Below the pieces are notes generated by a model. It was not told the DNA's origin and did not search any database. It was given only the letters and a program-made list of their open reading frames with translations. From the IMG/VR virus record IMGVR_UViG_3300009008_000061, positions 1 to 49,590 of that record: 49,590 nucleotides of DNA; one strand, 5' to 3'. Both the position numbers and the translations under genes were made by a program. Positions within the stretch are counted from its first letter, which is position 1; each line of letters opens with the position of its first letter. This document shows, piece by piece, positions 1 through 49,590 of the stretch. The stretch is from a virus.

Positions 1-90
1 GGTCATGAGTTCGACCTTGATGTTGCCCTCGGGCGTGAACTGGAATCGGTGGTCCAGAGCTATCTGGGCCGACAGTCGGGATACAAATAG
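1..90 (+). CDS. 3' end of the HTH protein gene at 48914-49561 (repeated by circularity)
   Basis: Frame 1 encodes the last 29 residues and the TAG stop of the protein whose full copy lies at 48914-49561. It appears twice only because the window ends overlap. It is not a separate gene. Confidence 0.9.
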   Translation, partial: GHEFDLDVALGRELESVVQSYLGRQSGYK

Positions 91-119
91 ACCGGGGCTT
101 CATGGCTGCCTCCGGGCAC
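1..119. repeat. Terminal direct repeat, left copy (assembly circularisation overlap)
   Basis: Bases 1-119 are identical to 49472-49590. A perfect overlap of exactly 119 bases is what a k=119 de Bruijn assembler leaves at the ends of a circular contig, so it most likely shows a circular assembly graph (circularly permuted or cohesive-ended DNA) and not a biological terminal repeat. Unique genome length would be 49,471 bp. Confidence 0.9.
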
Positions 120-156
120 CGACCTCGCCTTTTCGTGGGGGTCGGTGTTTTATTTT
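117..156 (+). terminator. Rho-independent terminator
   Basis: The 8-bp stem CACCGACC (117-124) pairs with GGTCGGTG (140-147) and is followed directly by TTTTATTTT. It lies 26 bases after the stop of the HTH gene that ends at 90 and closes the rightward operon across the circle junction. It faces the minus-strand terminator at 249-279. Confidence 0.85.
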
Positions 157-248
157 ACTCATCCAGTCCACTGGAGTTTCAGCAGAGAGGCTACGACACT
201 GGACCGTCAAAACTGGAGGGTATCTACTTAGTCAGGCCGATGGAGTGA

Positions 249-279
249 GAAAAAGGACGGGGCCATGGGGACCCCGTCC
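249..279 (-). terminator. Rho-independent terminator, minus strand
   Basis: Read on the minus strand, GGACGGGG pairs with CCCCGTCC (8 bp, 9-base loop), followed by TTTTT. It ends the leftward transcript of the lysine-rich protein gene at 334-789, so the two transcription directions converge at 157-248. Confidence 0.85.
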
Positions 280-333
280 AAGTTGGAGGTCAGTGGTCGA
301 AAGGGAATAACTCCCACTCACCTCCTTGCCTCA

Positions 334-789
334 CTAGGCCGCGGCAGCGGCCCGGGAGGACTTCTTCTTGGTCTTGGCTGCCACTTCGACGGCTTCGACC
401 ATCTTCTGGAGACGAGATTCCCATGCCTTCTGGGCGTTTTCAGAGATTTCGTCCCTCCGTTTCCATTCCCAGGAACCGTCCTTCTTCTGACGGGCGAAAC
501 CGGGAATCGTCTGGCCAGAGAGGGAGACATCAGCCTTTCTCCAGCCCTCTTTGTCGGTCGTCTTGGTCGACTTGAGGTAGATGCACCTCTCGCCTCCCAA
601 CTCCGGAATGTGTGCCCGTTGGATACGGTCCGGAATCTTCTGATTCACCGGACTGTTCGGGTCCCACCGGGGCTGATAGCCCTTCTTCTCCGGAGACTTC
701 TTGGCCGTGGCCTTCTTTGTGGCCTTCTTGGCCGACTTCTTCACCGATTTCTTGACAGCCTTCTTGGCCGTCTTCTTCTTGGTTGCCAT
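334..789 (-). CDS. Lysine/alanine-rich histone H1-like DNA-binding protein
   Basis: A 151-aa basic protein of no family I can name. Residues 1-35 are Lys/Ala/Thr/Ser repeats of the KKxAKK type, as in histone H1 tails and bacterial histone-like proteins, so nucleic-acid binding or compaction is inferred. The middle (about 40-125) looks globular, with several Trp/Arg residues, and the last 15 residues return to Lys/Ser and end in five alanines. AGGAGG lies 9 bases before the ATG. The gene has its own leftward promoter (886-914) and terminator (249-279), so it is a single-gene transcript separate from the minus-strand operon upstream. Alternatives are a host-takeover or packaging-associated protein. 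Confidence 0.75.
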   Translation of the reverse strand: MATKKKTAKKAVKKSVKKSAKKATKKATAKKSPEKKGYQPRWDPNSPVNQKIPDRIQRAHIPELGGERCIYLKSTKTTDKEGWRKADVSLSGQTIPGFARQKKDGSWEWKRRDEISENAQKAWESRLQKMVEAVEVAAKTKKKSSRAAAAA

Positions 790-821
790 GACTTTTTCCT
801 CCTATGGTCGTGGCTAATGGA

Positions 822-850
822 GAAGAACTCTCACTCTATTCGGTTGTCAA
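822..850 (-). promoter_or_regulatory. TTGACA-CCGAATAG element, possible operator
   Basis: On the minus strand TTTGACA is followed by ACCGAATAGAG, 45-60 bases before the ATG of the gene at 789. The TTGACA box with an adjacent CCGAATAG or CTATTCGG core recurs at several phage promoters (2301-2330, 5249, 44856, 45823). No good -10 box lies 16-18 bases downstream here, so it may be a regulator site and not a start site. Confidence 0.35.
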
Positions 851-885
851 AGAACAACGGGAGGTTCCTCTCCCTGTGTAGCCAG

Positions 886-914
886 ATTATACCATATTCG
901 GAACAGTTGTTCAA
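886..914 (-). promoter_or_regulatory. Sigma70-like promoter for the lysine-rich protein gene
   Basis: On the minus strand: TTGAAC, a 17-base spacer, then a perfect TATAAT. The spacer holds CCGAATATGG directly before the -10 box, closely matching the other minus-strand promoter at 5172-5199 (CCGAATACCGG before TATAAT). The shared core suggests common regulation. Confidence 0.8.
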
Positions 915-924
915 GGGAAAAAAG

Positions 925-1359
925 TCAGTCATCGCTCGTTAAATCTTCGAGGGTCACACGGGACCCATCGGGGTTGCAGTTGGCGAATTTGTCGCCTTTC
1001 CGAGCGAGGAACACTTCGGGGGAGTTGGGGTGTTCGGGGTCGGGGGAGTCCACATCCCACCACGGTTCCTGCCCTCGGTGGGGAATCCAGCCGAGAGTCT
1101 TTCGGTGGTAGGAGGCTCCTCCGTTCCGGGTCCTTCGGACTTCCATCCCCACTACGGCCCATAGTTGTGCCCTGCCTGGGACTCGGGTATAGACATCGAG
1201 AGTCCACCCGGAGAGGTCGTTGCCTCGGGGGTTTCCGTATCGGATGACTCCTTGACCGGCGTAGCCCTTTCGGGGGTTTAGCTTAAAAGGCCCCCGAACC
1301 GGGACTCCATACAGAGGTCTCATGCCTCCAGTGGAACCTGATTCAGGGGCTTGTGTCAA
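925..1359 (-). CDS. Hypothetical protein, last gene of minus-strand early operon
   Basis: 144 aa from a TTG start that overlaps the stop of the preceding 56-aa gene (TTGA), which suggests translational coupling. An ATG 12 codons further in (1323) has a GGAGG, but only one base away, so the start is uncertain. The protein is rich in Trp, Gly, Pro and Arg and looks soluble. I recognise no domain. Its stop lies just beyond the leftward promoter at 886-914, so the operon can read on into the lysine-rich gene. Confidence 0.6.
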   Translation of the reverse strand: MTQAPESGSTGGMRPLYGVPVRGPFKLNPRKGYAGQGVIRYGNPRGNDLSGWTLDVYTRVPGRAQLWAVVGMEVRRTRNGGASYHRKTLGWIPHRGQEPWWDVDSPDPEHPNSPEVFLARKGDKFANCNPDGSRVTLEDLTSDD

Positions 1360-1526
1360 CGGTAAGGTGAACCTTCGGGCCAGTCGAGGTGGGGCCGGAG
1401 CCGTTCGAATTGGCCTTCCAGGTCACGGAGGACCTCGTTGGCCTCGTCGATGTCGGGCGGCTCATCGGCAAAACACCCGAGCAAGTCCTGGAAGGTCAGG
1501 AACAACTTCCGAAGGTCGGCCTTCAT
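1356..1526 (-). CDS. Small hypothetical protein (56 aa)
   Basis: The ATG sits in a TGATG junction with the stop of the gene upstream (1526-2056), and its own stop overlaps the TTG start of the next gene. This tight packing, not similarity, is the evidence that it is real. The product is acidic and leucine-rich (a probable single helix bundle) and unrecognised. Confidence 0.6.
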   Translation of the reverse strand: MKADLRKLFLTFQDLLGCFADEPPDIDEANEVLRDLEGQFERLRPHLDWPEGSPYR

Positions 1527-2056
1527 CAGTTGACCTCACCGGGGGGAGTCATGCCGTCGAGGAGGTCGGCAAGTCCGGCCAGGGGATTGGAAATCCGTTC
1601 CTTGGCCTCGGCCATCGTCTCTCCGCCCTCGGGGAAGGTGGTGGTCACTTGACCATTCACTCCCTGCCACTCGATGACCTTCCCGGTCGACCACTCGGAC
1701 AGGGCCTCCGGAATGGCACTCGGCAAATCCTCCACCGAGCAACTCCGGGCCATGTCCATCACGGTGGCCCAGTCCCAGGGGGTTATCACATCACCGGGCA
1801 CTCCCCTGGCGGCATTGGCCCCCATGACGGGGAACAGGGAATCGGCTTCCTGTAACCATGTGCCGACTTCCTCGGCCACTGTCATGGCCACCGATTCGGC
1901 TAGGCCAAGGTCCATCAACCAGTCGAGGACCTGGGCCTTCGAACGGTGGGTATCGGTCTCGGGGCAACGGACCGGACAACCAAAGGCCCTGGCAGGACAC
2001 TCCCCGCACTTGTGGGCCTCGGAATTGTGTTCGTTGGGATTGGGTCGAGACATCAT
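1526..2056 (-). CDS. Hypothetical protein with N-terminal cysteine cluster
   Basis: 176 aa. The N-terminal 30 residues carry four cysteines (C-x2-C...C-x3-C, around residues 17-31) that could bind zinc. The rest is helical and acidic. AAAGGA sits 4 bases before the ATGATG start, and the start overlaps the stop of the gene at 2053-2265 by four bases. The family is unrecognised. Its place in the early minus-strand block suggests a host-interaction or regulatory role, which is inference only. Confidence 0.7.
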   Translation of the reverse strand: MMSRPNPNEHNSEAHKCGECPARAFGCPVRCPETDTHRSKAQVLDWLMDLGLAESVAMTVAEEVGTWLQEADSLFPVMGANAARGVPGDVITPWDWATVMDMARSCSVEDLPSAIPEALSEWSTGKVIEWQGVNGQVTTTFPEGGETMAEAKERISNPLAGLADLLDGMTPPGEVN

Positions 2057-2265
2057 TCAGTCCTTTCGTTTCGAGGGTCGAATCCGTTGTCATCCAACAT
2101 CTCCAACTCCTCATCCGAAAACTCAAGGTCCGAATCCACTCCCGGACCCAATATCAACTCCGGTTCCTTACTCCCCCACAACAACTCCTCCATGGTCGGT
2201 AAGTCGAGGCCGGTTAACCACTTGATGGCCCCAACGACCCTGGATTCTTCCACTTTCTTACCCAT
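2053..2265 (-). CDS. Small acidic hypothetical protein, first gene of minus-strand operon
   Basis: 70 aa with a strongly acidic C-terminal half and no recognised domain. GGAGG lies 8 bases before the ATG, and a TTGACA element (2301-2330) lies about 60 bases upstream, so this should be the first gene of the leftward operon 2265-925. Small acidic early phage proteins are often inhibitors or DNA mimics, but nothing here proves that. Confidence 0.65.
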   Translation of the reverse strand: MGKKVEESRVVGAIKWLTGLDLPTMEELLWGSKEPELILGPGVDSDLEFSDEELEMLDDNGFDPRNERTE

Positions 2266-2300
2266 GATACTGCCTCCATTGGTGTATTCGTGGGACTGTC

Positions 2301-2330
2301 TGTGGGAATCAACTCTATTTGGATGTCAAA
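2301..2330 (-). promoter_or_regulatory. TTGACA-type promoter/operator of the minus-strand operon
   Basis: On the minus strand CTTTGACATCCAAATAGAG matches the element at 822-850 (TTTGACAACCGAATAGAG). It lies at a similar distance from its start codon (about 60 bases). The -35 is perfect but the expected -10 (CCCACA) is poor, so the site may need an activator or act as an operator. Confidence 0.45.
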
Positions 2331-2603
2331 GAGCGACTGTCCTCGGGGGACAATCCAATCATCTCATCGGACGGGAAAGTCCCCCAAGACAAAACTGTTG
2401 GGCAACTGCATGGCCACAAACCCGTTATACCCTTCTTGCCAAAACGACAATCAGGCCCATGCCACTGTGTCCGGTCACAACGGCAGAGGGATGGGGAAAT
2501 GGGGGAGTCGTCTTCCTCCCTCGTTTCGTTCACTTCAGGCAGCCTCATTTTAATCCCACTCAGTATCCCCCTTTTCTCGACTATTTCGGGGTGCAGTTTT
2601 CTC

Positions 2604-2632
2604 TTCAGATGGGGTAAGTGTTGTCCGATAAT
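2604..2632 (+). promoter_or_regulatory. Rightward promoter, TGGGGTAAGTG class
   Basis: TTCAGA, a 17-base spacer starting TGGGGTAAGTG, then GATAAT. The same spacer word and layout (TGGGATAAGTG, then TACAAT) recur at 3079-3108, which supports a shared promoter class with weak -35 boxes. It drives the genes at 2658 and 2849. Confidence 0.6.
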
Positions 2633-2657
2633 AGAGATACAGGAAAGGAGGGTACTT

Positions 2658-2846
2658 ATGCACCTCGAAGAAGGAGAGATGATTCAGTTGACCTGTCGGG
2701 CAGGGTCCCAGGTCGGCTCAGTCATCCTCTATGTCACCGCTACCGATATCGGGTTCCTGGTCTATGCAGACGACCGACTGGAGGCCGACCTCCATGGGTT
2801 GCCCCAGGATGACACAGTGGCATCATTCAACCTCAGGGAGGGTTAG
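2658..2846 (+). CDS. Small hypothetical protein (62 aa)
   Basis: The ATG follows AAAGGAGGG by 5 bases, placed right behind the promoter at 2604-2632. The product has alternating hydrophobic residues (a likely small beta-fold, Sm/SH3-sized) and no recognised family. It is followed after two bases by a gene of similar size and style, so the pair are probably co-translated. Confidence 0.65.
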   Translation: MHLEEGEMIQLTCRAGSQVGSVILYVTATDIGFLVYADDRLEADLHGLPQDDTVASFNLREG

Positions 2847-2848
2847 TC

Positions 2849-3082
2849 ATGGAGACCATCTTAGACACGGGCATCCTCCAGGTCATCGACGACCCGGATG
2901 CAGGAACCTATCGAATTCGTCTCTCACAAGGGGAGATGGTCACACTGGAATACCGAGACAACCATGATAGGTTGATACAAGTCGGAGTGTTGGGACATCC
3001 TCTCCACCTGACCGTGGCCCCCATCAATGGGACCAGGAAGGACCAGGGAGTGGACATCACCAAATTCTTCGTTACCCTGTGA
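2849..3082 (+). CDS. Small hypothetical protein (77 aa)
   Basis: AGGGAGGG precedes the ATG by 6 bases. The product looks like a small beta-rich domain and is unrecognised. Its last codons overlap the next promoter's -35 box (3079-3084). A start two bases after the stop of the previous gene makes it part of a two-gene unit. Confidence 0.65.
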   Translation: METILDTGILQVIDDPDAGTYRIRLSQGEMVTLEYRDNHDRLIQVGVLGHPLHLTVAPINGTRKDQGVDITKFFVTL

Positions 3083-3108
3083 CATGGGATAAGTGCCTGT
3101 GTTACAAT
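3079..3108 (+). promoter_or_regulatory. Rightward promoter, TGGGATAAGTG class
   Basis: GTGACA, an 18-base spacer beginning TGGGATAAGTG, then TACAAT. It matches 2604-2632 in spacer sequence and geometry and drives the 118-aa gene at 3134. Confidence 0.6.
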
Positions 3109-3133
3109 TAGATATGAAAGGGAGGTAAGTGCC

Positions 3134-3490
3134 ATGAGAATCAAATTAACCACTTTCGACATCTTCATGACCCATGATGTCAACAACGAGACATACCACA
3201 GGGTCGTCGACCATGAACACAAGGAGGAGGCCGAAAATAGCCCCTTCAGGGCCGAGGAATATGACGGATACATGATTATCGAAGTGCCCGATGGGTGGAA
3301 TGGTCTCGTCGAAATCGAGGACACAGGAGATTGGAAGGTCGTCCTTCCGAGGGGAAGGGAACATCGTTTGGCCAGGGAGGGAGGACAGGTGTCGGGGTCG
3401 TTTAAGATGGCCGACACAGGGGATGGTCGTCTCTATGTGGCCAAGACGGATTGGCCCCTCATAGGGGACAAGGAGGTTGAAGTGTTATAG
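3134..3490 (+). CDS. Hypothetical protein (118 aa)
   Basis: GGGAGG precedes the ATG by 8 bases. The gene is monocistronic, with its own promoter (3079-3108) and a perfect terminator that begins on its stop codon (3490-3513). The product is mixed alpha/beta with many charged residues and no transmembrane segment. I recognise no domain. Confidence 0.7.
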   Translation: MRIKLTTFDIFMTHDVNNETYHRVVDHEHKEEAENSPFRAEEYDGYMIIEVPDGWNGLVEIEDTGDWKVVLPRGREHRLAREGGQVSGSFKMADTGDGRLYVAKTDWPLIGDKEVEVL

Positions 3491-3513
3491 GGGGGCCAGT
3501 CCCCCCTTTTTTT
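3490..3513 (+). terminator. Rho-independent terminator
   Basis: GGGGGG (3490-3495), a five-base loop, CCCCCC (3501-3506) and seven T. It overlaps the stop of the 118-aa gene. Confidence 0.9.
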
Positions 3514-3704
3514 ATCCCTCCAGGTGACTCAGTCCGCCATCCGGCCAGTCCAGGGAAGACTCCGTATTCAGGGAGACTTAGCCTGGGGAAACTTAGTTGA
3601 CCCCTTCTCTGCCAGGAACCATTCAAATAGAGAAGCCTAGAAACAAAGGAACCAGAAACCAATTAAATACAAACCTGCCTTGAATTCGTCATCATGCAAG
3701 AATC

Positions 3705-3719
3705 TTGCCAATGTGGCAA
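3705..3719. repeat. Palindrome TTGCC-N5-GGCAA, left copy
   Basis: A perfect 5+5 inverted repeat inside TCTTGCCAATGTGGCAATTT. A near-identical copy (TTGCC-GATTT-GGCAA in the same flanks) is at 4804-4818, so the pair brackets the two-gene cassette 3846-4638. Confidence 0.6.
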
Positions 3720-3772
3720 TTTCGTGTATCATGGAATTCAATTCTTGTTTGTCGATTATCCCTTCAGAATTC

Positions 3773-3801
3773 TTGACATATACCGATGCCGATGATATAT
3801 T
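3773..3801 (+). promoter_or_regulatory. Strong sigma70-like promoter
   Basis: Perfect TTGACA (3773-3778), 17-base spacer, TATATT (3796-3801). It drives the cassette genes at 3846 and 4267. Confidence 0.8.
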
Positions 3802-3803
3802 CA

Positions 3804-3832
3804 CATTGTAAGGCATAGGGCCTTACACAATG
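3804..3832 (+). promoter_or_regulatory. Inverted repeat in the 5' leader (operator or mRNA hairpin)
   Basis: CATTGTAAGGC (3804-3814) pairs with GCCTTACACAATG (3820-3832) with a two-base bulge. It sits right after the -10 box, where a repressor would block initiation or a 5' hairpin would stabilise the mRNA. Confidence 0.5.
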
Positions 3833-3845
3833 AAAGGGAAAAACA

Positions 3846-4214
3846 ATGGCCAAGAAAACAACCCATAAATACCAGAGGTTCCAATTAAGGAAAAAGGCCA
3901 AGGTCAATGCAAAGAGGAAGGGGACCGGAGACCGGAGAATCCGGGTCATTGACCCCACAGGCAAGGCCCGGACCTTGTATCTTCATACCAAGGTGAACCG
4001 GACCGACAAAGAGGGAACCGGAGACCTCAATATCAGGGGTAACACATGCCCTATCCGGTTCAAGGCCTTGGGCCGGGGGAAATATCAGGTAGAAGGAAAA
4101 ACCCTCTCCTCCGGAGAGATGGCCAAAAATACCCCGGTTCTAATCGAGGCCTTTGGCCCTTCCCCTTGGGAATTCAAGGCAATCATGAAAGAAAAATATA
4201 TCCCTCTTGATTAA
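3846..4214 (+). CDS. Basic hypothetical protein of the 3.8-4.6 kb cassette
   Basis: 122 aa. The N-terminal 35 residues are very basic (Lys/Arg clusters) and the rest is mixed with short beta-like runs. No known domain. It has a strong promoter, a hairpin leader, and a hairpin with a TCCG tetraloop after its stop (4222-4243). Base composition of the cassette is lower in GC than the structural genes, and matched palindromes flank it, so it may be a transferable moron. Function is unknown, but nucleic-acid binding is plausible from charge. Confidence 0.65.
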   Translation: MAKKTTHKYQRFQLRKKAKVNAKRKGTGDRRIRVIDPTGKARTLYLHTKVNRTDKEGTGDLNIRGNTCPIRFKALGRGKYQVEGKTLSSGEMAKNTPVLIEAFGPSPWEFKAIMKEKYIPLD

Positions 4215-4221
4215 CCCTAAC

Positions 4222-4247
4222 AGGGGAACCTCCGGGTTCCCCTCTTT
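4222..4247 (+). terminator. Hairpin with UNCG-type loop, partial terminator
   Basis: AGGGGAACC, loop TCCG, GGTTCCCCT (9 bp), then CTTT. The same hairpin is repeated after the next gene at 4653-4677. The short T run suggests a weak terminator or mRNA 3'-end stabiliser between two cistrons. Confidence 0.6.
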
Positions 4248-4266
4248 CCAGAAAGGGAACACAACC

Positions 4267-4638
4267 ATGACAACCATTAAACAAAATTCACCCCTCCCTA
4301 TCAAAATCATAAGGGAGATGCACCAAGAATTCCACCCCAAACATACCGGATTGATACATCCCGATTGCCTTGTAATGGTATCTACCTATGGTCCGGTTAA
4401 TGGCCATGGGAAAAATATCATTCCCAAGAAGGTGGCCTTTGAAATCCACATCGTTCCCCTCCCTTGGGATAGGGAGACCGAACAGGAAATCCATGCAGAT
4501 TCCCTTGTGGAAGATATCATCTTCGAGGAAACCGAAAACCTCTTCACACAATCAAGGGCATATGACACAAGGGCCTTTATTGTATGGCCAAAAAAATATC
4601 AACAGGAAATTGTTTGCCCGGAAAGGGTAAATGATTGA
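4267..4638 (+). CDS. Hypothetical protein, second gene of the cassette
   Basis: 123 aa, starting at the ATG behind AAAGGGA. No recognised domain. Histidines cluster near residues 18-32, and the rest is a mixed alpha/beta protein with an acidic middle. The stop lies at the edge of a TGATTGATTGATTGATT tandem run, followed by the second copy of the TCCG hairpin. Transcribed with the 122-aa gene upstream. Confidence 0.65.
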   Translation: MTTIKQNSPLPIKIIREMHQEFHPKHTGLIHPDCLVMVSTYGPVNGHGKNIIPKKVAFEIHIVPLPWDRETEQEIHADSLVEDIIFEETENLFTQSRAYDTRAFIVWPKKYQQEIVCPERVND

Positions 4639-4652
4639 TTGATTGATTTATG

Positions 4653-4677
4653 GGGGAACCTCCGGGTTCCCCTATTT
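4653..4677 (+). terminator. Hairpin with UNCG-type loop, second copy
   Basis: GGGGAACC, loop TCCG, GGTTCCCC, then TATTTAT. Same stem and loop as 4222-4243, placed after the second gene of the cassette. Confidence 0.65.
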
Positions 4678-4678
4678 A

Positions 4679-4716
4679 TGCCATGTTTTCACGGAACTGC
4701 CATATTTTCACGGAAC
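4679..4716 (+). repeat. Two tandem 19-bp repeats
   Basis: TGCCATRTTTTCACGGAAC occurs twice back to back (4679-4697 and 4698-4716) with one difference. Function unknown. It could be an iteron-like binding site. Confidence 0.7.
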
Positions 4717-4803
4717 CTCCCTCTGCCCTCCCCCACTCTGTATTCGCAGGGCCGCACCAAGCAAAACCGTATCGCCGCCCGTAGAGAGCCGCAGGAGTGT
4801 TTC

Positions 4804-4818
4804 TTGCCGATTTGGCAA
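4804..4818. repeat. Palindrome TTGCC-N5-GGCAA, right copy
   Basis: Same arms and similar flanks as 3705-3719, so the two copies bracket 3846-4638. Confidence 0.6.
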
Positions 4819-4918
4819 TTTTCTCTAGGGGGTCGTAGGGAGCCAGCCGCAGGGGTTCATAAATACAAAAGGATTATAAATGGCCCTTTTTTTTCGAAAG
4901 GCCTGGGTATCACCACAC

Positions 4919-4940
4919 AAAAAAGACCCCCGCAGGGGCC
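4919..4940 (-). terminator. Rho-independent terminator, minus strand
   Basis: On the minus strand GGCCCC, loop TGCG, GGGGTC (one G-T pair), then TTTTTT. It ends the transcript from the promoter at 5172-5199. Confidence 0.75.
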
Positions 4941-5166
4941 TGTCATCGTCGGTATCTCTTTTTGCCTCTGGAGGTAAGAATGTGTAGTTCTAACATTCCC
5001 TATCTCTAATGTGCAGGCTTTCCCTGAATCCCTGGGGTGTTCCCTCTCACCCCTTTGAAAAAAAAGTGCTTTTTTTCTTTGTCGGTTAAGGGCAGATGAG
5101 GTGACATCTCTCCGTTGGGTCCAGGGGGCCATGCCTTCTATATCTGTTCCTCCAGTTGGCCTCTTG
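4919..5166 (-). ncRNA. Candidate leftward small RNA (about 245 nt)
   Basis: A good promoter (5172-5199) and a good terminator (4919-4940) face the same way 245 bases apart. No convincing gene lies between: the only sizeable frame (91 codons from 5132) runs past the terminator to 4857, and its GGAGG lies too far (about 17 bases) from the ATG. The 5' end would start with a GGCC-AAGA-GGCC hairpin. A non-coding RNA or a very short peptide are the two options. Confidence 0.4.
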
Positions 5167-5171
5167 GCCTG

Positions 5172-5199
5172 ATTATACCGGTATTCGGTTTTTGGTCAA
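5172..5199 (-). promoter_or_regulatory. Leftward sigma70-like promoter
   Basis: On the minus strand TTGACC, a 16-base spacer ending CCGAATACCGG, then perfect TATAAT. It matches the promoter at 886-914 around the -10 box. Confidence 0.75.
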
Positions 5200-5248
5200 G
5201 AAGAATCGACACCGGACCTCCAAAAATTTTGACACGACACCTTATCGG

Positions 5249-5277
5249 TTGACAATCTATTCGGAATCTGATATGGA
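5249..5277 (+). promoter_or_regulatory. Rightward TTGACA/ATTCGG promoter of the methyltransferase-modification operon
   Basis: TTGACA, a 17-base spacer with CTATTCGGA, then TATGGA. The layout TTGACAAT-x-x-ATTC...TGATA recurs at 44856-44884 and 45823-45851. It is divergent from the leftward promoter at 5172-5199. Confidence 0.7.
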
Positions 5278-5283
5278 TGTCCT

Positions 5284-5506
5284 TGATTCAGGAGGACCTA
5301 CCCCGGAACAAATCGGTGTGATGGCCGTGAAAAGCCCGGAGAGGACCTCGATGAGAACTCTGCCGTGCGACCGGAGTCATCTTCCGGCCTCGAATCAGGC
5401 CTTCCCCTCCGAGAGGAGGGAGTCAGGTGGGTTGGTAGCGCAGAGTGGTGGGATGGAGAGGTGGGGCATCTCTCCCTGAATCTCATTCAACTGGAAGGAA
5501 CCCCAA
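5284..5506 (+). ncRNA. Structured 5' leader, possible cis-regulatory RNA
   Basis: Between the promoter and the first gene lie about 220 bases without a supported gene but with a run of hairpins: CCGGA/TCCGG with a 7-base loop (5371-5387), GGCCT/AGGCC (5386-5401, an alternative to the first), CCCTCC-GAGA-GGAGGG with a GNRA loop (5405-5420), GGAGAG/CTCTCC (5455-5475), and GGGTT (5429-5433) able to pair with AACCC beside the ribosome site of the next gene (5499-5503). The mutually exclusive stems suggest regulation. Confidence 0.35.
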
Positions 5507-5704
5507 ATGACCGATGTGAGAGTCGAGACCAAGGCCAATGTGACCCTGGGAGTCGTGGATGAGGGGGTCGTCCTGGTGTTCGAAAATGGCAACATCAAGG
5601 ACCTGATTCGCCTCCGGTCCTGGGCCGAAAGAGGGTCCATCATGAAGCAGGTGGAGGAGTTTCTGGATGCCCATGACCCCACCCCCAAGGAGGGTCCATC
5701 ATGA
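5507..5704 (+). CDS. Small hypothetical protein (65 aa)
   Basis: The start follows GGAAGGAA by 7 bases. The N-terminal half is beta-like and the C-terminal half a charged helix. No recognised domain. Its last codons are the second copy of a 21-bp direct repeat (5631-5651 and 5690-5710), so the 3' end looks like a recombination scar that abuts the 48-bp repeat of the methyltransferase cassette. Confidence 0.6.
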   Translation: MTDVRVETKANVTLGVVDEGVVLVFENGNIKDLIRLRSWAERGSIMKQVEEFLDAHDPTPKEGPS

Positions 5705-5710
5705 AGCAGG
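5631..5710 (+). repeat. 21-bp direct repeat pair at the cassette edge
   Basis: The 21 bases 5631-5651 (GAGGGTCCATCATG...CAGG) are repeated exactly at 5690-5710. The second copy ends on the first base of the 48-bp repeat. Confidence 0.85.
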
Positions 5711-5757
5711 AGGAGAGAATCAATGGCAATTGAGCTATTACAAGGCGATTGTCTTGA
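5710..5757 (+). repeat. 48-bp direct repeat, left copy, around the methyltransferase start
   Basis: The 48 bases starting GAGGAGAGAATCAATGGC and ending GATTGTCTTGA are identical to 6446-6493. The copy contains the ribosome site, start codon and first 11 codons of the methyltransferase. Period 736 bp. Confidence 0.95.
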
Positions 5758-6469
5758 GAGGATGAAAGATATTCCTGATGGTAGTGTTGATATGGTTGTC
5801 ACATCGCCACCATATTTCAATGCAAGAGAATATTCTCAATACGAAAACATTGGTGTTTATATAAAAACAATGCAAGATATATTTTCAGTTATTTATACCA
5901 AGATGTGTGAGTCGAGAATGGTCATTGTTAATATATCTCCTGTATTAGTTGCAAGGGAGTCAAGAGCAAAACAGAGTTATAGAATACCGTTACCATTTTA
6001 TTTTGTTCCAATGATGGAAACTATTGGATTTGAATTTATTGAAGATATAATTTGGAAGAAACCTGAAGGTGCAAGTGCAAATAGAAATGGAGGATTTTTT
6101 CGACACAGAAAACCTTTGGCTTATAAACCTAATATAGTGACTGAATATATTTTTGTATTTAAGAAACCATCCAAGAAACTGATAGATAAATTTATAAAAA
6201 ATGATAGCTTGGTTGCTGATGGGTATGAGAGAACCAATGTTTGGGAAATGCAACCTGAAACAAAAAGCAAACATTCAGCACCGTTTCCGTTAGAATTACC
6301 AACAAAATGTATAACTTATTATAGTTATGAAGGATGGACTGTTCTTGACCCATTTATGGGAAGCGGAACTACGGGTGTTGCTTGTAAGAACTTAAACAGA
6401 AACTTTATAGGCATTGAGCTAGACCCCAACTATTTCGCTATAGCAGAGGAGAGAATCAATGGCAATTGA
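5723..6469 (+). CDS. DNA methyltransferase, beta-class (N4-cytosine or N6-adenine)
   Basis: 248 aa. Catalytic motif IV is TSPPY at residues 27-31 and the AdoMet motif I is DPFMGSGTTG at 209-218. This order (catalytic first, AdoMet last) defines the beta group. SPPY is most common in N4-cytosine enzymes, though some N6-adenine enzymes have it. It would methylate a short palindromic DNA site and protect phage DNA from a host nuclease. No restriction partner is adjacent. AGGAGAG precedes the ATG. Base composition is about one-third GC against nearly 60% around it, and codon use is A/T-ending, so this is a recent acquisition. Its last codons (EERINGN-stop) lie inside the right copy of the 48-bp repeat, where the same bases also form a second ribosome site and start. 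Confidence 0.9.
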   Translation: MAIELLQGDCLERMKDIPDGSVDMVVTSPPYFNAREYSQYENIGVYIKTMQDIFSVIYTKMCESRMVIVNISPVLVARESRAKQSYRIPLPFYFVPMMETIGFEFIEDIIWKKPEGASANRNGGFFRHRKPLAYKPNIVTEYIFVFKKPSKKLIDKFIKNDSLVADGYERTNVWEMQPETKSKHSAPFPLELPTKCITYYSYEGWTVLDPFMGSGTTGVACKNLNRNFIGIELDPNYFAIAEERINGN

Positions 6470-6493
6470 GCTATTACAAGGCGATTGTCTTGA
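6446..6493 (+). repeat. 48-bp direct repeat, right copy, at the methyltransferase end
   Basis: Identical to 5710-5757. In one frame it encodes the methyltransferase C-terminus and stop, in another a fresh ribosome site, ATG and the same first 11-12 residues. Confidence 0.95.
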
Positions 6494-6588
6494 AATGAAC
6501 TACCTAGAATTCGGATTATGTATCTGGTGCCTGTATTGGGGGATACTCGGGCTTGTGTATCTCCCCAATCCGTGGAAGGAGGTTGATG

Positions 6589-6639
6589 ATGAAGTTCTTT
6601 GTCCTGTTCGTGGACATCTTCTGGTGGCTCCGCGACTAA
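6589..6639 (+). CDS. Possible 16-residue hydrophobic peptide
   Basis: GAAGGAGG lies 6 bases before an ATG that opens a 16-codon frame (MKFFVLFVDIFWWLRD), the best ribosome site between the methyltransferase and queD. The peptide is hydrophobic and aromatic and could be a membrane peptide or a leader peptide that couples to downstream genes. It lies inside the chimeric frame above. Confidence 0.35.
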   Translation: MKFFVLFVDIFWWLRD

Positions 6640-6660
6640 CCCCACACCATCACTCAAACC

Positions 6661-6682
6661 CCGGGGGCACGGAGGCCCCCGG
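6661..6682 (+). other. GC-rich hairpin ahead of queD
   Basis: CCGGGGGC, 6-base loop, GCCCCCGG. No T run follows, so it is an mRNA hairpin (processing or pause site) and not a full terminator. queD starts 17 bases later. Confidence 0.6.
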
Positions 6683-6699
6683 TTCTCACAAGGAGACCG

Positions 6700-7158
6700 A
6701 TGAAGATTAGCAAAACCCTGGAATTCGATGCCGGACACCGACTCATGAACGACTCCGGCCCCTGCTCCAACATCCACGGCCACCGCTACAAATTAGAGGT
6801 CACCCTCCAAGGGGACTTCAACCCCACCGGACATGGGACCGTGGTCAACTTCAGAGACATCAAGCAGGTCATAAACGATTACATCATCGTCGATTTCGAC
6901 CACTCCCTCATCCTCAACCCCGACGACCGACCCCTCATCGACTTCTGCATCGAGAGACAGTGGAAGACCGTGTTCATGCCCACGGAATGGAAAGAACCGA
7001 CTGCCGAAAACATGGTCACCTACTTCGCCGACATTCTGAGGAGTGCGATTGGGCCGGAAATCGGGACAGATATTCGACTCAAGAAGCTGGTCCTCTGGGA
7101 AACCCCAACCTGTTCAGCAACCTTGGAGGAAGATGAGATATACCCACCGAGCGATTAA
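6700..7158 (+). CDS. queD: 6-carboxy-5,6,7,8-tetrahydropterin synthase QueD
   Basis: 152 aa of the 6-pyruvoyl-tetrahydropterin synthase/QueD family, which converts 7,8-dihydroneopterin triphosphate to 6-carboxy-tetrahydropterin, the second step from GTP to preQ0. Zinc ligands are H13 (FDAGHRL), H26 and H28 (HGHRY), and the catalytic Cys is C22, four residues before the HGH as usual. FDHS and a late Glu (ETPTC) are in place. AAGGAGA precedes the ATG. It heads the operon that also holds queE, folE and queC. The 3' end overlaps the next gene by 26 bases. Confidence 0.93.
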   Translation: MKISKTLEFDAGHRLMNDSGPCSNIHGHRYKLEVTLQGDFNPTGHGTVVNFRDIKQVINDYIIVDFDHSLILNPDDRPLIDFCIERQWKTVFMPTEWKEPTAENMVTYFADILRSAIGPEIGTDIRLKKLVLWETPTCSATLEEDEIYPPSD

Positions 7159-7333
7159 CCGACTCAAACTCCTCGACCAAGCATTCAGGGATGTTCAGCT
7201 TGCCATGACCCTTGCCCTCATGGGCATCTTCGCCCATTGGGTGGAATCGAGCATCGGGGCCACTGTATCACTGGTGCTGGCCGGGGCCTTCATGTGGAAG
7301 GGCCAGAATCTTCGGAACCGAGCCATCTCATGA
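7133..7333 (+). CDS. Small membrane protein (66 aa)
   Basis: Two hydrophobic segments (about residues 22-38 and 42-56) follow a basic N-terminus. GGAGG sits just before the ATG, inside the end of queD. Small two-helix membrane proteins in phages are often holins, but this one is far from the lysis genes and sits in the modification operon. It could anchor the glycosyltransferases or modify the host membrane. It ends in an ATGA overlap with the next gene. Confidence 0.6.
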   Translation: MRYTHRAINRLKLLDQAFRDVQLAMTLALMGIFAHWVESSIGATVSLVLAGAFMWKGQNLRNRAIS

Positions 7334-7722
7334 ACTCGGTCTCCTGGCTCCTATTCGGAATAGGCCTTTTTGTCCTTCTGGGGGGTCTCCTCTCCTGGTG
7401 CCTCCGGGGCAAGGCCCGCAGGGCCTACTACCTCCACCTCCGGGCCGAGAGAGGGTGGCGGGATGCCCAAAGGCTCCATGAGAACATGGAACCCTTCGGA
7501 GAGGTCCGCTCCTCTGTCACCGGCGGTGAATACATCTTCCCCACCATGTCCAGTGGAAACTATGTCGACCTCATCGGTAGACAGATGGCCAAGACGGGTG
7601 TAACCTCAAGGGAGGCTGAAAGGGCATTCGTAAAATTAAGTCAAGAATTTGAACAAAAGGGTGAGAGAAAAAATGGTGACGATAGCCATACCGACACTGA
7701 ACCGAAAGGACCTCCTTCTTGA
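7330..7722 (+). CDS. Membrane-anchored hypothetical protein
   Basis: 130 aa with one strong N-terminal transmembrane helix (about residues 5-24), then a charged cytoplasmic domain with coiled-coil tendency. No recognised family. Starts in an ATGA overlap with the gene upstream, and its last 50 bases overlap the glycosyltransferase start at 7673. With the 66-aa protein before it, this forms a membrane pair of spanin/holin size, but no lipobox is seen, so function is left open. Confidence 0.65.
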   Translation: MNSVSWLLFGIGLFVLLGGLLSWCLRGKARRAYYLHLRAERGWRDAQRLHENMEPFGEVRSSVTGGEYIFPTMSSGNYVDLIGRQMAKTGVTSREAERAFVKLSQEFEQKGERKNGDDSHTDTEPKGPPS

Positions 7723-8311
7723 GTGCCTCGACGACCTCTTCCGCAACGGATTCACTGGCCACCTCCTGCTCATCGACAATGGCGACCAACACCTCTCAGA
7801 CATCCCCCTTCTTGAGGGTAAAACCTACACGATTCAGGAGAATCCGGAAAACCTGGGCGTGGCGGGTTCTTGGAACCAGATTGGTCGCATTGTGTTCGAC
7901 ACTATGGGGGAACCCGAAGTCTTCATCCTCAACGACGACATCGCCATGGGTCTCTCTTGGCCCGAAGCGGAGGACCGCTACAAAAGGGTGGGGTCTCTGG
8001 GCCTAATCCGGTCCCCCTACTTCTGGTCGGCCTTCCGATGGACTGCACACCTTCGGAGGGAGGTCGGCCTTTTCGATGAGAAATTCTTCCCCGCGTATCG
8101 GGAAGACAGCGACTACGAGAGAAGGTGCGAATTGGCCGGGGTGGCCGTTTACAGGGACCCATTCTTGGACCCCCAGGTGAAGAGGATGGAATCCTCCGGG
8201 AAGAACGCAGAAGCGATAGGCCCATCGACCATGCGCTACCTTGAGAAATGGGGCGGCCTCCCCGGCCACGAAACCTTCACCACCCCTTTCGGAGGGATGG
8301 TGAAGCTATGA
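7673..8311 (+). CDS. Glycosyltransferase, GT-A fold (GT2-like), copy 1
   Basis: 212 aa. The N-terminus (MVTIAIPTLNR) is the nucleotide-binding strand typical of family 2. The motif ILNDD around residue 85 stands in for DxD, and GVAGSWNQ before it is the usual acceptor-side helix. A C-terminal Asp/Glu pair (YREDSDYE) may be the catalytic base region. It would transfer a sugar from a nucleotide-sugar donor. The acceptor is unknown: modified DNA base or virion protein. The chosen ATG follows GGGTGAGAG; an upstream TTG in frame lacks support. Paralogous to the next gene. Confidence 0.85.
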   Translation: MVTIAIPTLNRKDLLLECLDDLFRNGFTGHLLLIDNGDQHLSDIPLLEGKTYTIQENPENLGVAGSWNQIGRIVFDTMGEPEVFILNDDIAMGLSWPEAEDRYKRVGSLGLIRSPYFWSAFRWTAHLRREVGLFDEKFFPAYREDSDYERRCELAGVAVYRDPFLDPQVKRMESSGKNAEAIGPSTMRYLEKWGGLPGHETFTTPFGGMVKL

Positions 8312-8973
8312 CCCGCCTCTGCATTGGAATCCCCACCATCAACTGCGCCGACCTCCTTTTGGTCTGCCTCCGGGGCCTCCAAGACTTGGCCTCCGCTGAA
8401 AACCTCGAATGGTGGATGGTGATTGTGGACAATGGCCACCAGAAGCTCGAATACCCTGCCACCCTGAACCCCCGCATCACGACCCTCATCAATAACGAGA
8501 ACAAGGGCGTGGCCGGGTCCTGGAACCAAATCTGCCGACTCGGCTTCGGCGCAGGGGCCGACAATGTCATGCTCCTGAATGACGATGTTGTCTACACTCC
8601 GGTCCCCGAGGCCCTCATTGCCCTCTGCCTGGAAAACCCCGGTATCACAACTGCCGAGGGTGGCCACCAGGGAGGATTTCAGAATGCACTCATTTCCCGA
8701 AGGGCCTGGGAAACGATTGGACCCTTCGATGAAATTTTCTTTCCGGCCTACTTCGAAGACTGCGACTATGGCTACCGGGCCAACCTCCTGGATATTCCGA
8801 TGGAATCGTCTCCTGATTTGGCTGTCGAAAAACAGGGGGGCAACTCCAACTCTCGGAGGAGGGACCCCTCCTTGAACCGGGGCCTAACCCTGGGGGCGGT
8901 GTATCAGAAGAAATGGGGAGGGGAGCCACATAAGGAAATTTTCACCGAACCCTACAATGGGGAGGCAAAATGA
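8308..8973 (+). CDS. Glycosyltransferase, GT-A fold (GT2-like), copy 2
   Basis: 221 aa, clearly paralogous to the preceding protein: the same IPTIN start, GVAGSWNQI helix, LLNDD metal motif and FFPAYFEDCDY C-terminal motif. ATGA overlap with both neighbours shows strict co-translation. Two diverged copies in tandem suggest two successive sugar additions, or two acceptors. No membrane segment, so it is cytoplasmic. Confidence 0.85.
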   Translation: MTRLCIGIPTINCADLLLVCLRGLQDLASAENLEWWMVIVDNGHQKLEYPATLNPRITTLINNENKGVAGSWNQICRLGFGAGADNVMLLNDDVVYTPVPEALIALCLENPGITTAEGGHQGGFQNALISRRAWETIGPFDEIFFPAYFEDCDYGYRANLLDIPMESSPDLAVEKQGGNSNSRRRDPSLNRGLTLGAVYQKKWGGEPHKEIFTEPYNGEAK

Positions 8974-9713
8974 TACGGTTCAAACATTCCGGCGACATCG
9001 GAGATGTTCTATTCTCCCTGCCAACGGCCCGGGAGATTTGCTACCAATGCATGACCGACGACTACGGCTTCACCCCGGCCCTTTTCTACCTGGACCCATC
9101 CGGAACCCCTCCCTGTGGCAACCGATTCGGCCTGGAGGCCGCAGAGGCCCTAGCACCCCTATTGGATGCACAACCCTGGATAGAAGAGGTTCGAATCTGG
9201 GACGATGAAGAGGTTGACTATGACCTCAACGACTTCCGAAAAACTCAATCCTTCATGTGGTTCAAGACGGTCCCCCTCCCCTACCTGTGGGCCGAAGCCT
9301 TCGGGGTTAACAAGAGTGTGTGTCATCGGAAATGGCTGGAGGTGCCCGACATCAACGAGGACCCCATTCCCTTTCCGAGACAGGTAGCCATTTCACGGAC
9401 GGCCCGATACCGAGACGATGCCTTTCCTTGGTATCATATCCTGGAGGCTTTCGGGGACGATGCCTTTTTCGTCGGGCTTGAAGAGGAGAGGGATGATTTC
9501 TGCCTGGAACACGGGATAGAACTCCCATGGATGGAGACCAAAAACCTGCTCGAAGCGGCAAGGCAAATCAAGCATTCGAAACTCTTTATCGGCAATCAGG
9601 GCGGACTGTTCACCATCGCCGAGGGTTTGCAGCACCCGTCGATTGTCGAGACACCTCCCGATTACACTAACAACATCATCAACAATCGGCAGAACTGTGT
9701 CTATATCCGATGA
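8970..9713 (+). CDS. Glycosyltransferase family 9-like protein (GT-B fold)
   Basis: 247 aa. The N-terminal motif HSGDIGDVLFSLP matches the G-D-x-x-x-S-L-P loop of heptosyltransferase-like GT9 enzymes. Near the C-terminus FIGNQGGLFTIAEGL corresponds to the donor-binding GGxxHxAxA motif, with the usual His missing. At about 250 aa it is shorter than a full GT9 (about 320-350), so it may be a minimal or divergent enzyme. Overlaps both neighbours by ATGA. Confidence 0.7.
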   Translation: MIRFKHSGDIGDVLFSLPTAREICYQCMTDDYGFTPALFYLDPSGTPPCGNRFGLEAAEALAPLLDAQPWIEEVRIWDDEEVDYDLNDFRKTQSFMWFKTVPLPYLWAEAFGVNKSVCHRKWLEVPDINEDPIPFPRQVAISRTARYRDDAFPWYHILEAFGDDAFFVGLEEERDDFCLEHGIELPWMETKNLLEAARQIKHSKLFIGNQGGLFTIAEGLQHPSIVETPPDYTNNIINNRQNCVYIR

Positions 9714-9745
9714 AAATTGACTTGGTCAAAATAGGAGGGTTTTTC

Positions 9746-10543
9746 ATGCCGAAGAAGTATCCACTGTTTCTCCAGGCCATGGGGTCTTCACTCGACAAGG
9801 CCGAAATCAAGCGACTGGCTCGAAACCCAGAATACGGCTCGGTCATCACCGGCCCCTACGGAATGACTCGGATGAAGCAGTTGGGGTTGATGGGCAAGGC
9901 CATCGCCATGCTCAACCCCTTCCTCCCCATCCGGCGACATTCCAAGGACTATGACATCTATCCGGCACCGGAGAAGGTCACCGACAGGGACATCAAGCTC
10001 TGGTGGTCCAGCGAATACTACTCCTACGGCTATCCCATGACCATGGAATGGGCGCACACCTTTGCGGATGCTGTGGTCCAATACATCGAGGTGGAGCAAC
10101 CGCTCGGCATCATGCTCGATGACTGGAAATCGGCGCATCGGTGGTGGGATATGTCCGAGGCCGACTACCAACTCATGCACCCACCGAACCTCCCGGAAAT
10201 CCTCGAAACCATTGAGCGTAAAATTTCCGAAGCCCTGTGGGACCGCCCCCAGGGGGGAGTCCTCCTGGTCAACGGCGACTTCCAACGCCGGTCCACCACA
10301 CTCCGGTTCTGGGAAGGGTTCGGCAGGTCCTACAATCCTATCAGGGAAGTCTTCACGAAGGCCGAGCCTGGGGATTATGTTCAGGTGAACGAGCCGACGA
10401 GAAAGAACAAGTTCATGGTGGGGTTCCTGATGGGGCGCAAGAAACATAATCCCATCTGCATCTCGGTTCCTGATGGACAGCGGTTGGTGGAGAATGGTAT
10501 TCTGAACATACCGACACCGAAACAGTATCCATGGAGGTCATAA
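9746..10543 (+). CDS. Glycoside hydrolase-like TIM-barrel protein (tentative)
   Basis: 265 aa from the ATG behind AGGAGG (7-base gap). An in-frame ATG at 9710 overlaps the previous stop but lacks a ribosome site. The pattern GIMLDDW near residue 130 and GVLLVNGDF near residue 172 resembles barrel strands with a catalytic Asp seen in uncharacterised glycoside hydrolase-like proteins. No family can be assigned firmly. Its place after three glycosyltransferases supports a role with sugars, either trimming or as an unusual transferase. Confidence 0.45.
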   Translation: MPKKYPLFLQAMGSSLDKAEIKRLARNPEYGSVITGPYGMTRMKQLGLMGKAIAMLNPFLPIRRHSKDYDIYPAPEKVTDRDIKLWWSSEYYSYGYPMTMEWAHTFADAVVQYIEVEQPLGIMLDDWKSAHRWWDMSEADYQLMHPPNLPEILETIERKISEALWDRPQGGVLLVNGDFQRRSTTLRFWEGFGRSYNPIREVFTKAEPGDYVQVNEPTRKNKFMVGFLMGRKKHNPICISVPDGQRLVENGILNIPTPKQYPWRS

Positions 10544-10549
10544 CTGCTT

Positions 10550-10720
10550 ATGAAAATCCAACAAAATCAAAAGAAATCGGTTAAAATCACTAGAGATGCA
10601 AACGAGAAATTAGTTCTGGAACTGAACCGACAGGTCGGGAATGTCCCGGTCATGAATGAACTGTCCCGCGGATGGCACCTCATCAACTGCAAGGACTTCC
10701 TGAATGTATCATCTGGTTGA
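10550..10720 (+). CDS. Small hypothetical protein (56 aa)
   Basis: GGAGG lies 12 bases before the ATG. Basic, AT-richer than its neighbours, ending inside queE (17-base overlap). No domain. The tight fit between the glycosidase-like gene and queE supports it being translated. Confidence 0.55.
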   Translation: MKIQQNQKKSVKITRDANEKLVLELNRQVGNVPVMNELSRGWHLINCKDFLNVSSG

Positions 10721-11366
10721 GATTTTCACCTCACTCCAGGGCGAAGCCTTCTGGACCGGAAAGCCGATGACTTTCATCCGGTTCGCCGGGTGCAATCTGA
10801 CCTGCTCCTGGTGCGACACCGACTGGACCACCAAACTCCCTCCGATGGACGAACAGGACATTGTTGATGCCATCGCCCGGGAGAGAAGGCCTGAGGGTGC
10901 CCACCGGGACCGGCACAAGGTCGATACGGTCTGCCTCACCGGAGGGGAACCTCTCCTCCAGTGTCTTCCGCTCCTTCCACGGTTGAAGGAGGAGGGTTAT
11001 TTTGTCCACATCGAGACCAACGGGACCCTTGATATTCCGGACGAGTCGAAGAAGTATGTGGATTGGGTGACCTGTTCCCCGAAGGTGGGGCAACCACTTC
11101 ACCTGAAAGCGATGAACGAGATGAAGGTGGTTCTGGCCAAGGGAGAGGTGCCCTGTGTTTCGCCGAGAGTGAGGGCACACGATTGGGGCAAGAGTTGTCT
11201 CTACTGGTATGTGCAACCCCGGGGCGGGGACTCTGGATTGGGTCCCGGGATTTCAAATAGCAACAAGATAATCCGAAAGAATGTCAATTGGTGCATCGAA
11301 TACGCGAGCAAGAACCCGCCCTGGCAGGTGTCCTTGCAGATGCACAAGTACCTGAGGTTGAGGTAG
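10704..11366 (+). CDS. queE: 7-carboxy-7-deazaguanine synthase QueE (radical SAM)
   Basis: 220 aa. Radical SAM cluster C30-x3-C34-x2-C37 (CNLTCSWCD) follows the QueE signature region (FTSLQGEAFWTGKPMTFIRFAGC). LTGGEPLLQ is the SAM-binding GGE motif. The enzyme rearranges 6-carboxy-tetrahydropterin to 7-carboxy-7-deazaguanine, the third step to preQ0. The shortened C3C2 spacing is normal for QueE. Length is typical. AAGGA precedes the ATG. folE follows after two bases. Confidence 0.93.
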   Translation: MYHLVEIFTSLQGEAFWTGKPMTFIRFAGCNLTCSWCDTDWTTKLPPMDEQDIVDAIARERRPEGAHRDRHKVDTVCLTGGEPLLQCLPLLPRLKEEGYFVHIETNGTLDIPDESKKYVDWVTCSPKVGQPLHLKAMNEMKVVLAKGEVPCVSPRVRAHDWGKSCLYWYVQPRGGDSGLGPGISNSNKIIRKNVNWCIEYASKNPPWQVSLQMHKYLRLR

Positions 11367-11368
11367 CC

Positions 11369-11938
11369 ATGGGATTTCCAAAGTGCCGAGCGAAGGAATT
11401 TTTCGAGGAGTTGTGTCTCCGGGTGGGCGAGAACCCCATGCGGGAGGGCTTGAGAGAAACCCCCCGGAGGATTGCCGGTGCCTGGGATGCGCTCTACCAG
11501 GGCTATTCCCAGGACCCGGTGAAGATTCTCAGTAGTGCGAAGTTTGAGGCTGAGACCGAACACATGATTATCCTGCGGGACATCGAATTCTTCTCAACCT
11601 GCGAACACCACCTCCTCCCCTTCTACGGAAAGGCCCATGTAGCCTATATCCCTGGCAAGGAGATGGTCGGTGTGTCGAAAATCGCTCGGGCCTTGGATGC
11701 CATCGCCCGGAGGATGCAGGTCCAGGAGAGGCTTACCGGCCAATTGGTTGATGCCCTCCAGACCGCCCTGGAGCCGAAGGGGGTGATGGTGGTCGTCGAC
11801 GCGGTCCACCTTTGCACCCGCGCTCGGGGTGTGGAGAAACAGAATTCCGTCATGACCACCTCGGCCATCTCTGGAGTGTTCAGGGACTCTGGAGAGGCGA
11901 GGGCAGAATGCTTGGGGTTGATTCGTGATGAGCGATGA
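11369..11938 (+). CDS. folE: GTP cyclohydrolase I (FolE, type IA)
   Basis: 189 aa. Makes dihydroneopterin triphosphate from GTP, the entry step of 7-deazaguanine synthesis. Zinc ligands C78, H81 and C149 are present (STCEHHL and HLCTRARG), as are the MVGVSKIAR and ERLTGQ motifs. Presence of the Cys ligands means the zinc-dependent type IA enzyme. The start behind TTGAGGT gives a normal family length; earlier in-frame codons lie in queE. The end overlaps the start of the small Cys-rich gene. Confidence 0.94.
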   Translation: MGFPKCRAKEFFEELCLRVGENPMREGLRETPRRIAGAWDALYQGYSQDPVKILSSAKFEAETEHMIILRDIEFFSTCEHHLLPFYGKAHVAYIPGKEMVGVSKIARALDAIARRMQVQERLTGQLVDALQTALEPKGVMVVVDAVHLCTRARGVEKQNSVMTTSAISGVFRDSGEARAECLGLIRDER

Positions 11939-12164
11939 CTTTGTGATGACCTATCAGGAATACGCGGAGAACTACTCCGGGGGCCTGTGCCCCGTCTGCG
12001 GGCGATTCTTCCACATCAACGAAGACCATTCGGTGGCCACCTCCTGCAACTGCTTTCAGGAGCCGGTGCTGGTCCAGACACCTGCTTCTTGCGGGGGTGG
12101 CTACCCTACTCTCATAGAAAGGGCTGAATATGAAGGCGATTGTACTCCTGTCGGGGGGAGCTGA
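11928..12164 (+). CDS. Small Cys-rich (zinc-ribbon-like) protein before queC
   Basis: 78 aa from ATG 11928 (a GTG directly before it is also possible). Carries CPVCG near residue 21 and CNC near residue 40, with two later Cys, a plausible four-Cys zinc ribbon. It overlaps folE by 11 bases and queC by 35 bases. The adjacent QueC lacks its own C-terminal zinc cysteines, so this protein could supply a metal site in trans, which is speculation. No clear ribosome site, so translation may be coupled. Confidence 0.5.
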   Translation: MSDDFVMTYQEYAENYSGGLCPVCGRFFHINEDHSVATSCNCFQEPVLVQTPASCGGGYPTLIERAEYEGDCTPVGGS

Positions 12165-12696
12165 TTCCCGATTACTTCTTCGGAGGATTGCCAATGTCAA
12201 CGGACCCAAGAACACCCTGGCACTCTTCTGCGATTACGGACAACTCATGCCAGAAAAGGCGGCGGCTCGGGTGGCGGCACACCATGAGGGGACACCCTTC
12301 CTGTGCAAGTCTTTCCCTTACACGCCCCCCTCGCACCTGACTGATGTCTACCACCAGGGGAATCCCCATACTACCGAGAAGGTTCCTGAGTCTTGGGTCC
12401 CAGGGCGAAACCTTATGTTGGCATCCATAGCCCTGTCCATTGGGGAGGCCATGGGGGCCGATGCTATCTACTTCGGGTTTAATGCAGAGGACGCGGAGAG
12501 CTATCCTGACTGTTCCCATGAATTCATGGAACACATCAACCACCTCTCCACGAAATGCACCGGACGGCGGATGGCCGTGTCGGCACCGTTCATCAACCAG
12601 CCGAAGGCGGCTATCCTTGCAGAATTGGAGAAGGAGGGCCTCACCGAAGAGGACTACATCTCCGGATACCCAGAGACGAGGCTTGCCGATGATTAG
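12130..12696 (+). CDS. queC: 7-cyano-7-deazaguanine synthase QueC, lacking the C-terminal zinc site
   Basis: 188 aa. ATP-dependent ligase that turns 7-carboxy-7-deazaguanine into preQ0. PP-loop SGGADS at residues 8-13, then the family motifs VPGRNL and ESYPDCSHEF. Normal QueC has about 220-230 aa and ends in a four-Cys zinc site. Here the protein stops after SGYPETRLADD without any of these cysteines, and the following glycosyltransferase starts inside the stop region (8-base overlap). No amidotransferase (Gat) domain is fused, so the expected product is preQ0 and not archaeosine-type G+. Confidence 0.88.
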   Translation: MKAIVLLSGGADSRLLLRRIANVNGPKNTLALFCDYGQLMPEKAAARVAAHHEGTPFLCKSFPYTPPSHLTDVYHQGNPHTTEKVPESWVPGRNLMLASIALSIGEAMGADAIYFGFNAEDAESYPDCSHEFMEHINHLSTKCTGRRMAVSAPFINQPKAAILAELEKEGLTEEDYISGYPETRLADD

Positions 12697-13741
12697 AGTG
12701 GTGATGCAGCACAACGCCATCATGAACTGGTCTCACATCATGCGCGGGCGGTTCGGGGACCTTGCCCGCGAGGTGGGGAAGCAGAGGGAGGGGTTCAATA
12801 TCGGAATTGCCTTCCCTGCGGCCCTCGAACAGAACGAAAAGACCTCCATCCTAGACGACATCTCTCAGAAGGGGGTGTGGGCAACCGGAGCGGCCCTCCA
12901 CGCGGAGGAGGGGGATTGTATCATCGTGACCGATGTCCAGGATGTGGACCCTGGCCCACTCACCGGCCTCAAGGGGTGTTTCAAAATCGGCATGGTCCAC
13001 GGTGGCCCCCATGAACTCTGCGACTTCACCCTCGACCGAGGCCCTGCCTACAGGCCCCTCTTCGAGGCGCAGTTGAAGTGCTACGACCAACTCTGGGTCA
13101 CCACCACCTACCACTCCCACCTCCTTCAGCAGACCTATCGAATCTCGCACGACAAAATCAAGGTGGTGGGTCTGCCCCTCGATGTAAGGCTGGCCATCGG
13201 AGAGAGCGACCTGATTCCCCTGGAGGAGGGCGAGGAATTCGACCTGGACATTCCCTGGGCCGAGAAAAAGGACGAGGTCCTTTTCTGCTCCCGGCAGACC
13301 AAGGACAAGGGCTACGACCTTGCCATGCACCTCGTCAACTCGACGGACCTCCCGGTGAAAATCCAGAGATACTCAACCCGGAGGGGCCTCTATCGAGCCT
13401 TGGCCGAACACAAGTGGGTCCTGATACCCTCCCGGCGCGACACCTTCGGCATCCTGGCCTCGGAGGCCGCGATGTTGGGGTCGGTGCCCCTGGTACCCTA
13501 CTCCTTCTGCTACCCGGAGATTCTAACCCAACAGTGGCCCTTCTACCTGGGCGAGGGGAAGAAGTATAACGAGGACCTCACCCCGGATGTGGTGGCCGCA
13601 TCGGTGGAGAGAATCATGAATATGGAGATACCGGAGTCGGAGATTGACAAGCACCTGTCGGGGGCCGTGGTTCGATATATGCAGTATGATGAGGTGTTCG
13701 ACGCATCGGTCCTGACCCTGTTCTCAAGGTTCGCGGAATGA
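12689..13741 (+). CDS. Glycosyltransferase, GT-B fold (GT4-like), between queC and dpdA
   Basis: 350 aa. LFCSRQTKDKGYDLA is the start of the C-terminal GT-B donor domain and SRRDTFGILASEAAMLG matches the conserved E-x7-E region of family 4 (with Asp at the first position). The N-terminal half has an acceptor-type fold with VHGGPHE. It overlaps queC by eight bases and dpdA by four, so it is made together with both. Eukaryotic queuosine mannosyltransferase is also a GT4-type enzyme, which makes a 7-deazaguanine acceptor thinkable here. That is inference from position. Confidence 0.8.
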   Translation: MIRVVMQHNAIMNWSHIMRGRFGDLAREVGKQREGFNIGIAFPAALEQNEKTSILDDISQKGVWATGAALHAEEGDCIIVTDVQDVDPGPLTGLKGCFKIGMVHGGPHELCDFTLDRGPAYRPLFEAQLKCYDQLWVTTTYHSHLLQQTYRISHDKIKVVGLPLDVRLAIGESDLIPLEEGEEFDLDIPWAEKKDEVLFCSRQTKDKGYDLAMHLVNSTDLPVKIQRYSTRRGLYRALAEHKWVLIPSRRDTFGILASEAAMLGSVPLVPYSFCYPEILTQQWPFYLGEGKKYNEDLTPDVVAASVERIMNMEIPESEIDKHLSGAVVRYMQYDEVFDASVLTLFSRFAE

Positions 13742-14817
13742 AGATTTTCTTTGTAGCCTCTTCTTCCGTGGGCCACATGAAGAGGGCCAGAGAGGTGATG
13801 AAACGCTACCCAGGGGAGGTGTGCTATCTTAAATCCTTCGCATATTGGACTTCCCCCAATGCGTTCAAGTATTGGGCGTGGTTACGCCGGAATGGTGACG
13901 AGTTCATGGTGGATTCAGGAGCATATACCTATCTGGCAGCAGATGGAACTCTCGACATTCCCTACCCTGATTGTGACAGCTACATTGACCACTATTTTCG
14001 ATACCTTCGAAGAATCGAGCCTCTATGGGACCGATTTGTAGAGTTGGACCTCTACAAGTTGTTCGGAGTGGATTTCATCATGGACACGACTTGGCCCCGG
14101 ATGTTCGATTTCCAGAGAGAGACCGGGAAACCTGCAATCTTCGTCTGGCACAAGGAACTTGGACAAGAGGGCTGGATGCGAATGCTCCAGAACGAACAGG
14201 TCCAATGGGTAGGACTGAACAAGGACCTTGGGTACGGGAATTTCCCATTGTGGCGAAGGATGGTGACCGAGGCCCGGGAGTACGGGAAGAAGATTCATGG
14301 ATTCGCTGCGGTGAGGAGGCCCCTCCTCGAAGCTGTCGACATTGACTCGGCAGATTCCACTACGGCCTTCACCACTACAGACAAATTCGGTCAATCCGAA
14401 TTCTACGACTCCCGGGTCGACGGCCATGGTTACATGATTACCAAAAACTCCCTCCGGTCCCTCAAGAGGACCCTCAAGAAGGCTGGCGGCAACACACAGA
14501 AGGCTCACAACCGGCACCTCCGAGAACTTCGACACCACCTTGATTTTGACATCGGTGGCCGAATTGATGGACGGAGAGCCTCCAAGGATGCTATGTGTGT
14601 GGAAAACATCGCCCATCTGGTGGAGATGCAGAGGGAAGTCACCAAGTTGTGGGAGGTAAGGAGACAGCGTGGATACTCGGAACATACCGGTCGAACACAT
14701 CTACCCGAACAACTGGAACCCGAATCGGCAGAAACAGACGACCTTCGAGAAGGAGAAGGAGTCGATTCGGAAGTTCGGGATGATAGACCCCCTTCTAGTC
14801 AGGGACCTCACGACTGA
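13738..14817 (+). CDS. dpdA: DpdA-like DNA guanine transglycosylase
   Basis: 359 aa, tRNA-guanine transglycosylase superfamily, phage DpdA branch. VDSGAYTYL (D59) and VELDLYKL (D104) hold the two Asp of the TGT active site. IHGFAAVRRPLL followed by DIDSADSTTA matches the C-terminal barrel motif of TGT enzymes. It should swap guanine in phage DNA for preQ0 or a derivative. ATGA overlap with the glycosyltransferase upstream. Odd: the frame runs 149 bases into parB, and the last 50 residues are just the parB start read in another frame. The family domain ends near residue 310. Confidence 0.85.
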   Translation: MKIFFVASSSVGHMKRAREVMKRYPGEVCYLKSFAYWTSPNAFKYWAWLRRNGDEFMVDSGAYTYLAADGTLDIPYPDCDSYIDHYFRYLRRIEPLWDRFVELDLYKLFGVDFIMDTTWPRMFDFQRETGKPAIFVWHKELGQEGWMRMLQNEQVQWVGLNKDLGYGNFPLWRRMVTEAREYGKKIHGFAAVRRPLLEAVDIDSADSTTAFTTTDKFGQSEFYDSRVDGHGYMITKNSLRSLKRTLKKAGGNTQKAHNRHLRELRHHLDFDIGGRIDGRRASKDAMCVENIAHLVEMQREVTKLWEVRRQRGYSEHTGRTHLPEQLEPESAETDDLREGEGVDSEVRDDRPPSSQGPHD

Positions 14818-15373
14818 CGGGGTCCCCCGATTCGAAATCATCGACGGCGAACACCGGTGGCGGGCATCCAAGGATGTCGGCCTCGATGCCATCCCCTGCG
14901 TCATCACCCATTTCGATGACGAGACCGCACGGCGACTCACCATCACCATGAATGAACTTCGAGGGGACGCCGACCCCATCCTCCTCGCGGAAATGCTCTC
15001 AGACCTTACGGAATCGGTCGAGGTGAATGACCTTCTCTCGACGATGCCCTGGTCTGAAAAGCAATTGTCCAACATTCTGGAGGTGGCCTCGCTTGATTTG
15101 GATGAACTCGCGCAAGATGACATTATCCTCCCGGGCGAGGATGAATCGGAGGAGTGGGTATCGCTGGCGGCAATCTTCGGGCGCAAGCAAATGCCTCGGG
15201 ATGCCGCTGCCCTGGTGGAGTCAGAGGTGGATAGGTTGGCAGGGTATTATGGACTCACGCGGTCCAACCGATTCCAGGCTCTCGAAATCATGGCGGCACA
15301 CTCGGCGCAAACGCCTCTTGAGGAGGCTGACCCGAGAGCCAAGGTAAAGGGCCTCGATGCCGAAGCCGATTAA
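14669..15373 (+). CDS. ParB/sulfiredoxin-domain protein
   Basis: 234 aa, starting at GTG behind AAGGAGA. Residues 5-90 are a ParB N-terminal (Srx) fold: IPVEHIYPNNWNPN, then FGMIDPLLVRD and the signature IDGEHRWRAS. Such proteins in phages sit just before terminase genes and may bind or cut DNA near pac/cos sites, or hydrolyse nucleotides. The C-terminal half is helical and acidic. It overlaps dpdA by 149 bases and the small terminase by 17. Confidence 0.85.
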   Translation: MDTRNIPVEHIYPNNWNPNRQKQTTFEKEKESIRKFGMIDPLLVRDLTTDGVPRFEIIDGEHRWRASKDVGLDAIPCVITHFDDETARRLTITMNELRGDADPILLAEMLSDLTESVEVNDLLSTMPWSEKQLSNILEVASLDLDELAQDDIILPGEDESEEWVSLAAIFGRKQMPRDAAALVESEVDRLAGYYGLTRSNRFQALEIMAAHSAQTPLEEADPRAKVKGLDAEAD

Positions 15374-15854
15374 CTGGCCGCGGATGCAGTTGGAGTTCAA
15401 TGCCTACCCAGGCTCGATGAAGGAGTTCTGCAAAGAACACGGAATCAACTTCCAACACGCATCCGGAAAATTGAAGGCCAAGGATAAGCAGAATTTCGAG
15501 AGGCAGGTCGTCAAGGCTGCCGAAGATGACTTGGTGGTGGAGTTCGCCAAGGACATCAAGAAGAGGGTGGCCCGACACTGGCGGCTCACCGAGGTCATTG
15601 AGAATCGAATCCTCCAGGAACTCCAGAAGGACCTTGTCGAAGCGAAATCTCTCGAAGGGGTCCTGAAAATCATGCAGGAGAACATTCGACTCCAGCGGCT
15701 CATCATGGGCGAACCCGACATGATTACTTCCGAGGGTCCAAAGAGTCCCTATGAAGCCTTCCTGCTCAAGATGCAGAAGGACGGAAAAATCACCGAGGGA
15801 GAGGTCGAGGAAATCAGCGAAAAGATAGACGAGGCCTCAAAGGATGATACTTGA
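15357..15854 (+). CDS. terS: Terminase small subunit (probable)
   Basis: 165 aa, starting inside the ParB-like gene and overlapping the large terminase by 11 bases. N-terminal helix-turn-helix-like region (GSMKEFCKEHGINFQHASGK) followed by long charged helices, the usual plan of small terminase subunits that bind the packaging site and oligomerise. The assignment rests on this plan and on position directly before terL. Confidence 0.75.
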   Translation: MPKPINWPRMQLEFNAYPGSMKEFCKEHGINFQHASGKLKAKDKQNFERQVVKAAEDDLVVEFAKDIKKRVARHWRLTEVIENRILQELQKDLVEAKSLEGVLKIMQENIRLQRLIMGEPDMITSEGPKSPYEAFLLKMQKDGKITEGEVEEISEKIDEASKDDT

Positions 15855-17118
15855 TTCCACATTCAAAAAAGAGTGGTTCAAAACCATCGGGTACGAACCC
15901 CACTCCCGGGGCCAATGGGACCTGCACCTGTCCCCCTCAAGGTTCCGAGTCGTTGTTTGTGGTCGTCGATGGGGGAAGTCCTATTCCGTGTCCCAGGAGG
16001 CTACCGCCTACCTGTGTGTCCCTGATGCCTCAGTTGCAGTCATCGCTCCTACATACAAACATTCGGACATCGTGTATAAGGAAATCTACCGGCGCATTGT
16101 CCGAGATGGTGCTATTCCTACCCGAAGGGTTTCTCAGTACGAAATAGAGACTACCTGGGGTTCCAAGGTGGTGAAGAGGTCGGCGGATAAGCCGGACAAC
16201 ATCCTGGGTGATGGCCACGACCTCGTCATTGTTGATGAATTCTCGGTGTTGAAGGAAGAAGTGTGGACGCAGTACATCAGGCCGACCCTCTCAGACCGAC
16301 AGGGTGCGGCCCTTTTCATTGGGACCCCCCGAGGGTTCAACTATGCCTACCAGCTTTTCCAGCTTGGCCTTGACCCCGATGCTGTCGATTGGTCCTGCTT
16401 CCGGAACCCGACCTGGACCTCCCCGCGAATCAACCCCGATGAGGTTGAACAGGCCCGGAAGGACCTCCCCCAACTGATGTTCCAGCAGGAGTACGGTGCC
16501 GAATTTGTGGCGGTCGGCGGTATGGTCTATCCCTTCCGGCCCGACCTGCACATCGACAAGAAGTTCTTCCCGCCTCAGAGGTTCTCCCGAATTGTCGGTG
16601 GAGTGGATTGGGGCTTTGCCAACCCCTCGGCGATTATCCTTGGCGGGGTCATCAACGAGAATCCTCTCGTCATCCAGGTGTTCCATGAATGGACCCTTCC
16701 CCGGCAGACCACTCCCGAGGTGGTCTCCAAGCTCCATGAACTCCAGGACCAATTCGGTGTCCTCGGATTCTACATCGACCCTTCGGCAGCCGACCTCATC
16801 GAACAGGCTGAGAATGATGGGGTCCGGGTGGAACCCGCCAACAACGATGTCCCCGGTGGGATTGCAGCGGTGGCCTCGATGATGGAGGGTGACCCCTCCC
16901 GACTCACCTTCACCCCCGGGCTTGTGAACACCCTCAACGAAATCACCCGATACCGATATGAGGACACCTTCGACCGGAACATCAACGAAAAACCGGCGAA
17001 GAAGGCCGACCACTGTATGGACGCACTCCGGTACATGGTGATGGGTGCCAGGGATTCTTACCAGCCCTGGGAGGGTATTGTCGACGGAGAGCGCGAGGAC
17101 CTGAAGTGGTTCGGATAG
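15844..17118 (+). CDS. terL: Terminase large subunit (ATPase and nuclease)
   Basis: 424 aa DNA-packaging motor. Walker A CGRRWGKS at residues 39-46, Walker B with catalytic Glu (LVIVDEF) near 126-133, and GTPRG coupling motif near 159. The RNase H-like nuclease domain has Asp in VDWGF (about 255), IDPSAAD (about 309) and DHCMDALRY (about 388). It pumps DNA into the prohead and cuts it. With circular permutation implied by the assembly, headful packaging is likely but unproven. Confidence 0.95.
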   Translation: MILDSTFKKEWFKTIGYEPHSRGQWDLHLSPSRFRVVVCGRRWGKSYSVSQEATAYLCVPDASVAVIAPTYKHSDIVYKEIYRRIVRDGAIPTRRVSQYEIETTWGSKVVKRSADKPDNILGDGHDLVIVDEFSVLKEEVWTQYIRPTLSDRQGAALFIGTPRGFNYAYQLFQLGLDPDAVDWSCFRNPTWTSPRINPDEVEQARKDLPQLMFQQEYGAEFVAVGGMVYPFRPDLHIDKKFFPPQRFSRIVGGVDWGFANPSAIILGGVINENPLVIQVFHEWTLPRQTTPEVVSKLHELQDQFGVLGFYIDPSAADLIEQAENDGVRVEPANNDVPGGIAAVASMMEGDPSRLTFTPGLVNTLNEITRYRYEDTFDRNINEKPAKKADHCMDALRYMVMGARDSYQPWEGIVDGEREDLKWFG

Positions 17119-17229
17119 CCGAACATTTTATCGGTCCCGCTATTTTGACCATTTAATCTAACAACCTTCTTGACTTTCAACTCCTCTTACTCACAGACTT
17201 TGTCGTAACCTGCGCCAAAGGGGTGAGTA
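17119..17229 (+). other. Gap between terminase and portal with weak promoter-like boxes
   Basis: 111 AT-rich bases with two -35-like boxes (TTGACC near 17143, TTGACT near 17170) but no convincing -10. It is the first real gap after about 10 kb of overlapping genes and could hold the late structural promoter. Confidence 0.35.
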
Positions 17230-19506
17230 GTGGGCGTTCTGACAGACCAAGTCTTCGGAGACACGAAGATTTCCGAGGAGGCCCTCGGCCCAAGAGAACG
17301 GGCCATGTCGGTCCTTTCTCCCTTCCCTCTCGAATCCATTATCGGCCCCGCCTACAACGACCCTGCTTCTCAGCAGTTCGGTCTGGACATTTTCGATGAA
17401 ATGTACGCCCTGGACCCGCAAGTCCGGGCCTGTCACCACACTAAGGTCATGGCTAGACTCATGACGGGGTGGGAGTTCATCCCTTCTGGGAACAAGAAGG
17501 TCGATGAGTTCATCACTTACACCACGACCAACATGGCCGGGTCCATGCACGACTTCCTCAGGGACCTCATGGAGGCCCTGAAGTATGGATTCGCGGTGGT
17601 GGAGATTGTCTGGGACCGTTACACCGATGGCCCCTACCGGGGCTACCTGGGCATCAAGGCCCTGAAGGCGAAGCCCGCCAAGAGCTTCCGATTCGACACG
17701 GACCGGAGAGGGAACCTCAAGAAGAGGGGCATCCGGCAGCATATCAATGGCCTCCCTCAGGACATCAAGCTCCCCAGGGACAAATTCATCGTCTACACCT
17801 ACCAGAAGGAGCCGGGAGGCTTTTACGGTAGGAGCGATTTCCAGCCGGTATATCGGCACTATTTCCTGAAACAAGCGTTAGAGCGTTGGTGGTCGGCCTA
17901 TCTCGAAAAATTCGCCGGTCCCACGGCCATCGGGAAATTCCCCCAGGGTGCAACCGAATCAGAGAAGAAGGAAGTTCTCGCCTTTCTCCGAAAGCTCCAG
18001 AACAACTCCGCGGCCATCTTCCCGGAGAAGTGGGAAATCGAACTGCTGGAGGCCAAGGAGGGTGGCTCCGAGAACTTCATCCGGGCCTTGACCTACCACA
18101 ACAAGATGGTGGCTAGGGGCATCCTGGTGCCCGACCTCATCCAGGACCAGGGCGACAGGTCCGGCTCCTACTCTCTAGGGCAGGTCCATGCCTCTAATTT
18201 CCTCTGGGTTCTCAAGGGCATCGGCAGGGAGTTGGAGACCGTAGTCGATGAGCAGTTGGTTCGCAGGGTCATTGATGTGAACTTCTCCGTCGACAAATAC
18301 CCGACATTCCAATTCATGGAATTTGAACCAGAAAATGTTCAGTCAGTTGCGTCGATGTTCCTCTCTCTGGTCAACGGAGGCATCATCGCCCCGGATGACC
18401 CTGTTATCAGGCGCAGACTGAACCTTCCGGCAGAGGGGGCCGAAAAATTAGAAAAGCGGCCCAATGTGACGGTCGGTGGGCTCCCGGGCGCACCGGTGCG
18501 AACCTCTGGGGTCCAACCTCCAAATGGCCGTGTTCCCTCTGCCGGTTCTTCTCCCACCGCTGGAGACAAATCTCCGATGTTGAATTCGGAGGATTTCGCG
18601 GTGAAGTACATTGTGACCTCTCGGGTTGACGGCCACCGACACTTTGCCATCACCGATGAATGGGGTGACGGGGTGACCACCTGGGGAGAATCCCGGGACG
18701 GCATCCCCCACATCCATCAGGTCCGGAAATGGGCGGTCATCGAGTCTGAGGAACATGAACATGACCTGCCCCATGAGAATGCCCCGAAGGATGCCCTCTC
18801 CAAGAGGCGCATCCGGGCCGAGGCTGCCAGTGACCCCTACAGCCCCCCCGGTGGTGGCGGTGGCCCCAAAGATGAGGCCCACGGTGGGCATAACCCTCCA
18901 GGGAGTGGCCTATCGGAGCTTCCCGAGTTGATGTTCACCGACCCTGAAGCCCTCTTGGGTGAGCATTTTAGGATTGCAGGAGAACAATACTTGGCGAAGG
19001 TGGCCAGGGCAGGAGGACCCTCCGAGGGCATGAGGACTCTGGATGTTCCGAAGATAAAGCAGTTGGGGAGGTTCAAGGAGGACCTCGCCGGGATGATGAC
19101 TGAACAGATGTGCCAGGGGGCCTTGGGTGCCCTTTTGGCCGAAGAGGGTGACGAGGAGATTCCGCTTCCCGATGGAGAATCCCCCGAGGGTGCCCTTTGG
19201 GAAGTCTATGGAGACCTCTACCCCCTCCTTAGTGAGAAGGTGAAAGAAGCCGAGGAAATTGCCTATTCGATGGCCGGGTCGATGGATGGATTGGTCCGGG
19301 AAGCATCGCATCGAGGGAAGGTGGCCATGGCAGCCGGAAAGAGTCCGGATGAAGTGATGAGTGCCGTGGACACTGTTCTCAGGGCAGAGGAACCCCGTTT
19401 GACCGCGACGGAGGAATTGAGCGAATGTCTGCATACTTGGAGGATTACCGGAAGAACCGTGATGAGCGATTGGCTCGACAGAAACCAGCGGAACTCGACC
19501 GGCTAG
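17230..19506 (+). CDS. Portal protein, Mu gp29-like (DUF935), with His-rich C-terminal extension
   Basis: 758 aa from a GTG behind AAAGGGGTGAG. Residues about 1-410 follow the Mu gp29/DUF935 portal pattern (ACHHTKVMARLMTGWEF, IVWDRYTDGPYRGYLGI). It forms the dodecameric DNA channel at one capsid vertex. Mu gp29 is about 510 aa, so the last 250-330 residues are extra: DGHRH (about 466), IPHIHQV (about 490) and EHEHDL (about 507) form the triple H-x-H pattern seen in phage head proteins, followed by a helical domain that may be MuF-like minor head function. Overlaps the cupin gene by 82 bases. Confidence 0.88.
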   Translation: MGVLTDQVFGDTKISEEALGPRERAMSVLSPFPLESIIGPAYNDPASQQFGLDIFDEMYALDPQVRACHHTKVMARLMTGWEFIPSGNKKVDEFITYTTTNMAGSMHDFLRDLMEALKYGFAVVEIVWDRYTDGPYRGYLGIKALKAKPAKSFRFDTDRRGNLKKRGIRQHINGLPQDIKLPRDKFIVYTYQKEPGGFYGRSDFQPVYRHYFLKQALERWWSAYLEKFAGPTAIGKFPQGATESEKKEVLAFLRKLQNNSAAIFPEKWEIELLEAKEGGSENFIRALTYHNKMVARGILVPDLIQDQGDRSGSYSLGQVHASNFLWVLKGIGRELETVVDEQLVRRVIDVNFSVDKYPTFQFMEFEPENVQSVASMFLSLVNGGIIAPDDPVIRRRLNLPAEGAEKLEKRPNVTVGGLPGAPVRTSGVQPPNGRVPSAGSSPTAGDKSPMLNSEDFAVKYIVTSRVDGHRHFAITDEWGDGVTTWGESRDGIPHIHQVRKWAVIESEEHEHDLPHENAPKDALSKRRIRAEAASDPYSPPGGGGGPKDEAHGGHNPPGSGLSELPELMFTDPEALLGEHFRIAGEQYLAKVARAGGPSEGMRTLDVPKIKQLGRFKEDLAGMMTEQMCQGALGALLAEEGDEEIPLPDGESPEGALWEVYGDLYPLLSEKVKEAEEIAYSMAGSMDGLVREASHRGKVAMAAGKSPDEVMSAVDTVLRAEEPRLTATEELSECLHTWRITGRTVMSDWLDRNQRNSTG

Positions 19507-19895
19507 AGGAGTTGACCCACCAGTTGGCTCCATCCCCCAGGGGTGAGGAACCGGGCAAAGAGTCCTGGGACTATCACCTACCGGAGGGGAAAAGCCGTGT
19601 GGAATGCCTTAGAAACCGAGGAGATTTCGCCGTGTTGTATGCAGAAACTTCAGCGGGTCTGACATGGCCCACTCATCCCCATGAAGGGGTGGAGGTCGTA
19701 GCTTTCATCAAGGGTGAGGGAATCTTCACCATTGATGGCGAGGAAAGGGTTGTTGGTCCCTTGGATGTAGTAGTGATTCCTCCTGGGGTACCCCACCCTC
19801 TCAGGGTGACCGAAGATGCTGAGATGGTTGGTATAACGATTCCTGCGAACGGAGGGTATCCTGGTGGCAAACGGGGAGGAGACTCAGGCCCCTAA
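19425..19895 (+). CDS. Cupin-domain protein in the head operon
   Basis: 156 aa. Residues 70-145 are one cupin barrel: the motif-1 metal region HPHEGVEVVAFIKGEG, then PLDVVVIPPGVPH for motif 2. The His and Glu ligands are present. The N-terminal 45 residues are a charged helix. GGAGG precedes the ATG. Cupins bind metal and act as isomerases, dioxygenases or sugar epimerases. In a head operon it might be structural or tied to the glycosylation genes. Unusual for this place in a phage. Confidence 0.8.
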   Translation: MSAYLEDYRKNRDERLARQKPAELDRLEELTHQLAPSPRGEEPGKESWDYHLPEGKSRVECLRNRGDFAVLYAETSAGLTWPTHPHEGVEVVAFIKGEGIFTIDGEERVVGPLDVVVIPPGVPHPLRVTEDAEMVGITIPANGGYPGGKRGGDSGP

Positions 19896-20115
19896 CGGAT
19901 GGAACAAGTGGAGTAAGTATGTACTGGAAGAACTCAAGCGGCAGAACATCACCCTCAAGGACATCCAGGCAGACATACGGGAACTCGAAAAGGCATTCGT
20001 TCGGCTTGAGACAAATTTCGAAGCGCGAGGGAGAACCCTCGGTTCAGTCTGGGGGCTTCTTTCCGGAATCGCCGGTGCCCTCATCGTTCTGGCGGTGAAG
20101 AAGTTCTGGCCCTAA
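19864..20115 (+). CDS. Coiled-coil/membrane protein, XhlA-like (lysis-associated)
   Basis: 83 aa from GTG behind GGAGGG. Residues 15-55 form a charged coiled coil, followed by a C-terminal transmembrane helix (about 60-78) ending KKFWP. This layout is that of hemolysin XhlA-like phage proteins that work with a holin. Directly followed by a two-helix membrane protein. Confidence 0.7.
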   Translation: MANGEETQAPNGWNKWSKYVLEELKRQNITLKDIQADIRELEKAFVRLETNFEARGRTLGSVWGLLSGIAGALIVLAVKKFWP

Positions 20116-20125
20116 GGAGATGAAG

Positions 20126-20368
20126 ATGAAGATGCCGAGTTTCATGAAACATTTCATTTCGAAGAAGCTGTTGACCTATGTAATCGCCATCGTGGTCAAC
20201 TGGCTTATCACACAAGCCGGGTTCCCGGAGGAGATAAAGGTGCAGTTCTCGGAATGGCTCCTGAACCTCTCCATCGGTGCCATCGGCGCGTTCTCACTCC
20301 AGGACATCGCCAAGGAGGTTAAGAGCGGTGTCGAGGCCAAGGCAAAGGCCAAGGGAGGCAAGAAGTAA
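20126..20368 (+). CDS. Holin-like protein (two transmembrane helices)
   Basis: 80 aa. The ATG at 20126 gives AGGAG a 6-base gap; ATGs at 20120 and 20132 are alternatives. Hydrophobic helices at about residues 15-30 and 44-60, with a very basic Lys/Ala/Gly tail, as in small class II holins. Paired with the XhlA-like gene. The endolysin is far away at 39323, so lysis genes are split. Confidence 0.65.
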   Translation: MKMPSFMKHFISKKLLTYVIAIVVNWLITQAGFPEEIKVQFSEWLLNLSIGAIGAFSLQDIAKEVKSGVEAKAKAKGGKK

Positions 20369-21711
20369 TGTTCGGAATCAAACTCTTCACCGACGAGGTG
20401 ACAGAGGGCCAGCTTCGGGAGGCCCTCACTCAGGAATTGACGGAGGCCGGAGAGGCCTCGGTCGAGGAGCGAGTGAACGCCCTCTTCAAGGAGAATACCA
20501 TGGATGAACTCCAGAGTATTCTCAAGAAGCTGCGGAAGGCTGTCCTCCAGAAACACGCACCACCGCCTCAGTTCTCTGAGGGTGAGTGGATTGTGTTCTC
20601 CGACGAAGAGAGGAAAGCTGTCCAGGCCCTCATCAAGGCACTCAAGGAGGACGGGGAGCCGGACGCGGAAAAACGCGTGAAGGCCCTCCTGACCAAGGGA
20701 GGCGTGGCTGCCATCAAGCAGATGCTTGGGAAGATTCGCAAACCCCAGGTTGCCCCCCAGGCTCCGAAGAAGAAGTCGGAGGGGAGTGAGGATTCTGTCC
20801 ACCTCTCCGACATGGAGACTGTCGACCTGAGGGATGTTCCCATCTTCCAGGTCGGCGAACACAAGGGCAGACTGTGGTCCGATGATGTGGTCGATGGGAT
20901 TGTTCGGTCGACCAACAGAGTCATCGACAGGATGAAGCCCTATGTAAAGTTGGGGCACAACCCCGAGCAGAAGTTGGCCGATGGCTACCCCTCCCTCGGC
21001 TGGCTCTACAACCTGCGGAAGGTTGGTGACACCGTGTTCACCGACATCCGTGATGTCCCGAAGAAGCTGGCCGGAATCGTGAAGGCCAAGGGGTATAGAA
21101 GGGTCTCCGTCGAGTTGACCCCGAACCGTGAAATTGATGGTCGGAAGGAACCCTGGCTCCTGAAGGCTCTTGCCTTCCTGGGCGCAGACACTCCCGTCAT
21201 CAAGACCCTTGACGACATCCCGGAGTTGTACTACTCCGATGATGACTACGAGGGTGAAACCGTTGAGTTGGTGTTCGCCATATCCGAGGAGGAGAATCAG
21301 GTGACCCCAGAAGAAGCCAAGAAGCTCCAGGAGGAGAACGAGGCTCTGAAGAAGGCCAACGAGGAGAACGAAAAGGCTCTGGCCGAGGCCAAGCGGGCCA
21401 CCGTTCTTTCCGAATCGAAGGCGTTTTCGGATGTCTTGCTCTCCGAGAGCAAAATCAGGAAGGACGAACAGGACTCTTGGGTTCGCGTCCTTTCCGCTGT
21501 CGAGGAATTTTCCGAGACGGTGACCTTCAGCGATGATGAAAAGTCTTTCGCCGAAGAACTCAAGAGCCTCCTGTCGAACCTTCCCCAGATGGCCGAGAAC
21601 GAAGAGATGGCCGAGGAAGAGGATACCGACCAGAAGGACAAGGACAAAGCCCTGGCTGATGAGATGTTCGAGAAGCATGAAGAGTCTCATGGCCGGAAAA
21701 AGAAAGAATAA
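20368..21711 (+). CDS. Prohead protease, Mu gpI-like, with scaffold-like C-terminus
   Basis: 447 aa. Residues about 145-310 match the Mu gpI-type protease region: VKLGHNPEQKLADGYPSLGW, then TDIRDVPKK and YRRVSVEL, where the His and Ser are the likely catalytic residues. Residues 310-360 are an acidic coiled coil and the C-terminus is very acidic, typical of an internal scaffold. The extra 145-residue N-terminal domain with two short helical repeats is not usual for gpI. It would shape and then mature the prohead. Confidence 0.85.
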   Translation: MFGIKLFTDEVTEGQLREALTQELTEAGEASVEERVNALFKENTMDELQSILKKLRKAVLQKHAPPPQFSEGEWIVFSDEERKAVQALIKALKEDGEPDAEKRVKALLTKGGVAAIKQMLGKIRKPQVAPQAPKKKSEGSEDSVHLSDMETVDLRDVPIFQVGEHKGRLWSDDVVDGIVRSTNRVIDRMKPYVKLGHNPEQKLADGYPSLGWLYNLRKVGDTVFTDIRDVPKKLAGIVKAKGYRRVSVELTPNREIDGRKEPWLLKALAFLGADTPVIKTLDDIPELYYSDDDYEGETVELVFAISEEENQVTPEEAKKLQEENEALKKANEENEKALAEAKRATVLSESKAFSDVLLSESKIRKDEQDSWVRVLSAVEEFSETVTFSDDEKSFAEELKSLLSNLPQMAENEEMAEEEDTDQKDKDKALADEMFEKHEESHGRKKKE

Positions 21712-21723
21712 GGAGGGAAGAAA

Positions 21724-22104
21724 GTGGCCACTCTTACCACGACCACCACTTCCACCGACCGGAGGTTCCTCCTGTCGGACAACTTTGTATCCATCCAGGG
21801 GGTGATTGATAGCACGGTGACGGATGCAGCCCACACCGGCTACACTCACATCCTGCGAGGGGGTCTCGCATTGACCCGGAACACCACGGATGGCATCTGG
21901 TATGCCACGGCTGCCGGGGATACCTATGATGGCGTTCTTTACGCCGATGTGGACCTGAAGGATGGCGACACCGCCAACGATGCCTCCGACCATACCGGGA
22001 GCATCATCATCGCGGGTGCCTTCGATGGCGAACAGTTGCTCGGTGTGGATGAAGATGCCAGCCCGAACAACCGCCTCATGGTCCTGCCCACGGCTACCGG
22101 TTAA
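21724..22104 (+). CDS. Head decoration protein (gpD-like)
   Basis: 126 aa from GTG behind AGGAGGG. Thr-rich start, then a compact beta-rich sequence with the GIWYATAAGDTYDGVLYADVD pattern of small head-stabilising proteins, placed between scaffold/protease and major capsid, the standard position for lambda gpD-type proteins. Confidence 0.8.
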   Translation: MATLTTTTTSTDRRFLLSDNFVSIQGVIDSTVTDAAHTGYTHILRGGLALTRNTTDGIWYATAAGDTYDGVLYADVDLKDGDTANDASDHTGSIIIAGAFDGEQLLGVDEDASPNNRLMVLPTATG

Positions 22105-22117
22105 AGGAGGGTAGAGA

Positions 22118-23134
22118 ATGGTCCATCAGGTTCTCAGGCATCAGGTCATGACCGAACTCGTTCGCAAGTTCGAGGTCGACTATGCCCTGGGTCAGAACTA
22201 CTTCCGTGGAGGTGTCCCCACCCCCACGAACGAGTACACCTTCGATATTCAGGAGATGAGTCGGGACCTTGCGAAGTTCAGGGACCCGAACGCCGAGGCG
22301 GGAATGGTCCCCTTGATGACCCGCAAGAAAACCTCGGTTCAGCTTCCGACTATCAGGGAGAAGAAGATTGTCAAGGGCACGACCATGAACTGGCTTCGTC
22401 GTCCTGGCACCGAGCATCAGCAGTATGGAGCGCAGCTTCTTGCTGATGAACTTTCCGAACTCAACCAGCGGCTCGAACAGCGCAAGGAGTGGTGGCGTTG
22501 GCAGCTTCTCACGGGCGGCGATGCCAGCGGCTACTACAACATCTCTTGGGATGATGAAGCGGGGGTCACCGTCACCGGTACCTACGACTTCGGATTCGAC
22601 AAGACCGGCCACTTCTACACGGTGGTCTCGGGGCAGGACTGGTCGACCACTTCGGTCACCAACATCGCCTCGGACATCATCACCGGAAAGAAGAAGATTG
22701 CTCAGGACACCGGGCGTATGCCCACCCGGGCAGTCACCACCGAGACTGTGTCGAAGTATATGATTCAGAATACTTCGGTCCAGGCTCTCCTCGGGGATTC
22801 CCTCAAGGACCAGATTGCTCTGAGCGGCTACATCAAGCGGTTCATGGGCATCGACATCTCGGTCTACGAGGCGGGTTATGTTGCCGATGGCACCACAACC
22901 TGGAGTCCCTTCATCACGGACGACTACTTCATCATGCTCGGGCCTGACCCGGTCGGCGATGAAGTGGACGCTCCTCCGGTGGACCCCCGCGCTGGCGGGT
23001 CTGTTGGCAAGTTCTCCAAGTCCTGGGTCCAGGAGGACCCTGCCGGAACCTGGATTCTTGTCGAGCAGACTTGGCTGGCAGGTCTCACCAAGCCGGACAA
23101 TATCTACATCATTGATACGGTCTCGGCGACCTAG
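22118..23134 (+). CDS. Major capsid protein (lambda gpE family, HK97 fold)
   Basis: 338 aa, Phage_cap_E type. PTPTNEYTFDIQEM near residue 35 is the E-loop/N-arm region, and the later part (TVSKYMIQNT, GYIKRFMGIDISVYE, ITDDYFIMLGP) follows the P- and A-domain pattern of this family. Length equals lambda gpE (341 aa). AAAGGAGGG precedes the ATG. The most abundant virion protein, followed by a hairpin that would limit read-through. Confidence 0.9.
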   Translation: MVHQVLRHQVMTELVRKFEVDYALGQNYFRGGVPTPTNEYTFDIQEMSRDLAKFRDPNAEAGMVPLMTRKKTSVQLPTIREKKIVKGTTMNWLRRPGTEHQQYGAQLLADELSELNQRLEQRKEWWRWQLLTGGDASGYYNISWDDEAGVTVTGTYDFGFDKTGHFYTVVSGQDWSTTSVTNIASDIITGKKKIAQDTGRMPTRAVTTETVSKYMIQNTSVQALLGDSLKDQIALSGYIKRFMGIDISVYEAGYVADGTTTWSPFITDDYFIMLGPDPVGDEVDAPPVDPRAGGSVGKFSKSWVQEDPAGTWILVEQTWLAGLTKPDNIYIIDTVSAT

Positions 23135-23145
23135 TTCACTGGCTC

Positions 23146-23167
23146 GGGGGGGAGCCGTAATCCCCCC
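23146..23167 (+). terminator. Hairpin after the major capsid gene, partial terminator
   Basis: GGGGGGA (23147-23153), 7-base loop, TCCCCCC (23161-23167). No T run, so probably an attenuator or mRNA stabiliser that lowers expression of the next genes. Confidence 0.6.
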
Positions 23168-23197
23168 ATCACTTTAACCTTTGGAGAGGTTTAGGGG

Positions 23198-24529
23198 ATG
23201 GACGAGAACAAGAAACCTGAAGTGGTAATTGAAGTGGCACCTCCGAAGAAGCGTATCCTGATGTGGTGTGATGGCCCTATGGTCACCACCGGGTTCGGAA
23301 CGGTTGCTCGGAATGTAGCCAAAGCCCTCCATGACACCGGTCGCTATGAGGTTCATTTCGTGGCGGTCAACTTCTGGGGGGAACCTTTCGACCCGAACGA
23401 GTTCCCGTATGTGGTCATGCCCGCTGCCATCGAAAGGCGCGAGGCACTCAAGACCCAGGTCGGGGACCCATTCGGTGGATTCAATTTCGCCAACGCCTAT
23501 TGGAATGGCGAATTCGATGCCGTCTGGGTCATGAACGACATCAACATCCTGGCCCAGAGGGCGCAGATTTTCGAACAGGGTCCCCAGGGGCAGAAGAAGC
23601 AGCCGAAGTGTCCGGTCGTCTACTATTTCCCCATCGACTCCATCTGGCTCGACAAGCAGATGCTCGCGGGGTTCGAGAAGGCCGACTATCCGGTCAGCTA
23701 CAACGAATACGCCAAGAACCTCATCGCGGGAGTGGACCCTGCCCTCGCCGAGAAGATGAAGGTCATCAACCACGGCTCCGACATCGACACCTTCCACCGC
23801 ATCCCGGACCAGGGAGAGGTGATGGATTTCCGCAGGAACACTCTCGGTGTCGATGACGGGACCATCCTGTTTATCCAGGTGGCGAGGAACCAGTTCAGGA
23901 AATCGAACGGGGACCTCATCCTGGCCTTCGCCGACTTCAAGAAGAAGAATCCCACGAAGAAGGCGAAACTCTATATGCACATGAACCCGCAGGACCAGGG
24001 ACCCATGCTCTTTGGAGCGGTCATGTCTGCGGGGCTGAAACTTGGAGAGGATGTTGTGTTCCCCTCCAACCATTCTCCCGGTCGGGCGGTTCCCCGGGAA
24101 CTGCTCAACATGATTTACAACGCGGCTGATGTCTTCGTCACGCCGACTCTCGGAGAAGGATGGGGTCTGCCCATCACCGAGGCCATGGCTGCCGAGACCC
24201 CGGTTATCGCTCCGGACAACACCGCGATTTCAGAGATTCTCAACGCTGGCGACGAGGATGGGCTGCGAGGGTGGCCGGTGCCCTGTGGAGATTGGCCGAT
24301 GGGCCTTGTCCACATCGACGGCACCGGGTTCCGCCCTCGCGTGGACATCGAGGCCATGAGTGCCTTGATGGATGAGGTAGGGACCATGGCTCTCGAACGC
24401 AGGGCCACGGGAGAGGTTCCAGAAGGTCTCCGGCCCAGACTCGAACGGGCCTTGGAGTATGCGAGGGAGATTTCCTGGAAAAACATCGGAGACCAGTGGG
24501 TCTCCCTAATCGACGAGGTGGTGAAATGA
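23198..24529 (+). CDS. Glycosyltransferase family 4-like (GT-B), inside the structural operon
   Basis: 443 aa. ILMWCDGPMVTTGFGTVARN is the N-terminal acceptor domain start (GxG loop), FIQVARNQFRK begins the donor domain, and TPTLGEGWGLPITEAMA is the E-x7-E motif of family 4. This is a retaining GT with a nucleotide-sugar donor. Lying between the major capsid gene and the connector genes, it is probably made late, so capsid or tail proteins are the likely acceptors, or DNA during packaging. ATGA overlap with the next gene. Confidence 0.88.
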   Translation: MDENKKPEVVIEVAPPKKRILMWCDGPMVTTGFGTVARNVAKALHDTGRYEVHFVAVNFWGEPFDPNEFPYVVMPAAIERREALKTQVGDPFGGFNFANAYWNGEFDAVWVMNDINILAQRAQIFEQGPQGQKKQPKCPVVYYFPIDSIWLDKQMLAGFEKADYPVSYNEYAKNLIAGVDPALAEKMKVINHGSDIDTFHRIPDQGEVMDFRRNTLGVDDGTILFIQVARNQFRKSNGDLILAFADFKKKNPTKKAKLYMHMNPQDQGPMLFGAVMSAGLKLGEDVVFPSNHSPGRAVPRELLNMIYNAADVFVTPTLGEGWGLPITEAMAAETPVIAPDNTAISEILNAGDEDGLRGWPVPCGDWPMGLVHIDGTGFRPRVDIEAMSALMDEVGTMALERRATGEVPEGLRPRLERALEYAREISWKNIGDQWVSLIDEVVK

Positions 24530-24942
24530 GAAAGCTGCTGACAGCATTTCTCCTTCTCCTGATGCCGATGCTGGCCTTCGGGCTTGGCATCCGTCTCGGT
24601 GACATCGGACAGGGTGAGGCCCCGGGTCTCCATCTGTTCAGTGACATTCCGATGATGGAGAAGGATATGCAGGTCGCCTTCGGGTTCGCGTCCCTGAGCG
24701 ACGAGAACCAATACTTGCCTGTCTGGGATTTGACAGCGAAAACCGATGGAGGCTTCTTCGGTCGATTCGGGACCGACATGGAATGGCACCCACGCTACGG
24801 ATTTGGGCTTGCATACCCAATCACCGATGCGGTGGGTGTCGAGGCCTTCTATGGATTTGGATTTGACAAGCATGAAGACGAACTCGAATACGCCGAATCT
24901 CGGCCCGGGTCTCTCTTCTTGAATGTCTGGGCAGAGTTCTAA
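24526..24942 (+). CDS. Secreted outer-membrane beta-barrel-like protein
   Basis: 138 aa. A clear signal peptide (MRK, then a hydrophobic core to about residue 18, LAFG cleavage). The mature part alternates polar and aromatic/hydrophobic residues with Gly, and ends NVWAEF: a C-terminal Phe is the assembly signal of Gram-negative outer-membrane barrels. Eight short strands would fit 120 residues. Not a virion-like protein. Candidate role: blocking superinfection or altering the host surface. Translationally coupled (ATGA) to the glycosyltransferase. Confidence 0.65.
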   Translation: MRKLLTAFLLLLMPMLAFGLGIRLGDIGQGEAPGLHLFSDIPMMEKDMQVAFGFASLSDENQYLPVWDLTAKTDGGFFGRFGTDMEWHPRYGFGLAYPITDAVGVEAFYGFGFDKHEDELEYAESRPGSLFLNVWAEF

Positions 24943-24950
24943 GGAGGGTC

Positions 24951-25418
24951 ATGTCCTACTATTGCACCGTGTCTGGGGTTCGTGAACGGGTCGAGGGTCT
25001 GACTTCCGATGTGATGGCAGATGCCACCGTCTCCGGGAACATCGTGCGCGGCTCCGCGGAGATAGACACATGGTTCAGGCCGACCTATCAGGTTCCTTTC
25101 GACGCGGTGGACTCGATAGTAGAGTATGTGACCGAGGCTCTTGCCGGAGCCTACTGCCTGGAGGCTTACACCGGGGGGTATCTCGGCAACACCAACGACC
25201 TTGCCAAGACCCTCCGGTCATGGGCCTACGAACAGATGGATTTCCTGGTGGACAACCCGGAGAGGTTGACCGCTGCGAACCACCCCCTGACCTCCGGGAC
25301 CGACCCGGATGGCAGGAACAGAATCAAATACTGGCTCCCTCAGAGTGAACCTATCATCAATCTGACGGAGTCGGAGGTCGAATGGCGTTTCAAGTCCTCG
25401 TTCGTACAGTCGGACTGA
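24951..25418 (+). CDS. Head-tail connector, Mu gp36-like (DUF1320)
   Basis: 155 aa. Starts behind AGGAGGG. The helical N-terminal region with AEIDTWFRPTYQVPFDAV, then a helix with YCLEAY, follows the gp36/DUF1320 connector pattern. These proteins form a ring under the portal. Next genes are tail completion and terminator, which fits. Overlaps the following gene by 37 bases. Confidence 0.75.
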   Translation: MSYYCTVSGVRERVEGLTSDVMADATVSGNIVRGSAEIDTWFRPTYQVPFDAVDSIVEYVTEALAGAYCLEAYTGGYLGNTNDLAKTLRSWAYEQMDFLVDNPERLTAANHPLTSGTDPDGRNRIKYWLPQSEPIINLTESEVEWRFKSSFVQSD

Positions 25419-25855
25419 AGCAACTCATCGGGACTACCGAGGGCCGCTCCAAGAGGGCGAAGAATTTCAGGCCCGTCATGAAATGGGCTGCCCGGGAAAC
25501 GCAGAAGCAGACGACCAGGGTTTTCAGGGCTGAGGGTGCCGCTGCCGGTGGAAGGAAGTGGCCGGAGCTATCCTACGCGACCATGAAAATCAAGGCTGAC
25601 AGGTATCCTGGCCAGCCGATGTTGGAGAGGACCGGAAAACTGAAGAACTCCCTCCGAAGAGGAGGGGGTGGCCATGTCCGGGTTGTCGGCAAGAAGGGCC
25701 TCAAGTTTGGAACGACAGTTCGATACGCGAGGGACCTCCAGGAGGGTGACGGGAGGATGCCTCCCCGCCCATTTCTCTTCATTGGGGACCGTTTGAAGGA
25801 GAGGGTAACGGCGGCAGTCCGTGAGTATATCATGACCGGGAAGGTGCCGAGGTAA
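25382..25855 (+). CDS. Virion morphogenesis/tail completion protein (Mu gpG, P2 gpS-like)
   Basis: 157 aa. Family signature visible: WPELSYATMKIK, PMLERTGKLKNSL, then FGTTVRYARDLQEG and PPRPFLFI near the C-terminus, as in the Phage_tail_S family. It finishes the head-tail joint. The start overlaps the connector gene, and the stop overlaps the next ATG by one base. Confidence 0.85.
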   Translation: MAFQVLVRTVGLKQLIGTTEGRSKRAKNFRPVMKWAARETQKQTTRVFRAEGAAAGGRKWPELSYATMKIKADRYPGQPMLERTGKLKNSLRRGGGGHVRVVGKKGLKFGTTVRYARDLQEGDGRMPPRPFLFIGDRLKERVTAAVREYIMTGKVPR

Positions 25856-26331
25856 TGGCTTTTGCGAGAGGTTCGTATCCAGATAGTCGGGAATGGCAAC
25901 TGCTGAATGCCATGAAGACTGTCCTCGAAGCCGACAGAGACATCGACGCAATCGTAAGGAGCGTCGAGGTTACAGCCCCGACATTCGCCCATGTGTATCC
26001 GCGCATCACCGTCTCGATGGCTTCCGAGGGTCCCGGACCCAACTACGGAGGCCCCGGTGGGTGGGTCAACAACGATATGAGGGTTCGGATTTCAGTGGCC
26101 AATTCACACATGAAGATGGCTGTCTGTATGAAGGACCTCTACTGGATTGTCGATACAATCAAGAGCGTGGTGAGGACCAACCGCGATTGGGACGATGGCT
26201 CTCCGAATGCGGAGACCTCCATGGTCGAATCAGTGGAATACATGGACCTCTCCGCTGCTGAAGAAGCTGAGAATTTCGAGGTCTGGGCCGATGTGATTGT
26301 GTTGGTCAAGATTCTCGAAGTCGACTCGTAA
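25855..26331 (+). CDS. Probable tail terminator protein
   Basis: 158 aa, mixed alpha/beta with an IVRSVEVTAPTFAHVYPRI strand region and an acidic C-terminus, of the length and position (between tail completion and tail tube) typical of tail terminator (gpU-like) proteins. No firm motif, so this is an assignment by order. Confidence 0.55.
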   Translation: MAFARGSYPDSREWQLLNAMKTVLEADRDIDAIVRSVEVTAPTFAHVYPRITVSMASEGPGPNYGGPGGWVNNDMRVRISVANSHMKMAVCMKDLYWIVDTIKSVVRTNRDWDDGSPNAETSMVESVEYMDLSAAEEAENFEVWADVIVLVKILEVDS

Positions 26332-26342
26332 GGGAGGGTCAG

Positions 26343-26558
26343 ATGCCTTGGTATCGCTATAAGGGCAAAACGACCAAAGCCTTCAAACACGCGGGGGTGA
26401 GATACCAGGTATCTCCCGGTCAATCCGTGAACATCGACCCGCCCATTGATTCTCCGGAACTGGAGCTTGCTGATGGGGAACCTGTCGAGGCCATGGTAGA
26501 GCCGGTGGAAGAGGACCTCATCGTCGTGGAATCTCCTACTGAAGAGGAGGATGAGTAA
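26343..26558 (+). CDS. Small acidic protein before the tail tube
   Basis: 71 aa. The first half is a small beta domain (RYKGKTTKAFKHAGVRYQV), the second half a run of Glu/Asp with Pro and Val. GGAGGG precedes the ATG. Unrecognised. Phages often carry a short protein here whose role is unknown. Confidence 0.65.
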   Translation: MPWYRYKGKTTKAFKHAGVRYQVSPGQSVNIDPPIDSPELELADGEPVEAMVEPVEEDLIVVESPTEEEDE

Positions 26559-27553
26559 TGTCTGTTGCTGTTCTGAAAGGAACCTTCGGGTTTGGCCTCC
26601 AGGCGGTCTCTTCGACTGCCGCGGCCAGCGTCGATGATTCCTACCCGGTCTCCTCCATCAACCTCGCCCCGAACCCTGTGTGGGCATGGTGGGAGGGTCC
26701 CGGCTCCATTGATGTCGAATATGGTGTCCGCCTCGGCGAGGACTCCGACTACTCCATCGAGGGTTGGATGTTCCCGCAGAGTTTCGGATACATCCTTTCC
26801 AACGGCTACGGGGGCCTCGTAGAGTCCTCCGGGAGCCATACCTGGACCGGTGCCACCTGGACCGCCTCCAACACGATGCTCCAGCCCTGGACCATCATCG
26901 GTGACTTCAACAACGAGGGCACCGCGGTCATGTTGAAGCTGGTCGGCTGTGTGGGCAACTCCCTCACGGTCAACTGGAACAACCGCGATGTAACCTCCTT
27001 CTCCTTGGAGGGCATGGCGCGGTCGGTGGTCGATGGCTCCAGCCACGCAGGGATGATGCCGGTCACCGGGACCGACTACAGGCCCTTCGTCTTCAACGAT
27101 TGGGACTGGAAAATCGGTTTCAATGCCGCTCCGACAGTCACCATCTATCCGAAGGAAGCATCCTGGTCGGTGGACAATGGCCTCCAGAGGTATTTCGACA
27201 TGGGGACCGACGTGGCCTCGGCCACCAACCTGACCTTCGGCAAGAGGCAGCACACCATGAACCTCACGGTGGCCCTCGATGACACCACTCGGGCCTTCTG
27301 GGAAGAGGTGTGGCAGAGCGGTACCGATGCGTATTTCGGTATCTACGCCACGGCTTCCAAGACGGCTGATGCCCAGGCAACCTTCTCGGGAACCAAGTTC
27401 GCCATTACGAACTCCATGTTCCAGGAGATTGCCGGGTCTGCCGACCGAATGGAGTTGTCCGTTGAGGGTATGGCCTACGACCCTCTGGTTGTTTGGACCC
27501 TGGAGGACCTCGTCAACAATGGTGTCTTTGGGGATGGGGGCCAGGGCGATTAA
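26558..27553 (+). CDS. Major tail tube protein (probable)
   Basis: 331 aa, beta-rich, with two similar halves by eye (each with an FG-WNF-like core and a DTT or TAS turn). Long for a siphovirus tube protein, with room for an extra Ig-like domain. It precedes the two tail-assembly chaperones and the tape measure, the canonical order. High Ser/Thr/Gly content fits an abundant virion protein. Confidence 0.75.
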   Translation: MSVAVLKGTFGFGLQAVSSTAAASVDDSYPVSSINLAPNPVWAWWEGPGSIDVEYGVRLGEDSDYSIEGWMFPQSFGYILSNGYGGLVESSGSHTWTGATWTASNTMLQPWTIIGDFNNEGTAVMLKLVGCVGNSLTVNWNNRDVTSFSLEGMARSVVDGSSHAGMMPVTGTDYRPFVFNDWDWKIGFNAAPTVTIYPKEASWSVDNGLQRYFDMGTDVASATNLTFGKRQHTMNLTVALDDTTRAFWEEVWQSGTDAYFGIYATASKTADAQATFSGTKFAITNSMFQEIAGSADRMELSVEGMAYDPLVVWTLEDLVNNGVFGDGGQGD

Positions 27554-27560
27554 CCCATCT

Positions 27561-27640
27561 GGTCGGGCGGGGCCGTCCTCTCCGTTGTGTGGTCCCCGCG
27601 GCCCTGTTCCGACCTTTCCCTCTTGCCTTTCGTGGGCAAG
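27561..27640 (+). other. Two-hairpin mRNA structure after the tail tube gene
   Basis: GGTCGG/CCGACC (27561-27566 with 27609-27614) encloses GCGGGG/CCCCGC (27567-27572 with 27594-27599). A second hairpin CTTGCC/GGCAAG (27622-27640) follows. No long T run. It probably attenuates or stabilises mRNA between the abundant tube protein and the low-copy chaperones. Confidence 0.6.
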
Positions 27641-27680
27641 GGGGATACTGTTGCAATAACCCAAACCTTTAGGAGAGGAC

Positions 27681-28091
27681 ATGGGATTCAAGCTGTATCG
27701 AAATGAGGAGCGACCGAAGGAAGCCCTGATTCCGGTGGTGGTTCCCTACCATGCGGAGACACTCCTTCCTGTCGAGGACGAGGCGGGGATGGAAGAGGGC
27801 ACCCCCTTGGTGGTGTTCTTCTGTCGCCCCCCAACCACGGCAGACATGGACATTCTGACCTCCGAAGACGGCGAGGCCTCCGAAAGGCTCAAGGTCCTTT
27901 CCGAGGCCCTGGTGGTCGAGGTGGAGGGCCTGGAGGATGCCCAGGGGGCACCCGTGACCAAGCTCACCTCCGACATCATCGACATGATGCCCCTCTGGAT
28001 GACAACGGCTCTTGTCCAGGGGATTACGAAGGCTACCGGCCTGACCAAGGGGGAAGAAAATTTCTCCGAGCCGCCATCCGTTACGAGTTAG
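27681..28091 (+). CDS. Tail assembly chaperone, short form (gpG-like)
   Basis: 136 aa, mostly acidic helices, starting behind TAGGAGAGG. Position directly after the tail tube and before the tape measure, and a -1 slippery site near its end, identify it as the gpG-type chaperone that coats the tape measure during tail assembly. The zero-frame product ends 9 codons after the slip site. Confidence 0.8.
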   Translation: MGFKLYRNEERPKEALIPVVVPYHAETLLPVEDEAGMEEGTPLVVFFCRPPTTADMDILTSEDGEASERLKVLSEALVVEVEGLEDAQGAPVTKLTSDIIDMMPLWMTTALVQGITKATGLTKGEENFSEPPSVTS

Positions 28092-28429
28092 ACGGGGGTA
28101 GTAGTAAGGCACCGGGGGTCCCGGACTGTCGGACCTGCTCCTGCAACGATAGGGAGCGACTGTCATGCCCGGGGAATCGAACTCTCATCGCCCTATTCGG
28201 TGTCGATGTGAAGGCGATTCCCGGTTGGGCGTGGAGGTCGCTCTCTCTTTATTTTAGGACGAGGGCGTGGAATCGGCTCCCCAGGGGTGGCGGCTTGCAG
28301 GACCAAGACGAGAAAACCATGCGGGTTCTGGACACCCTCCATGGGGAGAGCATGGTGTGGCGGAAAGAACAGGAAGAACAGGCCAGGAAGATGAACGAAT
28401 TGAAGGGTCGCAGGAAAGGTAGGTTCTGA
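27681..28429 (+). CDS. Tail assembly chaperone, frameshifted long form (gpGT-like)
   Basis: A -1 slip at 28058-28064 joins the first 128 codons to a frame that stays open to 28429, giving about 249 aa. The extension has a Cys cluster (DCRTCSCNDRERLSC) and a basic C-terminal helix. An independent start at GTG 28208 has no ribosome site, so the frame is best explained as the T part made only by frameshift. It ends in an overlap with the tape-measure start. Confidence 0.75.
28058..28064 (+). other. Programmed -1 frameshift site A_AAT_TTC
   Basis: Zero-frame codons are GAA AAT TTC, so the heptamer fits X_XXY_YYZ. A purine-rich, Shine-Dalgarno-like AAGGGGGAAG lies just upstream (from 28047), a known stimulator in bacteria. 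The -1 frame has no stop from here to 28429. Confidence 0.75.
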
Positions 28430-31400
28430 TGCCTGGACCGATGGGCATGGGCAACAACATGGTGATTCAGTTTGGGTCGGTGGGTGCCGGTGTCCTTTCG
28501 GGGGACATCGACAAGGTATCTTCCAGCCTGAAGAGGCTCGGGGCTACCATGGCGGCTGTCACCGCTGCCACGGTGGGCTTCGGCACCGCCTTCGAGCAGG
28601 GGATGGCCAATGTCCAGTCGGTTGCGAGAGCATCGGCGGGGGACCTGAACCTCCTGGAGAAGACGGCGCGAAATCTGGCGCGAACCACGGTCAGGGACGC
28701 GACCCGGGCCACCTCGGCCATGTATACCTTGGCCTCTGCCGGTCTGTCCGTGAAGGAAATCATGGAGACCACGGCACCGGTCATCTACCTCTCCGGTGCA
28801 ACCCTCCACAACCTCCGCGATTCTGCGGAAATGGTGGTTGGAACCCTGAAGCAGTTCGGATTGGCCACAGACCAATCCTGGAGGGTGGCCAATGTCTTCG
28901 CGGCCTCGATTCAGAACTCGCTCCTGAACATGGAGCGTCTCGGAGATGCGATGAAGTATGTCGGGCCGATTGCTCGGTCCGTGAACCTGAGGATTGAAGA
29001 GACCACGGCTGCCCTCATGGGCCTCCATGATGCTGGCCTCCTCGGCTCCATCTCCGGAACCGGCCTCCGACAGATGTTCCTCCGGCTGGCCAAGCCCACT
29101 GAAGACATCTCCCGAATGCTCGGCGGTGTGTCCCTTTCGGCCAATGGCCTCTCGGCGGTCCTCGACCAGTTGAATGCCTCCCAGATGACCACGGCAGACC
29201 TCTTCAAGCTGTTCAATGTTCGAGCCGTCAACGCGATGATGATTCTTCGCCGCCTGGGGAGTGAGGGCCTTGCCGAATACCTGAGCAAAATCACCGACAC
29301 GAACTCGGCCATGGAGATGTTCAACATCCAGATGAACACCATGAAGTCGCAGTTCATCATCTTCTGGAACAAGATGAAGGACATCGGGATTGAAGTCTTC
29401 CAGAGGATGCAACCCCTCCTGTCCCACACCCTCTCCTTCATGACTCAGATTGTCGACAAGGTGGGCGATTGGCTCCGGGCCGGGTCCTCTTCAGAGGCCG
29501 AGAAATGGGTCGAGTACATGAGGGCCATGAATGTCGAGGGTGAGGAGTATGTTGGCCTCCTGGAGGATTACAACCGTCTGGCCACCTTCGAGCAACTTGC
29601 TCACCAGATGGACAATGCCGCCGACAAGATGAACCTCTTTGATAGTTATACAGGCCATTCGGTTGATGTCACGAAGCAGCTTCGAGATGCCCTGGAGGGG
29701 GCACAGCAGGAAGCAGAGGCCTTGGAGAGTGAGGCGAGGGCAATAAGCTCCCTTCCTCCGGCAGAGGAATACTATGGACTGCTGCCCCAGGATGAGATTC
29801 GGAAGATTCAGAAATGGCGGCAGGAGGTGGATGATGGGACAACCTCCGCGGAATCCTTTGGTCGGGCGAGTAAGGAGGTCGCCCTCATCCAGGAATACCT
29901 GGACAAAAACATTGAGAGCGTGAATAGGGGCCTGGGGGCCTCTGAAGAGGTTGTCAGGGCCTACGCCAGGGCACATAACATGGGGATGGAGGAGGCCCGA
30001 AAGGCCCTTGAGCAGTATTCGATGGAGTTCAGTCATTGGAAGACGGCCCTAGTCACTATCACCACCGGGCAGGTAATTCCGATTATCGAAGAGGCCACCG
30101 AAAGGACCGAGGCGGCATTCAAGTTCGAAACCGCCCAAGAGAATCTTGAGAGATTGCAGAGTGCCTTCGCCGAACTCGCGGTCATGGCCAAGGCCGGAGA
30201 CACTACATCGGTGGTGGACATCGGCACCGGTTCCCTGGACCTCCTCTCCACGATGATTAACCAGATGGTTCGGGCGCGGCAGATTGTCGTGGACTTTGGC
30301 GACGACCTTTCGGGGGCCTTCGCCTCTCCCGAGGGGTTGGAGAGGGTGCAGACCCTCTTTGCTGAACTTGGCTTTGACATCCCCTTGGTGGCCGAAGAGG
30401 GTGATGTGGCCGCTCGCGCCCTTCGGGATGGCTCGATGAGGGCCTCCCAGGTTCTCGAAGGACTCCGGTCCCAATACACCTTCCTGTTCAACTTCATCAA
30501 GGACGAGGCTCCCGAGGTATGGAATGCCATGAGCAAGGCGCAGCAGGAGGTCCTGGAGGGTTGGATTAAGGGTGACCGTGCAGGGGCAAAAAAGGCCAAG
30601 GCCGCGAATGCCGACCTCCTGGCCGACTACCAGAAGATTCTTTCCAACACCAACGATGCCATCCTGGCCATCGAGAAGATGAGGGACCAGTATCGCGTGG
30701 GGGCCATGCAAGCCACCGATTGGGGTGACAAGGGTGGACAAGCCCTCAAGACCCTGATGAGTGCAGCCCTGGAGGGGACTGTTACCTTCGACCAGTTGAA
30801 GGTGAAGCTCGACGAATTGGCCAAGAGGGACCCCTCCCTCCAGGCCCTCCTGCCCTCTGCCGAGGACCTGAGGGAGTGGTACGATGGGACCATCCCGGTG
30901 GTCGGTGAGTTCAAGGAGATGACGCTCCAGGAGATGGAGGACCTCGCATCGGGCCTCCAGGAAGCCCTTGCCAAGACCGACCCCGCAGACCGGGAGGCCC
31001 TCCTGGGCCACTGGCAGGACTATTGGACCGCGGTCGGCATCGGTGGCGAGGATGCCATGAAGCTGGTGGCCGATGGCATGGAGGGCATCGAAGGGTCCAC
31101 GGCCACCTCGGGCCAGAGCGTGAAGGCTCTGATTCAGGCGGTGAAGGGGTTCAGGGACATTGCCACGGCCTTCGATTGGGGTTCGGTTTTCGAGCCAGAA
31201 GAATTCCAATCTCATGTTGCTGACATGAGAGGTGCCCTGGCCTCTGCCGCCTTCGATGCCCAGTCCCAGATGGCAGTCATGAAGGGTGCCCTTGTCGATG
31301 CTGACGAGGGTGTGAAACAGGCCACCCTGTCCCTCTTGGTCATGATGCAGACCCTTGCCGGAGGCCCGGTGGCGGTCGAAGACTTCATCGAAGCCCTCGA

Positions 31401-32055
31401 CAAGCTCGACAACACCCTCATCACCAAGACCGCGAAGGCGGGCATCACCCTCGGGCAGGTGTTGGAATCGGTGGCCCATGCCACGGCCAACATGATTACC
31501 AATGTCACCGACAACGGGACCGAGAAGCTCTACAAATTCTTGGAGGCCCTGGGCCAAATCGCCATCCAGGCCGGTATCGCGGCCTTTATGTTGGCCGAGA
31601 CCTTCAAGGCCGCAATCGCCACGCCCTGGATAGCCGCCGCCCTCATCGGGGTCGGATTGGCCCTGAAGACCTGGGCTTCTTCGAAGCTCAAGGACCTCCG
31701 GAATGCGGAGGATGCGAGCGCGGTCTCTATCGGGGCCTTCGCTCAGGGTGGAGTTGTGGGTGGAAAGGGCGGGGTGGACAACAACCTCGCGTGGATTTCG
31801 AGGGGTGAGTATGTGATGCCGGTCGAAGAGACCCAGAGGTATCTACCGCTCCTGGAAGCCATGAGGTCGAACATGGTCCCCTCCTTCGCCGGTGGGGGCG
31901 TAAACCATTCCTCTGATTCCCTGGAGCCGGGAGCCGAGGGAGGCGGGCAGACCCTCAACTTTAACTTCTATGGGACCGTGGTCGGGGGAAACCAGACCGC
32001 TATCAGAAACCTTGCCCGGGAACTCCGGGACTACATTTTCGAGGAGAGCCTCTGA
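28429..32055 (+). CDS. Tape measure protein
   Basis: 1208 aa. Residues about 25-330 are a TP901/PhageMin_Tail-type core (VGFGTAFEQGMANVQSVA, SAMYTLASAGLSVKEIMETT). The middle is long charged helices, and a hydrophobic stretch near residues 1040-1085 (IAAFMLAETFKAAIATPWIA) is the usual membrane-insertion segment. At about 0.15 nm per residue it predicts a tail near 180 nm, a rule-of-thumb estimate. Start overlaps the chaperone stop (TGATG). Confidence 0.92.
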   Translation: MPGPMGMGNNMVIQFGSVGAGVLSGDIDKVSSSLKRLGATMAAVTAATVGFGTAFEQGMANVQSVARASAGDLNLLEKTARNLARTTVRDATRATSAMYTLASAGLSVKEIMETTAPVIYLSGATLHNLRDSAEMVVGTLKQFGLATDQSWRVANVFAASIQNSLLNMERLGDAMKYVGPIARSVNLRIEETTAALMGLHDAGLLGSISGTGLRQMFLRLAKPTEDISRMLGGVSLSANGLSAVLDQLNASQMTTADLFKLFNVRAVNAMMILRRLGSEGLAEYLSKITDTNSAMEMFNIQMNTMKSQFIIFWNKMKDIGIEVFQRMQPLLSHTLSFMTQIVDKVGDWLRAGSSSEAEKWVEYMRAMNVEGEEYVGLLEDYNRLATFEQLAHQMDNAADKMNLFDSYTGHSVDVTKQLRDALEGAQQEAEALESEARAISSLPPAEEYYGLLPQDEIRKIQKWRQEVDDGTTSAESFGRASKEVALIQEYLDKNIESVNRGLGASEEVVRAYARAHNMGMEEARKALEQYSMEFSHWKTALVTITTGQVIPIIEEATERTEAAFKFETAQENLERLQSAFAELAVMAKAGDTTSVVDIGTGSLDLLSTMINQMVRARQIVVDFGDDLSGAFASPEGLERVQTLFAELGFDIPLVAEEGDVAARALRDGSMRASQVLEGLRSQYTFLFNFIKDEAPEVWNAMSKAQQEVLEGWIKGDRAGAKKAKAANADLLADYQKILSNTNDAILAIEKMRDQYRVGAMQATDWGDKGGQALKTLMSAALEGTVTFDQLKVKLDELAKRDPSLQALLPSAEDLREWYDGTIPVVGEFKEMTLQEMEDLASGLQEALAKTDPADREALLGHWQDYWTAVGIGGEDAMKLVADGMEGIEGSTATSGQSVKALIQAVKGFRDIATAFDWGSVFEPEEFQSHVADMRGALASAAFDAQSQMAVMKGALVDADEGVKQATLSLLVMMQTLAGGPVAVEDFIEALDKLDNTLITKTAKAGITLGQVLESVAHATANMITNVTDNGTEKLYKFLEALGQIAIQAGIAAFMLAETFKAAIATPWIAAALIGVGLALKTWASSKLKDLRNAEDASAVSIGAFAQGGVVGGKGGVDNNLAWISRGEYVMPVEETQRYLPLLEAMRSNMVPSFAGGGVNHSSDSLEPGAEGGGQTLNFNFYGTVVGGNQTAIRNLARELRDYIFEESL

Positions 32056-32447
32056 TGGCTGACTATACTGAAGGAACCGTGGCAGCAGAAACCATCTCCG
32101 GGACCGATTATGCCTACTGGCCGATGCCCCATCATCCGACCCCGCCCCCTGCCATGTTGTTGACCAAGAAATACAACACGAAGGAGCATCGCCGGATGGG
32201 TGTCATCATGGCGGTCATAGACTATGGAGATAAATACATCTTCGACATTCAGTGGCAATACTTGACCTCTGCCGAGGTATCCGGTATCCAGGAATGGGCC
32301 GACCGTCGAACCTTCCGCTTCTATTACAACTGTACCGAGGGGTCGGGGGGTGATTATGTCACCGTTTATGCCCATGGGAAAAACTTCAAGCCGGTGAAGA
32401 AGCGGGGGGATATGTGGGGCCTCATCATGAAACTTGAGGAAATCTAA
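32055..32447 (+). CDS. Minor tail protein (distal tail region)
   Basis: 130 aa, beta-rich, starting one base into the stop of the tape measure and ending one base into the next start. Position and size suggest a small adaptor between tail tip and the giant protein. No motif recognised. Confidence 0.65.
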   Translation: MADYTEGTVAAETISGTDYAYWPMPHHPTPPPAMLLTKKYNTKEHRRMGVIMAVIDYGDKYIFDIQWQYLTSAEVSGIQEWADRRTFRFYYNCTEGSGGDYVTVYAHGKNFKPVKKRGDMWGLIMKLEEI

Positions 32448-35400
32448 TGGCCTACGAAATCCATGATTGGGTCTCTGTCACCGACGATTGGTGTAATGCT
32501 GTTGAGGCCAATGGATACGACATCCCACCGGAGGTTCGGATTCAGGTGGTGGGTCGCCCCGGAGTGTCCTCCTACCATGAGACCATGACCGATGCGGTCT
32601 CCCTCCTCTCCGCTGACCCCATCTCCTACGGTATCGACTGGTTCAAATGGGGCGGGTATGGCAGGACCAAGGACCAGGATTTCACCTTTGCAAACAATGA
32701 CGGGTGGTTCGATTCCGCTTCCGGTGTGACCCGAGAGAACATCGGCGATTTCATGGTCGTGGAATTCTCATTCTCCACGACCGAATGGAAACCCCTCTTT
32801 ATCGGGCGCATCCAGGGCGTGAAGAGAAACCCCGACCTCACCCGAACCATCACGGCCCACTCCGATTGGGAGACCTGGAAGAAGAGGCACCGACCCTTCA
32901 AGCCCTTTGCCTATATGCCGGACCAGTACATTTCGAAGACTCCTATCATGAACAAGGAGTATCGGAAGCTGTCCACCGGGTCCTTCTACCTCTACCAGAA
33001 TGTCACCTACGACTACAATGACTACCCCGGCGACGGGCCCACCGACGATGATTCTTGGCCGAAAACTTTCTCCTTCTGGGCCGAAAGGGGCATCGGCTCC
33101 TGGGTCGATGAGGAAAAGATTATCGTCAAGACATGGTACGGGCGAGAGTGTTATTCGGATGGGTGTTTCGAGGATGACCATGAAGATGCGTTTGGGTGCG
33201 GACAGTCGGGAACCGAGGATTGCGACAACACCCTCGATTACAACTGCCGGTATTTCGACCTCTGCCAGAATTTCATCGACAACGATTGCTGGAGCCTGAA
33301 CGATGGTGCCATCACCGTCTATTCCCGCGGCCAAGCCATTAACCATGAATGGAATGTCTGTGTCGCCTCGGGTGTGAATTGGATTGGCAGGGCCAGAAGA
33401 AGCAGGGTCGCTAACCAGTATCGGGACAAGGGTGAAGCCTATTCGATTCACCCGCCCCATATCCGGTATTCGGATGTTGTAGATACCGACGCTGAATGGG
33501 GTGATGGGTCCAGGTTCCCCTTCGCCCTCATCGACCGGAATGAGGTCCAGGTGGGAGGGTGTGTCGGTATCGCCGGACCCGACCCGGACCATTGGGACGG
33601 AATGGTTGGCGAGGGGTACGGTGTGGGCAACGCCTGGGATTCAGAGGGCGAGAGAACCCTCTGGCCCTATTGGGGCATTCGCCTCAAGGGTGTGGTTTCT
33701 CAGACCAACAAGTCGCCCTATCCGGGATATGTCCAGCAGAATCCGGGTGCCATCATTGACCCGAATGAGGTCAATCAGCCTCTATTCCCGGATGCCCGAG
33801 AGACCAAGAAGAACCCAAGCATACCCGAGGCCAACGACTACCTCGAACCTTGGTTCTATGTCTGTTATTCGCCGGAAATGACCACGGTCTCCAGCCTCTC
33901 CGGGTTCCCCATGGCCAGCTACTACAGCAATGGGGTCACCGGAAGGTGTAATCCTCCGCAGCCCATCATCGCCATGCTCCACTACATGGCCTCGGGTTCG
34001 CGTCTGGATTACAACTCCTTGGGAAGCACCCCGGACACCGCCGACCTGTTCGATTCGATTGATGTGGCGCAGGTCACCGACAACTATGAGGAATTCCGAT
34101 ACACCGGCTTTGACTACCATGTCCGTGGGAGCCGAATCCCTGGTATCCAATGGAGGTGTGGCGGGTGGGGGAGCGCAAGCGACTCCATCCACACCGGTCT
34201 CGATGAGACCATCGTCAATTCCGAAAAGACCTGGGAAACTGTCATCAAGAACATCCTCCAGGTGACCGGGATTCACCTGTACCAGAGTCCCTGGGGAACC
34301 GTCGACTGGATGGTTGTCCCTGGCAGACTCTCTGCCGAAGCACCCTCCGTGGATTGCGAGGCCTTCGCGCCCCGGTTTGTGGCGACCCTGGCCGGGTCCC
34401 ATCCCCACCTCCACCACTCCTACGACTCCTCCGCGGCCCAGGCCTCCGGGTTCGATGTGGAGAGGGATGCCTGGGACCTCGCCATCGAGGAGCGGGATGC
34501 CATCCGGGCTGTCGACTTCAAATTCCAGATGCTCGATGCCGACCAATCATTCGGCATCACCAAGCTGGTCGAGGTCCAGGAGAGAACTCCCGACGACTCA
34601 GACACCGAGGAATCCAACCTCTATGGCTCTGCCGCTACCCTGAGGCACCGGTCCGAGGGCCGGGAGATGGCCGAGAATATCTACGCGGCCTACGGGCGGG
34701 TGTGGTCTGAGGTCCAATTCACCACTCCGATGGCCCGAATGATTTGCAACCCCATCGACTCCAAATACCTGTTCAGGCCTGGGGCTAAAATCCATGTGAC
34801 CGACAACACCCAATCCTGGGCTGCGTGGTGTGATGTGGTCGGCATGGACTTCGACATCGTCAAAGGCACGATGAACATTAGGGCAGTCACCTGTTCGACT
34901 ACACCCGGCACAGATGGATGCGTGGTCACCCCTCCCTACATAGATTTTGGTTTGGTGGATGAGTGGGGGCAACGGACCTTGGCCATGAACATTGGCAACC
35001 CCGGTGCCACGCAATTGGCCGGTTCCATGGTCATCACTGGCACCAATGCCGGGATGTTCTCTGCCGGTGAATACTATTACAGCCTTGCCCCCGGTGAGGA
35101 CACCACGGTCTCAGTGACCTTCGCCCCCGGTGGGGTGTATGGACCCAAGGGTGCGACTGTCTCCTTCTCCGATGCCATCTGCTACACGGTGGAACTCTTC
35201 GGTGTCTCTGCCGAGCTTTCCCGGGGAGCGGTGGCCATCTCCGGAGACCCGCAGGGGTCGATACCCTGGATTGAACCGGAATCTCAACTTGATGTCGGTG
35301 TTCAGGATGGGCCTGGAAGAATCCGACAGGGTTTCTTTATCAAGAATGTTGGCGAGGGGGACCTCGCGGGCGAGTGGAATATCTGGGGTGGTAGGGTCCA

Positions 35401-38400
35401 TGGTTCGGGGGGCGAATGGGCCTTCGACCTTGAGGACCAAGCCTATGACCTCGCGGAAGCCGAGGGGTCTCAATTCTATGTGGTGTTCAAGCCGTGGGGG
35501 CCTGGGAAGTATTACGCCACCATGGAGGGCACCGACCCCATGTACGACATCTACCTCTACGGTCAGGCTGTCGGCTGGTTCGGGCCTTTCGGCATTCGGC
35601 CATCCGGGGAGATTGGGTTCGGTGCCACGATGGCCAACATCGAGACCGGGACCCGAGAGGTGGAGATTCGGAACTTTGTCGACGAGACCCTCGAAATCAC
35701 CATCAATGTCTCCTGTCTCGGCGACTACACGGTTTACTCTTGCACCGATGCCACGGTCACCCTCACCGAGGATTTGGCCTCGACCACCCTGTTCAAATAC
35801 AACCCCGATTCCGCCGCTGCCCACTTTGCCGAGGTTACCTTCTCGACGACCTACACCGATGTAGAGACCCAGGATTCCCTGCCCTACATTGTTACGGCCA
35901 CCCTCTTCGGCGGGGCCTACCCCTCCGGCGTGACCTTCGACTACATCCAGGTCTTGCCGGGTGAGTTGGTATTCCCCGACACCTGGATTGCTGATGACAC
36001 CCGCTACCGCGACTTCACGGTTCTCAACCTGTCGGCGGTAACCCAGACCCTCAATTGGGCACCCAATGGGGAGAATGAATATTTCTGGCTCGACACGGTC
36101 ACGGCCCCCGAGCATTACATGGACGAGGGTAACGAGGTTCTCTATCCCGGTGCCACTATCTCCGGAAGGGTTGGGTTCGACCCGACCGCGGCAGGGTCCT
36201 TCTCGCAGATTTTCACCATCATCTCCGGTGAGGAGAATGAGTTCGACGCGAGGATTCTCTGTTCGGGGATTGGCCTTGCCCAGGACTCGAAGTGCAAGCT
36301 CTACCCAACCTACCTCATCTTCACCAATGTCCCGGTGGGGGAGTCGGAGACCCAGACCGTCACCATCTCGAACACCACGCCGGTCGGATTGGAAATCGAC
36401 ACTGTCTTCGACATCACGGCCACCGGCTCCTATGTGGATGACTGGTCATACACCATCGACGATGCCAACATTCTCGGTGGAGAGTCGACCACGGTGTCGA
36501 TAACCTTCTCCCCCTCCAGGAGGGCTAGTTCCTATTATCAGTTCGACCCGGGCGATTCTTGCATCCACCTGACCTGTATGGGTCAGGGGTCGGCCTATTA
36601 CTATGTGAGACCCCCGATTCTGGACTTCGGACAGCAGGACTTCCATTCCGAAAAGACCCTCGACTATGTGGTCTCCAATACCCACAACGCGACCATCACG
36701 GTAACCCGCGCCCTGACCGGAGATTCCGAATTCGATGGGGCCGTGACCGACATGGAAATTGCCGCCGAGTCGGAGGCCACCGGGACCCTGACCTACGCTC
36801 CGACAGGAGATGGCGAACACACCGGCCTCATCACCTTCGACCTCGACGGGGCATCCCAGGAATATGAGATGACGGTCACCGGCACCGCGGTCGTCGGCCA
36901 GAAGCCGGTTATCGCCCTGAATGAGGTCCTCAATTTCCAGGATGTGGCGGTCGGGGCCACCGTGGGCCAGGCCTGCGTGTTCCAGAACCTCACGGCCACA
37001 ACCATCACTCTCACCATGTCTATTGCCGGTGTCGACCAAACCCAATTCGACTGGTCTCCCTTCATCGGGTCCAAACCGGATTGTGTTATCCCTGGCGGCG
37101 GGTATGGCTATGCGACAGTCACCTGCTCCCCGACCCGAGAGGGGCCTCTGGGGTGCAGCATGATTGACTCTACTGGCCAACTCGATGCCTCGGTCATTCT
37201 CCAGGGCCTGTCCCACAAATATGCCTACTCCCTCGACCCGACCGAGATGACCTTCGGGGTCCATCGGCCCGATGAGTCGACCGAATCTTCCTACACCATC
37301 ACGAACAACCTGTATGAAAGAACGATTTCAAATGTCACCCGGACCCTGTCCGGCGACACCGGCCACTTCACCACCTCGACGACCAACATCAACCTCTCCT
37401 CGGAGGAGACCGAGACTCATTATGTGACCTACGAGCCGACCGGAGTTGGTTCTCATGTCATGACCATCACCTTCTCCACCTCCGATGCTGATGCCGGGGA
37501 CTCCACGGTGCGGACCCTCCGGGTGGTGGGGGCCATGGTGGAATCGGGGACCGAGGTTCCTGAATTGATAATCACACCGGGGACCATGCACTTCCCCACC
37601 ACCTATGTCGGCAACACGGTCTACCGGGATTTCGAGGTGACCAACCTGATGACGGTCTCCCGGACCCTCTCCATCGGGTGGGATTCTAATGCCCCGTGGG
37701 CGTTTGTGGAGGTTGCCCACCCCGACTACATCTCCAATTCGGGCGGAACGCTCATCGAACCTGGGCAGAGGTTGATTGGCACATGGTCCTTTACTCCTGC
37801 CGGGGACAATTCCCTGAAGGAACACTATTCCAACATCTGCCTCGATTGCACCGACGGAGCCACCATTTCTATGCAGGGGTTCGATGCAGCCCATGATTAT
37901 GGTGAATGCTATCCGGTCCAGGGTGCGGCAGGGTTCGGTGTCATCGACTGCTCCGGCAATTACGAACTCCCCATCACCCTTTACAACAACTACGAAGAGG
38001 ACCTCGACGATACCGTCTTCACGGTGACCGGGGTGGATAAGCAGTATTTCTCGATTGCTACCGAGACCGGAGGCCCATACTACGACAAGGTTACCGGAAC
38101 TGTCGAATCCTTCGACTCCTTCGACATCTATGTTCTGTTCAACCCGGGTAGGTCGGCCCCCTGTTACGCGGGAATTGTGTCCGACGGAATCTGCAATGCC
38201 ATCACCCTCCACGGTGCGGCCCAGAATGTTCTCTATGTGGCCGACGAGGTCCTCAACTTCGGGGCCATGGTCACCGGGACCGACGACACCAAGACCTTCA
38301 CCATCTACAACTACGGGGACACCACTCGGAATGTCCTCCTGAATTGCCCCTCCGGGTTTGACATTGACCCTGTGAATACCATCAATATTGCGGCCAACGA

Positions 38401-39313
38401 CTCTGAAGATGTTGATGTGGAATTTGCCCCGACCGAGGTCCTCTCCTACGGGGGCACCATCAATGTTCGGGACTATACGAATGGGGTTGAGGGCCGACTT
38501 CTCGACTCCATCTCGGTCCATGGCCAGGGTGTGGCCTCTACCGCATCCTTTGTGATAATTCCGGGAGACACCTATGCCTTCGGACCCAGGATGGTCTCCC
38601 AGACTTCGGCCCCTGTCGACTTTGTTCTCTTCAATACCGGGAATGTCCAGTTGGATTACCGGTCCTACCTGGGATACAACAACTCCCTCTACTTCACCAT
38701 GGAGACCGCGGTCATCGGCACCTTGAATCCAGGTGAGAGTGCGATAGCACAGATAAGTGTTTGCCCCTCTGACTCCGACTATGCTTGGTGTATCCTGGAT
38801 TGGTCGGTCTCCACGACCAGCGAGGGGACCCCCCTCACCGGGGATACCCATGGGGTCACGGTGACCGGTGTGGTTTCTCATGAGACTCGGTTCCTCCTCT
38901 CCCCCTATGGAATCGGCGGGACCGAGGACCTTTGGGTCGGCGGACCCATGGGCCAGGATGTTCATGCCTACATCACCAACAACGGCGGCTACCAGATTTC
39001 CGGAGAGGTGACCTTCGTCGCCGCCGAGTCTTCGACCGATGGCAGCACTTGGCATTCAGCCACCCAGGGGAATGCCATCAATCCGCCCTTCGCGCAGACC
39101 GACACCTTCGACCTCGCCCCCGGCGAAGGAGGGGACTGGTCGGTCTGGGCCAACAACGGGGTCGCCGGAGATTTCCACTACCGGGCCTTCTACAAGGTCA
39201 CGGCCTCCGGGGAGATTGGGGCCATCACGCCCTATGCCGACCTGTCCAGGTCTGTCGCCGGGTGGGGCACCATCAGCTACAATACCTGCATATCTGTTCG
39301 ATGTTGGGACTAA
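32447..39313 (+). CDS. Giant tail protein with about 13 Hydin/ASH-like Ig repeats
   Basis: 2288 aa. Residues 1-825 are a tail-tip module: an N-terminal hub-like region (SYGIDWFKWGGYGRTKDQDF), a Cys-rich insert near 234-285 and a second beta domain. From about residue 826 to the end come about 13 repeats averaging 112 aa, each starting with a pattern like Pro-x4-FG-x-V and containing N-x-G/N-x-T turns and a late V-x-F-x-P, as in the ASPM/SPD-2/Hydin (ASH) type Ig fold. Probably the receptor-binding central fibre, projecting as a beads-on-string shaft. The last repeat is the most divergent and may be the tip. Confidence 0.85.
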   Translation: MAYEIHDWVSVTDDWCNAVEANGYDIPPEVRIQVVGRPGVSSYHETMTDAVSLLSADPISYGIDWFKWGGYGRTKDQDFTFANNDGWFDSASGVTRENIGDFMVVEFSFSTTEWKPLFIGRIQGVKRNPDLTRTITAHSDWETWKKRHRPFKPFAYMPDQYISKTPIMNKEYRKLSTGSFYLYQNVTYDYNDYPGDGPTDDDSWPKTFSFWAERGIGSWVDEEKIIVKTWYGRECYSDGCFEDDHEDAFGCGQSGTEDCDNTLDYNCRYFDLCQNFIDNDCWSLNDGAITVYSRGQAINHEWNVCVASGVNWIGRARRSRVANQYRDKGEAYSIHPPHIRYSDVVDTDAEWGDGSRFPFALIDRNEVQVGGCVGIAGPDPDHWDGMVGEGYGVGNAWDSEGERTLWPYWGIRLKGVVSQTNKSPYPGYVQQNPGAIIDPNEVNQPLFPDARETKKNPSIPEANDYLEPWFYVCYSPEMTTVSSLSGFPMASYYSNGVTGRCNPPQPIIAMLHYMASGSRLDYNSLGSTPDTADLFDSIDVAQVTDNYEEFRYTGFDYHVRGSRIPGIQWRCGGWGSASDSIHTGLDETIVNSEKTWETVIKNILQVTGIHLYQSPWGTVDWMVVPGRLSAEAPSVDCEAFAPRFVATLAGSHPHLHHSYDSSAAQASGFDVERDAWDLAIEERDAIRAVDFKFQMLDADQSFGITKLVEVQERTPDDSDTEESNLYGSAATLRHRSEGREMAENIYAAYGRVWSEVQFTTPMARMICNPIDSKYLFRPGAKIHVTDNTQSWAAWCDVVGMDFDIVKGTMNIRAVTCSTTPGTDGCVVTPPYIDFGLVDEWGQRTLAMNIGNPGATQLAGSMVITGTNAGMFSAGEYYYSLAPGEDTTVSVTFAPGGVYGPKGATVSFSDAICYTVELFGVSAELSRGAVAISGDPQGSIPWIEPESQLDVGVQDGPGRIRQGFFIKNVGEGDLAGEWNIWGGRVHGSGGEWAFDLEDQAYDLAEAEGSQFYVVFKPWGPGKYYATMEGTDPMYDIYLYGQAVGWFGPFGIRPSGEIGFGATMANIETGTREVEIRNFVDETLEITINVSCLGDYTVYSCTDATVTLTEDLASTTLFKYNPDSAAAHFAEVTFSTTYTDVETQDSLPYIVTATLFGGAYPSGVTFDYIQVLPGELVFPDTWIADDTRYRDFTVLNLSAVTQTLNWAPNGENEYFWLDTVTAPEHYMDEGNEVLYPGATISGRVGFDPTAAGSFSQIFTIISGEENEFDARILCSGIGLAQDSKCKLYPTYLIFTNVPVGESETQTVTISNTTPVGLEIDTVFDITATGSYVDDWSYTIDDANILGGESTTVSITFSPSRRASSYYQFDPGDSCIHLTCMGQGSAYYYVRPPILDFGQQDFHSEKTLDYVVSNTHNATITVTRALTGDSEFDGAVTDMEIAAESEATGTLTYAPTGDGEHTGLITFDLDGASQEYEMTVTGTAVVGQKPVIALNEVLNFQDVAVGATVGQACVFQNLTATTITLTMSIAGVDQTQFDWSPFIGSKPDCVIPGGGYGYATVTCSPTREGPLGCSMIDSTGQLDASVILQGLSHKYAYSLDPTEMTFGVHRPDESTESSYTITNNLYERTISNVTRTLSGDTGHFTTSTTNINLSSEETETHYVTYEPTGVGSHVMTITFSTSDADAGDSTVRTLRVVGAMVESGTEVPELIITPGTMHFPTTYVGNTVYRDFEVTNLMTVSRTLSIGWDSNAPWAFVEVAHPDYISNSGGTLIEPGQRLIGTWSFTPAGDNSLKEHYSNICLDCTDGATISMQGFDAAHDYGECYPVQGAAGFGVIDCSGNYELPITLYNNYEEDLDDTVFTVTGVDKQYFSIATETGGPYYDKVTGTVESFDSFDIYVLFNPGRSAPCYAGIVSDGICNAITLHGAAQNVLYVADEVLNFGAMVTGTDDTKTFTIYNYGDTTRNVLLNCPSGFDIDPVNTINIAANDSEDVDVEFAPTEVLSYGGTINVRDYTNGVEGRLLDSISVHGQGVASTASFVIIPGDTYAFGPRMVSQTSAPVDFVLFNTGNVQLDYRSYLGYNNSLYFTMETAVIGTLNPGESAIAQISVCPSDSDYAWCILDWSVSTTSEGTPLTGDTHGVTVTGVVSHETRFLLSPYGIGGTEDLWVGGPMGQDVHAYITNNGGYQISGEVTFVAAESSTDGSTWHSATQGNAINPPFAQTDTFDLAPGEGGDWSVWANNGVAGDFHYRAFYKVTASGEIGAITPYADLSRSVAGWGTISYNTCISVRCWD

Positions 39314-39322
39314 GGAGATTCC

Positions 39323-39868
39323 ATGTCACGGTATTCGCCCTACTTCGACGACGAATGGCCCGACTACTTCTCGATGAAGGAATTCGACAGGGTGAAGGTG
39401 GCGGGGAAGGAGTACCGTGTTCGATTTACGGAGGTTGGTCTCTTCCTCCTGGACCACTTGGTTCTGAATGTGCTGTCTCCCATTCGGAATTACTTCGGCA
39501 AACCCATGCGAATCACCTGCGGGGCGAGGTCCATGGAGGTCCATCAGGCCATCCTGGCAGAGGCCAAGAAGGACCCGACCAAGCCGAAGCCCTCGAAGAG
39601 GAGTGACCACTTCTTCTCCAACGCGGCCCACCCCCATGGGGTCGGTGCCGCTGATGTCACCATCCGGGGGGTGTCCCCCCAGGACATTCTTATTTTCGCC
39701 ATGAATAAGGGCCTCCCCACGGGACAGGTCATCGGGTATCCGGCAAGGCATTTCGCCCATATCTCCAACCCACGGACCCTCCTCTTCTCGGACGAGGCCA
39801 TCCAGGTTCTCGGAGAAAAGAAACCATATCTCATCTGGACGGCTGAAAGAGGCTACCGGCCCATCTGA
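39323..39868 (+). CDS. Endolysin, M15-like D,D-peptidase (probable)
   Basis: 181 aa. A Zn-peptidase pattern: SDHFFSNAAHPHGVGAADVTI near residues 92-113 resembles S-x-H...G-x-A-x-D of Peptidase_M15_3, and FAHIS near residue 150 supplies the third His. One residue is missing between the expected Ala and Asp, so spacing is slightly off. It would cut peptide cross-links of the cell wall. No signal peptide, so it needs a holin (candidates at 19864-20368). AAGGAG precedes the ATG. Confidence 0.7.
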   Translation: MSRYSPYFDDEWPDYFSMKEFDRVKVAGKEYRVRFTEVGLFLLDHLVLNVLSPIRNYFGKPMRITCGARSMEVHQAILAEAKKDPTKPKPSKRSDHFFSNAAHPHGVGAADVTIRGVSPQDILIFAMNKGLPTGQVIGYPARHFAHISNPRTLLFSDEAIQVLGEKKPYLIWTAERGYRPI

Positions 39869-39900
39869 GGCCCTGAGAGGCCCTCTGAGGCCCGATTTTT
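39869..39900 (+). terminator. Terminator of the late operon
   Basis: GGCC (39869-39872) pairs with GGCC (39889-39892), with AGAG/CTCT inside, followed by CGATTTTT. It sits right at the stop of the endolysin. Further GAGGCCC words repeat to 39935. Confidence 0.65.
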
Positions 39901-40008
39901 CTGAGGGGTGCCATGGGTCACCTGAGGCCCTTACTCCTCCACCCTGCCCAGGCCTGTGGACAGACGGCCCTCTCCAGAAAATATCTCGGACCCCCGGTAC
40001 AAAACCTC

Positions 40009-40038
40009 TTGACCAACGATAACCTATTCGGATAAGAT
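40009..40038 (+). promoter_or_regulatory. Rightward promoter with CTATTCGG core
   Basis: TTGACC, 17-18 bases that include CTATTCGG, then TAAGAT. Same core as at 5249, 44856 and 45823. It begins the early/middle operon 40064-44859. Confidence 0.6.
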
Positions 40039-40063
40039 GCCGATGAAACAGAAAGAGGAACTG

Positions 40064-40312
40064 ATGACAGGCAAAACCACCAACCATTCGACTGTAGCCA
40101 TTGACCTGGATGTGGCAACCGCCCTCCGGGCCACCGCCGATTCCAAGGGACTGCAAATCAAGGACTTGGCAGCCGAGTGTCTGTTGGCCCACCCCGAAGT
40201 TTTTGAATCCTATAAAAGCATCCTGCGGGAAAAGGGCGAATCGACCCTGGAGCTTCGAAGGCCCCGGTTCGACGACCTCTTCAAAGACGACCTGTTCAAT
40301 CCTCAGAAATAG
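40064..40312 (+). CDS. Small ribbon-helix-helix-like DNA-binding protein
   Basis: 82 aa from the ATG behind AGAGGA. An ATG at 40037 overlaps the -10 box and is excluded. STVAIDLDVATALRATADSKGLQIKDLAAECLL fits the ribbon-helix-helix pattern (strand, then two helices) of Arc/CopG-type repressors. A basic C-terminal tail follows. As first gene of the operon it may regulate the promoter in front of it. Confidence 0.6.
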   Translation: MTGKTTNHSTVAIDLDVATALRATADSKGLQIKDLAAECLLAHPEVFESYKSILREKGESTLELRRPRFDDLFKDDLFNPQK

Positions 40313-40409
40313 TCGGGAGGGGAGGGTTCACCTCCAATTCCTGTGCAGGTTGTAGGGTTCCGCATCCCCTCGACCGCCCTCCTCTTCCGCATTCTACCAA
40401 GGAGGCGGT

Positions 40410-40742
40410 ATGTTCCGCGATATTCCCGAGGGTGGAGGCCCCGGACCCATTGAAGTTCCCGAAGAAGCCGATGCCATCGAAATCGACGAGCGGAATGTTC
40501 GCCGGATTCGAGAGATGCTCAACAGTGATGGGGTTCCTCAGGACCCCGATGCACTTCTAACCCTGGTCGATTCGATGCTCGGTCATGAGTCTCTTCCTCC
40601 GGAGGAGGCAGCGGAGCAGCAGTATCAGGCCATCAAGGCAAACCTCCTGGCCATGGCAACGGGCAACCTTGCACCGGCCCAGACCATCCTGAACCACGCC
40701 CTGTTTCTTCTGAACATCGTGGAGGAGGGTCGAAGGGGATGA
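40410..40742 (+). CDS. Hypothetical helical protein (110 aa)
   Basis: AAGGAGG precedes the ATG by 5 bases. Gly/Pro/Glu-rich N-terminus, then three predicted helices. No family. It overlaps the next start by four bases (GATGA), so the two are coupled. Confidence 0.65.
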   Translation: MFRDIPEGGGPGPIEVPEEADAIEIDERNVRRIREMLNSDGVPQDPDALLTLVDSMLGHESLPPEEAAEQQYQAIKANLLAMATGNLAPAQTILNHALFLLNIVEEGRRG

Positions 40743-40996
40743 CCACACGCAGAGAGGTTGAAGAGGGACTGACCCGGGTCCAGGCAGACATCGACCGGGC
40801 CTTGAAGTATGTGCAGGTGACCCTGGAAGGCAGGGACCCCAAGGACATCGACCACGTCCTGGCAGCCATGCTGGAGCGTGTTCTTGATGAGATAGAGAGG
40901 GCCAATCTCGCCCCGGGCGGGACCCCTCTCTTCGGCGCGGTGAGGGACGCGAGAGATACCCTCAAGGATTACAAAACCCTGAACAAGCTCAGATAG
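40739..40996 (+). CDS. Hypothetical helical protein (85 aa)
   Basis: 85 aa, ATGA overlap with the gene before. Charged helices with heptad-like leucines suggest a coiled coil. Unrecognised. Precedes recombination genes. Confidence 0.6.
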   Translation: MTTRREVEEGLTRVQADIDRALKYVQVTLEGRDPKDIDHVLAAMLERVLDEIERANLAPGGTPLFGAVRDARDTLKDYKTLNKLR

Positions 40997-41011
40997 AGGC
41001 AAAGGAGAGGA

Positions 41012-41251
41012 ATGCCTACCCTGATTGAAAAAAGTGCCATGAGTGCTGGCCAGATGCAATGGCGACCCGATGGAGACATCATCGAAATTCGGAATGGCAA
41101 GGGGAACATCGTGTTCGCCTGTTCGAGGCAGGAGATGGCCAAGTTCATGGCCACCGTCGAAACCCTCAAGGAACTCTCTCCCCCGGAGACCGAGAACCTT
41201 GAACTCGACTTCGAGGAGGGGACCGATGCCAACCCTGGCTCTGGAGATTAA
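41012..41251 (+). CDS. Small hypothetical protein (79 aa)
   Basis: AAAGGAGAGG precedes the ATG. Small mixed domain with a hydrophobic strand (NIVFACS) and an acidic tail. Overlaps the start of the Rad52-like gene by 26 bases, so it may act with it. Confidence 0.6.
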   Translation: MPTLIEKSAMSAGQMQWRPDGDIIEIRNGKGNIVFACSRQEMAKFMATVETLKELSPPETENLELDFEEGTDANPGSGD

Positions 41252-42296
41252 CCAAGAACACTCCACCTCCAGGCTCATGAACAAGCTGGTGGCCCCCTTC
41301 GACCCGAGGGACATTGAACATCGTGTCTTGAGGAAGGGCCTGAAAAAGAACGGTGACCCCTGGGCCATGGTTCTGGCCTATGTGACCAATCGAGCCATCC
41401 AGCGCAGGTTCGACAATGTGTTCGGCTGCAACGGCTGGAAGAATGAATTCCGGTATGAGGCCCGAAAGGAGTATCGGAACCTGGATGTGGACAAGGCCCT
41501 CTACCTGGAGGGTGGCCACCTCGTCCCGAAGCGCAAGCGGGGAAGGAATGATGATTCAGTCTTGACCGTTCGCGTGGAGGAGGAGGTGGTGGATGTCCTG
41601 TGTGGCATCTCCGTGTGGGATGGTGCCATTGGGGAGTGGGTGACCAAGTGGGACGGAGGCCCCCAGAGTGACTTCGAGGCCACCAAGGGTGGCCTGTCCG
41701 GTGCCCAGAAGAGGGCCGCAGTTGAATGGGGAGTCGGTCGATACCTCTATGACCTGGAGGAATCCTTCGCGGTTTGCACCAAGAAGAAAACCGACTACTG
41801 CACCCACCGAGACACCATCTACAAGGATGGGGAGTGGGTCGCGTTCTGGTGGGGGCCTCCGGCCCTGCCCGAATGGGCACAACCCACTGAATGGTCCGAT
41901 GCCGGATACCCCAAGAAGAAGGAAGAGGCTCCGGTCGTCTCCGAGAAGAAGAAGGAGGAGGCCGAGAACTTCGAACTCGACGGAGGGGCCAAGGGACCCG
42001 AGGAGATTCTTCCTTGGGAGCAGCCCCCGCCGCCGAAGGATGGCGAGATTCCCCAGGCAGGGGATGATGGGTATGCCACCCGTAGGCAGATGGGGTATCT
42101 CTGGGGTCTGATGAAGAAGAAGAAGTATGCCGAGAACCCTATCACCACCAAGGCACAAGCCTGGGTCGACGAGGGTCGAGAGAAGAAGGAGGCGGGCCAC
42201 CCTGCCGGGACCAAGCTCGATGCCCCCGTTCTCTCCGAGGCAGAATTCGAACGGCTCAAGGACTTCCTTGATGCCTGTCCATTGAAAGAGACATAA
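41226..42296 (+). CDS. Rad52-like single-strand annealing recombinase
   Basis: 356 aa from the ATG behind GAGGAGGGG. The core (about residues 20-195) carries the Rad52/22 phage signature: GISVWDG...WVTKWDGGPQSDFEATKGG then GLSGAQKRAAVEWGVGRYLYDL. This ring-forming protein anneals complementary strands during phage recombination and replication. Residues 215-275 are a Lys/Glu/Pro linker, and a small C-terminal helical domain (TRRQMGYLWGLMKKK...) follows, as often found in RecT/Rad52 phage proteins. A usual partner nuclease is at 43174. Confidence 0.88.
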   Translation: MPTLALEINQEHSTSRLMNKLVAPFDPRDIEHRVLRKGLKKNGDPWAMVLAYVTNRAIQRRFDNVFGCNGWKNEFRYEARKEYRNLDVDKALYLEGGHLVPKRKRGRNDDSVLTVRVEEEVVDVLCGISVWDGAIGEWVTKWDGGPQSDFEATKGGLSGAQKRAAVEWGVGRYLYDLEESFAVCTKKKTDYCTHRDTIYKDGEWVAFWWGPPALPEWAQPTEWSDAGYPKKKEEAPVVSEKKKEEAENFELDGGAKGPEEILPWEQPPPPKDGEIPQAGDDGYATRRQMGYLWGLMKKKKYAENPITTKAQAWVDEGREKKEAGHPAGTKLDAPVLSEAEFERLKDFLDACPLKET

Positions 42297-42355
42297 TCGG
42301 AATCCGGGCCAGGGTGAGGGTTTACGCATCAACCCAAGCCTCCATCTCCGGTTCG

Positions 42356-42389
42356 GGGGTCCTAAAGGCCCTGGATAGGGACCCTCATT
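42356..42389 (+). terminator. Hairpin after the recombinase gene
   Basis: GGGTCC pairs with GGACCC across a 14-base loop and is followed by TCATTTT. A modest terminator or attenuator; the next ribosome site lies just after. Confidence 0.4.
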
Positions 42390-42402
42390 TTGAAGGAGAG
42401 CC

Positions 42403-42570
42403 ATGACAGAGGCCGAGAGAAATCTTCTGTATAGCGAGATTGAGAATGTGGAGGACATCAACACCCGCGTTGCCCTTCGGAAACTCCTGGTCTATTGCGT
42501 GGAACTCGAAAGGAAATGGCTGAAAGACCGGAGGAAGCTCCGGGACCTACAACAGTTTGCAAGGAGGTAG
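42403..42570 (+). CDS. Small hypothetical protein (55 aa) before ssb
   Basis: AAGGAGAG precedes the ATG by 3-4 bases. Two charged amphipathic helices, rich in Leu, Glu and Arg. Its last codons (AGG AGG TAG) form the ribosome site of ssb, so the two are coupled. Unrecognised. Confidence 0.6.
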   Translation: MTEAERNLLYSEIENVEDINTRVALRKLLVYCVELERKWLKDRRKLRDLQQFARR

Positions 42571-42574
42571 TGTG

Positions 42575-43027
42575 ATGGCTGGCATGAACAAGGCTATCAT
42601 CCTGGGGAATCTTGGACAGGACCCCAAAAGAATCGAAACCAAGAACGACACGGTCATGTGCCGGTTCTCTCTGGCCACCTCGGAGAAGAGGAAGGACCAG
42701 GAGTTTACCGAATGGCACAACATCGTGTGTTTCGGCAAGACCGCCGAGTTGGTCTTGAAGTATGTGCAGAAGGGGAGACAGCTTCTAGTCGAAGGGTCTC
42801 TCCGGACCACGAAGTGGGATGACAAAGAGACCGGGCAGACCCGGTACAGGACCGAGATTACCGCCCATCGGGTGACTTTCGTCGGTCGAAAGGGGGACGG
42901 GGACCAGGATGGGAGTCCCCCCGGAGGCCAGGAAGAAATGTTTTCCGAAGGGCGGGTTTCATCTCCCCAAGGGGCAAGCGGAGGACAGGCACCCCCTCCC
43001 GACGAGGACGACGACCTGCCCTTCTAA
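42575..43027 (+). CDS. ssb: Single-stranded DNA-binding protein
   Basis: 150 aa. N-terminal OB fold (NKAIILGNLGQDP, RFSLATSEKRKD, EWHNIVCFGKTAELV, QLLVEGSLRTTKW) of the bacterial SSB family, then a Gly/Pro/Gln linker and the acidic tip DEDDDLPF that recruits host replication and repair proteins. Retaining this tip implies that it recruits host enzymes, consistent with the lack of a phage polymerase. Confidence 0.95.
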   Translation: MAGMNKAIILGNLGQDPKRIETKNDTVMCRFSLATSEKRKDQEFTEWHNIVCFGKTAELVLKYVQKGRQLLVEGSLRTTKWDDKETGQTRYRTEITAHRVTFVGRKGDGDQDGSPPGGQEEMFSEGRVSSPQGASGGQAPPPDEDDDLPF

Positions 43028-43045
43028 CATGAGATGCTTGGGGAC

Positions 43046-43074
43046 GGCCCCCTTCATGTCGAGGGGGGCCACTT
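43046..43074 (+). terminator. Hairpin after ssb
   Basis: GGCCCCC (43046-43052) pairs with GGGGGCC (43064-43070), followed by ACTTT. Weak T run: partial terminator. Confidence 0.5.
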
Positions 43075-43087
43075 TATGGAGGGTAGA

Positions 43088-43177
43088 ATGAAACAGAACA
43101 CCTTGGCCAGAGTGGTATTCCATGCAGCCTACGGGCTGCTCCTGCTCCTGGCCCTTTTCTGGGGCCTGATGAGATGA
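43088..43177 (+). CDS. Single-helix membrane peptide (29 aa)
   Basis: GGAGGG lies 4 bases before the ATG. Residues 9-27 are one hydrophobic helix (GLLLLLALFWGLM). ATGA overlap with the nuclease gene indicates co-translation. Function unknown. Confidence 0.55.
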   Translation: MKQNTLARVVFHAAYGLLLLLALFWGLMR

Positions 43178-43668
43178 GCAGTATCGTCGACACCGATGCC
43201 TTCAAGAGTGGGATGTCTGCCGAACAGAGATGGTCCACATGGCATCAGTCGATGTTCAAGAGGGACCTCGTCCACATCGAGGATATGGATGGGGTCCCTC
43301 GTCATTGTTGGGATTACATCGACAAGGCTTCCGGCACCTCCTATGAGGTGAAGTTCGATGAGGCTTCCGGCAAGACCGGGAACATCTGTATCGAGCTACA
43401 TGGGAAACACCGGGGGGCGACCGGCCTCCTCTCTTCCCTGGCCACCTACTATGTCTACATCACACCTGAAGAAGGGGGGCATGGGGTTCACTACTACAAG
43501 CGTGAACACCTTCTGGATTTCTGGTATCGGCATCTGATGACGGGGGACCACCAAGGCCATGGGTATGTCATGGTCGAGAGGGATGCACCCGCATTCTGCT
43601 GGCTAATTCGGAAGGACATTCTCCATGCCCAGGTCGCTGTGAAGTCCTTCTATGCCGACCTCCGGTAA
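43174..43668 (+). CDS. PD-(D/E)XK nuclease-like protein
   Basis: 164 aa. The sequence WDYIDKASGTSYEVKFDEASGK holds the Asp, a Glu-x-Lys (EVK) and a later Asp/Glu arrangement of the restriction-endonuclease-like fold, followed by TGNICIEL as the next strand. Possibly an exonuclease or end-processing nuclease for the Rad52-like annealing protein, or an endonuclease that degrades host DNA. Overlaps the initiator gene by 17 bases. Confidence 0.7.
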   Translation: MSSIVDTDAFKSGMSAEQRWSTWHQSMFKRDLVHIEDMDGVPRHCWDYIDKASGTSYEVKFDEASGKTGNICIELHGKHRGATGLLSSLATYYVYITPEEGGHGVHYYKREHLLDFWYRHLMTGDHQGHGYVMVERDAPAFCWLIRKDILHAQVAVKSFYADLR

Positions 43669-44407
43669 CCCCCAACTCGAAAATGGCTTCCTCCGAATAG
43701 CCAATGAACTCTACGAAACCCTGACCGCCATGCCCCTGACCGCCAGGGAATACAAGGTCATCCTCGCCATCATCCGAATCACCTATGGGTGGGGTCGGAA
43801 GGTGGCACCCTACCAGGGGGGCCTCCTGGCCCAGATGACAGGCCTGGACCCTGCCAATATCTCCCGAACCTGCCGAGACCTTGCCTCGAAGAATGTCCTG
43901 CAATTCTACCGAGCCCCCACTCAGTCCACGGAAAAGCCAGCAGAGGGGGAGGTGACTCAGTCCACGGAAATTCCCGTTTCATACCGGGGGCGTTTCGTCG
44001 GCCTGAACAAACACTACCTTGACTGGAATCTCGGTAGTGTCAATATGACCGTGGCATCCGAACTGATGACTCAGTTAGGGGCTGCGGGATACGAATTCAC
44101 CGAGGGGCTGACCCCGGTTGAGTGGGCCACACTGACCGGATGGATAGCCTCGGTGGGGATGGAGCCTTTCATCCTGGCCGTGAAGAGGCGATATGCTCGG
44201 GTCCAACCCGACTCCCTGGCCTACTTCATGACCCCCTCACGGGGGCGCATCTCGGCCTTCGAGGATGCCTACTTCAAGGCGAAGGAGGCCCAATGGCAGG
44301 AACAGAAGAGTATGGAGGAGCAGTTTTTCTCCGAAAGAAGTGGGGAGTTGGAACCCTTGCAAGTCACCTTGGAACGGATTTTACCGGACGGGTCTGGGTC
44401 GGAGTAG
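43652..44407 (+). CDS. Replication initiator, phage O-like with winged helix
   Basis: 251 aa. N-terminal ENGFLRIANELYE...LTAREYKVILAIIRITYGWGRK is the winged-helix signature of the phage replication protein O family. The middle (residues 88-112) is disordered and encodes a repeated TQSTE, created by two 16-bp DNA repeats (43919-43970), likely origin iterons inside the gene as in lambda. The C-terminal helical part probably recruits the host helicase loader. Confidence 0.85.
   Translation: MPTSGNPQLENGFLRIANELYETLTAMPLTAREYKVILAIIRITYGWGRKVAPYQGGLLAQMTGLDPANISRTCRDLASKNVLQFYRAPTQSTEKPAEGEVTQSTEIPVSYRGRFVGLNKHYLDWNLGSVNMTVASELMTQLGAAGYEFTEGLTPVEWATLTGWIASVGMEPFILAVKRRYARVQPDSLAYFMTPSRGRISAFEDAYFKAKEAQWQEQKSMEEQFFSERSGELEPLQVTLERILPDGSGSE
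43919..43970 (+). repeat. Two 16-bp direct repeats inside the initiator gene, candidate origin
   Basis: ACTCAGTCCACGGAAA occurs at 43919-43934 and 43955-43970, start to start 36 bp. A partial ACTCAGT recurs near 44070. In lambda the O protein binds iterons inside its own gene. An AT-rich unwinding stretch is not obvious next to them. Confidence 0.5.
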
Positions 44408-44859
44408 ACCCCTCCTCGGCGAAGGGCCACCTCGTCACATTTCTCCCAGAGGGGCGACCGCCCCTTTCCTTGAATGTTTCCAACACAGTGGAATCCTACC
44501 TGAAGTTCATCGGCATGATGAGGGGCGTGGCCAAGAGTGGGTTCTTCCCGGCTATCATGGAGAACCAGTTCCTCGGGAAAGGCTCGAAGATGAACCCGAA
44601 GAGTTTTGCATCGCTCGTCCGGGGTAGGTCGAGGATGGAGTTGGCCTTGGAGATGTGTGGAGTGGAGGTGCAGATGACCGCCCCCGCATCGTGGCAATCC
44701 AGGACACTCCGATGCCCCAGGAACATGAAGAGTGAGGGGCGGAAATGGGCGGCGAAGAACCTCACCCAACAACTCACCGGCCACCAGGGCAAGCTCTCCT
44801 TCGATGAGGCCGACTCCTTCTGCATGGCACTCTACGGGAGGCACCATCAAACTCTTTGA
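44293..44859 (+). CDS. RuvC-like Holliday junction resolvase
   Basis: 188 aa from the ATG with a perfect GAAGGAGG ribosome site. RNase H-like fold: VGVDPSS (D39), IMENQF (E90), and DEADSFCMALY (D171, D174) are the four acidic residues of RuvC. KMNPKSFASLVRGRSRMELAL fits the RuvC dimer helix. The first 30 residues precede the normal RuvC start, so a later start (TTG near 44374) is possible. Overlaps the initiator gene by 115 bases, unusually long. It cuts branched DNA before packaging. Confidence 0.85.
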   Translation: MAGTEEYGGAVFLRKKWGVGTLASHLGTDFTGRVWVGVDPSSAKGHLVTFLPEGRPPLSLNVSNTVESYLKFIGMMRGVAKSGFFPAIMENQFLGKGSKMNPKSFASLVRGRSRMELALEMCGVEVQMTAPASWQSRTLRCPRNMKSEGRKWAAKNLTQQLTGHQGKLSFDEADSFCMALYGRHHQTL

Positions 44860-44884
44860 CAATATATTCAGGCTGTGATAGATT
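44856..44884 (+). promoter_or_regulatory. TTGACA/ATTCAG promoter-operator of the LexA-like gene
   Basis: TTGACA, 17-base spacer with ATATATTCAGGCTGTGA, then TAGATT. It overlaps the stop of the resolvase gene. The spacer forms an imperfect palindrome around ATTC (TGACA and TGTGA arms), shared with 45823-45851. Confidence 0.7.
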
Positions 44885-44913
44885 CCGATTGTATCTTAGA
44901 AAGGAGGACCCGT

Positions 44914-45219
44914 ATGAAACGGGAAGAGAGGGTCGAACAGACCCTACTTGCCTATGACAGGCTCCATGATGAGACAAGCTATCCACCCACCTATGCAGAA
45001 CTGGCCAACGAAATGGGATGTTCCCATGCGACAGCCTATTCTGCGGTGGTTCGATGCCGTCTCGATGGATTCATGAGGGACGCGGCCACGGTGCCCCGAG
45101 CATCCAGGTCAATCGTCCTCACCCCTGAGGGGCGGAAGATGGTCTCCAAGATTCGGAGGCGCACCCTGAAAAAGACGGTCAAGAAGGCCGCGAAAAAGAA
45201 GGGAACAAAAAAGAAGTGA
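44914..45219 (+). CDS. LexA-like winged-helix DNA-binding protein with basic tail
   Basis: 101 aa. Residues 1-75 resemble the LexA DNA-binding domain (YPPTYAELANEMGCSHATAYSAVVRCRLDGF), without the LexA peptidase domain. Residues 80-101 are a Lys/Ala-rich tail (KKTVKKAAKKKGTKKK), like that of the 151-aa lysine-rich protein. AAAGGAGG precedes the ATG. It is a good candidate for the regulator of the ATTCGG promoters, including its own at 44856; this is inference from position and domain. Confidence 0.75.
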   Translation: MKREERVEQTLLAYDRLHDETSYPPTYAELANEMGCSHATAYSAVVRCRLDGFMRDAATVPRASRSIVLTPEGRKMVSKIRRRTLKKTVKKAAKKKGTKKK

Positions 45220-45650
45220 CCAGTGGGGTCGAAGGATTGACGAATGCCCACATGATGGGTGGCGTGGAACTCACCGATGACCAACTCCTGGTGTTCCGTT
45301 CGTTGGGGACCAAGGTGCGTGAGAAGTTTGGTGTGAAGGTGGACAACCTGAACATCGTCACCGCCGATGACTTCGACGGAGACACCTGCATCTATCTTGT
45401 AGGTGGTGCGCCGGGAGAGGACGGAGGGAGGTGGTTCGTGTTGGCCGAGTTCCCGAAGGCCACCGAGCTACACCATGCCGAGGACCCGGAGTGTGGTTGT
45501 CTGGGATGTCGAGTTGGTAGAGACCCTGTCGCCTTCATCCATGTATGTGCTACCCGTCCTCCCCAGGGTGGCATCTACGAGGCTACAATCTTGAATGCCA
45601 GGGAGGGACTTCATGAAAGAGTCGAAATCCAAAGGCGCGAACCCTCTTAA
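45216..45650 (+). CDS. Hypothetical protein (144 aa)
   Basis: GTG start in a GTGA overlap with the preceding stop. Mixed alpha/beta. Cys-x-Cys-x2-Cys (ECGCLGC) near residue 88 could bind metal. No family recognised. It ends inside the small membrane peptide gene. Confidence 0.6.
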   Translation: MTSGVEGLTNAHMMGGVELTDDQLLVFRSLGTKVREKFGVKVDNLNIVTADDFDGDTCIYLVGGAPGEDGGRWFVLAEFPKATELHHAEDPECGCLGCRVGRDPVAFIHVCATRPPQGGIYEATILNAREGLHERVEIQRREPS

Positions 45651-45756
45651 AGGGGTTTTCGCCATCGTCGACCTTATCGGATGGGGACTGGCGGCCATGT
45701 TGGCCATCTTCGCCATCGGTGCAAAGAAGTACGACCCCTGGGACGGGGAGAAATAA
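45613..45756 (+). CDS. Small single-helix membrane protein (47 aa)
   Basis: GGGAGGG precedes the ATG. A basic N-terminus, one hydrophobic helix (about residues 13-35, VFAIVDLIGWGLAAMLAIFAI), and a charged C-terminus. Last gene before the terminator at 45782. Function unknown. Confidence 0.55.
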   Translation: MKESKSKGANPLKGVFAIVDLIGWGLAAMLAIFAIGAKKYDPWDGEK

Positions 45757-45781
45757 ACCTCGTCCCTTCCTTTATTATATA

Positions 45782-45812
45782 TAGGCCCCCAGGCACCTCG
45801 TCTGGGGGCCTA
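45782..45812. terminator. Terminator hairpin
   Basis: TAGGCCCCCAG pairs with CTGGGGGCCTA (11 bp, 9-base loop). The loop and short flanks (ATATATAGG before, ATCATTTA after) could stop transcription in both directions. Confidence 0.75.
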
Positions 45813-45822
45813 ATCATTTATG

Positions 45823-45851
45823 TTGACAATCCATTCGGACTGTGATACCAT
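45823..45851 (+). promoter_or_regulatory. TTGACA/ATTCGG promoter-operator
   Basis: TTGACA, 17-base spacer, TACCAT. The stretch TGACAATCC-ATTC-GGACTGTGA is an imperfect palindrome around ATTC (7 of 9 arm positions match), the best operator copy in the genome. It drives the operon 45893-48122. Confidence 0.75.
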
Positions 45852-45892
45852 CCAGAAGAATCAAGACAGGACAAGTTTGGAAAGGAAACCAA

Positions 45893-46324
45893 ATGACTTT
45901 TAGGAATGACACTCCACCCGCCGAATGGTATGAGCCAGATGAAATCGTAGAAGATTTCTGGGAGGGTCGTGACATTTGGTGGGTGGAACAGGCCGTCTAC
46001 AGGGCAGAGGTCCTGGTTAGTGAGGGCAACAACCCCTACTGGTCCTACCTCTCCCGACTGACACATTCCCAACGGTCTGCCCTTTCGGACAGAGTGGGTC
46101 GGGTGGCCAACGAATGGTACATGACCGACGAAATCATCAACACATCACGCGATAAGGAGGAGTTTGAAAACATAGAAGAGTGGTATCGGTTCAAATCGGA
46201 GGTCGATAAGGTAGTGTGGTTTGTCGTGGCAGACACCGAGGACGAAGAAGGCCACCTCATCGTGCCGGATGCAATCGTAGAAGAATTGGCCGAATGGGTC
46301 GTCGGATTAAGGGAGGGCGCATGA
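45893..46324 (+). CDS. Hypothetical acidic protein (143 aa)
   Basis: The start follows GGAAAGGAAA. Rich in Glu, Asp and Trp, helical, no known domain. ATGA overlap with the next gene. First gene of an operon behind the strongest operator-promoter, so likely early expressed. Confidence 0.65.
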   Translation: MTFRNDTPPAEWYEPDEIVEDFWEGRDIWWVEQAVYRAEVLVSEGNNPYWSYLSRLTHSQRSALSDRVGRVANEWYMTDEIINTSRDKEEFENIEEWYRFKSEVDKVVWFVVADTEDEEGHLIVPDAIVEELAEWVVGLREGA

Positions 46325-46752
46325 GTAACAAGGTCCAAATAGATGCGGAACTGGCCAATGTGTATATCCAGTTGGCCAATGGCATCATGCACAAGATGAG
46401 TGCCCTCTTTGCCTACATCAATGACAATGTATCGCCCGCCGTCGGCAAGGTCGGTGGTGTCGCCAAGGAAGGGACCAAAGTCAAGCCCGAGGACACAGTG
46501 GAAATCCTGAAAGTCGCTAAGGACCTCAGTCAGGAGACAACTGCTCTCCTGGATGCGTTACGGGGGGAGATGTCTCTCCTAACGGAATTGGCCGGTGACG
46601 CAGGGACTCTATCCACCATCGGGCAAGCCCTCTTCAACGGAGACACTCTGGCCGACCTTCGGGCGCGAGGCCCGAGGAAATCGGCAGAAGAAGTTGTATC
46701 GGATGAAGTATCCCGACTGTTCAATGACATGGACAAGGACACTCAGAACTAG
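46321..46752 (+). CDS. Hypothetical helical protein (143 aa)
   Basis: ATGA start overlap. Mostly helical with repeats of hydrophobic/charged residues; a possible coiled coil near residues 60-90. No recognised family. Confidence 0.65.
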   Translation: MSNKVQIDAELANVYIQLANGIMHKMSALFAYINDNVSPAVGKVGGVAKEGTKVKPEDTVEILKVAKDLSQETTALLDALRGEMSLLTELAGDAGTLSTIGQALFNGDTLADLRARGPRKSAEEVVSDEVSRLFNDMDKDTQN

Positions 46753-46763
46753 GAGGCAGATTC

Positions 46764-47876
46764 ATGAGTGAAGAACAGAATCCCATTCGGCAGGTTGCCG
46801 ATGCACGGAGGGGGGTGAGAGAACGAATCGAGGCGAACAGGGACAAACTCAATGAGGTGTACGATGAGATGACCAGACTGATGCAGAACAATCTCATCCC
46901 ATCCGAACTTCTTGGGTTGAACATCGACCCCCATTCCGCCGCCGCAGGAGAGGCTTTCCAGGCCTCCACTCATGGCCTTCAGATTTGGAGGCAGCCGGTG
47001 AGGGTTGCCGCCTTCAGGGGAGAGGGTGGGGAGACAGTCAATGTGGACATCCCGTTCAGTTGGGTGTGGGAGAACGCCTCTCCCGGACTCAAACCCTTCC
47101 ATTATGTGGGGGATACCAGCCCTGAACGCGTTCTCGATTCAGCCCTTTCCCTGCATTCGAAGTGCAGCCTGACCGGACCCTACCAACGCGAACATCAGGC
47201 CACCATCCGTGCCATCGAGGCTGCCATCCAGCAAGCCTTCGTGGCCGGTCGTGATGGGGCAACCGCAGTCGATAACCAGGGGAACGGGCACCCGCCCTTC
47301 ACTCACCTCTGGCTCCTCCAGTTGAAACGGAATGTCCTCAGGTGGGATGTCGTGGATGGGGGACTCCAAGAGGTCGAGAGCATCGTGTGGCATCCGGTGG
47401 TCCAGCTTGGGTATGAGGACCGGATTCGTCATGAGCCGTCCACGGCCCACGACAGCGTTGCCCTCACAGAGGAGGAACTGTCGAACATCCCGGTGAATCG
47501 TCGACATCATTGGTACAAGGTCGTCAATGTCCTGGAGTTGAGTCGGGAAAACACCTACGCCGAACTGCACCACCACCTTGGTCGTGGATATGCACGCGCC
47601 GTCGCCAATGACCCGACCTGTGTCCTGGAGATGGCGAATCGCCACCTTCGGGACCACATCCGGGACAACGGGGGCACCATCACTGAGGATGCCCATGAGA
47701 GGGCCGTCACCGCGGCCACGGAAGAGGGCATCAGGGAGGGAGTGCAGTCGGCAATCAACACAATCCGCGTGGTGGACGCGGACTTGGCCGAGAAATTGGC
47801 CACTCGGATGCAGGGAGGCTCATCCGACCCATCCACCGAGGCAGCCTCTACCACAGAAGAAGTGCAGTTATTCTGA
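46764..47876 (+). CDS. Hypothetical protein (370 aa)
   Basis: AGGAGG lies 8 bases before the ATG. The largest protein of this region. N-terminal coiled coil (about 1-55), a mixed alpha/beta core and a helical C-terminus with a His-rich run (ELHHHLGRGYARA near residue 265). No motif I know. Middle/early operon place suggests DNA metabolism or host takeover, unproven. Confidence 0.65.
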   Translation: MSEEQNPIRQVADARRGVRERIEANRDKLNEVYDEMTRLMQNNLIPSELLGLNIDPHSAAAGEAFQASTHGLQIWRQPVRVAAFRGEGGETVNVDIPFSWVWENASPGLKPFHYVGDTSPERVLDSALSLHSKCSLTGPYQREHQATIRAIEAAIQQAFVAGRDGATAVDNQGNGHPPFTHLWLLQLKRNVLRWDVVDGGLQEVESIVWHPVVQLGYEDRIRHEPSTAHDSVALTEEELSNIPVNRRHHWYKVVNVLELSRENTYAELHHHLGRGYARAVANDPTCVLEMANRHLRDHIRDNGGTITEDAHERAVTAATEEGIREGVQSAINTIRVVDADLAEKLATRMQGGSSDPSTEAASTTEEVQLF

Positions 47877-47888
47877 AAGGAGCCAGTA

Positions 47889-48122
47889 ATGGCTAATCGT
47901 CTGGACCAGATTCTCGAACAGGTAGCCGCCATCACCGAGGAAATCAAGAGCATGAAGGACGAGAAGGAAGAAGATTTCGTCCAGGACTTCATCGACACCA
48001 TCGGTGACAAAGCCGAGGACGGCACCATCAAGACCGAGGACGACCTCTGGGGATTCATCTACCAGGAGTATCGCGCCAAGGTGAAGCCCTATGTGGTACG
48101 CCGGGGAGGGCATATCGCGTAG
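47889..48122 (+). CDS. Small helical protein (77 aa)
   Basis: AAAGGAG precedes the ATG. Acidic coiled coil for the first 55 residues, with a basic C-terminus. Last gene before the terminator at 48131. Confidence 0.6.
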   Translation: MANRLDQILEQVAAITEEIKSMKDEKEEDFVQDFIDTIGDKAEDGTIKTEDDLWGFIYQEYRAKVKPYVVRRGGHIA

Positions 48123-48130
48123 GTCGGGTG

Positions 48131-48158
48131 GGGGGGCGAAAGCCCCCCTTTTCTTTTT
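48131..48158 (+). terminator. Strong terminator
   Basis: GGGGGGC, GAAA loop (GNRA), GCCCCCC, TTTTCTTTTT. A textbook rho-independent terminator. Confidence 0.92.
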
Positions 48159-48174
48159 CCAATGGAGGAAAGCC

Positions 48175-48912
48175 ATGAGTGCCATCAATGACATACAAGG
48201 ACTTTCGGAGGAGGTGAGGGCCGTCACCGAACCACTCCGAAACCTACTTCTCGGGGAATCCTCCCCACTCGATGAGGACACACGGCACAAGGTCGATGAA
48301 CTGTTCGACGAAATCGAAACCCTCAACGCCAACATCCAGAATGAACTCGACGAGGATTGGGAGGACAGGTGGAACGACACCGAGAATGGCTACTACGGGT
48401 GGATTAACACCGAGGACGAAACCGGGTGGGTCAACATCGAGAACGATGGTGATTACGCCTTCGTCGGGGATGGGTCCGACTACATCTACAATGGGGATGG
48501 TGAGTATAGCTACTGCGGTGATTGTGAGAGGACTGCCGACTCCATGTTCACCGAGGAATGGGGCTACATGAGAACTCAGACCACCCACATTCCCTTCGCG
48601 CCCACCACCGAGGCCACGGACACCGCCATTCGTATCATTCCGATGACCGGGGTTCGTTGGGGGTCGGAGTTGGAACCTCGACCCAACGGCACACCCTGGG
48701 AGAGGAACGGGGATGCCGATGGCCCCGAGGACTACCTCATCGAGGAGCCTATCAACATGAACTACGAGGCCATCGTTGAGATGATGCAAGCATTCGGGTA
48801 TCGCCCGATGACCGAAGCGGAGGCCGAGGCCTACTTCAAGGCCAAGGACAACCCGCAGTTGACAAGTCTAATGGAGGGCCTGATGGCCGTCCGTGACCAG
48901 GAGGTAGCATGA
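48175..48912 (+). CDS. Hypothetical acidic protein with tandem aromatic/Asp-rich motifs
   Basis: 245 aa. GGAGG precedes the ATG. The N-terminus is a helical acidic region. The middle (about 65-120) is a run of short Asp/Gly/Tyr/Asn motifs (YYGWINTEDETGWVNIEND, then YAFVGDGSDYIYNGDGEYSY) resembling beta-turn repeats. Two Cys follow (CGDC). Highly negative, so DNA mimicry is a possibility. No family recognised. Confidence 0.65.
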   Translation: MSAINDIQGLSEEVRAVTEPLRNLLLGESSPLDEDTRHKVDELFDEIETLNANIQNELDEDWEDRWNDTENGYYGWINTEDETGWVNIENDGDYAFVGDGSDYIYNGDGEYSYCGDCERTADSMFTEEWGYMRTQTTHIPFAPTTEATDTAIRIIPMTGVRWGSELEPRPNGTPWERNGDADGPEDYLIEEPINMNYEAIVEMMQAFGYRPMTEAEAEAYFKAKDNPQLTSLMEGLMAVRDQEVA

Positions 48913-48913
48913 T

Positions 48914-49561
48914 ATGTGTTTCACCTTGAATGCCCTCGGAGTGAAGTGGCATTTGCCGGACAAGGAGGAGTTCGGCAAGCTGCTCCGGAACCTGAGGGAG
49001 GACCGTGGTCTGTCGGTCAGGGCCATGGCTAATCGGTTCGAATTGCATCCGAGTGCCATGACTCAGACCGAACTCGGACGATACAAGGGCTTGGCCTGGG
49101 ACATCGTCGAGGCCTACGCCGGACTTGGGGCCCTATCCAGGGACTCCCTCCTGGAGGTTATCGAGGCCATTGGCATCGGTTTGCGCCTCCCCAGGGGGAA
49201 GGTGGTGATTCCGCCTCCCATCTACGCCCCGTTCTTCTCGAAGCCTCAGAAGGTGCGGATTCACAAGATGGCATCCGCCCTCAAGGCCCGACTTCCCGAG
49301 GCATATCATCAGGTCGAGGAGGGAGGGAAGTATGTTCCTTCGAAGGTGATGCCGTCGATGCCGGGTCGGAAGAAGCCTCGCCGGAAGGTGTCCAAGCCTC
49401 GGGTGTGGCTGAAGGTCCTCACCGAGACTTCCGGTGGCACCACGGAGGAGGTCGCTACCTTGACCGTCGGTGGTCATGAGTTCGACCTTGATGTTGCCCT
49501 CGGGCGTGAACTGGAATCGGTGGTCCAGAGCTATCTGGGCCGACAGTCGGGATACAAATAG
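48914..49561 (+). CDS. HTH (Xre-like) protein with basic C-terminal part
   Basis: 215 aa. FGKLLRNLREDRGLSVRAMANRFELHPSAMTQTELGRYKG is a Cro/CI-type helix-turn-helix (residues about 16-55). The middle is basic (KPRRKVSKPRV) and the C-terminus a small acidic domain. AGGAGG lies 9 bases before the ATG. It is cut by the window end only through circularity: the last 90 bases reappear at 1-90, with the terminator at 117-156. A possible regulator, but no peptidase or dimer domain of a full CI repressor is seen. Confidence 0.75.
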   Translation: MCFTLNALGVKWHLPDKEEFGKLLRNLREDRGLSVRAMANRFELHPSAMTQTELGRYKGLAWDIVEAYAGLGALSRDSLLEVIEAIGIGLRLPRGKVVIPPPIYAPFFSKPQKVRIHKMASALKARLPEAYHQVEEGGKYVPSKVMPSMPGRKKPRRKVSKPRVWLKVLTETSGGTTEEVATLTVGGHEFDLDVALGRELESVVQSYLGRQSGYK

Positions 49562-49590
49562 ACCGGGGCTTCATGGCTGCCTCCGGGCAC
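49472..49590. repeat. Terminal direct repeat, right copy
   Basis: Identical to bases 1-119; see the left copy. It shows that the contig closes on itself. Confidence 0.9.

Follow-up and report, generated by a model that had tools for sequence, protein, structure and literature searches.

A putative tail-tip protein of a long-tailed phage with a long tandem array of ASH/Hydin-type Ig-like domains

The window analysed here, a virus record of 49,590 bases (56% GC), contains a gene for a protein of 2288 amino acids. We read it as the tail-tip protein of a long-tailed phage, from which 12-13 ASH domains would project as an arm (probability about 0.72). ASH/Hydin domains are best known from cilia and centrosomes. 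Profile evidence supports 12 domains of the ASH/HYDIN/choice-of-anchor D class in the protein, least firmly D2 and D12; a 13th is doubtful. None of the phages found in this analysis has so long a row.

The tail genes are arranged in the order tape measure, 130-aa ORF, 2288-aa ORF and endolysin-like gene (Table 1). The start of the 130-aa ORF overlaps the tape-measure stop by one base (TGATG), and the start of the 2288-aa ORF overlaps the stop of the 130-aa ORF, also by one base (TAATG). The two junctions point to one translation unit. A GAGGA motif was observed upstream of the 2288-aa ORF start. The gene is placed shortly downstream of the tape measure, as is that of the tail hub or Tal of siphophages, and no other large plus-strand ORF able to be the hub was found in the stretch from the tape measure to the endolysin-like gene. 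No Dit was recognised. The position after the tape measure and a small coupled ORF, and before a putative endolysin, makes a tail-tip fibre the best reading, and the gene order supports the tail protein proposed in the preliminary description. ORF mapping also placed residue 826, where the repeats had been said to begin, at 34922. Residues 1-825 gave zero matches in Pfam, PHROG, NCBIfam, PDB and phages, and are presumed from gene order to be the tail hub.

Table 1. Features of the 2288-aa protein and of its surroundings (positions in the window; residues in brackets).
Feature	Position	Strand	Evidence
Terminase	15844-17118		
Mu-type portal	17230-19506		
Tail tape measure protein, 1208 aa	28429..32055	+	TIGR01760 1.7e-43; phrog_1533 2.3e-55; PhageMin_Tail 1.7e-30
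130-aa protein	32055..32447	+	ORF; weak phrog_1194, E 0.0019
Giant protein, 2288 aa, putative tail-tip protein	32447..39313	+	single open frame; role from gene order
Presumed tail hub / attachment part (1-825)	32447..34921	+	gene position only
ASH domain D1 (826-924)	34922..35218	+	HYDIN Ig 2.3e-4; 20.8 bits leave-one-out
ASH domain D2 (925-1045), divergent	35219..35581	+	internal profile only, barely above shuffles; Z 6.0 to D1 and D8
ASH domain D3 (1046-1160), divergent	35582..35926	+	16.7 bits leave-one-out
ASH domain D4 (1161-1278), nearest D9	35927..36280	+	11.4 bits leave-one-out; Z 15.7 to D9
ASH domain D5 (1279-1383)	36281..36595	+	Cep192_D4 2e-6; ASH 1.1e-5
ASH domain D6 (1384-1482), nearest D8	36596..36892	+	ASH 3.8e-6; Z 10.4 to D8
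ASH domain D7 (1483-1591)	36893..37219	+	Cep192_D4 0.0019; 16.2 bits leave-one-out
ASH domain D8 (1592-1700)	37220..37546	+	ASH 1.1e-6; AF2 pLDDT 92.5; PDB fold matches CEP192/HYDIN
ASH domain D9 (1701-1816)	37547..37894	+	11.0 bits leave-one-out; Z 15.7 to D4
ASH domain D10 (1817-1926)	37895..38224	+	17.3 bits leave-one-out
ASH domain D11 (1927-2030)	38225..38536	+	HYDIN Ig 2.3e-6
ASH domain D12 (2031-2145), weak	38537..38881	+	HYDIN Ig 0.0028; 3/300 shuffles beat it
C-terminal segment D13 (2146-2288), unproven beta domain, possible distal tip	38882..39313	+	no family match; 6/300 shuffles score as high or higher; AF2 pLDDT low
Putative endolysin (peptidase M15-like), next gene	39323..39868	+	phrog_894 3.5e-11; M15_3 0.002, below cut-off

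Besides the genes in Table 1, the window encodes a head protease, a major head protein, a tail tube protein, Erf and replication protein O. A GT1 family glycosyltransferase gene (23198-24529) lies between the major head protein and the tail genes and possibly serves virion or host glycan modification; a glycosyl transferase family 2 gene (8248-8973) and a weak GT4-type match (12440-13741) were also observed. Genes for a Radical SAM protein (10704-11366) and a queuine tRNA-ribosyltransferase-like protein (13738-14817; phrog_887) possibly belong to a 7-deazaguanine DNA or tRNA modification pathway (10704-14817). An N6/N4 DNA methylase is encoded at 5723-6469 (E 1.5e-43), and a 151-aa ORF on the minus strand (334-789) has a Lys/Ala-rich repeated N-terminus, histone-like in look.

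When the whole protein was scanned, Pfam gave Cep192_D4 (6.9e-35), HYDIN_VesB_CFA65-like_Ig (2.9e-30) and ASH (1.9e-26), and the NCBIfam model choice_anch_D matched eight stretches (E 1e-56). NF012200 scored 190 bits relative to a cut-off of 45, which places the protein in the ASH/HYDIN/choice-of-anchor D class, and PF22544, PF15780 and PF22073 exceeded their cut-offs. These ASH-class matches cover the C-terminal two thirds of the protein. The classical phage Ig classes (Big, I-set and FN3) and BACON gave no match to the whole protein at E<=1; a stray Big_9 match (0.24) appeared on D6 scanned alone.

The shaft (residues 826-2288) was cut by its recurring pattern into 13 segments of 99-143 aa. 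Scanned singly, D1, D5, D6, D7, D8, D11 and D12 matched ASH-class models (E 0.003 to 1e-6), and three of them (D6, D8 and D11) exceeded the family cut-off. D4 matched only at 0.2, and D2, D3, D9, D10 and D13 had no family match. Since family models may miss diverged copies, internal homology was tested with an HMM built from the seven strong domains, the tested domain being omitted, against 300 shuffles of the same domain. D1 to D11 outscored all 300 shuffles, D2 narrowly (2.9 vs 2.8 bits), whereas D12 was beaten by 3 and D13 by 6 of the 300 (upper tail). Segments of residues 1-825 reached at most 4.1 bits. The segment borders were picked by the analyst from the sequence, so this test was not a blind one with respect to the borders; the matches in Pfam, NCBIfam and PDB depend little, if at all, on where the cuts were made. 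A profile trained on the odd domains recovered most even ones in phase, and one trained on the even domains most odd ones; D2 and D7 were missed, D3, D8 and D10 were recovered weakly, and 100 shuffled shafts never scored above 3.6 bits. Twelve domains therefore stand on the leave-one-out test, the odd/even profiles and, for D12, the HYDIN_Ig match (E 0.0028). The preliminary description had counted about 13 tandem ASH domains, a fair number of which the last member is in doubt, and its N-x-G/T turn and proline motifs fit the invariant columns of the repeat alignment (N29, P73 and G104).

A profile made from the window's twelve domains retrieved HYDIN (1.8e-65) from the PDB, together with CFAP65, CFAP47, CFAP74 and CEP192. 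An AlphaFold2 model of D8, for which the other repeats served as alignment, was predicted as an all-beta Ig-like sandwich with a pLDDT of 92.5. Its best PDB neighbours were CEP192, HYDIN and central-apparatus proteins (TM 0.77-0.85), so that D8, the sole domain modelled well, is predicted to be an Ig-like (PapD/MSP-like) beta-sandwich nearest known ASH domains. The model of D12-D13 was of low confidence. ASH identity was shown at the profile level for 12 domains and at the level of predicted structure for one. Single-repeat structure prediction and an ASH/Hydin profile search, two of the checks proposed beforehand, have both borne out the Hydin/ASH assignment, and the internal similarity of the repeats is present.

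The row likely grew by duplication inside the gene, as judged from the sequence: the closest domain pairs, D4/D9 (Z 15.7) and D6/D8 (Z 10.4), make internal duplications likely. Old duplications would then have been followed by strong divergence. The repeats have a median pairwise identity of about 26%; exact DNA words common to two domains reach 15 nt at most. Hence, present-day repeat-mediated length change is not supported, and the suggestion that the fibre varies in length by repeat loss or gain found no backing in copies that are old, divergent and devoid of DNA repeats of a length at which recombination would be easy. With 51 K+R vs 184 D+E the shaft is strongly acidic, and it contains 22 cysteines; disulphides are possible.

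Searches of phages, IMG/VR and GTDB genomes gave no relative of the whole protein, of residues 1-825 or of the tape measure. The portal and the terminase had none apart from the 4880-base contig IMGVR_UViG_3300013119_000407, which carries the complete terminase and a portion of the portal, both 100% identical in protein sequence to the window, and ends short of the tail genes; by sequence, it is the same or a very close phage. Erf relatives occurred at 29 loci, where a translated search gave no relative of the hub, the 130-aa protein, the tape measure, the endolysin, the capsid or the tube protein, and the repeat profile gave no ASH domain. The hub was in none of the 22 Erf-relative records searched whole, a search without a positive control and therefore weak evidence; one record showed a weak choice_anch_D match (1.2e-4) in a 1011-aa ORF. 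With a DNA pattern for the ASH core, five viral contigs with 1-2 domains each were retrieved. A contig with a pattern match in a 1072-aa ORF (L008) looked unrelated by eye. Another viral contig (L009, 838-4953) encodes a surface-protein-like product of 1372 aa that combines an ASH domain with an InlB B-repeat domain. A match to the tail sheath of Serratia phage Kevin (E 0.4) was judged to be chance. No relative sharing the same architecture was found.

ASH domains are already known in phages, including in annotation, as few copies in podophage cellulase spikes. The ASH domains of cultured phages lie in GH5 spike-type proteins, namely Erwinia phage S6 gp095, Pseudomonas phage Skulduggery gp18 and Serratia phage Parlo gp69. 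Like the 2288-aa protein these are virion-type and have ASH/choice-of-anchor D domains, which in the spikes lie in the N-terminal half (PMC9544554); their place on the particle is still to be shown (PMC9544554). The spikes contain 1-3 ASH copies by the internal profile and end in a GH5 enzyme, whereas the 2288-aa protein has 12-13 copies, lacks an enzyme and adjoins the tape-measure gene. In the Skulduggery and Parlo proteins ASH is located between a Gp77-type adaptor and the GH5 cellulase, and the Pfam models for the glycoside hydrolase and the adaptor match both of them, but neither matches the 2288-aa protein. Long beta-domain tail-tip arms are likewise a known design. The Tal of streptococcal phage TP-778L (1981 aa) also joins a structural N-terminus to a long beta-domain extension (PMC9437275), and such extensions in streptococcal siphophages measure 40-91 nm in predicted structures (PMC9437275). 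The Tal extension combines Ig, 3-beta and carbohydrate-binding modules, whereas here one family is repeated, and a sequence search detected no homology between the N-termini. The tandem-repeat protein of crAssphage, also a duplication-grown Ig-like row beside tail genes (PMC6949934), is built of BACON domains, which the 2288-aa protein does not match. HYDIN, CFAP65 and CFAP47 of cilia, found by the repeat profile, also carry this domain class in long tandem rows, but they are intracellular proteins of the eukaryotic axoneme, and there is no evidence for a shared function. Big, I-set and FN3 are the sole classes given in a review of Ig-like domains in phages (PMC9022992), so that ASH is easily missed in phages. 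In the open-access literature one paper mentions choice-of-anchor D for a phage, but no paper joining ASH/Hydin with a phage tail was found there, which is weak evidence. What is new is a long, enzyme-free, single-family ASH array in a gene near the tape measure.

In the tail-tip reading, the first 825 residues would anchor the protein to the virion where the tail tube ends. The remaining 1463 residues, predicted to form a chain of 12 and perhaps 13 Ig-like ASH domains, would reach out as a long segmented arm or spacer, placing the C-terminal end away from the tail, and the C-terminus or the domains may meet the cell surface. An Ig-sized domain is about 4 nm long, and thirteen of them, extended, would span roughly 50 nm. 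The arm is suggested by analogy with the GH5 podophage spikes, with the streptococcal Tal structures and with the predicted ASH-like folds also present in viral proteins that bear the name tail fiber or tail assembly protein; the fibre shape and flexibility are likewise inferred. It is rather doubtful, but conceivable, that the ASH domains are themselves adhesive, with weak glycan or protein sites along the arm acting through avidity and no single tip. Family scans found no separate receptor-binding or catalytic domain at the C-terminus, tandem BACON arrays of crAssphage have been proposed to aid host binding (PMC6949934), and the strong divergence among copies would suit different ligands, although in the GH5 spikes the ASH domains are connectors adjoining the enzymatic part.

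The protein is unlikely to be a whisker or side fibre in its own right, encoded among the tail genes, instead of the tail-tip hub. Residues 1-825 do fit no known hub family, but the gene sits directly after the tape measure, where siphophages encode tip proteins, overlapping codons couple it to the tape measure, and the large plus-strand ORF that would have to be the hub in its place is missing before the endolysin-like gene. It is very improbable that the array is a compact scaffold binding other tail proteins, in the manner of the ASH arrays of the ciliary central apparatus, instead of an extended arm: the domain class is that of HYDIN and CFAP65, but known phage ASH domains occur in spike-type proteins and nothing in the window suggests a partner.

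The protein shows that a domain famous from cilia can occur as a very long row in a tail gene of a phage, and that its presence in phages extends beyond the cellulase spikes. On a bolder and improbable view, the whole host-facing extension would be a single-family ASH array with at least 12 divergent members, each of which might bind a ligand of its own; such a multi-site binding arm, if true, would be of a kind not described for phages. The protein offers a clean case for asking whether the long Ig arrays of phages are spacers or binding surfaces.
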